Below, piece by piece: positions 1-64,000 of a stretch of DNA of 64,000 nt (its first letter is position 1; each line of letters opens with the position of its first letter). The position numbers were made by a program, and so were the translations under genes. Where the stretch lies: the NCBI GenBank assembly GCA_036874045.1, contig CM072336.1:19897001-19961000 (forward strand), given 5' to 3'. The notes under the pieces are model-generated. The model did not search any database and was not told the DNA's origin. It saw nothing but the letters and a program-made list of their open reading frames with translations. This stretch comes from Cymodocea nodosa. Its lineage: Eukaryota; Streptophyta; Magnoliopsida; Alismatales; Cymodoceaceae.

Positions 1-12
1 TTAACTATCCGG

Positions 13-545
13 AAGCTTAAAAGACTTTTCAAAGAGTTAGAAAGACAACTATCCAACTTTTTCGATAAGTTACAGGTATAACTATCTGAAACTTAAGTCA
101 TTCAATTTACCACATGCAGAATTCCAAAACAGAAGCTTAAAGGATTTTTTGGAGAGTTAGGAAGATAACTATCCGACTTTTTCGGTGAGTTATAGGTATA
201 ACTTTTCGGAACTTAAGTTATCCTATTACGCACGTGCAGAATGATGAAGACGACAATTAAAAGCTTAAAAGGAAAAATCGGAGAGTTAGATAACCATTCG
301 AAATTTCAAAAGAGTTTCGGTGAGTTACAGTTTAACTATCCGAAACTTAAGTCATTGAATTTCTCATGTGCAGAAATCCAAACAGAAGCTCAAATGAGTT
401 TTCGGAGAGTTAAGAAGATAACTATCCGAAAAACAGGAAGTTTAGGTGAGTTACATTTCTAACTATCCAAAACTTAAGTTATTCTTTTATGCACGTGCAG
501 AATTAAAGAGATAGCAGTCAGAAGCTTAAAAGAAATCAGAGAGTT
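13..545 (+). repeat. Tandem array of ~120-136 bp units inside the LTR
   Basis: Four units and part of a fifth start at AGCTTAA or its variants near 13, 133, 262, 386 and 522. Each unit carries, in order, AAGCTTAAA, a GGAGAGTTA/TAACTATCC palindrome, a second GGTGAGTTA/TAACTATCC palindrome, the self-complementary ACTTAAGT, and a CACGTG- or CATGTG-type hexamer followed by CAGAA. Units differ by substitutions and small length changes. CACGTG is the G-box core; a regulatory role is inference. Confidence 0.8.
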
Positions 546-846
546 ACTGTAGTTCACTATTTGAAAGTCAAGAGTTTTTCGATGAGTTAAAACTACAAGT
601 TTTCGATCACTTGACATTTCACGTGAGTAACTTAAAATCCTCACGTGACACATATAACAGGATGTAAGTGAAGAATTGGTAAGTTATGGATGCTCTTCGG
701 TGAGTTATTCATATAACCATTTGAAAGTTAAAGGAAATCAGAAGGTTACTTACTAAACATCAGATAGAACGGTAACTTACCATATTTAGGTCTGATTATT
801 TAGCAAGTACAACAGAATATATCCGTTGAAAGAAAAATGTGATTGT

Positions 847-866
847 TATACCTTTTGGTATAAATA
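847..866 (+). promoter_or_regulatory. LTR TATA box overlapped by an inverted repeat
   Basis: TATAAATA at 859-866 is the likely LTR promoter TATA box. It is overlapped by a perfect inverted repeat, TTATACC (847-853) and GGTATAA (858-864), separated by TTTT. The same arrangement recurs at 10905-10922, and with wobble changes at 51284-51302, 53825-53842 and 60226-60243. Confidence 0.6.
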
Positions 867-1041
867 TGAGAAGTTTAAGAGAAGATCACATAGAGATAAC
901 GATCATACAATATATAGTGAGCTACACAAATTCTAGTTACACGCTCAAGTCTGTAAACAGTTAAGCATACTCAAAAGTTTCACTGTAGAAAAAACTCTGT
1001 GTGCCAAAACTCTGATAGAAAGACTCAAAGCTGTTGGTTCG

Positions 1042-1215
1042 TGAGTTTCTACTTGAAAACTCATTGTTGGTTGAGAGCTTCAACCTGAAAGCTCAACAAA
1101 GAAAGGTTGGTTATTGAGCTTATACCTAAAAGCTCTAAGTGTTGGTTCTTGCTTCAACCTGAAAGCAAGTGTTGTAAGTATTTGAATACTTAGTGAAGCC
1201 CAAGTGTATCTTGGG
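1042..1215 (+). other. Ladder of six small hairpins in the LTR leader
   Basis: Six short inverted repeats follow one another downstream of the TATA box: GAGTTT/AAACTC (1043-1062), GAGCTT/AAGCTC (1075-1094), GAGCTT/AAGCTC (1116-1135), CTTGCTT/AAGCAAG (1148-1169), TAAGTAT/ATACTTA (1175-1192) and CCCAAG/CTTGGG (1199-1215). The first four share an eight-base loop, CAACCTGA or a close relative. GTTGGTT spacers separate several of them. Stem sequence differs between hairpins but pairing holds. They would lie in the leader of the element's RNA. Confidence 0.75.
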
Positions 1216-1401
1216 GGTGGACTAGCCAAGTTGGTGAACCACCTAAAAATTTACTATGTGTTATTTTCCACTTACTGTTTTGCTTTCATTTAATTCATCT
1301 CATCTCACTTTTGTTGAATTAATCGATTCAAAGTTAAAAGATTTAAAAACTTATACTCCTTAACCATTATCCCCCCTTTGGTGAGCCTATCGATCTTAAC
1401 A

Positions 1402-2812
1402 ATTATAACTAATAAAAATACTGATAATAATAATTTTTACTTTGGTCAAGACTGTAGAATTTCTTGTTTAACCGATTCTTAATTTTTTCAACATTTTAGA
1501 ATTTCGGTTGAACCGTTATATTCCTCGGTCGAACCAAAATTAAATACCTTTTTTTTTCTATACCGGTTGAACTGATACTATGCTTCAATAAAACTAACAT
1601 TTTTACTTAATATAATATATAGATTTTTTTTTTTTTGGGTTAGACCAATGGATCCTATCGATTGAACTGCATTTTTTTTTTTTACAAACATACTTAGATA
1701 ATTTCTTACTAAGTAAAGCTCAAGTAGTCCTTTACTCTTAATTCTTCTATAATTCTAAAGGAACATTTTGGTATTTTCAAAATAGGTCTAAGTCCTTGCC
1801 CATTTACTTTAAATATATTTTGATTTTTAGGAATTTCAATTTCAATAGCTCCATAGGAATAAATATTTTGAATTATGTAAGGTCCTACCGATCTAGATAT
1901 TAATTTTCCTAGATGGTTATGGAGTCTAGTCATGTAAAGATATACTTTTTGTCTTATTTCAAAGGTTTTTGGAATAATTTCCTTGTCATACTAGAACTTC
2001 ATTTTCTCTTATAGTTTTCGAATAAGCTTCATTCCTAAATTCTTCTAGTTCAATCAATTGCATTTTCCTATTTTGAGCAGTTTGATTTAAATTCGTATTC
2101 AGAGTTCCTAAGCTTGTCTTATTAGCAGTTCTATAAGCCCAAAATGCATCTATTAATCTATTAGTCCAATCTTTTCTAGTAGGATTTACTACTTTTTCTA
2201 AGATTAACTTAATTTGTTTGTTTGCACTTTCTACTTGTATACTTGTTTGTGGATGATATGATGTTGCAATTTTGTGATTTACTCCATATTTCTTCATTAA
2301 AGCTTCAAAACTTCTATTGCAGAAATGAGTTTCTCTATCACTGATAATAGCTTTAGGTATTCCAAATCTGGCAATTATATTAGTTCTTATAAAATGTATT
2401 ACCACTTTGATGTTATTAGTTTTTGTAGGAATAACTTCTATCCATTTAGATACATAATCTACTCCCAATAATATATAATTAAATTGATTAGACATAGGTA
2501 ATAGACCTATAAAATCTATTCCCTACACAATAAAGATTTCAACCTCAACAACAGGATTGAGAGGCATCATATTCCTCTTTGATATTCTTCCTATTTGTTG
2601 ACATCTTAAACAACTTAAGTAGTATTTATGAGCATCTTTGAATAGTGTTGGCCAATAAAATCCACATTGTAGAATTTTGGCAGTAGTTTTCCTTGAAACA
2701 AAATGCCCTCCACATGCTTGGTCATAGCAAAAAGATAATATGCTCTGATATTCAGTTTCTAGAACACACCTCCTTAAAATTAGATCAGGACATTTCTTAA
2801 ATAAGTATGGGT
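1402..2812 (-). mobile_element. Athila-type Ty3/gypsy fragment, integrase region
   Basis: Reading the minus strand, this covers the integrase zinc-binding region, integrase core (1986-2495; motif GVDYVSKWIE and a [15 protein letters not shown] block), the region after integrase, and the start of the noncoding stretch with ACCGA-type short hairpins (about 1490-1680). It closely matches 18000-19500 of the large Athila element in opposite orientation, so both belong to one family. It is bounded by a Copia LTR at 1401 and Copia LTR remains at 2813. It is a broken fossil fragment with several breaks. Confidence 0.88.
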
Positions 2813-3116
2813 AACTCTCCGATTTTTCCTTTTAAGCTTTTGACTGCCGGCTTCTCCATTCTGTAACTCTCCGAAAAGTCCTTTAAGCTTTCGGATAGTT
2901 AACTCTTTAATTATCCGATCATTCAATCCTTTCTTAACTGTCCGATTTTCTGTAGCAGCACATTCTGAGATTTACTACAACCTGTTTGCTGTTTCGATTT
3001 GTTTACCTTCTGATCTTTTTGCTGTACTGACTAAACCTGATAAATACAATTCAAAACCTTACATTGATTTTTGCGTTATCAAAATCTAGAGGTCCTTTCA
3101 ATCTCCTCCTTTTTGA
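2813..3116 (-). mobile_element. 3' LTR remnant and polypurine tract of the compound Copia
   Basis: On the minus strand the tract ATCAAAAAGGAGGAGAT ends at 3101 and is followed by an LTR starting TGAAAGGACC at 3100. Only about 288 bp of LTR remain before Athila sequence begins at 2812. This remnant contains the TCGGA/AGTTA palindrome motifs. The SIRE clade typically has an AAAAAGGRGGAGATTG tract at this place. Confidence 0.75.
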
Positions 3117-3479
3117 TAATGGCAAAAACCTTACAATGTATTACAAGTATTTCTCTCCCTATATATCTATACAAGAAAAACACACAAGGAATACAGAGAT
3201 ATTTCTCTCCTTGAATTTCTCCCCCTGAATTTCTCCCCCTACTTTACTGTAGCTTTGCTTACCAAAATATGATATTTCTCCCCCTTTTTTGCCAATTGTC
3301 AAAAAGAAGTGAGAAGTCAGATACTAAGTTGGTGGAGCAATTATAGCTGAGTATCAAAATGTCTAAGTTGCTGCAAAACAAAGATGTTAGTAGAACAAGC
3401 TCTTAGTTGTGAGCTTGGAGAGTAGAGATATGAAATTATAAATCATATAAAGAGCAAATCCCTAAATTTCATTTAATAT

Positions 3480-4980
3480 GATTAAATGCAGCTTCAGATA
3501 ATGGTTTGGTGAAGATATCTGCAAGTTGTTCTTTAGTAGAGACATATTCTAAGGAAATATGACCTTTTTCAACATGGTCTCTTAAAAAGTGGTGCCTAAT
3601 CTCGATATGTTTTGCTTTAGAGTGTAGAACTGTATTTTTAGAGAGATTGATATCACTACTGCTATCACAGTAAATAATGGTATTCTGAAAATTTAGCTTA
3701 TAATCTGCTAGAGTTTGTTACATCCATAAGATCTGTGCACAACATATGCCTACTACTATATATTCAGCTTCAGTGGTGGATAGAGCTATAGAGTTTTGTT
3801 TCTTGCTGAACCAAGAAACAAGTGAATGACCAAGCAACTGACATGTCCCATTGGTGCTTTTTCGATCTGATTTGCATCTTGCCTAATCTGCATCATTGTA
3901 TCCTGCTAATATCAATTGATTCTGTAAAGAATAAAATAAGCCAAAGTCTTTGGTACCCTGTAGATATTTAAATATACATTTAACTGCTTTTAAGTGTGAT
4001 GCTTTTGGAGAGGCTTGATATCTTGCATAAGCACAAATACTAAACATAATATATGGTCTACTGGATGTTAGATACAGAAGTGATCCAATCATGCCTCTGT
4101 ATTTCTTTTGATCTACTGGAATGCCAGAAATGTCCTTATCAAGTTTTTCATTTGAGTTCATGGGAGTACTTGCTGCTTTGGATTTATCCATACCAAATTT
4201 TAAGAAAATCTCTTTGCAAAATTTTTCTTGATTCAGGAAAATGCCATGCTGAAGTTGATGAATTTGTAATCCTAGAAAGAATTTTAATTCTCCCATAAGA
4301 CTCATCTCAAATTCATTCTTCATTAAGATTTGAAAATCATGACAGTTTCTCATGTGTGGCACCAAAAATGATATCATCCACGTAGATTTGAATAATCAAC
4401 ATATGAGAACTTTCATATTTGATGAATAAGGTGTTGTCTGCAGTTCCTATGTTAAACTGGTTCTTAAGAAGGAAATTCTTCAATTTATCATACCATGCAC
4501 GTGGTGCTTGCTTCAAACCATAGAGAGCTTTATTCAGTTTGTATACATGGTTTGGATTTTCTTCATCTTCAAAACTTGGTGGTTGTTCTACATATACTTC
4601 TTCTTGCAGAATACCATTAAGAAATGCACTTTTAACATCCATCTAATAAAGCTTGATTTTCATACTGCTTGCAAAGGCAAGTGACATTCTAATTGCTTCA
4701 AGTCTTGCAACAGGTGCAAAAGTTTCTTCATAGTCGATTCCTACCTGTTGGTTGTATCCTTGAGAAACAAGTCTAGCTTTATTTCTAATAATACTACCAT
4801 TATTATCAAGTTTGTTCTTAAACACCCATTTAGTACCAATAATTGATTTTTCGATGGGCCTTTCAATCAAGTTCCAGACTTCATTTTTCTTGAACTGATT
4901 TACTTCCTCTTGCATGGCCATGATCCAGTATTCATCATTGTAGGCATCTTCAACTATTGAAGGTTCACGTTCAGACACAA
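3480..4980 (-). pseudogene. Copia reverse transcriptase and RNase H, unit A1
   Basis: The minus strand encodes Copia RT blocks: [53 protein letters not shown] and the catalytic IYVDDIIFG (4337-4978). These are followed by the FFLGLQIHQ, MIGSLLYLT and KYLQGTKDFGL blocks of the RT-RNase H junction (3883-4320) and RNase H remains down to about 3480. Order and motifs fit the SIRE clade. It is a broken fossil with several interruptions. Confidence 0.88.
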
Positions 4981-5226
4981 AAGCACAATAATTACAAATA
5001 TTTTGAATTTTGCTTCTTGTTTGAACACCTTGATTTATATTTCAAATAATTTGTCCAATGGGATGTTCAGACTTTGTCTTCCATGCTTTTTCTGTCTCAG
5101 TAGTTGTAGGCAGTGTTGAACTATCCTTTTTCTAAGGAAATTTCTGATTTATTAATTCACTTTCACTTTCACTGTCTATTATTAGCCTCTTCAACTTTCC
5201 TACCATGTCTTCATCAAAGAATACGT

Positions 5227-6135
5227 TTATTGACTCTTTACTCTTCTTTCATGTTCAAAATAGACCCTGTAGGCCTTGCTTCTTGAAGAGTATCCAACAA
5301 ATAGAGCAGGATCAGATTTTGCATCAAATTTGTCCTTTTGATCCTTAGTATTAAGCACAAAACATCTTGATCCAAAGACCTTAAAATATCCAACATTTAG
5401 TATTTTACCATACCATAGGTCAAAAGGTGTCTTATGTAGGAAAGGTCTAAGGTGAGTTTTGTTTATAGAATAACATGCAGTATTTACAACTTCAGCCCAT
5501 AGAGACTTTGGTAGATCAGATGCATTAAGAATTGTCATTGCCATTTCTTGTACTAATCTATTCTTCCTCTCTACAACTCCATTCTGAGCAGGAGTTATTA
5601 GACATGAGAATTCATGCAGTATGCCAAAAGAATTGCATAATTCTTCAAATTTTGAATTTTTAAATTCACCTCCATGATCACTTCTGATCTTCTTCACGGT
5701 TGATTCTTTTTCATTTTGAATTCTAATACAGAGATGTTTGAATTCATCACATGCTTCATTCTTGTGTGTTAAGAAAATAACCCAAGTGAATCTTGTATAA
5801 TCATCAACTACCACTAAGGTATATTTTCTTCCTCCTAAACTAGCTGTCTGTGTAGGACTAAATAGGTCCATATGCAATAGATCCAATGGTTGACGTGTGG
5901 TAATGTCTTCAATACTCTTGTGTGTTGATTTCTTTTGTTTTTCAATTGTACAGTCACTACACAATTTATCTCTCTTGAATTTGAGCTTAGGCACACCTCT
6001 AACAAGATCATGTTTGGTCAATTTTCTTATGAGTCTCATGTTTGCATGATTTAATCTTTTATGCCATAACCATTCATCTTCATTAGAAGCAACTAAACAT
6101 CCATCACTAGATATAATATCACATGGAAATTCCAA
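5227..6135 (-). pseudogene. Copia integrase, unit A1
   Basis: A 302-residue open stretch carries the GAG-pre-integrase/HHCC zinc region (WHKRLNHAN then CSDCTIEKQ), the rve catalytic core (LLHMDLFSPTQTASLGGRKY, DDYTRFTWV, IRSDHGGEF, PAQNGVVERKNR) and the start of the chromo-like tail (GYSSRSKAYRVY). Length and order are normal for Copia integrase. It lies between the A1 protease and RT on the minus strand. Confidence 0.88.
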
Positions 6136-6189
6136 AGTATAAATTAAATTATTTCTATATCCAGTAAATTTGATTTCATGTGTATCCTG

Positions 6190-6958
6190 TTATAATATAA
6201 AATAGTTTTCTGTAGTAAAAAGTATATTGTAACCTTTGTCACATAATTGACCTACACATAGCATATTCCGTTTTAAACCATTTACATGTAAGACATTTTC
6301 TATTTTTCCATTTTTAGATGCAACATTTCCTATGGCAGTAATTCTACATTTTTCATTGTTACCAAACTTAACAGATCTTGAATTTATTGATTTAACAAAT
6401 TCTAGAAGTCTTTTCTTACCTGTCATATGCTTTGAGCAACCACTGTCAATGATCCACTTGGACATTTAAGCTTTCTTGTCCATGTAGTCTTGCAAGTCAT
6501 GTTGAAATTAAGACTTTTGGTACCCATATCTTCTTGGGTCTATCATTGTTAGTCCTCTATATATTAAACCTGTTGCCTTTTGGTAGCCATATAGACGTAG
6601 ATCTCTTCTTAATGACAAACACAGTTGTGCCATCTTTGTAAGATCTAATTTTTCCACCACAGTAAGGAGTTTCCTATGGTACAGCATACCTTAGGCCAAA
6701 TTTACTTCTTCCTATTCTTTGAGATCCTATGATTTTGTTTAAACTATTTTCACCATTAGTAAATTTACATACAGTTTTCTTTAAATCAGTAACTTCAGAT
6801 AACAGATTTTTTTTTTCTTCTTTCAGATCAAAATTTTTACAACTATAGCTATCCATTTTAGTTTTTAATTCCCTATTATCAACTAGGGCTTTTTCTAGTT
6901 CAGCAAAAAAATCTTTTAGATAGGAATTTAAACTCTTTAATTCTTTCTTGTACTTCTT
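6190..6958 (-). pseudogene. Copia protease and gag coiled-coil region, unit A1
   Basis: The protease part (6190-6465) has WIIDSGCSKHMTGKKR, the aspartic protease active-site context of Copia elements, and LLCVGQLCDKGY-like downstream blocks. Upstream on the minus strand (6674-6958) is a charged, coiled-coil gag tail with KENKNLL-type heptads. At about 6958 this unit stops and sequence of RT from the neighbouring unit A2 begins. It is a broken fossil. Confidence 0.75.
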
Positions 6959-6960
6959 AC

Positions 6961-8216
6961 ATTTTAGATAACTTCTATTCTAGCTATAGGTGCAAAAGTT
7001 TCTTCATAGTCAATACCTTCTTATTGATTATAACCCTATACAACCAATTGAACTTTATTTCTGTGTATGTTTCCTTCTTCATCTAATTTGTTTTTGAAAA
7101 TCCATTTAGTTCTAATGATGGATTTTCCTGCAGGTTTTTCCACTAATTTTCGGACATTATTTTTCTGGAATTGATTTAATTCTTCCTAGATGGTCATTGT
7201 CCAGTAAATATCCTTACAAGCTTCATCTACTGATTTTAGCTCTATTTCTGACACAAATGCACAGTAATTGCAAATATCTTGTGCTTTGCTTCTAGTTTAT
7301 ACTCCTTTGGTTATATTTCCAATTATTTGTTCCATGGGATGATTAGATTTGAACTTCCAACTATTTTGATTCTAATATGAAGCTTGGGGTTTGAGTTTCT
7401 ACTTGTAGTTACTTTTTTCCAAATATTCATTTTCACTGTCACTATCAATCTTCAAAATTTTGAAATTCTGTATCAGATCTTCATCAAACTAAACATTTAT
7501 ACTTTCCTCTACTCTTCTGTCTTTAGCAAAATATATTCTGTAAGCTTTGCTTCTAGATGAGTATCCAACAAGTATGGCAGGTTAAGATTTTGCATCAAAC
7601 TTGTCTTTAGCATTTCCAATGTTTAAGACAAAGCATTTGCATCCAAATGTCTTAAAGTAACCAACATTTGGAGTCTTATCAAACCAAATTTCAAAAGGTA
7701 TCTTATTCATCATAGATCTGATGTGAGTTCTGTTGGAGATGTGACAAGCTATTCCTACAGCTTCAGCCTAGAGAAAGTTTGGCAGATCAGTGGCATTCAA
7801 CATAGTTCTAGCCATTTCTTGCAATGCCCTATTCTTTCTTTCCACTACTCCATTTTGAGCTGGAGTTCTAGGGCAAGAGAATTCATGCAAAATTCCAAAT
7901 GAATTGCAAAGATTTTCAAACTCATAGTTTTCAAATTCTCCTCCATGATCACTTCTGATTTTCTCTACTCTCAGTTCCTTCTGGTTTTGAATTCTAATGC
8001 AAAAATTTCAAAATTCACTACATGTCTCATTTTTGTGAGTTAAGAATATTACCCAGGTTAATCTAGAAAAATCATCTACAATAACAAGAGTATATTTTAG
8101 ACATCCAAGGCTAGAAATTTTAGTTGGACCAAACAGATCTAGATGTAAAAGTTCCAATGGCCTTTTGGTTGAAATTTCATGTTTGCTATGAAGAGAAGTT
8201 CTCTTCTACTTGCCTA
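6961..8216 (-). pseudogene. Copia RT start and integrase, unit A2
   Basis: The minus strand holds the beginning of RT (about 6961-7250, KWIFKNKLDEEGN-like and ARIEAIR-like blocks) and the integrase core and tail (about 7480-8216; a GLYSSRSKAYR-type tail block and a PAQNGVVERKNR-type block are recognisable). Several reading breaks are present. RT ends abruptly at 6961, where unit A1 begins. Confidence 0.75.
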
Positions 8217-8721
8217 GCATACAGTCACTACACACCCTATCTTTCTTGAATGTATGTTTAGGTAGTCCCCTAACAAGATCACCCTTGGATAACTTTCTGA
8301 GAGTCTTCATACTGACGTGACCAAGTCTTTTATGCCATAACCAATCATCTTCACTAGATGCTACCAAATAGGAATTGCTTGCAAAATTTTCACTTAGAAA
8401 GTTTAATGTATAAATTGAGCAATTTCTAATACCAATAAATTTTATTTCATTTGTAGCTAGATCAATAATGTGACAATTTTCAATAGTAAAAGAAACTGTA
8501 TAACCTTTATCACATAATTGTCCTACACTTAATAAATTTTGTTTTAATCCATTAACATGCAAGAGATTCTCAATTATACCATTTTCAGATGTAATATTTC
8601 CTATAGTAGTTATTTTACACTTTTCATTATTTCCAAATTTAACAGATCTTGAACTTAAGCTTTTAACAAAATCAAGAAATCTTTTCTTACTTGTCATGTG
8701 CTTTGAGCATCCACTATCCAC
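8206..8721 (-). pseudogene. Copia protease and integrase zinc region, unit A2
   Basis: A 171-residue stretch starts with DSGCSKHMTSKKR (aspartic protease site), continues through LLSVGQLCDKGYTVSF and ends with the HHCC zinc region (WHKRLGHVS and CSDCMLGK). It parallels 6190-6135 of unit A1 but differs at many residues, placing it in another subfamily. Confidence 0.85.
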
Positions 8722-8944
8722 AATCTATTTTGTTGTACGTGCTTGGAGTTCCTTGTCATCTTGCAATTTATACTGAAATTAAGGCTTTTGGTACCTAAAT
8801 CTTTTTGGGTTTAGTAGAGTTAGTTCTTAAAACATTAAATTTATTGCCTCTTGGCAGCCACATATGAGCTGATCTTCTTTTGATGGCAAACATAGTGGTG
8901 TCATCTCTATATGATTGAATCATTCCACCACAATAAGGTACTTC

Positions 8945-10318
8945 CTATGGTGTAGTATACTTTAGGCCAAATTTGCTTCCATTTGGTTGTTGAGATCCTA
9001 TCATTTTATTTAGTCCTTTTTGACATTGTGTAAATTTACATATGGTATTTTTCAGATCAGAGATTGCAGTTAATAAGTTTTTATTTTCTTCTTTTAGCTC
9101 ACAGTTATCACAACTATATTTATCCAAATTAGTTTTCATGTTTCTATTTTCAACTACAGTTGATTCTAATTCAACAAAGGAGTCTTCTAAATAGTTATTC
9201 AACCTTTTAATTTCTTTCTTATATTCTCTACATTTAATATATAGATTATCTACAGTACATAGAAGACTATTAACATCTAATTCATCATGCTTGTTTTCTG
9301 AATAAGAGGAAGTAGAGCATACCTCTTGTGCTGCAAAGCACACGTCGGCTACAGCTTCATCTTCAAAATCAGATGAATTGCTTGATGAGCTACTGTCATC
9401 CCATGCAGCTTTGAGAGCTATCTTCTTTTTGTCTTTTTATCTCTTCTTCTTATCTGCCTGATCCTCTTCTATCTGAAATGGACAGAAAGTCTGTATGTGC
9501 CCTTGCCTTTTGCATTTAAAACATGTAGGGACAGTTCTTTTGGAGGAGCTGGTCTTATGATTTTTCTTCATGAACTTTTTGAAATTTCTTGCCAGCAGCA
9601 TAATCTCATCCTCATCTAAGCTTGGAGCTTCTTCTGTTGAAGGAAATGTCATTTCCTTTTTCTTCTCAACTTTCTTTTCAACAGCTCCCTCTTATTCTTT
9701 CCAGTCCTTTATTTGAACCTTGTGGGCTAGAAGATTGCCCAACAGTTCTTTAACCATGTAATTGTTGAGATCCTTGGAATCTTGGATGGAGGTGGATTTA
9801 TGTTTCCACTCAATAGTTAAACTTCTTAGGATCTTTTGTACCTGTTCACGAGAAGAGAATTCCTTTCCCAAGCCTTTTAGACTATTAATGATTTTAGTAA
9901 ATCTTGAAAACATTCCAGTTATGTTTTCATTATCATCCATTTTAAATAGTTCTAATTTTCTTAACAGAATGCTAATTTTGGTATCCTTTACTTGGCTTAT
10001 ACCTTTGTGAGTAACTTGAAGGATTTTCCAAACCTTATGTGTAGACTTGCATGCAAAAACTTTGTTGTATTGCTCAACAGTTAGTGCACAATATATAACA
10101 TTTCGCCCTTTAGCATCCAATTGGATGATTCTCTCATCCTCCTCAGACCAGTCCATAACATCACTGGTTGGAAGTGTAGTTCCAAGAATGACAATCTTCT
10201 AGAGTTTTACATCAGAACTCTTAAGGAAACACTCCATTCTATTCTTCCAATAATTATAATTAGAACCATCGAATAAAGGAGGTTTGCAGATGTTTTGTCC
10301 CTCAGCAAATTGAGCCAT
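8945..10318 (-). pseudogene. Copia gag, unit A2
   Basis: The minus strand contains a UBN2/DUF4219-type gag (start near 10318, MAQFAEGQNI; body 9692-10156 with VKDTKISILLRKLELFKM), a CCHC zinc knuckle CFKCKRQGHIQTFC (within 9437-9652) and a long coiled-coil tail (8945-9343). This is the normal order for SIRE-type gag. The start is chosen because it lies about 40 bases after the tRNA primer site. It is broken in a few places. Confidence 0.85.
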
Positions 10319-10355
10319 AAATACAGATGGTTAAATCTTACAACAGATTAACCAA

Positions 10356-10367
10356 GCTCTGATACCA
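10356..10367 (-). other. Primer binding site, initiator-Met tRNA
   Basis: On the minus strand TGGTATCAGAGC is complementary to the 3' end of plant initiator-Met tRNA. It lies two bases from the inner LTR end (10370), as expected for a Copia element. It fixes the orientation of the element and identifies 10370-11818 as its 5' LTR. Confidence 0.9.
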
Positions 10368-10369
10368 AT

Positions 10370-11818
10370 TGTTAGGATTGATAGGCTCACTAGAGGGGGG
10401 TGAATGGTGAAGGTGTGTAAATTTTACTTCTTTTTATTTAGAATCGACTGATTCTATTAAACAGTGAGTTGAAATAAATTAAATGGATGCAAAATAGTAA
10501 GAAGAAAATAACACACAACAAATTTTTAGGTAGTTCACCAACTCGGCTAGTCCACCCCCAAGATACACTTGGGCTTCACTAAGTAGACAAGTACTTACAA
10601 CACTTGCTTTCAGGTTGAAGCAAGAACCAACACTTAGAGTTTTTAGGTATAAGCTCAATAACTAACCTTTCTTCGAGCTTTCAGGTTGAAGCTCTCAACC
10701 AATAATGAGTTTTCAGGTTGAAACTCATGAACCAATAGTTTTAAACTTTTCTATTAGAGTTTTAGCACAGGGAGCTTTTCTACTGCAGTGAATCTTTAAG
10801 AGTATTCTTGAATGTTGCAAACTTGAGAGTGTATCTGGAATTTTGTATAGCTCATAGTATATTATATGATCGTTGTCTCTTCCTAATCTTCTCTTCACTT
10901 CTCATATTTATACCAAAAGGTATAACAATCATATTTTTCTTCCAATGGATGTATTCTGTTGTACTTGCTAAGACATCAGACCTAAATATGGTAAGTTATC
11001 GTTCAGGGAGTTATTTCAAGATACCCTTCTGATTTTCTCAAACTTTTGGATAGTTAGCTATGTAACTTTCCGAAGGATGTTTGTAACTCACCGAAAAATC
11101 ACTTAAGTCTTTCTGTTATGTAGGATTTCAGATCGTACAATGAGTTATCACTCAATCAGATACTTGTAACTGTAACTTACCAAACTGTCCTTTGACTATC
11201 GGATAGTTAGCTATAGTAACCCTTCAAAATCCTTCTTTAAGTTTCCGACTACTTTCTTATTTTAGCACATGCATAAAAGAATAACTTAAGTTTTCGGATA
11301 GATAAGTCTGTAACCTTCTAAAAATTCCTATTTTTTGGATAGTTAGCTTTCTAACTCACCGAAAACTCCTTTAAGCTTCTGTTCTGGACTTCTACATGTG
11401 GGTAATTGAATGACTTAAGTTTCGGATAGTTAGCTTTTCTAACTTTCTGATATTCCTTGAGCTTCTAGATAGTTAACTTCTTAACTCTTCGATCATTCAA
11501 CCAACTTTCTTAACTGTTCGATCATTTAACTCTTCGAAGGCTTTGTAATTTCGGATAGTTATTCTTCTAACTGTCCGACAGTATTTCTGTTGCTTTACTC
11601 TTCGAATACTTAAGCTTGTAACTTACTGAAAATTAACTTTCTTCCAGATACTTGGTTTGGTAACTATTCGATTTTCTTGTAGCTTTATAGCAGTAATTTT
11701 TGAACTACTTGTATCTGTTTATCTACCTTCTGTTCTTTTGCTGCACTGTCTTAATTGTGAAATAGAATATGTTTCCTCACATAGGTTTTTGCATTATCAA
11801 AATACTAGGGTCCTAACA
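10370..11818 (-). mobile_element. 5' LTR of the compound Copia (1449 bp)
   Basis: The LTR is bounded by TGTTAGG (10370) and CCTAACA (11818), perfect 7-bp inverted ends. On the minus strand it holds, in order, a field of GGANAGTTA/TAACTNTCC palindromes (about 11650-11040), a TATA box (10912-10905) within the TTATACC/GGTATAA inverted repeat, and the hairpin ladder (about 10730-10553; stems GAGTTT/AAACTC, GAGCTT/AAGCTC, TTGCTT/AAGCAA and CCCAAG/CTTGGG). The flank at 11819 is Athila LTR sequence. It matches 1-1401 and 50768-52131. Confidence 0.9.
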
Positions 11819-12267
11819 ATTACAAGAAAGAAATATAAAAGGAAAGGAGAAAGAATGAAGAGAGGGGGGAGAACCTCGCTCATTGTAGAAAGCATTGAAT
11901 GTTCCTTAAGCTTCCACCATTACCACCATTCATTGAAGGTTTATGATTGTACTTTTTAGATGATAGGTTGATTCCAAGCAAAACATGGTGATTGACAACC
12001 ATTGTAATCAAGGAAGGAGTGATCACGTCACAAGAAGGAATGACATTTTCACCAAACACCGAATCATCTCCCAAGAGATAGTAAAATTTCTAGTCTTGGT
12101 TTCAAGTTGATGTTGCTATGTTGAAGAGGAGATCAACTTACAAAAGTCTAGGTTCACAATCCAGTAGGGAGATGAGTGTTTGGCAATAAGTGATTAAGTT
12201 TTCAAAGGTGTAATCGTGTCGTATGTAGTGATAGAAGTTTCTTTTATTATTAATAATTATTTATCAT
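11819..12267 (+). mobile_element. Old Athila-type LTR fragment
   Basis: This stretch aligns with 13212-13690 of the Athila 5' LTR, including GAAATATAAAAG, a GACAACCA..TGTAATCA/GTGAGGAGTGATC block, GACATTTTCACCAA and GAAGAGGAGATCA. Divergence is visibly larger than between the two LTRs of the large Athila element, so it is an older copy. It is cut on the left by the compound Copia and on the right by the Tnt1/Tork-like Copia LTR. Confidence 0.75.
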
Positions 12268-12564
12268 TGTTATGCGAAGAGAAATGCGGAAAGGGAGAAG
12301 CTTGGACTCCTAGTGAAGAAAGAAGAAGACAAATGGGAAAAACGTGTGAAGCAAATGCAAAAACACCAAGGTTTAACGTGGTTCCCCAATTGGGTACGTC
12401 CACGGATGGAGCTCAACTGTATGATTCTCTAGGTGATCACAAAGGGATACAAGATTCAACATCATCTCTAAGCACACGTTGGGGGTCTATTTATAACATT
12501 TGTGTACCCCTAAGTGGCTAAGGATAAAACTACCCCTATGTGTAACAAACTAATTCAAGACACA
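12268..12564 (-). mobile_element. 3' LTR of a Tnt1/Tork-like Copia, larger part
   Basis: On the minus strand this is the main part of a short (~305 bp) LTR ending CGCATAACA at 12268. Its first eight bases lie at 29315-29322 (TGTTATTA on the minus strand), on the far side of the Athila insertion. It contains the CACCAAGGTTTAACGTGG and CGTCCACGG signature common in Tork-type LTRs, and TATAAATA on the minus strand near 12490. The Athila insertion duplicated ACACA here. Confidence 0.8.
12560..12564. repeat. Target site duplication ACACA, left copy
   Basis: ACACA precedes the Athila 5' LTR and is repeated at 29310-29314 directly after its 3' LTR. It lies in the LTR of the Tnt1/Tork-like Copia, which proves that the Athila element inserted into that Copia. 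Confidence 0.9.
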
Positions 12565-14419
12565 TGTTTAGAATGAAAAAGTGCATATTATTAATGGTTA
12601 AATGATGGTTAATTGCATAATATTTAGCTTATCATATGAGAATTAAGTCATTATGTTATAATTGCACTGTTATATGCTTTAATTGAAGAATCTGCTTAAT
12701 TTTAGGGAATTAATGTTAATTTAGTACATTTATGAACTGTCGGTAAATTGTAGGCTGTGAAATTCTTAAGTATCCGAAAATGCATCTTAGCATTGGATAG
12801 TTATACTTGTAACTCTCCAAAATCTTATTTTATGTTTAAACTGCTGCTGACACGTGTTGAGAGCTGGTAGATTTACTTACATTATAACTCGTTAAGTTAG
12901 TATAACTGCACGCATTGAGTTACATGAAAATACACTAAGGCAACGTGTTAGATTAGCGTTATAAACTTAAGTTGTTACTTTTGCACGTGTTTTATAGTTA
13001 AATCAACGAAGGAAGTCCGTTGAGTTATCTGTAACTCCACAAACTATATATTTTCTAATATGCCACTGTAGTGGTTGCAGGAACAGACAGTTGGAAGGAA
13101 AAATCACGTTTGCACGTATCACGCAGGAATTCAATCGTGTAGGGAGAAAGAAATCATCGCCGTTGATCTGAAAGAAGGAAATCCAACCGACCATTCAAGC
13201 AAAAGCAGTTACTAATGAAGAAATATAAAAGAAAAGAAGAAAAAAAAGGAGTGTGTGTGATCGATGGACGGCCAGTGTATACAGAGGAGGAGCACCGAGC
13301 TTTCTACAGACAGTTTCGGCGATTCTCCGAAATATCACACCAACCATCGTATCACCACCATAATCACCAATCATCGGAGGTCTATGAGGATACTTGCCTG
13401 ATGTCGGGTCGATTCCGAGCCAAACACAGTGTCTGACAACCACTGTGAGGAGTGATCGCGTCGCAGGAAGGGAAGACATTTTCACCAAGCGTCGACTCAT
13501 ATTTTAGGAGATCGTAAAGCTTTTAGCCTTGGCTTCAAGTTGATGCCTATATGCTGAAGAGGAGATCATCTTGCAATTCTGGAGTCGCGATTCTATAGGG
13601 AGAGGAGATAGAATTGTAAGTGGTTAAATTTTCAGTGGTGTAATCGCGTTGCAAGTAGTGTCGGAAGTATTTATTGTCAAGTGAGATTACTTTAGATTTC
13701 ACCTTTCGCCCATTTCATCAAAACAAAAATACCAAAAACTATTTATCTTTGTTTGTATATTGTATTTGAGTGTTGTATTGTTTGTGTTGTATCGTGATTA
13801 ATGTTATCTGTATCAGTTTTATGATTGTTTCATGTTAGTTTTAATTTTACAGTTTACTGAAATTGGTTCGTACAAAACAACTTAAAGATTTTAATGGTTA
13901 CTGTTTGAATCATCTGAATGTTAGTATTGCTTAATGATAAATCCAATGTTAACTAGCATTAAAAAGCTTAATTGATGTTATTTACAATCTGTGGAATCGC
14001 CCAATGGTTGACCAAATTCCTCTGTAAATAGCAGTATTATTAAGAAGAGACAAGCTCGTGGAGTTAACTTAAGTCCACGAGGATAGTCCGTTGAGTTAGC
14101 CATAACTCAACAAACTTAGTCCGTTGAGTTAACTGTAACTCAACGGAGTGATTATTGAATATAAATTTGAATTGTTCAGAATCAAACATTTCTTAAATTC
14201 GTCAGCAATTCCCTGTGGGATCAACCTGTACTTGTACACTGATACAATAGACACTGTGCACTTGCAGTTAAAGTACAAATTGGAATTAATATCTAAATTG
14301 TATTAAAGGTTGTTCGTTTACTTCTAAAAGAAAGAATAGGCATAAAGATAAATTAACTAAGTAAAAATAGAAGTAACAAATCCAAGTTTTTCTAGTGTAG
14401 TGCTGGGAAAACCCAAACA
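12565..14419 (+). mobile_element. Athila 5' LTR (1855 bp)
   Basis: It starts TGTTTAG and ends CCAAACA. Near its upstream end it has GGATAGTTA (12795-12803), six bases, then TAACTCTCC (12810-12818): the palindrome type that fills the Copia LTRs. Near 13215-13690 are blocks shared with 11819-12267. A palindrome cluster lies at 14055-14147. Several short ORFs occur but none matches its 3' LTR counterpart as a conserved protein or looks like a known family. Confidence 0.92.
14055..14147 (+). repeat. Palindrome cluster at the end of the Athila LTR
   Basis: Three consecutive inverted repeats: CTCGTGGA/TCCACGAG (14055-14081), GTTGAGTTA/TAACTCAAC (14090-14111, four-base loop) and TCCGTTGAGTTA/TAACTCAACGGA (14120-14147, loop ACTG, 12 perfect pairs). 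Related clusters stand before the third ORF, the gag and the F-box gene of the same element, and in the LTR pieces at 28950-29040 and 33740-33805. Confidence 0.85.
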
Positions 14420-14426
14420 AATTTTA

Positions 14427-14443
14427 TTGCGCCGTTGCCGGGG
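14427..14443 (+). other. Primer binding site, tRNA-Asp type
   Basis: GCGCCGTTGCCGGGG closely matches the complement of the 3' end of plant tRNA-Asp (CCCCGGCAACGGCGCCA), the usual Athila primer. It starts seven bases after the 5' LTR end. Confidence 0.85.
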
Positions 14444-14524
14444 AATTGAATTGAAGTAAATTGAATTGAATTGAATTAATATAAGCAACTGTTAGAGCTG
14501 TTTCATTTTAATAGTCAGAGTTGT

Positions 14525-15552
14525 GTGTTTTCTTCTGTAATTGAGAATATGGCATATGCTTATGCTCAAAGATTTCTGAAACCTTTAATTAGCATATGTG
14601 AATTCTACAATTCTGAAGGACACGACATTTCTGATTGTTTGAAATTGAGACATTTACAGATTGATAGATCCCATGAACAACAATATAACATTTATAGATT
14701 TATCCTCAATATAATAGAGCCGAGTATGAGAATCCTATAGTTTACCCAACTGATGGTTAGTATAGAATGTGTAATATGATGAGAGACACTGAAGTTTGGG
14801 ATAGCTATGACAGACTGGAGCATAGTATAGAGCAAAATTTGGACAAACTGGAATACTTTGTGTGTCAACAACAAGAAGTCAACCAATTAAACTATAAGGA
14901 GGCATATTCAGAACCTAAACAGGATATAATTTACGAAACTGAAAAAGCCATAAAGAAAATTGATCAAAAATTGAATGCAATGAAATTAGATGATCTGGAA
15001 ACAAAATTAAAAGCATTAGACAAAAATGCATTGAAAATACAAGTTTTGCAACAGGATAATGAAAATTATAATGTTATAAACCTGCACAACTTGCAAAATA
15101 TACAACAAACAGAAAACACTAATGTAAGAGAATTTAAAGAATGCACATTAAAACTAAAAACAATTGAAGATCATAATCATGAAAATGATATACAAAAACA
15201 TCATGAAAGTAACGAAAATCTGGAAGATGTATGTGTAACATTAAGATCTGGAACTGATATACCACTAAGAACTCAAAATAAAAATTATATGAAGGTGGAC
15301 AAGAGTAAAAATCAAAATGATAATGAAAATGTAATAGCTCAAAATCTAGAAATCACTAAAGAACAATCAGAATCTGCAATTGAAGCTAAAAATGATCAAA
15401 CAAATCAACTGAAAGAAAAAGAGTCTTTGAAATCAAAATCTTTAGCACCCTATCCTGGAAGATTACAACAAACAATTCCTGAAAAACAAGAAAAAATCAG
15501 AGAAATTTTTGAAAAAGTACAAGTTAACATTCCTTTGTTAGATCTATTGTAG
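14525..15552 (+). pseudogene. Athila 5' ORF: zinc-knuckle-like start and coiled-coil linker
   Basis: The start (14549, MAYAYAQRFLKP) is followed by a short knuckle-like CEFYNSEGHDISDC, then a long Asn/Lys/Glu-rich coiled-coil linker (14767-15552) with VTLRSGTDIP and APYPGRLQQTIPEKQ. LRSG and PFPxRL-type motifs are the usual junction between Athila gag and protease. The capsid domain expected upstream is not here; a matching one lies at 23005-24348. The region is broken. Confidence 0.7.
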
Positions 15553-16110
15553 AATATGCCACCTTGTGCTAAATTTCTGAAGGATTGGTGTACTAAGAAA
15601 AGAGAGCGAAAAGTTCTTAGAAAGGTCTTTTTAGCTGAGTAAAGTAGTTCCCTATTTTTGCCACAAATTCCTAAAAAGTTATCTGATCCTGGAATCCCTG
15701 TTATATCATGCACTATAGGAAATACCATTTTAGAAAGAACCTTAATAGACTTAGGTGCAGGTATACATGTTATGCCAAGTGATATATTTGCATCCTTAGG
15801 ATTAGAAGGCTTAACTCCTACTAGTATGGTTATTCAATTAGTTGATAAAAGTATAAGATACCCTAGAGGAAAAATAGAGGATGTCTTAATTAAAATCAAG
15901 AATTTTATATATCCTATTGATATTGTAATTTTGGATTCCCAACAAATTAAGCATAAAAATAGTGATACATCTTTAATTTTGGGAAGGCCATTTTTAGCAA
16001 CATCAGGGGCTGTTATAAATTGTAAAACTAGAGTAATGAAGTTAGCATATGGTAATGATGATACTCAATTAAATATTTTCAAAGCAGAAAGGTTTGAGGA
16101 GTTAGAAATG
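15553..16110 (+). pseudogene. Athila retropepsin-type protease
   Basis: After AKFLKDWCTKKRE, an Athila gag-protease junction motif, comes GIPVISCTIGNTILERTLIDLGAGIHVMPSDI in overlapping short blocks: the expected strand, active-site loop context and following helix of plant Gypsy protease. ILGRPFLAT near 15978-16004 is the second conserved protease block. It is followed without gap by the RT region. Confidence 0.85.
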
Positions 16111-17250
16111 TCCTTATGTACTACAGACTTTTTAGAGGATGAAGGAGATATGTTAGATGATGTGATTCAAGAAGAATTAAATAGGAAAATCAATTCTGAA
16201 ACTTTAGAAGAAAGTGAAAGCATAAATATAGAAGGAGTTCAGGAAGAAATTAATTTAAAAAATGATGATGTTCAATTAGGAGCTCTAGCTTCTGATGGGC
16301 AGCATTTAGAATTAAAACATTTACCTCCTGAATTAACCTATATATTTCTAGAAGATAAACGGACCTGTCCAATCATTATTGCTTTAGATTTGAAAGAGAA
16401 TCAAATAGCTAAATTAAAAGATGTAGTAAAAATTTATAAAGAAGCAATAGGATGGATTATGACTAATATAAAAGGGTTAAGTTCAACTTTATGGTGTCAC
16501 CACATATATTTAGAAGAGAATGCTAAACCTGTTAGAATTCCTGAGAGGAGATTAAATCCAAACCTTAAAGAAGTAGTCAGGAAGGAAATAGTTAAATGGT
16601 TAGATAATGATATAATATATCCAATTTCTGATAGCTCGTGGGTTAGTCCAATCCATGTAGTTTCCAAGAAATCAAGATTAACAGTTATTAGGAATGAAAG
16701 TCAAGACTTGATACCTACTAGAATTCAATTAGGCTGGAGAGTATGTATAGACTATAGAAAGTTGAATGCGGTGACTAGGAAAGATCATTTTCCCTTACCT
16801 TTTATAGATCAAATGTTGGAAAGATTGGCAGGGCAAGAATATTTTTGTTTCCTAGACGGGTATTCAGGGTATAATCAAATTCCAGTAGCATTAGAGGATC
16901 AAGAGAAAACAACTTTCACCTGTCCTAATGGAACTTATGCTTTTAAAAGAATGCTATTCGGATTATGCAATGCGCCAACTACCTTTCAAAGGTGTGTGTA
17001 GGGCATATTTACTAGAATGACTGATGAACTTTTAGAAATATTTATGGATGATTTTACTGTATATGGCAACTCATATGAAGTCTATTTAAGCAATTTAGAC
17101 CAAATATTAAAACACTATGTAGAAAAAAATCTGGTTTTAAATTGGGAAAAATGTCACTTCATGGTTAAACAAGGAATAGTCTTAGGGCATGTTGTTTCTA
17201 AAAAAGGGTTGGAAGTAGATAAAGCTAAAATAGAAGTAATTTCTAATCTA
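16111..17250 (+). pseudogene. Athila reverse transcriptase
   Basis: RT blocks are present in order: PERRLNPNLKEVVRKEIVKW, SPIHVVSKK, WRVCIDYRKLNAVTRKDHFP, LDGYSGYNQIPVA, FGLCNAPTTFQRC, the catalytic FMDDFTVYG, and [12 protein letters not shown] with [14 protein letters not shown]. Wording is of the Athila clade. The coding region is broken. Confidence 0.92.
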
Positions 17251-17830
17251 CCAGAACCTAAATCAGTAAACGATATTAGATCATTTCTAGGACATGCTGG
17301 TTATTATAGAAGATTTATTAAAAACTTTAGCAAGATAGCTAGAGCTTTAACTAATCTATTAAAAGATGTTCCATTTAACTTTGATAAAAATTGCAAGGAA
17401 GCATTTTTCAGACTTAAGACTAGCTTAATTTTAACTCCTATAATTCAAGCACCTAATTGGAACCATCCATTTGAATTAATGTGCGATGCTTCTGATTTTG
17501 CTGTAGGAGCAGTGTTAGGACAGAAGATAGAAAAATCTCCTAGAGTGATTCATTATGAAAGTAAAACCTTAAATGATGCTCAAGTTAATTACACAACTAC
17601 TGAAAAAGAATTATTAGCTATTGTGTTTGCTTTAGAAAAGTTTAGATCATATTTGATTGGAGCTAAAGTAATAGTATACACGGATCATTCAGCTCTAAAA
17701 CATCTAATAAAGAAAAAAGAAACTAAACCTAGATTGATCCGATGGATATTATTATTGCAAGAATTCGATCTAGAAATTAAAGATAAAAAAGGTTGTGAGA
17801 ATGTAGTAGCAGATCATTTATCAAGATTAC
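17251..17830 (+). pseudogene. Athila RNase H
   Basis: Begins with the RT-RNase H connection ([19 protein letters not shown]), then [44 protein letters not shown] and VADHLSRL, the catalytic and structural blocks of Gypsy RNase H. This part reads well; neighbours are broken. Confidence 0.92.
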
Positions 17831-19095
17831 AAATAGAAAAATCAAATATTGAAATTAAGGATAATTTTCCTGATGAACAATTAATGACCATCAACACAAT
17901 GCCTTGGTATGCAGACATAGTTAATTACTTAGTTACTGGTTTAACACCTAAGGATTGGAATAGATAGGATAAGAAATTGTTTTTCTCAAGAGTAAAATAT
18001 TACTATTGGGAAGACCCTTACTTATTTAAGAAATGTCCTGATCAGGTTTTAAGGAGGTGTGTTCCAGAAATTGAATATTCGAGCATATTGTCTTTCTGTC
18101 ATGACCAAGCTTGTGGAGGACATTTTGGTTCAGGGAAAACTAGTGCAAAAATTTTACAATGTGGGTTTTATTGGCCAACACTATTCAAAGATGCTCATAA
18201 ATATTGCTTAAGTTGTTTAAGATGTCAACAAATAGGACGAATATCAAAGAGGAATATGATGCCTCTTAATCCTATAGTTGAGGTTGAAATCTTTGATGTG
18301 TGGGGAATAGATTTTATGGGTCCATTTCCTATGTCTAATCAATTTAATTACATATTGTTGGGGGTGGATTATGTATCTAAATGGATATAAGCTATTCCTA
18401 CAAAAACTAACGATAACAAAGTGGTAATACAATTTGTAAGAACAAATATATTTGCCAGATTTGGAATACCTAAAGCTATTATCAGTGATAGAGGAACTCA
18501 TTCTATAATAGAAGTTTTGAAGCCTTAATGAAGAAATATGGAGTAAACCACAAAATTGCAACATCATATCATCTGCAAACAAGTGGACAAGTAGAAAGTG
18601 CAAACAAACAAATTAAATTAATCTTGGAAAAAGTAGTAAATCCTACTAGAACAGATTGGGCTAATAGATTGATAGATGCACTTTGGGCTTATAGAACTGC
18701 TTATAAAACGAGCTTAGGTATGTCACCTTTTAGGCTAGTATATGGAAAAAGTTGTCATTTACCAGTTGAAATAGAACATAAAGCTTATTGGGCATTAAAA
18801 ACTCTGAACACTAATTTAAATCAAGCTACTGAAAATAGGAAAATGCAACTAATTGAATTAGAAGAATTTAGAAATGAAGCTTATTCGAAGATTGTAAGAG
18901 AAAAAGAGAAAATTAAATTCTGGCATGATAGAAAAATTATTCCTAAAAGCTTTGAAATAGGACAAGAAGTATATCTTTATATGGCTAGACTCCATAACCA
19001 TCTAGGAAAATTAAGATCTAGATGGGCAGGACCTTACATAGTTCGAAATGTTTATCCTTATAGAGCTATTGAAATTGAAAATCCTAAAAATTAGA
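17831..19095 (+). pseudogene. Athila integrase
   Basis: The zinc region (HDQACGGHFG and CLSCLRCQQIG, HHCC pattern, 18100-18240), the catalytic core ([53 protein letters not shown]) and the C-terminal domain ([22 protein letters not shown]) are present in order. It ends near 19095 and closely matches the fragment at 1402-2812 in opposite orientation. It is broken in a few places. Confidence 0.9.
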
Positions 19096-19267
19096 ATATA
19101 TTTAAAGTAAATGGACAAAGACTTAAACCTATTCTGAAAACACCAAAAAGCTCCTTTGGAATTATAGAAGAAGTTAGAGTAGAGGACTACTCGAGTTTTA
19201 CTTAGTAAGAAATTAGTTTTTATGTTTATATATTTATGTTTATTTTTAAAAAAAAAACATTAAAAAA

Positions 19268-19505
19268 ATATATATATATATATATAAAACATAAAAATAG
19301 TTGCGATTCAACCGACTGGATCCATCGGTATGACCGGAAAATTAAAAAAAATATTTAGGTCTCATCGAAGCGTAGCATCGGTATGACCGGAACATGAAAA
19401 AAATATTGGTTTTACCGAAACATAGTATCGGTTAAACCGAAAGAAAAATAAAAAACTAAAAAATATTTTGGTCTGACCGAAGCATAGTATCGGTTAAACC
19501 TGTAA
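19268..19505 (+). repeat. (TA)n tract and ACCGA/TCGGT hairpin array
   Basis: A (TA)n run (19268-19286) is followed by four units of about 27-28 bases with ACCGA or TCGAAG on one side and ATCGGT on the other, e.g. ACCGAAACATAGTATCGGT near 19418 and a near copy at 19478; units are separated by A-rich spacers. The same hairpins lie at about 1490-1680 in the other Athila fragment, also just after integrase, so they are a family feature. Confidence 0.75.
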
Positions 19506-19550
19506 AAAAACAATTCTCTGTAATATTTTTATTATTATAATTGCTTGTAC

Positions 19551-19652
19551 GTGGAGTCCATTGAGTTTCGCTTAACTCAACGAGCATACTCCGTTAAGTC
19601 TTGAGTTAGTCAACGAGCTTATTCCGTTGAGTTACCTATAACTTAACAGAGT
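19551..19652 (+). repeat. Palindrome cluster before the third ORF
   Basis: TTGAGTT/AACTCAA with a six-base loop and TCCGTTGAGTTA/TAACTTAACAGA with loop CCTA repeat the LTR-end cluster of this element. It lies 180-280 bases before the start of the third ORF. Confidence 0.75.
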
Positions 19653-19831
19653 ACTGTAGCTAAGATCGCGGATAAAATAGTAATAGTTGGTTCGGGAAAT
19701 GACCCAATTACCCGCCTAAACTTAGTGCTTATTTAAACTAAAACCTAGGGTTTTGGGGGCATTATCCGACAAATCATTTAGAATCTAGAATAGTAGAAAT
19801 CAGAGCGATTCCGTGCTGTTGTGTAACTCCA

Positions 19832-22010
19832 CGATGAGGAAGATGACGCCTAAATTCTGGGAAGATGTTGTTGATACATCAGAATTTCTGAAGGAATCAG
19901 AAGAGTGGCACACGCGCTAGAAGATCAGAAATACGACAAGAGAGAAAGAACTACAGAAGGTAGAATCAGAACTTTTCAAGTTTAGAAGAGATTTAGTAGA
20001 TATGGGTATAAAAATACCTCAAATAATGGAAACACGAATCAGAATAGCAACAAAAATAGTTGTAAGCAAGGAAAGAAAAATTAGGCCAAGTAATGAAGTT
20101 GCCCTAGAATTAATCCTGCGTAAGTTCCAGCTTTGGTTCAAAAGACGAATCTGTAGACAAGCTAAATGGGCGATCTAGGAGCAAGAAAGGAAAGAAAATG
20201 AAGAGGCAACTGAAGAACGGGAGGAACCAATTGCTGAAAGACCTGTTCCTAAGGAGCAGCAGTCTGGACATTCAGTTCCACCATTTAAGCCATTGGCATG
20301 AGCATAAATGATAGGGCCTTCGACTGAAGAAGAAATAAGAGAATTTGCAGAACTAGTTCAAGTTGGAAAAAACCAAGGAGAATCAGAAGATTTGGTAGTG
20401 GCTAAAGTACACCTGGTTTTTGATGCACTGTACAAAAAGAGGGCTGCAGAAAAGTTGAAAGCCCAATATAAAATTAAAGTGGAACAACATCAAGAAGCTA
20501 CTGCCAGAACTGCTGTTAGATATGCTGCAAAAGAAGCTGAAGTTGGTCCTTCGAGACCAGCAATTATTTGAAGAATTAAACAAGAAGAGCCAGTACCTAT
20601 GGTTCGAGGGTCTGTAGAGTCTATTTTTGTAGATTTAATTTCAAAAGATGAAGAGGAAGAACAGGCACAACTAATCAGAAAAAAGAAAGAAAAAGAAAAG
20701 GTGCCTGAATATGAAGAAATTAAATCTGAAGTACCAATTTTACAGGGCCTGTGGACCAGATTTTTATTAACCTGCTATCCGAATCTGAGGAGGAGCAAGA
20801 GGAGCAAAGAAAAGAAAAAAATCAGGCTGAAATTAGTTTGCAGCCTGTACAAGAAGAAACAGAAATAATGGCAGAAACTGAATTGCCCGTGACTCCATCC
20901 CAATCTGTTACAGAATCAGAAAGAACAGTAATAGAACAGATTGGTAGTCAGGAGGAAGAAGAAAGAGTAGAAAATGAAGAGGCTGAAAGAAGTCATTTGG
21001 ACAAAAATAATTTCACAAATTCCACTGAAGAGCAAGAAACTCTTCAGCAAATTATGGAAAGAATTCAAGATAGAGTGGAGAGTTCTGCCGGCTCACCACC
21101 ACAGACAGAAGCAAAGGCAAAAATTCAGGAATCTGAAGAGAATGTCCAAATACAGCCTATGCTAGAGGAAGAGCAAGAGCAAACCCCTTTGGAGCAACAA
21201 AGTCACCTTCATGACCCGACTAAAACAACAATTTTGAATGAAGTACATTTTTGTAGTCAAGAAGCTTATACCAAATACCAAGAAATAAGGGGTTACAATA
21301 TTATTTACAGTAGACCAGTAAATTGGGATGGAATGCAAGAAATCAAAGATCTATTTGAATTCCAAGGTCTACTGCAATTTATATCTCAAGAAAGAGTGCA
21401 TGCAGTATATGAGAATTTAGTGCCCTGTTTCTATGAAAATTTAAGAGAAGGAGAAGGAGGATTAATTTCAAACGTGGAGGAAGCTGATGTATAGATAACA
21501 CTAGAGCTTCTCCACAACATATTTGGTTTAAAGAATGAAGGAACAAAAATTTTGGAAGATACAACTGCAGTTGAATGGACTAAGCAGCAAATTAAGGATT
21601 GTTTAGCTATCAATCCTGGTGTGCCATTATTAAACAGATTAAAGCATTTAAATGGTAAAGCACACATGGTAGCTAACATTCTGATTAAGAATGTCTATCA
21701 ACGACAGGGCCATGACATAGAATTAAGTCAATTTGTCAAATGGGCCACGTATGTAGTTGTAAATAAGATCCAAATAAATTGGTCTGTAGTTTTTATCTCC
21801 AAGCAGAAAACAGTGAAGAAGAAATTATTTTATGGAGATTTGATTCCACTACTTTTGGTGGATTGTATTGATTTCACTAAAAGGACATCAAAAAGGATCA
21901 GATCTAGAACCATTTCAGTGAAAGAATACATAAATTTTGTAGCTGCAGAATTAGCTGTACCTTCTGGAGAAATTGCAGGAGCAGTAGAGAGGATAAATCA
22001 ATTAGAGTAG
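19832..22010 (+). pseudogene. Athila third ORF, plant-transposon-protein-like domain
   Basis: Probable start at 19832-19841 (MRKMTPKFWED). The N-terminal part is a charged helix (TREKELQKVESEL); the middle is very acidic and Gln-rich (20600-21200); the C-terminal domain (about 21230-21960) has YSRPVNWDGM, FEFQGLL, LVPCFYENL, LNGKAHMVANILIK, NKIQINWSVVF and KLFYGD. This pattern resembles the putative plant transposon protein family (PF20167-like) from memory and lies where Athila elements carry an env-like ORF. It is clearly homologous to 47277-49884 in a Copia element. No signal peptide or membrane segment is evident. Broken in several places. Confidence 0.75.
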
Positions 22011-23004
22011 CAATTAGAAAAACTCTAGAAGGAAGTAGATGAATTTAGGCATAAAGATTAAATTGTATTGTTCGTCTACTTATGTAAAATTGTATGAAAT
22101 TGTATGGTGTACTTGTAATGTAATTGATTCATATTAATGAATATAATTTTTCAGATGCAATTTTCATACGTATTTGGATGTGAAATGAATGGAATTTATT
22201 GAATATTATGTAATTTGTGGAACTTTATGAATATGTAACAGATTTACAATTTGCTGAATGACAGGATAACTGCTTAAAAATTTCTACATGTTATAAGGTA
22301 AAATGTAAATTCTGTATAACATAAAATGACCTACAAGTTAAATCTTTATATAATGTTCAGATTTAAATATATTTTAATCAAAATGAGGCATTAATGACAT
22401 AGATTTAACTTTATTACAATTAGCAGAATGACAAAGAAAAAAAAAACAGAATAGAAAACTTACGAGAGTGAAACTTAGATGTTGCCAAGTGTTAACTCAA
22501 CGAAGTAAATCCGTTGAGTTAACCGTAACTCCACGAGGTCAGTAATATAATATAAGGTCACTCCATTGAGTTATCTGTAACTCAACGAAGTTAGTCCGTG
22601 GAGTTAGCAATAGTAACCGACTGTGTTATGCTGAGTAATCTGTAACTCAACGACGTTAGTTCATGGATTAAGTAGAATGGTTATTCTTTTAACCACAAAC
22701 GAAACTTCGTCGGTTTAGCGGTTACCAAAATTTGAAATTAGTAGTGGTACACGTACCCATAAAAACATGAACCACGATGCATGTTGCAAGACACGTTCTT
22801 GCAACGAGATTTATTCACTTTACGGATGTGCAGTATATATATGAAACAGAATGTTATTTACGAGTACCAGCACTTTTAAGAGAAAGAAGAAAGTGTTGGA
22901 GCAACTGGAAGGAGAAGCAGCTGATTCAACCTTCATCTGACAACAAATATTTATAGAATGGAAAGCTTCAGACTGGTATGTAATTAATCTTCTATTATTT
23001 ATTT
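22011..23004 (+). other. Noncoding spacer with palindromes, TATA-like and donor-like sites
   Basis: No protein is recognisable. It contains a palindrome cluster (22490-22660: TCCGTTGAGTTA/TAACTCCACGAGG and CATTGAGTTA/TAACTCAACG types), a TATATATA stretch at about 22833-22842, and GGTATGTAA near 22976, which fits a plant 5' splice site. The arrangement suggests an internal leader or promoter for the gag domain that follows; this is inference. Confidence 0.45.
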
Positions 23005-24348
23005 ATGAGCACATGGACTCGTTCTCTAAGCACTAAACGATTAGTAAGAACACCTACCCAGGAATTTTCATTGCAGAGGAGTACTGAAAAATTTTCTGAA
23101 CTGAACTTTAACGAAATTCTTTGGGGTGTAGCTAACCTTTCTTTAAAAGAGAATGTAGAGATGGCTGCTCTAGTAGAAAAACCATTAGGAGAGATTCTGT
23201 ATCCTGAATTAATTGATGAACCTTCATGTATTCGATTGCCAAACTTTGAGGGAGATAGGTTTGAACTGAAATCTAATTATATTAGTCAATTGCTACATTT
23301 TCATGGATTAGAAAGAGAGGATGCCTATTATTTCCTTAGAGAATTTAACGAAGTTTGTCAAATGATGAGAATGCCAAACATGAGTATAGATACTATTAAA
23401 CTTAGATATATCACTTTTGCTTTAAAAGATACAGCTAAGAGATGGTTATATACTCTATCGCCTGATTCAATATCTACATGGATTGAATTTTGCTCTGTTT
23501 TTCTGGAAAAATACTATCCAACACATCAAACAATTAAAAAAAAGAAAGAAATATTAATGTGTAGCCAAAAATAGGGTGAATCATTCTGGAAATATTTTGA
23601 AAGATTTAAAGATTTATTGACTCAATGTCCACATCATGCAATGAGTAAAGCACAATTAATAGGCATAATTTATGAAGGCATAGATGTTTCAACGAAATCT
23701 TTATTAGAATCTGCTTGTCAAAATGGATTTTTAAAATTATGTAGTGAAGAAGCATGGGCATATTTAGAAAATTTTGCAAAATGAACTACACAGTGGGAAA
23801 ATTCGGTTGAAGCTATTGCAGATAAAAGATTATTGCCAAGAGGAATGCATGAAATAGATTCCAATACTATGCTTGAGGTGAAATTAAATGAATTAACAAA
23901 GAAAATAGAAGAGTTATCATTAAATTAAAAGCTAGCAGAAAAGAATACAAACATAAATGACTTAGATGTTATTTATGATAGAAACTAGAGAGATAACTTG
24001 GGAAATTCTTATAATCCTAATTGGAGAAATTACCCGAATTTATCTTGGAGAAACAACAATTTCCAGAGAGGAGAAAATATAAATGAGAATAACATAAGTT
24101 ATGAAGTATTAATTGAACAAGGAGCTAGAATAGAGAAATTAGAAAAGATAATCCAACAAGTAAACAATCGTCTCGAATTTATATTTGGAAATGCTGCAAA
24201 TCAAAATCTGAATAGAAATATATCACTTAGACAGAAGGAACCAATGGAAGATAGACCTACTGGAAGATTGCCAATACAAGCTATACCTAATCCTGTCAAT
24301 AGAATGGTTAATGAAATTGATACCTCTTCTGGGAGGGTAGCTGAATGA
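23005..24348 (+). pseudogene. Athila gag capsid domain, displaced to the 3' half
   Basis: Retrotrans_gag-type capsid blocks of the Athila clade: LPNFEGDRFELKSNYISQLL, FHGLEREDAYYFLREFNEVC, ITFALKDTAKRWLYTLSPDS, FKDLLTQCPHHAM and a downstream YNPNWRNYPNLSW motif with a coiled coil (IEKLEKIIQQVNNRLEFIFG) and GRLPIQAIPNPVNRMVNEID at the end. In usual Athila elements this precedes protease; here it follows integrase and the third ORF. It stops near the point where LRSG would follow, and LRSG is found in the 5' ORF instead. It is broken in a few places. Confidence 0.85.
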
Positions 24349-24533
24349 AGCAACATATCTGAAGCAACTATCTATATGTATATATGTTTTTATTTTTTTT
24401 AAGTTAATAGTATCGTAGAGTTAATTTTTAACTCAACGAACTTAGTCCGTTGAGTTATGCCTTAACTCCACGAGGGTGTGTAGTAGTTATGTTAATTTTT
24501 GTCTTTGCTAAATTTTTATTTTTTATTTTACAG
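24349..24533 (+). promoter_or_regulatory. Palindrome cluster and splice-acceptor-like tract before F-box
   Basis: GAGTTAA..TTAACTC and TCCGTTGAGTTA/TTAACTCCACGAG palindromes lie at 24415-24476. They are followed by a T-rich tract ending TTTTACAG at 24533, a strong plant 3' splice-site match ten bases before the F-box start codon. This suggests that a spliced RNA could have expressed the F-box reading frame; donor choice is unknown. Confidence 0.5.
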
Positions 24534-24542
24534 AATCGACAA

Positions 24543-25681
24543 ATGGAATTAATGCAATTACCGTTGGATGCACAAAGGGAAATACTAAGTAACTTGTCAG
24601 CTAAAGATCTATGTAGGCTGTGTTGTGTATCAAAGGAAATTTAAGACTGTATTGAAGAAAAATATTTTCAGGGACTACAAGCTGCAAAATGACTAAGATT
24701 AGAGATGGATTCATATGAAGGTCATTTAATCGTAGTTCAAATACCCATGAATATCTGGCTATGGAAGAAACTACTGGAATTCCACCCAATGCATTAGAAG
24801 GAATGAGTCATATTATGGGGATAGATGAAAGATTAATCATATACAAGACGAGACCAAGGTATGCAAGTTTATCATTACCTAAGATTTTGATAAGAAATCC
24901 TATAACAGGAGAATAATGTAATATAGGAAGACCTAATATATTTGAAGCACCAACTGAAAATTGTGGGTCAGCTTTAATATTTTCTGATAAAAATTCTGCA
25001 ATTCCTGAAAAATTATATTATTGGAGACCTACAGGAAATTGGGGTGAAGATTTACGCTTAAGTATATATAATTTTCTGAACAGATCTTGGAATGAAAACA
25101 TTATAATATATCTACGACAGAAATCATTAATTAACCAAACACATGTCATACTTGATGGTTATATATATTTAGTCACGGAGATATCAATAGCATATAGATC
25201 TTATTTATACATAGTGAGCATAGACAGTTATGATGATTATATAGAAATTTTACCTGTACCGAGTGAAATAGCTAAACCACCATCTGAAAAATTTAATGAA
25301 ATTCAAATAGGAATGTGGTATAATGAAGAAGATGATCTTACTTTATGTCTGATAAGGTGGTGGGATGAACTGATGAAATTTCAAATATGGATTATGGAAG
25401 ACATGAATGAATGGAAGTGGGAAGAGGAGTATATTGAAATAGATGTAGAAATAGAAACTGCTACATTACCTTGGAACCAAAAAGGATCCCTTTCTGCATT
25501 ACATATCATTAATGGTAATACACTCGTATTTGGAATTTATAATATATTGCATGTTTACAAATTAAAAAGGAACAAGAACTACATTAAAACAGAATTAATA
25601 GCAAGAAGAACTATGCCTAAAAAGTTTGCTTGGACTGATACATTTATTCCATTTGTTTCTACTTTTCAATCATGTTCTTAA
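24543..25681 (+). pseudogene. Captured host F-box/FBA protein gene
   Basis: From ATG at 24543 the first residues read MELMQLPLDAQREILSNL and SAKDLCRLCCVSKEI, the F-box core that binds SKP1 in SCF ubiquitin ligases. Downstream segments carry marks of the F-box-associated domain: RNPITGE near 24892, LYIVSIDSYDDYIEILPVP near 25217-25260, WIIMEDMNEWKWEEEY near 25389, NGNTLVFGIYN and a closing FAWTDTFIPFVS resembling the family's final strand. Length (about 380 codons) fits this family. No introns are seen, consistent with capture through RNA. It sits inside the Athila element between gag and polypurine tract and has several breaks, so it is a fossil passenger. Confidence 0.75.
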
Positions 25682-27468
25682 GCTGTGATTTTGTGTGTTT
25701 AATGTTGTGTATTCTGCATTTATTTTTAGAAAAAAAAAAAGAATTTTGAAGTTTTCATGTTCATTTAAAAAAAAAAAAAACAAAAAAAAACAAAACAAAC
25801 AAAACAAAATATCAATCCAGTTTGTTGGTATCTATTCTAGGAAACCAACTGGCTTGCTTGTGAGCCACCAAAGGCATAGAAGCTTGGGTTCCACACAAGA
25901 CACTGATTTATTAATATCTGTTAAATGTTATTTTGTTTTATATTCTGTGTTTATCTGGGAATGAAAAGCTTTTCAGAATCAAAAATCGGAATATGGAGAA
26001 AGAGATACAAATGGAACAAGGTATGTAACCAATTAGTTATCCTGAATTTTAAATCAAACAAAACTTTATTCATGCCTGCTATAATTATTGTACTTATTGT
26101 CAAATCTTTTACATTGAGGACAATGCAAAATGTAGGTATGGGGGGAGGTAATTAAAGTAAGAGCCATGTAAGTTTGTTAATTAAAGGAATTAAAATGGTA
26201 CTGCAAAGTTTTGAGGAAATTGAAAATTTTTATGAACTTGCTGTAACTATCCGATAATTGAGACTGTAAAATTTTTATAAACAACTTGAATGTTATATTT
26301 AGAAGGCTATAGAAGATGCTATAGAATTTATTATTTATGTAAATCTAGATATAGTATCTTATGATTTTTCTGAATTTCATGAGTTTAACAGTTTCATGAT
26401 TTTAAAATGAGATCAGAATATTTAATGCTTAATCAGAAAATTATCTGAATTCCTGAAGGAGCTGAGATGTGAATTCTAGATTAAATGAAACACATATGAT
26501 GAAAGATACATTTACTTTGACTGATTGAACTTGTAGAATGATTCATGTGTAGATCTTATTAAACTACAGATAAAGTATGAGCTTATTGTTATGGATTCAT
26601 ATTTTTAGTAAATGATAGAAGTAGGATTATATGAGATTGGTGTTTTACTGCATCTGTATTAATGAAATACATATGTGATTAATGCTTTGTTTTGTGTGTG
26701 CATTTATTTTTAGAAAAAAAAAAAGAAAAAAAAAAAACTTTGAGAGTTTATTGACTTGTTTGATCACGAGCCTTTTGTACTTGAGCATATAGGTATGTAA
26801 GGATTGTTGACCTGAAAAAGGACTCTGAAAATCTGGCAACCTAAGATCCTGATCAGATCTGGGATTGTTGACTGAAAGCTCGTTACATGGGTACATTAGA
26901 AAGCTCTTGTATGATTCAAGCTTGTCAAATTAACTTTTAAAGTACACAAAAAAAAGAAAAAAAAAGAAAAAGAAAAAAACATATACTGTTCTGAAAAGAT
27001 ACAAGTGTTTTGTGAAATACAGATATCTTATGAATCGAGTATATTTTCTGTTATCTAGAATTGCTGAAATATGAATCTGGAATTGACTTTTGAAGTTTTT
27101 TAATGGAAATACAATTCTTTATTCTACTTGTCTTAATCAGATTGAATTGGATTGTACTTTAATTTGTATGTTGTTGAAATTTCTTCTAGAAAAACTTATC
27201 GAAAAATTCAGGATTACAGATGATGAAAAGAATAACAAACGATAATATAATTAACACCTATATGAAGATGATATACTTTGTATGTAATTTACATATATTC
27301 TAAATATCTTTGCAGGTTGATTACTGAAACATACAGAATATATGTTTATGTTGAACAGAAGAAAAAAAAAAAACAAAAGGGGAAGAATTAATTCTAGCAC
27401 TTTTTGAAAGACCAATTAATTAGATCTTAGTTTGCTAAGGTACTAGCAAAATTTAGGTATGGGGGAAG
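25682..27468 (+). other. Athila 3' noncoding region with duplicated tract motifs
   Basis: No protein is recognisable. GCATTTATTTTTAGAAAAAA occurs near 25716 and again near 26700, and GTAGGTATGGGGGGAGG (26133) is echoed by TTAGGTATGGGGGAAG (27453) directly before the 3' LTR, so the segment looks like an old tandem duplication. CATTGAGGACAATG at 26113-26126 is the conserved Athila motif normally found just before the polypurine tract. Long A-rich runs occur at 25731, 25767 and 26711-26737. Confidence 0.65.
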
Positions 27469-29309
27469 TGTTTAGAATGAAAAAGTGCATTTTATTAATG
27501 GTTAAATGATGGTTAATTGCATAATATTTAGCTTATCATATGAGAATTAAGCCATTATGTTATAATTGCACTATTATATGCTTTAATTGAAGAATCTGCT
27601 TAATTTTAGGGAATTAATGTTAATTTAGTATATTTATGAACTATTGGTAAATTGTAGGCTGTGAAATTCTTAAGTATCCGAAAATGCATCTGAGCATTGG
27701 ATAGTTATACCTGTAACTCTCCGAAATGTTATTTTATGTTTAAACTACTGCTGACACGTGTTGGGAGCTGGTAGATTTACTTACGTTATAACTCGTTAAG
27801 TTAGTATAACTGCACGCGTTGAGTTACATGAAAATACACTAAGGCAACGCGTTAGGTTAGCATTATAAACTTAAGTTGTTATTTTTGCACGTGTTTTATA
27901 GTTAAATCAACGAAGGAAGTCCATTGAGTTATCTGTAACTCCACGGACTATATATTTTCTAATATGCCACTGTAGCAGTTGCAGGAACAAACAGTTGGAA
28001 GGAAAAACCACGTTTGCATGTATTACGCAGGAATTCAATCGTGCAAGGAGAAAGAAATCATCGTCGTTGATCTGAAGGAAGGAAATCCAACCGACCATTC
28101 AAGCAGAAGCAATTGCTACTGAAGAAATATAAAAGAAAAGAAGAAAAAAAAGGAGTGTGTGTGATCGATGGACGGCTAGTGTATACAGAGGAGGAGTATC
28201 GAGCTTTCTGCAGATAGTATCGGCGATTCTCCGAAGTATCACACCAACCATCGTATCACCACCATAATCACCAATCATCGGAGGTCTGTGAGGATACTTG
28301 CCTGATGTCGGGTCGATTTCAAGCCAAACACAGTGCCTGACAACCACTGTGAGGAATGATCGCGTCGCAGGAAGGGAAGACATTTTCACCAAGCGCCAAC
28401 TCATATTTCAGGAGATCGTAAAGCTTTTAGCCTTGGCTTCAGGTTGATGCCTGTATGCTGAAGAGGAGATCATCTTGCAATTCTGGACTCGTGATTCTAT
28501 AGGGAGAGGAGACAGAATTGTAAGTGGTTAAATTTTCAGTGGTGTAATTGCGTTGCGAGTAGTGTTGGAAGTATTTACTATCAAGTGAGATTACTTTAGA
28601 TTTCACATTTCGCCCATTTCATCAAAACAAAAATACCAAAAACAATTTATCTTTGTTTGTATGTTGTATTTGAGTGTTGTATCGTGATTAATGTTATCTG
28701 TATCAGTTTTATGATTGTTTCATGTTAGTTTTAATTTTACAGTTTACTGAAATTGGTTCGTACAAAACAACTTAAAGATTTTAATGGTTACTGTTTGAAT
28801 CATCTGAATGCTAGTATTGCTTAATGATAAATCCAATGTTAACTAGCATTAAAAAGCTTAATTGATGTTATTTACAATCTGTGGAATCGCCTAATGGTTG
28901 GTCGAATTCCTCTGTAAATAGCAGTATTATAAAGAAGAGACAGGCTCGTGGAGTTAACTTAAGTCCACGAGGATAGTTCGTTGAGTTAGCCATAACTCAA
29001 TGAACTTAGTCTGTTGAGTTAACTGTAACTCAACAGAGTGCTTATTGAATATAAATTTGAATTGTTCAGAATCAAACATTTCTTAAATTCGTCAGCAATT
29101 CCCTATGGGATCGACCTGTACTTGTACACTGATACAATAGACACTGTGCACTTGCAGTTAAAGTACAAATTGGAATTAATATCTAAATTGTATTAAAGGT
29201 TGTTTGTTTACTTCTAAAAGAAAGAATAGGCATAAAGATAAATTTACTAAGTAAAAATAGAAGTAACAAATCCAAGTTTTTCTAGTGTAGTGCTGGGAAA
29301 ACCCAAACA
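27469..29309 (+). mobile_element. Athila 3' LTR (1841 bp)
   Basis: It matches 12565-14419 end to end (TGTTTAG to CCAAACA) with a few percent substitutions and one short length difference near 28676. It is preceded by the polypurine tract and followed by the target duplication ACACA at 29310-29314. Confidence 0.92.
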
Positions 29310-29314
29310 ACACA
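29310..29314. repeat. Target site duplication ACACA, right copy
   Basis: It repeats 12560-12564 and is followed by the last eight bases (29315-29322) of the split Tnt1/Tork-like Copia LTR and that element's polypurine tract. Confidence 0.9.
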
Positions 29315-29396
29315 TAATAACAATCTCCACCTTGCCTTGAATTTACAAACTCCACCTAGAACCAAACAAATTTCCATCTTCAAAAGACCCGAAGGG

Positions 29397-30065
29397 TCAA
29401 CTATAAGCAAACACATTAAGTAAGTCTAAGCAATGCTTAAACTTGCTTTCAAGAACACCTTTCGTAAACATATCGGCTGGATTGTCATGTGTGTTGATCT
29501 TCAAAATCTTCACGCGATCTTCTGTTCTAAGAAAGTGATAACGAACATCAATGTGCTTTGTCTTGTCATGAAACACATTGTCCTTTGTTAAGCTGATGGC
29601 ACTGAGACTGTCATAGAAAATTTCTGCTTTATCATATCGCAGACCAAAGTCTCCAAGTAACCCCTTCAGCCAAATACCTTCTTTTGCAGCTTCTGTCATC
29701 GCCATATACTTAGCCTCTGTGGTGGATAAAGATACACTAGGCTGTAGAGTAGATTTCCAACTAATAATGGAATCTGCCAATGTGAAGATATATCCTGTTA
29801 AGGATCTACGCTGATCAAAATCACTTGCAAAATCTGAATCAGAATATCCAGCTACACTACAATTATGTTTAGCACCATAAATCAGTCCTACATCAGATGT
29901 GCCCTTCAAGTACCTAAAGATCCTTTTCACGGCCTGCCAATGACTCTTCCCTGGATTTGACATAAACCTGCTTATAACACTAAGAGGGTAAGCAAGATCC
30001 GGATGAGTACAAACCATGGCATACATAAGACTGCCAACTACCTGTGAATATGGAACTTTCTTCAT
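29397..30065 (-). pseudogene. Copia RNase H, Tnt1/Tork type
   Basis: The stretch carries [70 protein letters not shown] and [11 protein letters not shown], ending in [11 protein letters not shown]. These are the usual blocks of the Tnt1/Tork RT tail and RNase H. The region reads openly over 222 residues. Confidence 0.92.
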
Positions 30066-30193
30066 GTACTCTTTTTCAGATGACGTCTGAGGTGCATAGC
30101 AACTGATAATCGTAGGTTCCTATCATAGGGCGTTCCGATGGCCTTGCTTAAAGCAATGCCAAACCTGCTCAAAATCTTCAGAACATAACTGTG

Positions 30194-30931
30194 CTAATGG
30201 AGAAATAATCTTCCAATGTTCCTGTCACGATAAATCTCCATCCCAAGGATTTTACCTGCCGATCCTAAATCCTTCATTGCAAATTCAGATTTCAATGTGT
30301 CTTTCAAAACCTGTATTTCATTGACATCTTTGGCTGCAATCAAAATGTCATCCACATATAAGAGCAAGTAAACAAATTCTTCTTTAATTTGTTTAATATA
30401 GACACATGAATCAAAACTACTTTTAACAAAACCAACATCAGTGATAAAAGAATCAAATCTTTTATACCACTGCTTGGGAGACTGTTTCAGCCCATACAAA
30501 GATTTCTATAGCTTACAAATGAGGTCTGATCTACCTCTTTCTACAAAACCTATTGGCTATTCCATCCAGATGTCCTCATCTAAATCACCATGCAAGAAAG
30601 CTGTTTTCACATCCAACTGTTCAAGTTCTAAATCCTTTACTACAACAATTGCCAAAAGGACTCGAATGCAGGTGTGTTTAACTACTAGAGCAAAGACTTC
30701 ATTGAAGTCCACACCCTCCTTCTGTGAAAACCCTTTTGCTACCAATCTTGCCTTATATTGTATTCCAAGGTTGCCTTGTGTTCCTGATTTCCTTTTGAAC
30801 ACCCATTTGCAACCAACAATATTCCTGTCCTTATGCAAAGATTGTAGTTCTTCTTGTATAGCTCCCAACCAATGTACGGCTTCTGGTCCGCTAATGGCAG
30901 CATCAAAACTAGGTGGGTCAGCATCCTCCAC
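30194..30931 (-). pseudogene. Copia reverse transcriptase, Tnt1/Tork type
   Basis: Blocks in order on the minus strand: VGCKWVFKRKSG, ARLVAKGFSQKEGVDFNEVF, LEQLDVKTAFLHGDLDEDIW, YGLKQSPKQWYKRFDSF and LLLYVDDILIAA. LHGDL-type wording marks the Tork/Tnt1 clade and separates it from the SIRE-type elements nearby. It is broken. Confidence 0.9.
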
Positions 30932-31027
30932 CTCACCAGCTACCTTGAACGTGTGTCTTCAACAAATTCATCTCCTTGATCTTCTTCTAAAATCAAACGT
31001 TGATCTGTATCAACAGGAACAGACTGA

Positions 31028-31920
31028 TCAGATATCAACGACCTTGCTATGAATGACCTTTCTTGTTTCTTTATCATATATCCTATATCCTTTTACTCCC
31101 ATTCCATATCCCACAAATATGCCTTCCTTCGCACGCGGCTCCAATTTACCATGATTAACATGGTAATACACAGGACATCCAAATACTTTCAATTTGGAAT
31201 AGTTAGCCGCTTTATCCATCCATACTTCATAAGGGATTTTGTCGCTAATTGCATTGAATGACGACCTGTTTACCAAATAGGAGGCTGTGCTAACAGCTTC
31301 AGCCTAAAAACATTTTTCCAGCCCAGCATGAGAGAGCATACACCTAGCTCTCTCCAACAACGTCCTATTAAGACATTCTGCAACTCCATTCTGTTGTGGA
31401 GTTCCCCTGATAGTATAATGCCTAGTTATGCGTGCATCTATGCAAAAAATGTCAAATTCATTTGAGCAAAATTCTAAACCATTATCTATTCTCAAGTATT
31501 TTACTTTCCTCCCTACTTGGTTTTCAACAATAACCTTCCATTGTTTAAAGTTCTTGAAGGCTTCACTCTTATGTTTCATAACGAAAAACCCAAGTCATAT
31601 GACTAAAGTCATCAACAATGGAGAGAAAATATTTAGAACCTGCTAAAGAAGGTTGTTGAGATGGTCCCCAACAATCTGCATGGACATAATCCAACTTCCC
31701 CTTGGTAGAATGTTCTGCTCTTCCAAAGGAAACATATTTCTGTTTCCCATAGATACAATGCCTGCATAAATCAATATCTGTAAAGATATAACCATCTAAC
31801 CTACCAAGTGTACTGAGCTTCTACATTCCCTTTAGGCCCAAATGTCCTAACCTGGAATGCCAAATAGCTGACATAGACTGTTGATCACTTATTATAGTAG
31901 CTACCGATCCAATGATAGGT
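31028..31920 (-). pseudogene. Copia integrase, Tnt1/Tork type
   Basis: Recognisable parts are the HHCC zinc region (about 31920-31740), the core (31304-31579: YLRIDNGLEFCSNEF, RGTPQQNGVAECLNRTLLER) and the tail (31028-31276: KIPYEVWMDK, FGCPVYYHV, GIFVGYGMGVKGYRIY). Clade wording fits Tnt1/Tork. It is broken in a few places. Confidence 0.88.
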
Positions 31921-31925
31921 TTGCC

Positions 31926-33101
31926 CTAAAGAATGTATAAAGGTTCATCCTTGATTCCCTTCATTACTACTAGGGAACCTTTCAAAATGTGAAGTTTACC
32001 TCCTCCACCTGAAAAACTGAAACCTTTCTGATCAAGAGCCATTAGCGAAATAAGGCTCTTGCCTAACCTTGGCACATGCCAAACATTCTCTAAGACTTTG
32101 ATCGTCCCATCATGCATCCTGAATCTGACAGATCCAACACCTGTTCTATCACAAACATCATTATCTGCTAAAGTGACCTGTCCACCATCTACCTCCTCAT
32201 ATGTATGGAAATATTCTCTATTGGGAGTCATATGATGTGATGCACTAGAATCCATAATCCAATTCTGATCGGAGTAGACACTACAGCATACAATAAGGGA
32301 GAAATCACAGTCAGACCCTGAGTCTCCATTTTCGGCGACTGTTGCATTTCCCTTAATCTTCAATTTAGGGCAGTTTACCTTCCAATGCCCCTTTTCCTTG
32401 CAATAATTGCAAGTGTCCTTGGAAATTCTACCTCTAGACTTACTTCTGCCTCTACGCCTATTGTCTCTTCTACTCTGTTGTCCTCTAGACTTTGAATGAT
32501 GCACTGTCAAACCTGTTCCGCTAGCATCATTGCTACCATGTGTAGTCAAATGTCTCAATTCTCAAGAATGAAGACTCGATCTTACCTCCTCCAAAGTAAT
32601 AGAATCTTTGCTAACCACAAAAGATTGCACAAAATTCTCAAAGGAGAGAGGAAGAGATACCAATAAGATGAGAGTAGCATCCTCATCTTCCATAGTAACA
32701 CCAATGTTCCTCAACTCCATGAGAATGGTGTTGAGCTGATCCAAATGTTGCTTCAATGGTGTACCTTCCTTCATTCTTAGAGAGAACAACCTTTGCTTCA
32801 ACAACAACTTATTCATAAGAGACTTAGTCATATACAGAGATTCTAACTTATTCCAAAGACCCAAAGCTGTATTTTCATCTGCTACTTCAATGATTATCTC
32901 ATTTAATAAACATAGTAGAATAGTCGAATGTGCCTTCTCCTCTTGCTATTCAAATTCGGCAGACTTCTTATCAAGGGTTGTCTCCACATTTAAGGGAGTC
33001 CAAATATCCTACTGTTTCAAAAGTGCTTTCATCTTAATCTGCCACAAACTAAAGTTGTTCTTGCCGTTGAACTTTTCAACTTTCAAGGCTGAAGATGCCA
33101 T
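31926..33101 (-). pseudogene. Copia gag and protease, Tnt1/Tork type
   Basis: Gag starts at 33101 with MASSALKVEKFNGKNNFSLW, followed by LYMTKSLMNKLLLKQRLFSL (UBN2 gag; 32562-32864), a basic RRDNRRRGRSKSRGR stretch, a CCHC knuckle CNYCKEKGHWKVNC and the protease site WIMDSSASHHMTPNREYF (31926-32558). Order and spacing are normal for the clade. It is broken in a few places. Confidence 0.88.
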
Positions 33102-33736
33102 GACAGTAGAACAACACAAACACAACAAGCAAATACCAAATAATTCGGACAACAAATAAGCACAAAATTTGTAATCCCAAAGCTGCGGATGAATCTTTCT
33201 TTCAAAATATCCCAACTAACAAATGCAGCTACCAAATTCAAAAGATCGCTCGCAAAGAATCCAAAACAAACAAAGATGAGCCAAGATCACATGTATTGTC
33301 TCAAAATTCCCAAAGAACTTCAAAGAATTCCAAAGAACTGCTAAAGAATTCCAAAGAACTGCTAAAGAATTCCAAAGAATTGGCTACACTTGATCTACCC
33401 AAAAAGGCCAAAAAAGAATTCTGCAAAATCACAACAACAAACTTCAAAAGTTATGATAGGAATTCTTACTACTCGTTTCACCAACGTGGAAACGTCAGAT
33501 GACCAAGTGCACGTTGACAGCTTCAAGATCGCAGGCGTCGAACAAGAATTTCAACCACGGATGCTTTGTCATGAACACAAGTCGCGAGCAAAGATCATGT
33601 GAGCAAACCGCAAGCGTTGGCGTCGAACAAAGAACGCATGCGTTGATACGTGAACGCTAGCGTGCAGCAGAACGCGAGCAATCATGCATGGGCGTTGGCG
33701 CAAGCAACGATGCAGACAAATGCATGTAGGCGCTAG
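33102..33736 (-). other. Copia leader with short tandem repeats and CpG-rich palindromes
   Basis: No protein is recognisable. A repeat of about 21 bases around GAATTCCAAAGAACTGCTAAA occurs three times at 33322-33385. At 33590-33740 the sequence becomes rich in CG and palindromes: AACGCATGCGTT, ACGCTAGCGT, CGCTAGCG, plus repeats of GCGTCGAACAA and GCGTTGGCG. The block ends exactly where Athila LTR sequence begins. Confidence 0.6.
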
Positions 33737-34077
33737 CGTTAGTCCGTTGAGTTAGCCATAACTCAATGAACTTTGTCCGTTGAGTTAACTGTAATTTAAT
33801 GGAGAGCTTATTGAATATATAAATTTGATTATTAACAAACGAACAGTTCTCAAGTTCTTCAGCAATTCCCTGTGGGATCAACCTGTACTTGCACACTGAT
33901 ACAATAGACACTGTGCACTTGCAGTTAAAGTACAAATTGGAATTAATATCTAAATTGTATTAAAGGTTGTTTGTTTACTTCTAAAAGAAAGAATAGGCAT
34001 AAAGATAAATTAACTAAGTAAAAACAGAAATAAAAAATCTAAGTTTTTCTGGTGTAGTGCTGGGAAAACACAAACAC
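33737..34077 (+). mobile_element. Athila LTR 3'-end fragment
   Basis: It matches 14078-14419 of the Athila LTR, including the GTTGAGTTA palindromes, CAGCAATTCCCTGTGGGATC and the closing GGGAAAACACAAACA. No primer site follows, so it is the end of a 3' or solo LTR. Together with 11819-12267 it may be one older Athila LTR split by the Tnt1/Tork-like Copia, with about 0.4 kb lost between. Confidence 0.8.
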
Positions 34078-35319
34078 TCCCCCAAAAAATTTGCTGACTA
34101 AGAAAGGAAGAGATCTTAAAATTGAGAAAATCAGACATATGAAAAAGAATAAACTCCCCCTGAATTTTTGAATAAAAGAAATCAGCAAAAAAAAAAAATT
34201 GTTGTGGTATTTGTATTTTTATAATGTTTTTATTTTTTTTGTTTTGTTTCTATTTATATATATATTTTTTGTTTTATGATTAGATATATAGATATAAATA
34301 TATATATATATATATATTTTTATCATTCTTTTTTTTTTTAATTGTGTGAGAATTACTAAAATATTCAAGACTCCACATTAAGATAAAGAACACATTTCAC
34401 TTAGGATAAGAACTTGATCCTATGGTTCACCTTATTAACCTTAAAAAAATCAGTTTTCATAAACTTCAGTGCTATAACTTAATGGTTTTAGAATAGAAAA
34501 ATTCAGAATTATTTAATATGTTCTCTTTGGCTAGTTTGAAATTTCCATGAAGCAACCCCAAGGTATATTTTCCCTTAACAATGTCTGTTATGTAATTAAC
34601 TAATAAGAAAAGATCTTTGAGAGTTATGAAACGGTCAATACTACATAGCCATAACTAGAGGTGTTTTTTTTTTTTTTTTTTCAAGATTGGTGTTGGTTGC
34701 TCTTTGCAACAAACATTCCATTTTTTTTTTTTCAACAATGGCAATCACTTCGTTAGTACTGAAAAATGGAAAGTGTAGAAAGTTAAAAACATTTGGACAA
34801 GGTCATGTTAAATATCTTGAGTCTTATTGCTTCCAACCATTTTTCCTTGTTTTTCACCCTCACATATTAAATACCTCTAAATTTTCTAATCATGAAACAT
34901 TCAATCTAGCAAATAGGAATACAATCACTGAATTAATTAAGGTAACTTGGCTATTTTTCGGATTTAGATCCCCATTCTAAGTGTTAGGTGGACATTATTC
35001 TATTTGTGGAGCAGAAACATTCAATAATTTTGTGAGTTATTCTGAGTTGATTTTAATATAGATGTATGAAATTATTGTAACTTATAAACTTAGTAGAAAA
35101 TCCCATGAAGAGTGTTGGTTGTTTTGTTTTTGTTTTAAAGTTTGAAAAATAATAATTTGTAAATATTCTCAAGAAATAACTCAAAATAAGGATTAGATAG
35201 AAATAGATTATCAAAATAACTCAATATATTCAAAATAGATGATAGAAAATGAGATGGTGAAGTAAATACAAAAGAAATAGAAGATAAAAGATAGTAGGTA
35301 AAGCTAAAAATCATTTAGG
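34078..35319 (-). other. 3' noncoding region of the SIRE-type Copia
   Basis: The first 100 bases hold CTCCCCC and CTCCCCCTGAATTTTT, the reverse complement of the purine-rich tracts seen near the 3' end of this clade. From 34195 to 34335 come T-rich runs and a (TA)n tract; 34660-34730 has two poly-T runs. The remaining sequence to 35319 is AT-rich and shows no gene I can support. Confidence 0.5.
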
Positions 35320-36860
35320 TAGCATATCCCTAAATCTCTTCTCAATTTGATAAACTGTTTTTCTTCAAGAGGCTTTGTGAAAATATCTACCAACTACTCA
35401 TGAGTAGAAACAAAATTCAGCTCAATGTTATCCTTCGTAACATTATCTCTCAAAAAATGGTGTCTTATCTCAATATGTTTTGCCCGAGAGTGCAACACAG
35501 GGTTCTTTGACAAACTTATTACACTATTACTATCACAATTAATAAGAGTTTTTCCATATGTAATTCCATAATCTTTCATAGTTTGTTTCATCCAAAGAAT
35601 TTGTGCACAAGATAGGGTAGTAGCAATATATTCAGCTTCAGTAGTTGATAGGGCAACACAATTCTACTTCTTACTGAACCATGAAATTAATGAATTGCCA
35701 AATAGTTGGCAAGTTCCACTAGTACTCTTTCTATCAGATTTGCATCCAACATAATCAGTATCACTGTATCCAATTAGATCCAAACTGCTATCTTTGAAAT
35801 ATATTAAACCAAAATTTGAAGTTCCTTGTAGGTATTTCATTATCCTTTTAACTACAGATAGATGAGATTCTTTTGGTTGAGCTTGAAAATGAGCACAGGC
35901 ACATACATTGAACATGATATTAGGTCTAGAAGCAATTAAATAAAGAAGAGAACCTATCATTCCTCTATATTTAGTAATATCAACAACTGGTCTAGATTCA
36001 TCTTTATCTAATTTAATTGATGAACTCATAGGAGTGCCTGAGGACTTGTAGTTACTCATTCCAAATTTTTCTAAAAGTTGCTTTGTATATTTTTCTTGAT
36101 ATACAAAAATTCCTTTTTCAACATGTTGAATCTGTAATCCCAGAAAGAATGTCAACTCACCCATTAGAACATCTCAAATTGATTTTTCATCTAATCTGCA
36201 AACTTATTACTTAAATTCTCATTAGTTGCTCCAAAAATGATATCATCTACATAAATCTGAACAACTAACAAACTTAGATGATTTTTCTTAAAGAATAGGG
36301 TATTGCCAATCTTACTAATAGAAAAACCATTATCTAACAGAAAGGATTTCAGCCTATCATACCAAGCTCTCGGAGCTCATTTCAAACTATACAAGGCCTT
36401 CTTCAATTTTAAAAACATGCTCAGGAAATTCAGCATCAACAAAACTAAGTGGTTGCCTAACATATACTTCTTCTTTAATGAAACCATTTAAAAATGCACT
36501 TTTAACATCCATTTGATATAGTTTAAAATTCATATGAGCAGCAAAAGCTAGAAAAATTCTAATAGATTCTAATCTAGCTATAGGTGCAAAGATTTCTTCA
36601 AAATCTATTCCCTCCTGTTGGTTATACCCTTAGGCTACTAGTCTAGCCTTATTTTTAATTACATGCCCTGATTCATCAGATTTATTCTTAAATATCCATT
36701 TAGTGCCAATAATTGAATGATCTAGAGGTTTAGGAACTAAGTCCCAAACTTCATTTCTTCTAAATTGATTAAGTTCTTCCTGCATTGCACTAATCCAAAA
36801 TTCATCATTTAATGCCTCATCAATATTTTTAGGTTCTATTTCAGATAGAAAGCATAGCAC
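35320..36860 (-). pseudogene. Copia RT and RNase H, SIRE type
   Basis: RT blocks: IGTKWIFKNKSDESG (36630-36860), [10 protein letters not shown]-like and GLKXAPRAWYD-like regions (36300-36520), [11 protein letters not shown]-like near 36240. The RNase H part (35394-36164) has FFLGLQIQHVEKGIFV, MIGSLLYLIASRPN, KYLQGTSNFGL, GYSDTDYVGCKSDRKSTSGT and KNPVLHSRAKHIEIRHHFLR. Broken in several places. Confidence 0.88.
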
Positions 36861-37850
36861 CCGGATACATTAATCTTGGATCTTGTTTGCACACCTTTAG
36901 AAATATCACCAATAATAAACTCTTTAGGGTGTTGAGGCAAGAATTTATGAGTCAAAGGGTTATCATTTCTTTCTTGACCCATGGAACTAGATTCTCCAAT
37001 ATTTGATTCATCACATTCATAATCCGAAGTATCAATAATTTCTTTTGAAATATTACTTGGCTCTTCATCAAAATTTACATGCATAGATTCTTCAACAGCC
37101 AAAGAAATTTTGTTATAAATTCTATATGCTTTACTTCTTGAAGAATATCCCAAAAATATACCTTCATCAGATTTTACTTCAAATTTATCTTTATTCTCTT
37201 TTGTATTCAGATTAAAACATTTAGATCCAAAAGCTTTAAAATAATGTACTTTAGGAGTTCTTCCCATCCATAGCTCAAAAGGAGTCTTATTCATGTCTCT
37301 TCTTAGGGTTACTCTATTTAAAATATAACATGTAGTACTAATTGCCTTAGCCCAAAAATAATAAGCAACCTTATTTTCATTCAGCATAGTTCTAGCCATT
37401 TCTTGAAGAGATCTATTCTTTCTCTCTACAACTCCATTCTGAGAAGGGGCTCTAGGAAAGGCAAATCAATGTTCTATTCCTAGATCTTGGCAAAGTTTTT
37501 CCATATTTTCATTTCCAAATTCCCCTCCATGATCACTCTTAATTTTCTAAACTTTCAATTGCTTTTCATTTTGAATCATATTCAGAAAAATTTTAAACTC
37601 CTAAAATACTTCACTCTTATATCTTAGAAATATTACCCAAGTATATCTTGAAAAATCATCAACTAGAACAAATACATATCTCTTACCACCTAAACTTTCT
37701 ATTCTAGTAGGGCCAAATAAATCCATGTGAATTAATTCCAAAATTCTTCTAGATATAATTTGCTTTCCGAATTTAAAAGAACTCTTCTTTTGTTTTCCTA
37801 ATTCACATGCATCACAAATTTTATCCTTTTTAAATTTCAAATTGGGTAAA
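36836..37850 (-). pseudogene. Copia integrase, SIRE type
   Basis: The core (37601-37840: ICDACELGKQKKSSF, LELIHMDLFGPTRIESLGGK, VLVDDFSRYTWVIFL) and the C-terminal part (36836-37399: NRVTLRRDMNKTPFELWMGR, FLGYSSRSKAYRIYN) are clear; the region between is damaged. Wording matches the integrase at 42823-43560 on the other strand more closely than the compound element. Confidence 0.88.
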
Positions 37851-40165
37851 CCATCTACTAGGTTCTTCTTAGCTAACTTATCTAGCTGCTTTATATGAAT
37901 ATGACCTAGTCTACGATGTCATAACTATGCATTGTCCAAATTATTAACAATTAAATAGGAATCAGCAGAAGACACATCATCAGGTAAATTTAGAAAACAG
38001 ACATCATTTCTTATATAAGCAATAAATTTGATTTCATTAGAATTTTCATCAATAACAAGGCACTTCTTAGATTTAAACAAAACCATATAACCTTTATCTT
38101 CTAACTAAGTAATACTAATTAAATTATGCTCTAAATTCTCAACTAGTAAGACATTATCTATAACCATTTTATCATTTACATAGACAAATCCGATACCAAT
38201 AATCTTACCTTTTTAATCATTGCCAAATCTAACATTTCCTCCATCGATCTTCTTCAAGTCTTTTAGGACAGATTTATCTCTAGTCATATGCTTTGAAGCA
38301 CCACTATCCATCACCCATCGGGATCTTTTAGTTTTGACCTGCAAGAATAGTCATAATCACATCCTTTGGTACTCATATTTTCTTGGGTCCATTTTTGTTA
38401 GTGGAGAATATTTGAAATCTATTTTGTTTTGAAATCCATGTGTTAATTCGATTAACAGAATTTTTTTTTAACACATAGATAACTTTCTCTTTATTAATTG
38501 TTTTCAAATATCCATTTCCATAGTCTATTTTATAGCTGTTTGAAAAATTAACAGAAGAATATATTTTTGGTGATTCATAGTTAAAACCTATACTAGTTCT
38601 ATCACCAAAGACTTTATAACTATTAATAATATTTGTCAGTTTCTTATCTCCTTTAGTAAAAGCTCCTAGTTTAAATTTTAGTCTACCAATTTCTTGTTCT
38701 AATTTTTCTATATCAATATTAGAACTAGATTTTTCTACACATTGATTTTTAAATTTTTCAGTTTCATCTTGTAGCCTTTTGTTTTCTAAGAATTTATCCT
38801 TTAGTTCTTTAATAAGTTCTGAATTATATTTTTCAAGTTCAGAAATTTGATGATGCATATCAGAACTATCAGCAACAAATTTATTTTTCTTTAATGTAGA
38901 ATTTTCAATTTTTAATGCAGTAATTTTCTTTTCTAACTTACCAATAGTTTTATTACCATTTGATAATTTTATTTTTAACATAAAATTTTCCAAACTAACA
39001 TTTTTCAGTTCTTCTAATAATTCATTGTAATCATCTTGATTTATATCAGATACTTCAAAATCATTATGATAAATCATTTCCTAAAACAGACATTGGCTAG
39101 CTCATTAGTGTTGGCCATAAAACAGACATTGGCTAGCTCTTCAGACTCAGACTCAGTCTATGTACCATTAGTACTAGTACCCTTAGATACTTCAAATTAT
39201 GTACAATCATCCCAAGTAACTTGGAATGCTTTCTTCTTTCCTTGATTAAATCTTTTCTGATGAAACTTTTGTTTTCCATGAGATTTCTTCTTATCAAAAT
39301 TCTTTCTTTCATCCTTCTTTTGATATGTGCATTGGCTCTGAAAATGCCCATATCTGTTGTAGTTGAAGCATTTTGTAGCAAATTGCTTCCCTTTATCATG
39401 ACTTTTTCCTTTCTTCCAGAATTTTCTGTATTTTCTGATAATACAGGAAAATTCTTTTGGAAACTCATTAATAGACTTCTCAGATGGTTGTTGAGCCTTC
39501 AGTGCAAGCTCCTTTTTCTTTTCAACCTTCCTTGAGGTTTCTCCTTCCTCTTTTTTCCAGTCATTCAATTGAGTCTTATAGGCTAACAGATTGCTAATAA
39601 GATCTTCCAGAGTGAAAGTCCTCATATCCTTTGAATCTTGCAAGGAGGTAGCCTTAGTTTTCTAGTCTTTATTCAGGCTTCTTAAGACTTTGATAACCTG
39701 TTCTTTCATGGGAAATTCTTTCCTAAGATTCTTTAGTCCATTTATGATCTCAATCAAACGAGATATGAGATCAGTGATACTCTCATTCTCTTTCATTTTA
39801 AACATCTCATATTTTCTGAGTAGGATACTGATTTTTGTATCCTTTACTTCTTTTGTTCCCTCATAAGTAATTTCTAATGCACGCCAAGCTTCATGTGCAG
39901 TAGAACAAGCAGAAATCTTGTTGTATATATCAGCAGTGATTGCACAAGTTAGTGTATTCATTCCTCTTGCATCCATTTGAATTTTCTTCTCATCTTCATC
40001 ATTCCACATGTCTTTAAGAACATCTGGAAGTTGTATTCTACGAACCATTACTCTCCATACCTTCACATTCATAGATTTTAAAAAATTAGTCATTTTATTT
40101 TTCCAAAAGCCATAATTATTTCCATCAAAGACTGGAGGTCAGTGTACATGCTGACCCTCTGCCAT
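37851..40165 (-). pseudogene. Copia gag and protease, SIRE type
   Basis: Gag starts at 40165 (MAEGQHVH) and includes a UBN2-like body (39662-40093: VKDTKISILLRKYEMFKMKE), a basic region with a knuckle-like GHFQSQC near 39340, and a long coiled coil (38373-39077). Protease remains lie at about 38100-38330, with the typical KWVMDSGASKHM context around 38300. Broken in several places. Confidence 0.82.
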
Positions 40166-40203
40166 TGATCTCAGATTGATTAAATCTATTATAGAGATAA
40201 CCA

Positions 40204-40215
40204 GCTCTGATACCA
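40204..40215 (-). other. Primer binding site, initiator-Met tRNA
   Basis: The minus strand reads TGGTATCAGAGC two bases from the LTR end at 40218, as in the compound Copia element. Confidence 0.9.
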
Positions 40216-40217
40216 CT

Positions 40218-41845
40218 TGAAAGGATCGAATGGCACACTAGAGGGGGGTGAATAGTGTCCTAATAAAGTTTATTTTGCTTTTAAAAATTTGAAAGTTGTT
40301 GATACTAATGAACCATGATTAATTGATTTTGGAATTAAAACTTGTAGTGCAAAAAGTAAAGAATACAAAGAGATTTATAGTGATTCCCCAAACTAGGCAG
40401 TCCACTCCTCAAGGCCACAACCTCGAGAATTCCACTAAGTGCTTTTAAGGCTAAGCACAAACCTTAAACAAGTTACTTTTTCAGGCTAAGCAACAACCTT
40501 ACAGATGTTTTTAAAGGCTAAACAAAAACCTCACACAAAACGCCAACTTTGTGTACTCAAGACCCCAATCTTGAGCAAATGAAGTGTCACACTTCACTCT
40601 CTTCACCAAGGCCCCAACCTTGAGAAGGTTATACTCATAGCACCCTTGTGAGTTAGGGTTTTGAAAGCTAATCAAGAAAACAGTTTAAGATCAGGAGTCA
40701 CAGACTCAAAATAAAATAGACACACAAGACCAGATCAACTCCAATGAAGAGTTGACAAAGAAGCTCTAAGGAGAATTCTTGATTGATCTGCAACTATTGA
40801 TCTTCTAGACTTTGTTGCAAACGAATCTTCAAAGTGCTTGCAGAATTGCTGAGTAGACAATTTCTCCTTTTGAGTGTTGAAAAATTCTGTGTGTCTATGT
40901 TTTAGTTTTTTTTTTCTACAAATCCTTTTTATTTTTCCTTCGAGATTTGCATAGGTGGAAAGAATTCTAAAATGGTCAGATGCCTTATGTAGTAATTCAT
41001 TTCTAGCAACCTTTAATCATAATAAAGTCAAGATCTGTAATCAAAAGATATCTTGCCACAACGGTTAGTCAATTAATGATAGCTGCAGTTTTTGTAAAAA
41101 TAAAATCTTCGGAGGCTTTTAGAAAATCGGAGACTTAGAAAGATAACCTATCAAAACTCAAAATCATTTCGGATAGATAGAGCTAACATTTCGAAAGACC
41201 ACTTAAGTCATGTATTAAAATTAAAACATGTGTCCTTCTGAAACAACGTTATAAAATATTAAAAATAAACTATCCGATAGAGAGGGCATGTTTTGGATAC
41301 TTATAAAAGATAACTCTCCGATCCTTAAGTCATTTCAGATAGTTACACAGGTAATCTTCTGAAAAGTCATTTAAGTCAGAAATAATAGAAAACTCAACCA
41401 TCTGAAGCTTAAAACTGTTTTCGGATACTTACTGAAGGTAACTCTCCAATTCTTAAGAGTTTTCGGATAGTTACATCGTAACCTTCTGAAAAATCACTTA
41501 AGTCAAGCGATGAGAGACTAACATGTGTCTTTCAAAAGAAAGTAACCGAAAATATATTAAATCAAAGAAACAACTAACTCTCCAGAATAAAAACCTTAAC
41601 TATCCAAAACAGAAGGGATTTCAGATACTTACCATAAAAATCACATCTGAACATAAACAGACTTAACTCACCGAAGATAAATACTTTTCGGATAGTTATT
41701 GATATAACTGTCCAAAAAGTCGAGAGGCTTAACCATCTGATTTGTCCTATTTTATTTGGTGACTTATAAAATAACTCTCCGATCAATACACTGTAGACAA
41801 AATAACTTGTCGAAATCTAATTTAAAGGACTTTGAGTACAAAGTA
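40218..41845 (-). mobile_element. 5' LTR of the SIRE-type Copia, outer end lost
   Basis: The inner end is TGAAAGGATCGAATGG at 40218, with the CTAGAGGGGGGTGAAT block shared by all LTRs of this group. A hairpin ladder with different sequence but the same size occupies about 40400-40640: GTGCTT/AAGCAC with an eight-base loop, CTCAAG/CTTGAG, GAAGTG/CACTTC, CAAGG/CCTTG. Palindromes of the TCGGATAGTTA/TAACTCTCCGA type fill 41090-41780. No clear outer LTR end is seen; Copia gag sequence in plus orientation takes over near 41846. Confidence 0.75.
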
Positions 41846-41989
41846 GTTAGCTAAGATTCATGTGAATAAAAAGACATCTAAAATATGGCAGAAATAATTA
41901 AACCACACATTTTTCATCATCAAAATTAATTGATAAATAATTGAACTAACAAATTTACTATTGTTGACTAGAAAATTTAGAAATCTATT

Positions 41990-42540
41990 GAAGAAATGCA
42001 GGAACTTTAGGCCAGCAAAGATATCTAGAGATATGGAGAAGAAGTCATTCATGAAAGACAAAATCATATGCTACAATTGCAACATGTTGGGTCACTTTCA
42101 AACTAATTGTCCTCTCAACAAAGATAAAAAGAATTAAAGGAGGAATTTCAGGAATAAGAAATTCAAAAAGAGAAGGGCACTTAAAGTGATATGGGATGAC
42201 TCTTCAACTTCACAAAGTAAAGAAATAAAGGATTCAACATCAAACAATGAATCCTCATCAACATCAGATTCAAAAGAAAATCTGGCAAACGTATGCTTCA
42301 TGGAAAAATCTAGTGAGGTACACAAATCAAAATGGATAATGGACAGTGGAGCATCTACCCATATGACTAGAGATATACGATTACTTACAGAAGTAACAAA
42401 GACTAAGAACGGACAAGTTACCTTTGAAAATAAAAGTAAAACAAATATCCTTGGGTCTGATAAGATTTAGGTAATTGAAAAATATTTTATAAATGATGTC
42501 TTATTAGTGGAAAACTTAGGTTTTAATTTATTGAGTGTTT
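41990..42540 (+). pseudogene. Copia gag tail and protease, SIRE type
   Basis: The CCHC knuckle CYNCNMLGHFQTNC lies at about 42068-42110. Protease follows with KWIMDSGASTHMTRDIRLL (42331 onward) and a VTFENKSKTNILG block. Serine- and Glu-rich linker sequence separates them. It is broken. Confidence 0.85.
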
Positions 42541-43944
42541 CTGTTTTAATGAAATTTTACAAAGTAATTTTTGAAAAAGATTCCTGTAAAATTATGGACA
42601 TGTCTATAAATGAAATTTTATTCACTACATATAAGAAAGGATCCGTTTGTATTCTGAATTTACCTTTTGATATTATTAAAGACAATGCTTGCTTAATTGC
42701 AAAATTAGATGAAGTAATTTTATGGCATAAAAGGCTAGGACACTCAAACTTAAAATTATTACAAAAGTTGTCTAAAAAGAATCTAGTTAGAGTTTTATCT
42801 AGTATTAAGTACTCGAAAGAGTTTGTGTGATACATGTCAACTAGGTAAATTACATAAAACATCCTTTAAAAGTTTAAATAAAATAACAAGCAAAAGAATA
42901 TTAGAACTAGTGCATATGGATTTATTTGGACCTACTAGGACTATCAGTCTAGGAGGTAAATATTATACTTTTGTACTAGTTGATGACTATTCTAGGTTTA
43001 CTTGGGTTTATTTTCTAGCTAATAAAACTGAAGTTTTTGAAACATTTAAGATATTCTGTAATAAAGTTCAAACTAAGAAAAATGTTAAAATTCAAAAACT
43101 TAGGAGTGATCCTGATACAGAATTTGATAATGATCAAATGGACACCTTTTGTGAAGAATTAGACATAGATCATATGTACTCATTTCTAAGAGCTCCTTCA
43201 CAAAATGAGATAGTAGAACATAAAAATAGATCACTTCAGGAAATGTCCAGAACCATGTTAAATGAAAATAAGTTACCCCTATCTCTCTAGGCAAAAGAAG
43301 TTCATACAGTATGTTATGTTATAAATAGAGTACATCTAAGACCAATTTTGGATAAAACTCCTTATGAGATATGGTATAATAGGGTTCCCAAAATAAGTTA
43401 TTTACAACCCTTTTGCTGCAAGTGTTTTATTTTAAACATTAAGAAACGTAGAGACAAATTTAACGCTAAATCAGATGAAGGTATTTTTGTTGGTTATTTC
43501 ATTAGAAATAAGGCATATAGAGTATATAATAAATCAACAAAAACCATTGAGGAAACCCCGCATGTGAAATTTCATGAAAATTCTCATTTAGATTTTAGGC
43601 ATGCTAAAAACTTTGATTCAGAAATTTTCCCAGAAATGGTACCAAATGATGTTGATAGAGAAATTGAGAGATTATCTGATAAAATAAGAAATATAAACTT
43701 AAATGATGAAGATTTAGAAGAAAATAATGTCATACCTATAGAAAATGTGGAACAACATAGAAATTGGCATTATGCTCCATCTCATCCTATTGATCAGATA
43801 ATAGGCGATCCTTGTCAAGGAGTTAAGACTAGGTCATTAGTAGTCAACATTTGTGGTGCTTATTCATTTGTTTCCTTACTAGAACTTAAGAAAATTGAAG
43901 ATGCCTTAGAAGATGAATTTTGGTATTTAGCTATGCAAGATTAG
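42541..43944 (+). pseudogene. Copia integrase, SIRE type
   Basis: HHCC region WHKRLGHSNLK and CDTCQLGKLHKTSF, core LVHMDLFGPTRTISLGGKYY, LVDDYSRFTWVYFLA, LRSDPDTEFDN, the PSQNEIVEHKNRSLQEM region, and tail KTPYEIWYNR, GYFIRNKAYRVYNKS. A damaged linker to RT runs to 43944. Broken in a few places. Confidence 0.88.
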
Positions 43945-45403
43945 CTAAATCAATTTATAAGAAATGAGGTATGAGATCTAATTCCACCACCTGAAAATCA
44001 GTCCATAATAGGAACAAGGTAGATATTTAGAAACAAAGTAGATTAGGATGGACATATAATTAAAAATAAAGCTAGGTTAATTGCTCAAGGTTACAAGCAA
44101 GAGGAATGAATTGACTATAATGAAATATTTGCTCCTATTGCTAGACTAGAATCAATATGAATTTTGTTAGCATATACTTGTTATATGGATTTCAAATTAT
44201 ATCAAATGGACGTTAAGACTGCTTTTTTAAATGGATATATAAAAGAAAAAGTTCATGTAAAACAACCTCTAGGTTTTGAAGATTCAAAATATCTCGAGTA
44301 TGTTTACAAGCTTAAAAAGGCATTATATGGCCTTAAACAAGCCCCTAGGTATTGGTATGAGAGATTATCTAAATTTCTTATGGAAAAAGGGTATTCTATG
44401 GGAAAGGCAGATCACACTCTTTTTATCAAGAAGGTCGAAAAAGATATATTGGTAGTTCAAATCTATGTAGATGACATTATATTTGGGGCAACAAATGATA
44501 AATTAGTTGAGTCTTTTTCGAATGACATGCCTAATCAATTTGAGATGAGTATGATGGGTGAACTATCATTTTTCCTAGGCTTACAAATTAAGCTATCAGA
44601 ACAGGGTACTTTTATTTCATAAGAAAAATATACTTGAGATTTATTAAAGAGGTTTGGATTAGACAACACTAAAACAAAGAACACACCAATGAGTACTATC
44701 ACTAAGTTGGATAAAGATGACTCTGGAAAAACTATAGATATAAAACAATATAGAAGTATGATTGGTTCATTACTTTATTTAATAGCTAGCCAACCAGATA
44801 TCATGTTTAGTGTGTGTACTTATGCTTGATATAAATCTAATCTTAAAGAATCACACCTACTTGCTGTTAAATGAATTTTTAAATATCTATTAGGAATCAT
44901 CAATTTCGGATTGTTTTACTTTAAACATAGTTCTTTAAATTTAATAGACTATAGTGATGCTGATTTCGTAGGATGTAAGTCTGAAAGAAAAAGCACTAGT
45001 GGCACTTGTCAATTATTAGGAAATTCTTTAATGTCATGGTTTAGCAAAAAGTAAAATTGTGTACAACTAAAGCTGAATATATAGCTGTTGCATTTTTCTG
45101 TGCACAAATCCTATGGATTAGACAAACTTTAAAAGATTTTAATTTAGCCTATGAACCAACTAAGATTTTTTGCGATAGTAGTTCTGCAATAAGTTTGTCT
45201 AAAAATCCTGTCTTACATTCACGAGCTAAACATATAGAAGTTTGACATCATTTTCTAAGGGATAATGTTATAAAAGGAAAAATAGTATTAAATTTTGTTC
45301 CTACCATAGAACAATTAGTAGATCTATTTACAAAACCATTAGATGAGAATACCTTTTCAAAATTACAATTAGAACTTGGTATCTATAGGTTATCTAATGT
45401 TTA
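43945..45403 (+). pseudogene. Copia RT and RNase H, SIRE type
   Basis: RT blocks: [38 protein letters not shown] and [18 protein letters not shown] (44164-44510). RNase [63 protein letters not shown] and KNPVLHSRAKHIEV. It ends near 45403 with LELGIYRLSNV-like sequence, the usual SIRE C-terminus. Broken in several places. Confidence 0.9.
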
Positions 45404-46292
45404 AATTATCCTATTCATTACATAATATTTTGGTTTGTTACAAAGTAGCTTTAGAATTTAATTTCTTTATTAAAAAAAACTCAAAATATCTATTTTAGAA
45501 TTATTATTTATTAGTAGTTAAGAATTTTTGAAATTCTAATTTTTATTTGAAGTCAATTTATTTAAGAAAAATTTAGAAAATGTTACTTATGGAAAGTTGA
45601 TTTGATTTAATATGAGTGCCAACTGTATTTTTGTTACTTATGTATACGCTATTATAAAGATTTTAACTAGAAAATATGTACCGTTTATTAAAGGAAAGTT
45701 ATTAATATACTATTGGAAAAATTAAGTCTTGTGGTTGCCTCATATTCAATTTACTATCTTGTTTTATTGTTTGTCTACAATTACTTGAGTAATTAAGTTC
45801 GTTGGGGGATCTTAATTCTTAGTCACTTGGACCAACTGGTTTGGGATGTGCTGACTGAAAACTCATTTTACAAGTAATTCAGATTCCTTTTAAAAAAAAA
45901 AAAAAAGTTACATGTTCTCATTTATCATTGAGTAACTAGTTATCTTTCCCCTAAGTAAGGGATTGTGATCACGTAAAAATATGATACTGTAGGAAGTAAT
46001 ACATAAAATATAAAAAAAGAGAGCAATGTGCTCAAGCTTAGTTTATTTTACAAGTATTATAATAATTTTGCTATAATCTGTGCATATAATCTTTGTTATT
46101 TTTCTTTGTTATTATCTATTCTTTACACATAATGTAATGCATTTATTTTCTTAAGTTTGTATACTCATTATTGAATTCTTTTAAGTTACCTGAAGGTATA
46201 TCTCTATGAATTTTCTTTAGTAAACTGAATAACATAAAAGTTAGAAAGTTTAAATTGTTAAATCTACTACTTATTTCTATATTTACATTAAA

Positions 46293-46323
<31 letters not shown>

Positions 46324-47276
46324 CAGAGACAGAGAGAGACAGAGAGAGAGAGAGATTCAAATCTATTGGGACTTGGCAACCTAGTTTAAGTACGTCATTT
46401 TGAACTTAAATGACAAATCTATTTAAGGCTTAGTAACCCACTTAAGTCAGCTATTTGGAATTTAATGACAAATCTATTAGGGTTTGACAACCTAATACTA
46501 AGTATGCCATAGTTTCTCTTTACTACATTTATGTAGGGGGAGCAAACAATGACAAACAATGGTAAATTTAATCAAATGTAAAAATACTAGGACTTATACT
46601 GATAAAAAGTTAGATTCATTTAGTTAGTTTAATATACAGTTATATATTTCACTTGAATTCATCTATTTTATCTCACATATCTATAACTAACCATTTGAGT
46701 TTTTCATATTGTTAAGTTTTTACTCTTCTACAAACTCGAATAGTTAGATTTCTCTCTGAGTTTCTATTTTAAATTCTTATATTTTATCTTTTTAAGAAAC
46801 TCGAATAGTTATACTTAAGTCTTTGACTTTTTCACATATCCATCTAAGAAACTCGAACAGTTAACTTAATATTATTATATTTTTATGAAAGACTTAAAAT
46901 ATGACAATAACTTTTCTAGTTTGTCGTATAGTTATGTGCTTTACTGCTTATAAAACTTGAATAGTTATCATAAGTCTTTGAGTTTTTTCATTTTTTTTAC
47001 TTAGCTAGTAGTTATTTTCTTTACATGAATAGTTACGCTAAGTCTTCTGCTTTTGTCAGTTGTAAAACTCGTATAGTTATTGTAAGCATTTGAGTTATCA
47101 GTAACGGATCTTATATTTATGATTTCAATGATTGAATCCATTTATAAACTTAAAGAGTTATAAATATTTTACTGACAACCTTTCGTGTTTCTACCTTGGT
47201 AAAACCCTAGTTTTACAATCTTTACTTCCACTAAGTTCTATAGTGAACAGCAAAGATTAATCGACAATGTTAGGAC
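45404..47276 (+). other. Noncoding region between pol and third ORF of the Copia
   Basis: No protein is recognisable. It holds a (TA)n-(GA)n microsatellite with GACAGAGA interruptions (46290-46353), a GTAGGGGGAGC purine tract at 46533, and from 46680 to 47165 about eight copies of AAACTCGAATAGTTA-type half-palindromes. The region before the third ORF therefore carries the same motif class as the LTR, as in the Athila element. Confidence 0.6.
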
Positions 47277-49884
47277 GTGGTAGAATGACAAAAGTGTAGA
47301 AAAGAGAGATGGAACTTCAAAAGATAGAAAGTGAGATCAACAACATTTACTCAAGGTATACTTTTTCTAATGAAGTACTACATGAAATTCGAAGAGTTGT
47401 TCAAGACGAGAAAAATTTTTGTTGGAAATTTATTCGAAATTATGCTGAAACATAGTTTAGACTACAATAGACCAAACTTTTCATGTTACAAATGTGGAAA
47501 AGAACATTACAACCTAACCCTGAGGTTGTTACACATTCTAGACAAGTACTTGAAAAATCGGTATTGTCTATTACTTATTATGGAAAAAAATGGGGACCAA
47601 TGATAGAAAATGCCAATAGGGAATTAGAATCTTTGTATTCCTAACATTATTTTCCCCTAACTATTTTAGATAAAATTCAAAAGTTTATTGATGAATAGAA
47701 AACTGTCATTTGGAAAATGGGCCTTCGAAGTGAAGGACAAAAAGTTTATCAACTAAAAATGGTAGAGGTTGAGAGCTTAAAACTCTATATTCTATTATTG
47801 CAACCTAGGTATCATGGTGAAGGACCGTCAAGACCATAGGTTCCTTTAACAAGAGAAATTAAGAAAACATTAGAATCTCCTGAACAACCTGAAACACTAC
47901 AGACATATAGTTAGAAAAAGAAGAAGACATTAGAATATTTTGGGCAAACTGCAGGTGTACAAGGCATATTGTAGCAAAGAGAAGAATTGTTGAAAAATGA
48001 AAAGCTATGTTTCATTGCACAAGCTGGATAGGATTTTGTTTCAAGAATCCCAACAAATGTGACAAATATCGGATTACAAGCATACACTTTAAGGTATTGT
48101 GTCACATTAGTACAAAATGTTTCTTTTAATACAATGGATAGTTTTTCACATCATGCTACAAGCCAACATTCTTTTCCTATGAAAAGAAAACTTGTAGGAA
48201 ATTTTGATGATATATATACAGATGATATCAATTTTGATGACATTTTTGAGGACATAGACACTAAGTCTATGAATTTTGAAGATATTTCATCTAAAGAGGA
48301 ATGTATAGATATTTTTTGTCCTTACTGTATCTCGGATAGAGATTTTTGATTTTTGGTATAGTTGCTTATACTACATTTTATACATGTGGTTATGTTTGTT
48401 ACAGTATATAGTATATTTGTTAATAAATGTATATAATCAACGAACTACACAGTTACAAATAGAATATGACATTGCTAATGTCTCAATTATAGAAATTTCA
48501 GAATGACCCTATTACATAAACAGATATAAAACATTCTTTCATACAAAGACAATTATTGTATAGACCAATTATAGAAATAAATGTTGCTAATAGACAGAAT
48601 AGTACATAGACTATTGATATTGATATGCTTTACGAAGATCAAACAAAGGAAACTCATTAGATTATTGATACAACAATAATAGATATTTCAAACATTTTTA
48701 CTAGTTTTGATAGAAATTCCACCAGTTCTAGAAGATTTGAAAATATCGATGTTGTTGATAATATTGAAACAAGTCTCAAGTTAGAAAATCATGACAAGAA
48801 AATACCTAATCCTAAACAGAATCTAGACGACAATACATTATTATAGTTCAAAAATAGCTCCTGTTATGAAAAATTTCAAACATATAAAACTTTTACAATA
48901 TTATATTCAAGACCAGTTAAGTTTGAAGGGATGGCGTATATACGAGAAATGTTTGAATTTCAAGGCTTGTTGACTCTACTTCCACAATAATCAGGCTATC
49001 TTGTTATACCAGAACTTGTAAATTGTTTCTACTCAAACTTAACAATGGAAGAAGGTATTCCTATTTCAAATATACAAGAATACGATATATATTTAACTCC
49101 AGAATTACTATATCAAGTACTTGGTCTGAAAAATGGAGTTAAATTATCAAAAAGAAAACAGATTTATCAATTGAGATGGGACATTAAAAGTTTAGCCAAA
49201 GATCCAACTACCAATAATCAAATGAGATTACTAAATGATTTAAATGGTCAAGCACATTTTATTGCAAAAATACTGCATGCTTCACTATTTCAGATGTTTG
49301 GTCATGGTGTAGAGGTTGGTAGATGCTGTCTTTATACTACATATGTATTAATTAACCATATACAAGTGAACTGGTATGGTATTTTTGTTTCTCATATCTT
49401 AAACTTGTAGAGTAAATTATTTTATGGTGATACACTTTTAAGAATTGTGGCAAGTCAAATAGATATTACACCTTGGCCACAGAAAAGATTAAAGTCAAGA
49501 TCTTTCTCTGCAAAAGAATTACAAAAATATTAGGAAGTAGATACACCTATAATTTGACAGCAACAATAAAAATAGGATCGACAAACTCAGTCACAATAAC
49601 AACAGCAACAGTCAACATAGTTTTCAAAACAACAACAACATACAATACATGAACAACATATAGGTATACATATAGATACAAATATAGGTATACATACAGA
49701 TACAAATACAAATATACATATAGATACACATACAGATTTACATACAGACATAAATATAGAATTTTTACAACAACTGTCACAAGTTTCACATTTAGATTTT
49801 GATCAAGCAATAATTGATTAGATCAATAGAGTAAGTACAGAAATTACAAGGCAAATTTTAGATACTCTGCTAAATATTTTTTGA
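47277..49884 (+). pseudogene. Copia third ORF, plant-transposon-protein-like domain
   Basis: Probable start 47277 (MLGRGRMTK). N-terminal helix KREMELQKIESEINNIYS; acidic middle with repeated FDDI/FEDI (48200-48290); C-terminal domain (48860-49530) with ILYSRPVKFEGM, FEFQGLL, LVNCFYSNL, YLTPELLYQVLGLKNG, LNDLNGQAHFIAKIL, TYVLINHIQVNWYGIFVS and KLFYGDTL. These blocks align in order with the Athila third ORF at 19832-22010. The tail is Gln-rich, then alternates Ile/Thr with Asp/His (49655-49760). No membrane segment is evident. Broken in many places. Confidence 0.75.
49655..49762 (+). repeat. ATACA/ATAGA-type minisatellite in the third ORF tail
   Basis: Repeats of ATACA, ATAGATACA and ATATAGGT encode alternating Ile/Thr and His/Asp/Asn (GIHIDTNIGIHTDT and on). 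It follows a CAA-rich, Gln-coding stretch (49560-49645). It is absent from the homologous Athila ORF. Confidence 0.65.
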
Positions 49885-50207
49885 AGACAAAGAGGCTTGT
49901 GATAATATAAATTATGTATTGCATGATTTATTTATTGTAATTTGTTACCGAAAATTACTTATGTAAAGCAATCGCATTATGTAAACTATTTACTGCATTT
50001 AATTTCATACACTTGTTTTTGATAATTTTTGTTTCAAATAATTTTATTTAAACAATTTATTCTTATCCATGAAATTTATGCATGATTTAAAAATTTTGAA
50101 CAATATATACTTAGCAAGTTTTTCTTCCTTACATTTTAATTACATTTTTATAATGCCAAAAAGGGGGAGAAGATAGATTATTTGACTTATTAGGTTTTGT
50201 CATCATC

Positions 50208-50221
50208 AAAAAGGAGGAGAT
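50208..50221 (+). other. Polypurine tract of the SIRE-type Copia
   Basis: AAAAAGGAGGAGAT directly precedes the LTR start TGTTAGG at 50222. A second, similar AAAAAGGGGGAGAAGAT lies at 50157. Both fit the SIRE-clade tract consensus. Confidence 0.8.
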
Positions 50222-52852
50222 TGTTAGGAATTTGTTTTGATGATAAATGCTTTATTAAAGTTTTTAAAGTTTCTAAGTATAATAGTCACGTAATTAAATG
50301 TTGACAAGTTATCAGAAAGTTTCATTTAAAATTTTGAATAGTTAACTTTCGGATAGTTAGATTTTCGAATAGTTAGAATTTCAGACAGTTAAACTTTCAG
50401 ATAGTTAACATTTTGATTTAGTCAAAGAGTTATGTTAAAAACTCGTATAGTTAAGTTATCTGCACATGTGTTTTTAATGTTTTAAGTTGTCATGTGTTTT
50501 TCATGTGCGTTTGGTAATGAAAATCGAAGAGTTAGATAACTATTCGAGTTTTTATATGCATGGATAGATAACTGTTTGAGTTTTATAAAATGACTAATGA
50601 ATAGATAAGTTTTCTTTGTTGAGTCACGTGTTTTGCAGGTGCAAAAACTCGAAGAGTTATAGATAAGTGTTCGAGTTTTTACAAAACTTAAAGGATAAGT
50701 ATTCAACTAAAGTGGTGACTTAGAAGATATTCTACAAATCTCTAAGAAGATAAAGTTTCGGTGAATCTGTTAGGATCGATAGGCTCACTAGAGGGGGGTG
50801 AATGGTGTGAGTGTGTAAATTTTAACTTAATCGATTGATTCAAGATTATCTGTGAGTTGAATTAATTTAAATGGATGCAAAATAGTAAATAGAAAGGAAC
50901 ACAAGACAATTTTTAGGTAGTTCACCAACTCGGCTAGTCCACTCCCAAGATTCACTTGGGCTCCACTAAGTATATAAATACTTACAACACTTGCTTTCAG
51001 GTTGAAGTAAGAACCAACACTTTGAGCTTTCAAGTTAAAGCTCAGCAACCAACCTTTCTTCGAGCTTTCAGGTTCAAGCTCTTAACCAACAACGAATTTT
51101 CAAGTTGAAACTCACAAACCAACAGTTTTAATCTTTGAAACAGAGTTTGAGTGTAGGGAGCTATTGTGCTGTAGTGAACTTTGAGGGTAATCTTGAATAT
51201 TGCAGGCTTGAGAGTTTATCTAGAATTTTTGAGTAGCTCATAGTATATGATGATCGTTGTATTAAACTTCCCTATACTTCTCATATTTATATCAAGAGGT
51301 ATAATGATCATATTCACTTCCAACGAATGTATTCTGTTGTACTTGTTGTGTATTCAGTCTCAAAAATAGTAAATTATTGTTCTGTCTACTGTCCAATATG
51401 TAACCTTCCGATTTCCTTTGACTTTCGGATGGTTAGTTGTGAACTCTCCGAAGAACAGCCGTAACTCATCAAAAATCCACTTAAGTCCTTTTGACTGTGT
51501 CACGTAGGATTTTAAGTTACACACGTGAAGAATCTTTAAGTTCAAATGGTTATGGATGTTAACTTACTGAAATTCTTCAACTTTCAGATAGTTAGCTACA
51601 GTAACCTTTTGAATCATCTTTTAAGCTTCCGACTATTTTCTTCTTATTTTTGCACGTGCAAAATAGAGTGACTTAAGTTTCGAATAGTTAAGTTTGTATC
51701 CTTCTGAAACTTCTCGATTTCTACACGTGTGAAATTCAATGACTTAAGTTTTAGATAGTTAGCCTTCCTAACTTTTTGATTTTCCTTGAGCTTCCAGATA
51801 ATTAGCCCCTTAACTCTCCGATCATTTAGCCAACTATTTTTAAAACCCTCTAAAGGTCTTGTATTTTTGGATAGTTAATTTTCTAACCATTTGAAGGTGA
51901 TTCTGCTGCTTAAAGCTAACTCATCGAATACTTAAGCCTAGTAACTCATCAAAATTCTATCTCTTCTAGATAGTTAAGCCTAGTAACCTTTCGATTTCCT
52001 TTTTATCACTTGCAGCAAATTCTGAACTAACTGTATCAACTTCTGCTCTTTTGCTAAACTATCTAAATTATGAAATACAATTTGTTTCCTCACATAGGTT
52101 TTTACATTATCAAAATACAAGGGTCCTAACAGAATCTACGAGTGGAAATCATGGAAATTCAAAATGATAGTGGAGAAAGTGGAAATTTCAAAATGATAGT
52201 GGACATAGTGGAAATTCAAAAACATAGTGGAAATTGTGGATAACTTGAATTTGAAATTAGTACGTGGATTATGGATTATGGTTGAAGTGGATGAACATGT
52301 TGAACGTGAAGTCAGAGTTCGACTACTAATAGAGAGTACGAGTTGCATTACATTTATCCTGATTCTAATCACAAACTGAAAGATCAAGTTTGAATATTCA
52401 ATCCCAAATCTCAAATATCAAATTTGAATATTCAACTACATATCAAATTCAGAAAAATTCTCCAACATCAGAAGGAGTTCGAAATTCCAAGCAATTTCAG
52501 AAAAAAGAGTTGCAAACGCAAGAAGTTTGGAAATTTGACAATTGGAAAAGAAGAGATACAGAAGTTAAGCAAAAAGAAGGAAATGAGCTATGTGCATAAA
52601 GATTAGGTTTTATACAATTTGAAATTAATTTTGAATAAGGACTTCATTTTCTATTTGAATTGTATATCGGACATTACTGTATCAAAACCGACAAGAAGAG
52701 AATTGAGCTAAAAAGATAGTGTAAATTCTTTCGTTAAAGTTTATAAAGAATAGAATTTTATTTATGAGTGTTTTGTGCTCTTGTTTTATACGCTGGTAAT
52801 TTTAATTACTAAAGACATAATTCACCCTCCCTCTTGTGATACAACGATCCTA
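50222..52852 (+). mobile_element. 3' LTR of the SIRE-type Copia, split by a solo LTR
   Basis: The LTR runs 50222-50767 and resumes at 52137 after the inserted LTR and its second GAATC, ending near ACAACGATCCTA at 52852; net length is about 1.26 kb. Its upstream part has a perfect-core palindrome TCGAAGAGTTA (50524-50534) and TAACTATTCGA (50537-50547), a compensated variant of the TCGGA/TCCGA type. The last bases merge into an RNase H scrap of another Copia. Confidence 0.75.
50768..52131 (-). mobile_element. Solo SIRE-type LTR (1364 bp)
   Basis: Bounded by TGTTAGG (50768) and CCTAACA (52131) and by a perfect 5-bp target duplication GAATC (50763-50767 and 52132-52136). On the minus strand it shows the palindrome field (51980-51380), TATA box (51291-51284) and hairpin ladder (about 51125-50940). 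No internal element sequence is present, so it is the product of LTR-LTR recombination. It is the same family as 1-1401 and 10370-11818. Confidence 0.93.
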
Positions 52853-53302
52853 TAGATGAGCTTGAAGTGCTTGGTTATACAGATGTAGATCTAGGTGGTG
52901 ACAAAGATGATGGGAAGTCCACTTGAGGATATGTTTTCATCTTTGGAGGTGTAGCTATATCTTAGGAAAGTAAGAAGTAAGGATGTGTAGTAAAATACAC
53001 ACAAAAAGATGAATATGTTGCCTATAGTGTAGTTGTGTCACATGCAGTTTGGATCAAGAGATTCATAAATGATTTGAATCTCAACTTATTTAATGGTCCA
53101 ACAGAAATGTATTATGATAATCAAGTGGCAATAAGTCTTGTATATAGTGGTGCAAATATAACAAAGGGACAACATATAAATATACATTATCACTATATTC
53201 ATGATATTATAGGAAAAGGGGAAATAAAATTAAGTTATATTTCTATAGAAGATATGATTGCTGATCCTTTAATAAAGTGTTAAAATTGTATGGACTTAAC
53301 AA
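52853..53302 (+). pseudogene. Copia RNase H fragment
   Basis: Sequence reads DELEVLGYTDVDLGGDKDDG, GYVFIFGGVAIS, YTQKDEYVAYSVVVSHAVWI, YDNQVAISLVYSGANITKGQ and ISIEDMIADPLIKC, the RNase H C-terminal blocks of a Copia different from the SIRE-type ones around it. It is a broken scrap between two LTRs. Confidence 0.85.
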
Positions 53303-54612
53303 AATAGGGTGAATGGTGAGAGTGTATATTTTTAAATCTAAATTGACTTAATTCAATTTTAATGAATGTGTAAGTAATGTATGAAATGATAATTAAAGTA
53401 GGATAGAATTAAAGCATGAAATAAAATCACATAGAGTAATTTTTAGGTGGTTCACCACTAATGGCTAGTCCACCTCCAACACACAGCTTGGGTTGCACAA
53501 AGTGTTTAAACACTTACAACATTTACTTTCATGTCAAAGCAAGAACTAACCTCTTGAGCTTCCAAGTGGAAACTCAACAACCAACACTTTGAGCTTTTAG
53601 GTCTAAGCTCTTAATCAACCTTGAGTTTTAAGGGATAAACTCATGAACCAACACCTTGAAGCTTTCAACTAGAGTTTATGTGTAAAGAGCTTTCTACACT
53701 TGAATGTGCTTGAGTATTCTTCAATTTTGCATTTACTGAATCTATATTGTTTCTATAATTTCTGTATAGCTCTATGTATGGGTGTATATGATAATCATTA
53801 TTGTTCTCTTTCACTTATTAATCATATTTATACTAAGAGGTATAACAATTATATTTCTTTTAACGGTATTTGTCCTTTTGTACTTACTAAGCAGTCAATC
53901 CCAAATATAGTAAGTTACCATTCAGTATAATTCAAATATATTGTATTCTTGAAACCTTCTGAAAATTTGACCAGTTGTCTTGAAACTATTCAAAAAACTC
54001 GAACAGTTATTCTAAAACTATTTGAAAAACTTGAATAGTTATTAGAAACTATCCAAAAACTCTAATAGTTATCCTTTTATGATTGTCACATGATCCTTTA
54101 AGTTCTGAACATGAGTTTTCTTAGTTTCAACAGTTTACTTGAAACCTTTCGAAAACTCGAACAATTATTTTGTAACTATCTGAAAAACTTGAACAGTTAT
54201 CTTGTAACTATCCAAAAAACTTGAACAATTATCCTTTTGTGCTTGTCACGTGATTCTTTAAGTTCTACATGTGACTCTTCTTAGTTTCAGACAGTTTACT
54301 TGAAATCCTTCAAAAACTTAAACAGTTATCTTGTAACTATTCGATTGACCTTTTTATCTTGTAGTTGTTTTGTAATTTGAAATTTGGACAGTTTAATTTG
54401 AAACCTTCCGAAAAGACTATGAAACCTTTCAACAAATTGTGAGACTATCCAATTTATTGTAACTCAATAATTTTTTTTAGTGTTTTTCTGAATTAGTATT
54501 CCTCTAACCTATTTGACCTTTGTTGGTCTTTTGGCATTTCATCCATACTTGTAAAATACATTTTAATACTTTATATAGATTTTTACATTATCAAAACATA
54601 AGGGTTCTAATA
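53303..54612 (-). mobile_element. SIRE-like LTR, diverged
   Basis: It begins with GGGTGAATGGTGAGAGTG (compare GGGGTGAATGGTG of the other LTRs) and ends GGGTTCTAATA, close to the CCTAACA end. On the minus strand it has the TATA box (53832-53825), a hairpin ladder (53660-53460: GAGTTT/AAACTC, GAGCTT/AAGCTC) and the palindrome field (54470-53930; AACTCGAACAGTTA type). Its right part lies within the 1.6-kb duplication. Confidence 0.75.
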
Positions 54613-55200
54613 AAATAGAATTCCAATAGAAAAATATTTTAAGTTTGTGAACTTAATGAGATTAAGGAATATTTTTATAGATAATAGAAATGAAGAACAT
54701 TCTCATGAATGGTGGAAGTGGAAGTTTGAAATTGTGATACCTACAAATAGTAGAAGCAGAGTGAAAATAAGAAATGCCTTATTGGATTTGATATATAAAT
54801 GAATATAATTGGTCTTTGTGATAAAGTGAGAGATGTTGAAATTGGTCAAAAAATCAAATTCAAGTTTGAATTTGAATTGCAAATTCTAATAGTTATCGAA
54901 AATTTAGGAAATAGTTAGAGGCAAAAATGGTAGAGATAATTGATCATTCAAATGACTATAAATAAAGATGATTTGAGAGATTAAAGGTACAATTAATTTT
55001 ACAGTCACTTGAAAAGATTCACCGTTGAAGCTCCAGATCATCTGGAAAAATCCAACAACATGTTCTACATCTTAATGAACATCCTTCATTCATCGCAATA
55101 GACCTGCCCTAATACCATCTTGAGTGTCACCAACGATTTAGAACCTATCTAATATTAAGGCAAGAAGAGAAACAACTCACGAAGAAGGATAACAGTCAAT
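53622..55200 (-). repeat. Near-identical 1.58-kb duplication, copy 1
   Basis: It equals 60023-61601 with a constant offset of 6401 bases, no length differences, and four substitutions that I can see, all in the first 320 bases. It covers the promoter and upstream part of the LTR at 53303-54612 and 0.6 kb beyond. The latter contains a primer-site-like TGGTATTAGGGCAGG (minus, 55117-55103). Its right end abuts the 3' flank of the GDSL gene. Confidence 0.9.
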
Positions 55201-55461
55201 TGGGGGCGAAGAAGAACAATATAATATATAGTTCAAATCCTTCCATCGAAACTAGACCATTAAATAACGCCACAAGTAAACAAGCAGTGAAAAGACAAAC
55301 AATTAAGACGAGAAATACGTACGAACATGACCAACTGCAGTAGAGATAACACAAAGACTCAACATTACAAGAATTAATCCACCGCAACATTGTAATTGCC
55401 ATTGATTTGGATGCCGGAGCAGACACCGATAGACCACAGGATGACGGGGTCGGCCACCAAA
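55201..55461 (-). other. 3' untranslated region of the GDSL gene
   Basis: This lies downstream of the stop codon at 55462-55464 and shows no break before the repeat junction at 55200. No AATAAA is seen; the end of the transcript cannot be placed. Confidence 0.5.
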
Positions 55462-55950
55462 CTAAGACAGTAGGATGATGCCATCGAGCAGTACGGAGCC
55501 GGCGATGTGTCTGTTTGCCTGCTGGGACGGGTGGACGCCGTCCCAGAAGACGAAGGCGGTGGCGTTGGAGCACACCCTCGGCGAATCGGATCTGCAGAGG
55601 ACGGAAGTCCCGGACGTGCCCGTGCCACAGCACCCCCTGGTTGTCTCCTCGAAACCATATTTCGATGGATTGGTGATGAGGTCCAGGAGTGGCTTGTAGA
55701 TGTCGAGCACCGCCATCTTCAGCCCCGGGAGGTCCTTGGCGAGGGAGGCTACGGCCGCACGGAGCTTCCGGTTGAAACCATGGGCGTCGTTGTTGAGCCT
55801 CGATACGCAGCCCCAGCTCTGGCCGCTTCTTCCCTTGCCATGGAGATTGATGGCCGCAGGCAGACAACCTAGCGGCGGCAGCGACGTCACCCCGATCCTG
55901 CTCGCTCCAAGACCATGCAATTCCTTCATCCCAACTCATTAATGATCATT

Positions 55951-55989
<39 letters not shown>

Positions 55990-56836
55990 GGTCGTGGTCG
56001 TGGTCGTAGTCGTAGTAGTAGTAGTTCCTTGATCGATTCATTGAAATATATATATTTATCAATTAATTACCTTGACGAAGCTGGAGAAGTTGGTGACGAG
56101 GAGGGATGAGAAGTCGTCGGGGCCGAAGGCACGCCGGAGGGAAGGGTTGATGTAGTAGTTCTGTAGGTAGTCACCGTTGCCCGTGCCGATGATGTACATG
56201 GCCTCCGACAGTATGGACGCTGCCTTCTTCTTCCCGGCCACCCTTGCCAACTTCAACCTGTACTCCTTGTAGTACTCCAGCTGCTGCGTCAGTGGAATTG
56301 CCTTCTGCACACCATATAATATATATGCAGACTCGAAGAAGAAGAAGAAAAAAGAGAACAAGGTTGGTTGGTGTCGATCTACGTACATATCTGAGGGACG
56401 TCATGTCGTAGTACCCTGACCCAGCCGACGCGAAGTTGGCTCCGATCAGAAGGTTACGACCTACGGCCGTCCGGCCGAGGTACGCTGGTGGGTAGCTTCC
56501 GAACCCAAGGGTTTCAGCTGTAGAGACCAACGAACCAACTAATTAACTTTGTCGGAGAGAAGAGACAAGAACAACAGCTAGCAGATTGCATGTCCTACCG
56601 CTGTAGTCGGTGGCGAGTTTGCCGTTGCAAAACCTTCCGGTGGGCAAGTGGGTGGTGAAGTCCCTCCCATACGGCAGGAAGTCCGCCTTGAACATGGCCT
56701 GCTTCCAGTAGTTGTTGTTCCCCACGTCCACGGACGAGTCCCCGAAGGTTATGATGGCCGGCACCAGCGACGATGCACCGTCCACGCCCACCATGCACGA
56801 GAGGAAGAGCATCAGCAGTGCTGCTGCAGCTGCCAT
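55462..56836 (-). CDS. GDSL esterase/lipase, secreted, four exons
   Basis: Exons on the minus strand: 56836-56599, 56517-56387, 56304-56071 and 55923-55462; introns of 81, 82 and 147 bp all have GT-AG ends and the joined length is 354 codons, usual for plant GDSL lipases. Residues 1-20 form a signal peptide ([20 protein letters not shown]), so secretion or cell-wall location is likely. Block I is [12 protein letters not shown] with catalytic Ser34; block II lies around NFASAGSG (107-114); block III reads GTGNGDY (163-169); block V is FWDGVHPS with Asp329 and His332. LPPLGCLP and RGCCGTG are family marks. Family members hydrolyse ester or acyl substrates; the substrate is unknown. The start at 56836 is preferred over an in-frame ATG at 56887 because the signal peptide follows it. 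GC content is far above the surroundings. It looks intact. Confidence 0.93.
55951..56024. repeat. Trinucleotide microsatellite in GDSL intron 3
   Basis: (AGC)n, (AGT)n and (GGTCGT)n runs follow one another on the plus strand. On the coding strand this puts CTG and CTACTA repeats between the donor and the acceptor of intron 3, so length variation there would not touch coding sequence. Confidence 0.85.
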
Positions 56837-56878
56837 GGCCAACGCCTTCAACCTTGATCCAATCTGATCTGCAGCACA

Positions 56879-56898
56879 CACACACATATATGTGTGTG
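56879..56898. repeat. 20-bp perfect palindrome upstream of the GDSL start
   Basis: CACACATATATGTGTG flanked by two further paired bases on each side forms a perfect palindrome 43-62 bases upstream of the start codon. It is a (CA)n-(TATA)-(TG)n sequence; no classical TATA box is evident further upstream. Confidence 0.6.
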
Positions 56899-57792
56899 CA
56901 TGGCTTTGGGTGGTAGATCAGTATTTTTCTTGATGATGGTTGATTTTTTGTGCAACTGTCAATTGAATTATTACAATTGATTGGTTGATTGTTTTACATA
57001 GATTTGTTTGTCAGTTCATTTTTCCCACGACTTTTTTATTTTCATGAGTCAATCACTTATTGGTATTTTACCTAGCTTTTACCTTTCCAATTTCAAAATG
57101 GATCATTTATTTCCTGCTTTGACCTTGTTTGTTTAAGAGTGTCTTCAGTACTCTCATAAGCATCATCTATCCAAATTAAACACGGATGGTAAGGTTTAAA
57201 ATAAGACTTATGATGAATATTACTGATTGCTAGGGTACCATGGAACTCTCCTATTTTATTGTTTTTATTAGTTCTTCCAATAAAGCCTTTCATGTTCTTG
57301 CTCTACCTTGCTAAAAAAATATTAAAAAGTAAGAATTTTAAACAACTCGCCCCAAATGAAATTCTCACTTCTACTGAAATAACGATCGAACACATCCACA
57401 AGTCAGGTGATGCCAGCATTGATTCAGGAGTTTATAGGATTTTTGGTTTGGTTTTTGCAACAGCAGATAAGTTTTTTTTATTTGGTTTCTGCAACAGGAG
57501 ACAGAGACAGAATTCCAACCAACATTATTTAAGGCTTGTTTGCATTTTTCTTTCATTATTTTACAGTGCAGAGTTGCTGTCATTGATCTGGTTCAAATAT
57601 TCAGTAGAATTAAACATGATTGATATTTTTTGTCTTCATAACGTGTGCAGATTTGCATTGTATGAAGTTGAATGGAATGCTTTTATTCTTGCACTTGTAT
57701 GGACTTTATTTAACTCCATAGAAATGGCAAAATCTTCCAACATAAATAGATAAATGCTAATGTAATATTCAACAAAGGTTACCAGTACTGTT

Positions 57793-58026
57793 TTGTCGTG
57801 GCTGGAATTTTCAAGTGTAAGGAGAGAGAATCCTGTTAATCAAAATGCGGGAATTAGAACATCCGAAGTCACTAGGATTGAAATCAGCATAAGTAGTGGA
57901 GATGCGTTGAACTCAATGAACTTGTTGGAAGATAAAATTCCTATGGACACTGATGACCAAGGTATTGGGCAGATGACTAATTGGCTATATAGCTTTTTTC
58001 AGACTTTTGTTTTATTGCTTCAATAA
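57793..58026 (+). other. Unidentified coding-like stretch
   Basis: An open stretch of 77 codons reads, in part, SSVRRENPVNQNAGIRTSEV and SGDALNSMNLLEDKIPMDTD, which has the composition of a real protein rather than of noncoding AT-rich DNA. I do not recognise the family. It could be an exon or remnant of a host gene. No start, splice or expression evidence can be given from sequence alone. Confidence 0.25.
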
Positions 58027-58913
58027 CTCCTCTACGGATATCTTGTAATTTGGTTTTGTACTTTCGACATGAACTTCATGATTTGATGCAGAATGATCAT
58101 CGAGGTACACTACTGTGGAGACAGTTCAGTGGCAATGCTAATTAATATAAAACCATTTTCAAAAATCTCACTAGCACATTTATTTATTTATACTCGTCTA
58201 TACTTTATTGAATGTGTACTATTCATGTGTCAGCTTACTAAATAATCTGAAGCCAACGATTTAATAAACAAATAAACCCGAGGCCTCGAAGTCATTCCTG
58301 ATGCAAAATAAATTGTGAAGATAAGCCACTGTGTGGTGTACAACCGATGGTGATGCTTCTTTTTCAGGTACACTCCCACCTCATCTACCTCTGGTGCCGT
58401 AGGAAGTACATCCATGTGCTGAAATTGAAACAACATAAGAGTGCTGCCGGAGGATATTTCTTGTTATTTTTTCATATGTATGAATTTTAATTGTTTTTTG
58501 ATAGAAATTCTCATCTCTGTAAGAGATTTAATGATAAAAAAATTATCTAATGCTAAAAAAAAAGACTTTTTAATAATGACATAAAAAACACGTCCTATTC
58601 ACATTCTAAGATGGAAAGAAAACTTTAATTGAATCAATTTTGAGAGAAATGCAAATCAAGTTTCAAGTTCATTCTTGCCCTTTTGAACTGACATAAAAAA
58701 TTATAAAAAACATTAATGTCAACTGCAGATCCCGTCAGCCCACCCACCCGCAGACAGGAGGGCAGCTGGCAATAACTTGTGTCATGTCAACAGTTCCTCG
58801 TGAATATAAACCAATGGCTCGTTGGGCTTGTGTCTTTCTCCCTTTCTTTGCATCCAACTTTTACTTACAAAAGATACTTAATCAAAACATTTAAACACTT
58901 TTAAACTAATTTA

Positions 58914-59034
58914 TCAAAATACTTAATTAAATCATCTAAAAATATCTGTTAAAATTACCAAAATACTTAATTAACTCATCTAAAAATATCTAGTTAAAAT
59001 TACCAAAATACTTAATTAAATCATCTAAAAATTA
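58914..59034. repeat. Tandem repeat, ~44-bp unit, nearly three copies
   Basis: Units contain CAAAATACTTAATTAA, then TCATCTAAAAATATCT and a GTTAAAATTAC joint. Copies start near 58914, 58958 and 59002; the last is partial. No coding sense is apparent. Confidence 0.75.
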
Positions 59035-59297
59035 TCAATAGACTTGATTAAGTCACCCTTGATTAAGTTGCTTAAAACCCTCTAACCAAAATCCTTGATT
59101 AATCACATCCCACAATCATCAAATTTTTTCCTTATTTTTCTTCTTTTTTATCACTACTTCAGCCTAGTCCAACCCCATCTCTTACCTACGCTCGACTCGC
59201 GTCTAACAAGCTCACGCTTGCCTTATCCTAAATCTGGATCTTGACCCACCTGCACTGTGAATAGCACTCATGGCAGGGAACCCTAATAGGTCTTGTT

Positions 59298-59492
59298 TGT
59301 TACAATGATTACATAGCTATACTTAGTAACTTCTATAATATACAATCATGTACAACTCATCATACCATACTCTATGTAACCATTTCATATTATAAATACA
59401 TGTTCTACCTTCCTTAAACGTATAGAGCATCATTGCTACATCTTTCCTTCTTCTTGAGTGCATGCCTCCTTAAGTCCTCTAACTTCTTCACA
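59298..59492 (+). mobile_element. Probable 5' LTR of the short-LTR Copia (195 bp)
   Basis: It starts TGTTACAATG and ends CTTCACA next to the primer site. TATAAATA lies at 59393-59400. A length near 200 bp is normal for Ale/Retrofit-like Copia. No 3' LTR is present to confirm the limits. Confidence 0.55.
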
Positions 59493-59524
59493 TGGTATTA
59501 GACGATTTTGGGACCTCTAACTTC

Positions 59525-60015
59525 ATGGCTCCTTTACCTTTTGCTTTTGCTTCTACCTCTCTCTCTCTCCCTCTCACCTACAACATCTCCCACCTCTTCT
59601 CCACTCCCATGGATAAACACTCATATCTATGCTAGCATCGATAGTTCTTGATGGTTCTCAATCTTCACTATCTCTCCCATATCATAACTGAGGTCCCATC
59701 TTTTGATCAAGATAGTAGCTAGTGCGATGTCGACCAACTTGTCTTGAGTTGGATTAACGCTACTATCTCTCTCGAGGTGCAAGTTATCCTTCTATCTACC
59801 TCAATAGTGTATGAAGCTTGGGTGACTCTTGAATGTCATCACTCTCCCAGGTTGTGTATTCACCTTAATACACTATGAGACTCCCTCTCTAACTTGTAGA
59901 AATCTTCAAAGCAATCCATGCTCACCTATCTTCTACAAGACAAGAGTATCACTAGCATGCTTCACTCTACCAATGCTTGGATCTTAGACTCAAAACTCAT
60001 CAACTTCGTTCTTAG
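59525..60015 (+). pseudogene. Copia gag, first part
   Basis: Begins MAPLPFAFASTSLSLPLTYN 20 bases after the primer site; later reads VLSWINATISLEVQVILLST, EAWVTLECHHSPR and NAWILDSKLINFVL, the usual gag order of short-LTR Copia elements. It continues after the insertion at 61602. Broken. Confidence 0.7.
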
Positions 60016-61601
60016 CCAACCGTGAGTTTTAAGGTATAAACTCATGAACCAACACCTTGAAGCTTTCAACTAGAGTTTATGTGTAAAGAGCTTTCTACAC
60101 TTGAATGTGCTTGAGTATTCTTCAATTTTGCATTTGCTGAATCTATATTGTTTCTATAATTTCTGTATAGCTCTATGTATGAGTGTATATGATAATCATT
60201 ATTGTTCTCTTTCACTTATTAATCATATTTATACTAAGAGGTATAACAATTATATTTCTTTTAACGGTATTTGTCCTTTTGTACTTACTAAGCAGTCAAT
60301 CCCAAATATAGTAAGTTACCATTCAGTATAATTCAAATATACTGTATTCTTGAAACCTTCTGAAAATTTGACCAGTTGTCTTGAAACTATTCAAAAAACT
60401 CGAACAGTTATTCTAAAACTATTTGAAAAACTTGAATAGTTATTAGAAACTATCCAAAAACTCTAATAGTTATCCTTTTATGATTGTCACATGATCCTTT
60501 AAGTTCTGAACATGAGTTTTCTTAGTTTCAACAGTTTACTTGAAACCTTTCGAAAACTCGAACAATTATTTTGTAACTATCTGAAAAACTTGAACAGTTA
60601 TCTTGTAACTATCCAAAAAACTTGAACAATTATCCTTTTGTGCTTGTCACGTGATTCTTTAAGTTCTACATGTGACTCTTCTTAGTTTCAGACAGTTTAC
60701 TTGAAATCCTTCAAAAACTTAAACAGTTATCTTGTAACTATTCGATTGACCTTTTTATCTTGTAGTTGTTTTGTAATTTGAAATTTGGACAGTTTAATTT
60801 GAAACCTTCCGAAAAGACTATGAAACCTTTCAACAAATTGTGAGACTATCCAATTTATTGTAACTCAATAATTTTTTTTAGTGTTTTTCTGAATTAGTAT
60901 TCCTCTAACCTATTTGACCTTTGTTGGTCTTTTGGCATTTCATCCATACTTGTAAAATACATTTTAATACTTTATATAGATTTTTACATTATCAAAACAT
61001 AAGGGTTCTAATAAAATAGAATTCCAATAGAAAAATATTTTAAGTTTGTGAACTTAATGAGATTAAGGAATATTTTTATAGATAATAGAAATGAAGAACA
61101 TTCTCATGAATGGTGGAAGTGGAAGTTTGAAATTGTGATACCTACAAATAGTAGAAGCAGAGTGAAAATAAGAAATGCCTTATTGGATTTGATATATAAA
61201 TGAATATAATTGGTCTTTGTGATAAAGTGAGAGATGTTGAAATTGGTCAAAAAATCAAATTCAAGTTTGAATTTGAATTGCAAATTCTAATAGTTATCGA
61301 AAATTTAGGAAATAGTTAGAGGCAAAAATGGTAGAGATAATTGATCATTCAAATGACTATAAATAAAGATGATTTGAGAGATTAAAGGTACAATTAATTT
61401 TACAGTCACTTGAAAAGATTCACCGTTGAAGCTCCAGATCATCTGGAAAAATCCAACAACATGTTCTACATCTTAATGAACATCCTTCATTCATCGCAAT
61501 AGACCTGCCCTAATACCATCTTGAGTGTCACCAACGATTTAGAACCTATCTAATATTAAGGCAAGAAGAGAAACAACTCACGAAGAAGGATAACAGTCAA
61601 T
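60016..61601 (-). mobile_element. Recent 1.59-kb insertion, copy 2 of the duplication
   Basis: Flanked by 5-bp CTTAG repeats and near-identical to 53622-55200. It carries an LTR promoter part plus 0.6 kb beyond, but lacks TG/CA ends at its limits, so it is not a standard solo LTR. About 0.25% divergence from copy 1 makes it the youngest event I can recognise here. At its left end CTTAG resembles CTTAA of copy 1, so the exact limit is uncertain by a few bases. Confidence 0.8.
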
Positions 61602-62609
61602 CTTAGTCTTCACCTACTCAAGCATTGATTACTTCCCAAGGTTGTAGGGGAGGACATGGTAGAGGTCATGGTAAAGGCAAATGGAAGGGTGGTTAGGGAC
61701 GTGGCTGCAATAATCGTCCTCCACCCACTTATATTCCCTATAACATGCAATATGCTTTGCCATAGGTACCACATCATCCTCCATTGCTTCCAACTCCACC
61801 AACTGTCGATTACCAAGTCGCCTCCCAAATATGCAACCGCATGGGTCACACTTGTAATGAGCATTTGAACTATACTTATACTGTTAATCATCTTGCTGAT
61901 GCTTTCTGTACTACATCCATCCAAGATCCAACTAAATCATGGCATTTCAACTCAAGTGCTAGTCAACACATGATGTCATCTACAATATTGGATCTCCAAC
62001 CATATCAAGCTACAAGCTCTATTGTTATGGGAAATGGGCATCAATTACCTATTACTCATATAGGTAATCACACTTTATATTCTTCCTCTAGGCTCCTTTA
62101 TCTACAACGTGTTCTATATGTTCCAATATTATTAGTGAATCTCATATCTATCCAACAATACGCCTTTGATAATAATTGTGATTTTATTCTTAATGGCGAT
62201 GGTTTTTCTATTAAGGATTGATGGACAAGATAGATCAAACTTTGTGGCCATAGAAACAATAGAGTTCATAAGATCATGACAACAACTCATCAACACTATC
62301 ATGCTGTATACACTGCCTTATATGTAGAATGAATGTTGGTGTTAGTATGGCATTCTTCTCTTGGACATCCATAGTTTTCAACTCTTCGTTACTTCATTTC
62401 CCATCGAGATATTGATGCACACTCTCTAGATAAAGTGAAGCACCACCACTACTAATTTTGCTCCTCTACCAAAGCTTCTAAACTTTCGTTTTCTTCATAA
62501 TAGCACCATTCTTCCAAGCTATTTGAACTCTTGTTTACTATTGTTTGGGATCCTACCCTCGTTTTTCTCTTCAACAACATTCTTATTATCTTATTAGTGT
62601 GGATGACTA
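61602..62609 (+). pseudogene. Copia gag tail, protease and pre-integrase
   Basis: A Gly/Arg-rich stretch (GCRGGHGRGHGKGKWKGG) precedes the knuckle ICNRMGHTCNEH, then protease SWHFNSSASQHMMSS and the blocks VMGNGHQLPITHIGNHTL and VLYVPILLVNLISIQQYAFD (61784-62221). Pre-integrase VWHSSLGHP follows near 62345. The element ends where TGTTAGGAATAAC of a SIRE-type LTR begins at 62610. Confidence 0.8.
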
Positions 62610-64000
62610 TGTTAGGAATAACTTTATATGAAATATAAATTCTAATATTAAATATGTTATTTTGATGATGAAAAATCTTGGTATTTAATTGAAAACCTCT
62701 TGTTAGTACATTTATAAGTTGTGGTCACTAATTTGTATTTAAGTATTAGAACTAAGAGCTAGAAAAAGAACAAACACTTTTTTGTTGCAAGACTCGGGAA
62801 GCTAAATATCTTACTATAGAAAATTTGGTAACTCTTTCTCTAAAATCTTGTAAACTTATGATCACAAAACCTATATAGTTATAGTGTTATGCACGTATGC
62901 TTTAAATAACTTAACTTCTTCACGTGTTTTCCATATGCTTTTTTTAATGTCATCGAAGAGTTAAGATAACTATTTGAGTTTTTCATATGGTTATTTGATA
63001 ACTGTTCAAGTTTTGTAAGACTAACATTTTAATTTAAGTTTTACAGGTCACATGCTTTGCATGTGAGAAATTAGAAGAGTTAAGAAATAAGTGTTTGAGT
63101 TTTTATAAGACTTACAAGTATAATAGTTTGACAAAGATGAAAAGTTAAGGTAACTCGATGGAATAACTGTCAAATCTTAAAATAATACTCCAATAGCTAA
63201 ATTGAATACCTACTGATGTTTATGGTAACTTATTGACTGAAATAAGAATTAGATAAGTTATTGCATATCTACAAGTTACTTTATTGTAAAATATATTTCA
63301 AGGAAAGGAGTATCAAAATAGAATGAACAACTAGAGACACAAAGAAATGACGAAAATCATGGATTAATTGGTGTTTCCAAATTTAGGAATTAATGAGTTT
63401 CAAAAGCTAGATTTCAAAGAAAGAAAAGTAAGACAAAGCACAAGTTGGAAAGTAGAGGAGAGAAAACAAAGAGCAACCAATGTGTATGGATTGGAATCTT
63501 GAGCTCTTGTCTTCCTTTTGTAAGTGTGATTTATAGAAGCCAAGATTTTGGAGCATTTGAGGAGAATCACACGAAGTCCTTTTGATTATATGTGCTATTA
63601 ATTCTTGTGTGTTCTCAAGTAAAGTTACTAGTGTAATTTTTGGTTGAATGCTCATATGCTTAATTTGTTAGCTCTGTAGGTTTTTAATCTGCTTAAAAAC
63701 CTATCTCACTAGGGTGTGGTGAGAATTGTTCTATAATTGAAGATTTGAGAATGTGGTGAGGTTGGGACCTCACACACATAGAGTTGGAACTCTATGTTGG
63801 TGTGTAAAAATGTGATGATGTACTTGGTTGGGTGTGCAATTAGAAAACACCACTTTGGGTTGGCATTAAGCTTGTGAAAAATACCATTGAGGCTGGTATT
63901 TAGCCTAAGTAAAATATTTATAAGGTTAGATGTTGAGCCTATGAAAAATATCATTGTAAGGGTTGGCATTAAGCTCATGAAAATACCAATTTAGTGGTCT
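62610..64000 (+). mobile_element. SIRE-type LTR, right end beyond the window
   Basis: Starts TGTTAGGAATAACTTTATATG after GACTA. It contains ATCGAAGAGTTAAGATAACTATTTGAG-like palindromes in split form near 62945-62975 and other AGTTA motifs to 63150, as in the LTR at 50222. A hairpin ladder occupies 63670-64000: GTGAGGT/ACCTCAC (63756-63773), CATAGAGTT/AACTCTATG (63777-63796), ATACCA/TGGTAT (near 63882-63900). It could be a 5', 3' or solo LTR. Confidence 0.75.
63670..64000 (+). other. Hairpin ladder and GGCATTAAGC repeats in the LTR leader
   Basis: Successive inverted repeats and about five related units with GAGCC/GGCATTAAGC, TGAAAAATA and CCATTG follow one another to the window edge. Their sequence differs from the ladders of the other LTRs, but position within the LTR and hairpin size are alike. 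Confidence 0.6.

Follow-up and report, generated by a model that had tools for sequence, protein, structure and literature searches.

A ladder of short hairpins lies between the TATA box and the LTR end of Sirevirus-like elements in the 64-kb stretch of DNA analysed here (the window), and recurs in three LTR sequence types of one genome: that of copies A-D, and the distantly related types of ladders F and G. In the A-D type its stems carry an excess of compensating changes across genome copies and change more slowly than the loops, and the units repeat a loop, NNACYTNA, and a linker, TTGGTT. The ladder is probably a selected structure. The best explanation overall, to which we give a little less than an even chance, is that the ladder gives these elements a structured 5' leader (R/U5), acting there as a multi-site platform for Gag binding and packaging.

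The window lies at C2:19897001-19961000 of its genome, in plant-like DNA crowded with nested LTR retrotransposons. The most complete ladder is that of copy A, with the following features.

1..1401, plus strand: copy A, a solo LTR of about 1738 bp, of which the first 337 bp precede window position 1 (start at L018 position 135)
859..866, plus strand: TATA box TATAAATA of copy A, read from the sequence
1042..1063, plus strand: H1, TGAGTTT-8-AAACTCA, 7 bp, loop 8
1075..1094, plus strand: H2, GAGCTT-caacctga-AAGCTC, 6 bp, loop 8
1116..1135, plus strand: H3, GAGCTT-atacctaa-AAGCTC, 6 bp, loop 8
1148..1169, plus strand: H4, CTTGCTT-caacctga-AAGCAAG, 7 bp, loop 8
1175..1192, plus strand: H5, TAAGTAT-4-ATACTTA, 7 bp, loop 4
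1199..1215, plus strand: H6, CCCAAG-5-CTTGGG, 6 bp, loop 5
1216..1243, plus strand: motif GGTGGACTAGCC..GTGAACCACC, directly 3' of the ladder

The 5-bp target duplication of copy A, found by eye, is ATTAT, which precedes TGTTAGAACC in L018 and recurs at 1402-1406, after the LTR end CTTAACA at 1401. Six consecutive hairpins between the TATA box and the LTR end had been proposed by a first-pass annotation, and all six are present in copy A (1042-1215) with perfect stems of 6-7 bp. The geometry that it gave, six paired, eight in the loop and six paired, holds for H1-H4 but not for H5 and H6, the loops of which are shorter. H1-H4 are homologous units made of a TTGGTT linker, a 6-bp stem and an 8-nt loop, in which the 5' arm ends in TT and the return arm starts with AA. 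Among 171 distinct H1-H4 units from 57 copies, the loop reads NNACYTNA in 151, and TTGGTT lies within the 11-nt spacer in 143. Pairs 1, 2 and 4 of the unit stems are the most variable between units, and pairs 5 and 6 are nearly invariant.

The motif that follows the ladder has three matches in the window (0.00 expected), and 9 of 939 cells differ in it among 27 A-like copies. In the form GTGGACTAGCC..GTGAACCACC it stands after the ladder at 1216-1243 and at equivalent places in B, C, D, F and G. In A-like copies it is at least as conserved as the stems, and GTGG/CCAC pairing is possible within it. Its function is perhaps 3' end formation.

The same ladder had been reported in three further LTRs. 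It does recur in copies B, C and D, all on the minus strand, but not intact, several of the stems being imperfect. A shortened copy (E) and two ladders absent from the earlier list (F and G) were also found.

10370..11818, minus strand: 5' LTR of element B, followed by ATTGG and a TATCAGAGC primer-binding site (10369-10356)
10557..10728, minus strand: ladder of copy B, from the hairpin listing and the shuffle scan
50768..52131, minus strand: copy C, a solo LTR with a 5-bp target duplication, GATTC (by eye)
50944..51114, minus strand: ladder of copy C, with H1 and H4 imperfect
53500..53643, minus strand: ladder of copy D, H1-H5, with H4 decayed and H6, just beyond 53500, largely degraded
60023..60044, minus strand: copy E, H1 alone left, matching D at 99% upstream of H1 and cut off after it
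40408..40659, minus strand: ladder F, in a divergent LTR family with other stems, found by the hairpin scan
63677..64000, plus strand: ladder G, in a further divergent family, continuing beyond the window (L056 677-1046)

One or two positions are not Watson-Crick in each of B H3, C H1, C H4, D H3 and D H4. A TATAAATATGA TATA motif is present in B-E too. The LTR stretches of D and E (53609-54660 and 60010-61061, minus strand) are 99% identical. E ends after H1, its ladder having thus been interrupted by a duplication or a nested insertion.

Ladders were compared with 1000 dinucleotide shuffles each, counting non-overlapping perfect hairpins with a stem of at least 6, a loop of 3-9 and at least two G/C. 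Copy A has five such hairpins (shuffle mean 0.33) and copy B four (0.32), counts reached by none of the shuffles; copies C and D have three each (0.25 and 0.37), reached by 2/1000 in both cases. The densest 180-nt cluster of hairpins in the whole window is copy A, and 20 shuffled windows never held more than three. Since H1-H4 are homologous repeats, these hairpin counts are not independent events. Plain chance is ruled out for A, B, F and G (0/1000), and nearly so for C and D.

Ladder F has six hairpins in 376 nt (including one at 40755-40735) against 0.52 in shuffles (0/1000); examples of its stems are GTGCTT-agccttaa-AAGCAC (40458-40439) and TGCTCAAGA-ttgggg-TCTTGAGTA (40577-40554). Its units resemble the H1-H4 type (AAGGTT-T-GTGCTT-AGCCTTAA-AAGCAC), with additional hairpins that have TTGGGG-like loops. 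The LTR that carries it (40408-40755, minus strand) ends in CACCCCCCTCTAGTG...CTTTCA, followed by AGTGGTATCAGAGC. When the F region was used as a query, similarity to other LTRs was seen in U3 and at the LTR end, and none was found to the ladders of A-D. Ladder G has five hairpins in 381 nt, 50 nt of which lie beyond the window, against 0.35 in shuffles (0/1000), with stems of up to 11 bp; this type is known from one copy plus a decayed relative in L051. F and G are about 70% identical over 192 nt. In contrast, six LTRs of a second poly-C end class (CTCTTGTG) from the neighbouring 200 kb (L048, L052, L053, L055, L062 (2669) and L064) have 0-1 hairpins in the 270-380 bp before the LTR end.

The ladder-bearing LTRs look like those of Sireviruses (Ty1/copia). 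The available parts of PMC2829016 describe the Sirevirus 5' LTR/internal junction, poly-C signal, TATA box and long LTR. The junction of element B, CTAACA ATTGG TATCAGAGC at 10375-10356, is of the Sirevirus type CA-ATTGG (or AGTGG)-TATCAGAGC, and that of F reads ...CA AGTGG TATCAGAGC; A and C, as solo LTRs, have no such junction. The poly-C integrase signal, placed in Sireviruses about 20 bp from the LTR end, is CACCCCCCTCTAGTG close to the ends of B, C and F and CCCCCCTTTGGTG in A, and is decayed in D. Sirevirus LTRs are long with a TATA box roughly in the middle, and here the LTRs measure 1449 bp (B), 1364 bp (C) and about 1738 bp (A), with the TATA box at 0.62-0.69 of their length. A candidate for the polypurine tract that an inverted repeat flanks where Sirevirus 3' LTRs start, AAGGAGGAGATTG, was seen by eye between TATCAAAA- and TTTTGATAA-type arms near 3130-3065 and 50190-50250. 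The Pfam domains RVT_2, rve, SH3_retrovirus and gag_pre-integrs were found in the window, and a CCHC knuckle was read near 9523 in element B. Of the 120 listed relatives of a reverse transcriptase fragment, those with an organism in their name comprise two from Apium graveolens, one from Vitis vinifera and a record labelled Bartonella.

Several other features of the window were noted. A truncated LTR start with a polypurine tract (3097-2811, minus strand) is probably the 3' LTR remnant of element B. The U3 (1-800, plus strand, of A, and the U3 of B-D) is by eye full of repeated dyads, e.g. GTTAACTATCCGAAA / TTTCGGTGAGTTA, which recall the palindromic boxes found upstream in Sireviruses. Long direct repeats at 14164-14419, 29054-29309 and 33821-34076 (92-98%), the first of which is just before Ty3-type coding sequence (RVT_1, RT_RNaseH, 15658-17967), may be LTRs of a separate family.

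The first-pass annotation also held that the stems vary and yet keep pairing. The differences that it quoted are mostly between different hairpins of one copy, but same-site compensation is found among genome copies. In the window it is sparse (H5 is AAGTAT/ATACTT in A and AAGTGT/ACACTT in D), and as four copies are too few to test compensation, further copies were taken from the genome. The resulting set has 97 distinct copies, all from one genome, with 93 from the window's own genome (374.6 Mb, 28 contigs). Searches for A-, D-, F- and L047-like copies scored 40 of 2765, 2195, 788 and 2121 first-look candidates, respectively, the 40 F-like places scoring 94-100%. In all, 30 of the 40 A-like places were retrieved, along with 20 of the 39 other D-like, 20 of the 39 other F-like and 38 of the 39 other L047-like; a separate A-like comparison placed 27 copies (28 of the 40 places) against copy A. 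Identical sequences were merged, and columns with more than 30% gaps were excluded from the tests. Copy A supplied the pair structure. This choice alone favours pairing in A-like copies, but it does not favour double changes.

In the 97 copies, both partners of a pair changed on one branch 34 times, and 26 of these changes ended paired, all of them Watson-Crick. A tree-aware null gave 16.3 double changes and 8.1 paired (largest of 500: 28 and 19; P=0.002), and slid registers gave 8-20 and 3-6. In 57 copies there were 18-20 double-change branches, 13-16 of them paired, over three reconstructions (slid registers: 2-9 and 0-2), and 14 paired against 4.0 in the tree null (largest of 500: 10). The excess is also seen with representatives below 90% identity (41 copies, 22 paired against 6.9), below 85% (23 copies, 14 against 4.9) and below 80% (13 copies, 16 against 4.1), and is not significant below 75% (7 copies, 5 against 2.5, P=0.09). 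Individual pairs that occur in more than one Watson-Crick form are H2.4 (C-G in 56 and T-A in 25 of 97 copies), H3.4 (C-G 65, T-A 16 of 95), H4.3 (T-A 86, A-T 10 of 96) and H5.6 (A-T 44, G-C 35 of 86). H1.1 (T-A 71, G-C 14 of 96) and H1.2 (G-C 70, A-T 10, T-A 8 of 96) are less sure in register due to an alignment gap in one subfamily. The weakest ladder pair is H6.3, Watson-Crick in 56/96 copies. Since the stems change in pairs, a plain tandem repeat with conserved sequence is ruled out as the sole explanation.

The check set for this claim was covariation beyond phylogeny. The count of branch events does exceed the tree-aware null, but an R-scape-like pairwise G-test with a tree null gave no significant pair (best E=0.117 with 57 copies and 2.07 with 97), and thus the objection that there is no such covariation is only partly overcome. 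Ladder pairs rank 1 (H5.6), 3, 13 and 14 of 22155 column pairs in this test, with E from 2.1 upward, and off-register neighbours in H1 rank 5 and 12, where one subfamily has an alignment gap. A unit-level G-test on the 171 units, which is confounded by hairpin identity, gave E>1 for every pair listed.

Constraint also differs within the ladder. Because copies were chosen by ladder similarity, only contrasts inside the ladder are free of bias. In the 27 A-like copies, 27/1944 stem cells are off the majority base, against 47/1107 in loops and 59/1969 in spacers. On internal branches, substitutions per site are 0.47 in stems and 1.61 in loops with 57 copies, and 1.25 and 3.27 with 97. The contrast between stems and loops is very small in 21 F copies (52/2016 against 35/987), the rates being slightly affected by hairpin f3, which is one base off register. 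The paired double changes and the slower stems support the earlier reading of paired change as selection on structure; of the RNA and DNA that it named together, RNA is favoured, but this is not proven. It could be argued that no structural selection is involved, and that template-switch (quasipalindrome) correction in reverse transcription or repair perfects inverted repeats that tandem duplication then spreads. The ladder units are homologous repeats, and paired double changes that are Watson-Crick in 26 of 26 cases are what one-step templated correction would give. However, particular bases are retained in the loops and linkers, substitution on internal branches is slower in stems than in loops, and the six LTRs of the other poly-C class carry just 0-1 such hairpins, so that this origin appears very improbable.

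The data on strand are mixed. Over the 97 copies (mean of five reconstructions), Watson-Crick pairs went to G.U and to A.C in a ratio of 22.4:11.0 on internal branches and 59.0:70.8 on terminal branches (Fisher P=0.033 on rounded counts). A smaller copy set, for which no significance test was made, shows a trend in the same direction (9:5 internal, 27:37 terminal). As G.U forms in sense RNA and A.C does not, transposing lineages seem to tolerate what sense RNA tolerates, and inserted copies seem to decay about evenly toward both. Folding against shuffles points the other way: in 57 copies, 28 of which belong to the A subfamily, mean z is -1.94 for sense and -3.22 for antisense, with 24 and 49 copies below -2, and mean ladder pairing probability is 0.44 and 0.56, respectively. 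Copy D is reversed (z -4.40 sense, -1.25 antisense), and the sense minimum-energy fold of copy A does not show the whole ladder. Thus the sense RNA strand is favoured as the target of selection, with partial evidence from the G.U bias, but average folding z-scores favour antisense and the matter is not settled.

The same data bear on the possibility that the ladder is a DNA element, its repeated dyads serving a transcription factor as binding sites past the transcription start. The TTGGTT/AACCAA linker resembles MYB sites, and TTGGTT is in most unit spacers (143/171). Antisense folds at least as well as sense relative to shuffles, and the available parts of PMC2829016 and PMC10760457 describe palindromic repeats upstream in Sirevirus LTRs for which regulatory roles have been proposed. 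However, a fixed binding site does not need a stem that varies in sequence while its pairing stays, nor does it fit the G.U bias on internal branches, which makes a DNA role quite unlikely.

Each H1-H4 unit could also form an H-type pseudoknot, in which linker GGTT pairs with loop AACC across the 6-bp stem, with a connecting loop of 1-3 nt, the whole being a tandem array like the tobamovirus upstream pseudoknot domain. Linker-loop complementarity of at least 4 bp, with at least two G-C, is found in 12 of 21 window units against 5.2 in column permutations (P about 0.001), and F offers AGGTT x AGCCT. Over the 171 units, however, GGTT pairs fully with loop bases l5-l2 in only 88, with three pairs in 61, two in 5 and no GGTT in 17; no linker-loop pair reaches E<1 in the unit-level test, and both motifs may be conserved for other reasons. 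The pseudoknot is accordingly given a slim chance.

Relatives were sought in databases and in the literature. Rfam has no match in the window at gathering score, and for 1000-1260 at E<=5 there are two matches that fall well short of their thresholds (17.9 of 88 and 11 of 59 bits). In viral contigs, the motif search gave no match, the poly-C signal two matches with no LTR seen in either, and reverse transcriptase alignment confirmed none of 16 pattern matches; in genome contigs the poly-C signal hit 15 prokaryote records, taken as chance matches. In the available parts of the open-licence literature, among them those of PMC10578108, PMC11656987 and PMC10760457, no ladder downstream of the TATA box was found described. 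The nearest known motifs, as far as the available text of PMC2829016 goes, are the RM boxes, high-copy dyad-symmetric LTR motifs of the same element genus. These are upstream of the TATA box and mostly have a CGG-CCG core with short or no intervening bases, whereas the ladder has 8-nt loops in H1-H4 and varying stems, which in A-D lack that core. As it is also downstream of the TATA box, the ladder is not an RM box. The accessible part of PMC10760457 reports predicted hairpins concentrated in the LTRs of maize Copia elements, so that structure in Sirevirus LTRs as such was already known. It deals with the mapping of small RNAs to Sirevirus palindromes, proposes a tug of war between function and silencing, and cites Bousios 2016 (PMC4728375) on such palindromes and small RNAs. 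That text concerns the cis-regulatory region and small RNAs; it does not speak of a ladder with compensated stems downstream of the TATA box. In the available text of PMC3601003, Sire LTRs are modelled and stem-loops are noted in long retroviral R regions, but no such ladder is shown, and the R region is given as much shorter in plant Pseudoviridae.

The ladder may also be compared with viral RNA elements. Tandem small structures in an untranslated region are also found in the tobacco mosaic virus upstream pseudoknot domain (PMC4683447, in part); that domain is in the 3' untranslated region, however, and the pseudoknot form of the ladder is a candidate. The ladder is like a retroviral R-U5 leader in having several stem-loops between promoter and gag, and differs from it in that H1-H4 are homologous units repeated in tandem, with a single loop motif. 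Retroviral R-U5 leaders carry packaging and dimerisation stem-loops in this interval, with conservation tied to both arms. Some small RNA viruses have multiple degenerate packaging signals, in which several hairpins share a common loop motif. An example is satellite tobacco necrosis virus (available parts of PMC3593212 and PMC6475782), which has another replication strategy and for which coat-protein binding was studied directly. What likens the ladder to a retroviral packaging and dimerisation element is its position and the CCHC knuckle in the same element.

In the favoured account, four homologous hairpin units (H1-H4) and two further hairpins would make up the ladder in the 5' leader, transcription presumably starting upstream; the placement in the leader comes only from the upstream TATA box. 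The ladder follows this TATA box and, in element B, also precedes the primer-binding site. Selection on pairing would keep it in active elements, and decay would follow insertion. Zinc knuckles prefer unpaired G and U-G steps, and the stems would keep UUGGUU linkers and ACYU loops exposed, offering a zinc-knuckle Gag a series of repeated sites. A multivalent leader of this kind would raise the chance of genomic RNA entering particles, possibly as dimers. The specific function of the ladder as repeated Gag-binding sites that promote selective packaging and/or dimerisation of genomic RNA is inferred, and we hold it tentatively. The Gag platform is preferred because it is the simplest way of joining position, repeated motifs, variable stems and the CCHC knuckle of the same element.

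The main rival is control of translation or splicing, by which tandem hairpins would slow scanning or gate ribosomes, so that a fraction of transcripts makes Gag, without any Gag binding. The ladder is in the right leader position for this too, and translated and packaged transcript pools are separate in the Copia element BARE, according to the accessible part of PMC3735527. Weak A/T-rich stems of 6 bp would, however, be poor blocks to scanning, and an apical motif conserved in 151/171 units suggests recognition rather than a mere block. This rival is therefore possible, if rather unlikely.

Structured retroelement leaders are a known kind, and what is new here is one built as an array of compensating repeat hairpins. 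The ladder may also be a source or target of small RNAs. A bolder reading, which we consider unlikely, is that the leader is modular: a tandem array, still evolving, of almost identical hairpins (or small pseudoknots) that read protein. Compensation would renew the stems, the ACYU loop and UUGGUU linker would remain constant, and several divergent LTR types of one genome would have kept or re-made a multivalent packaging code. A repeated and conserved structure in the leader, available in many natural variants, would allow the choice of genomic RNA to be studied directly.
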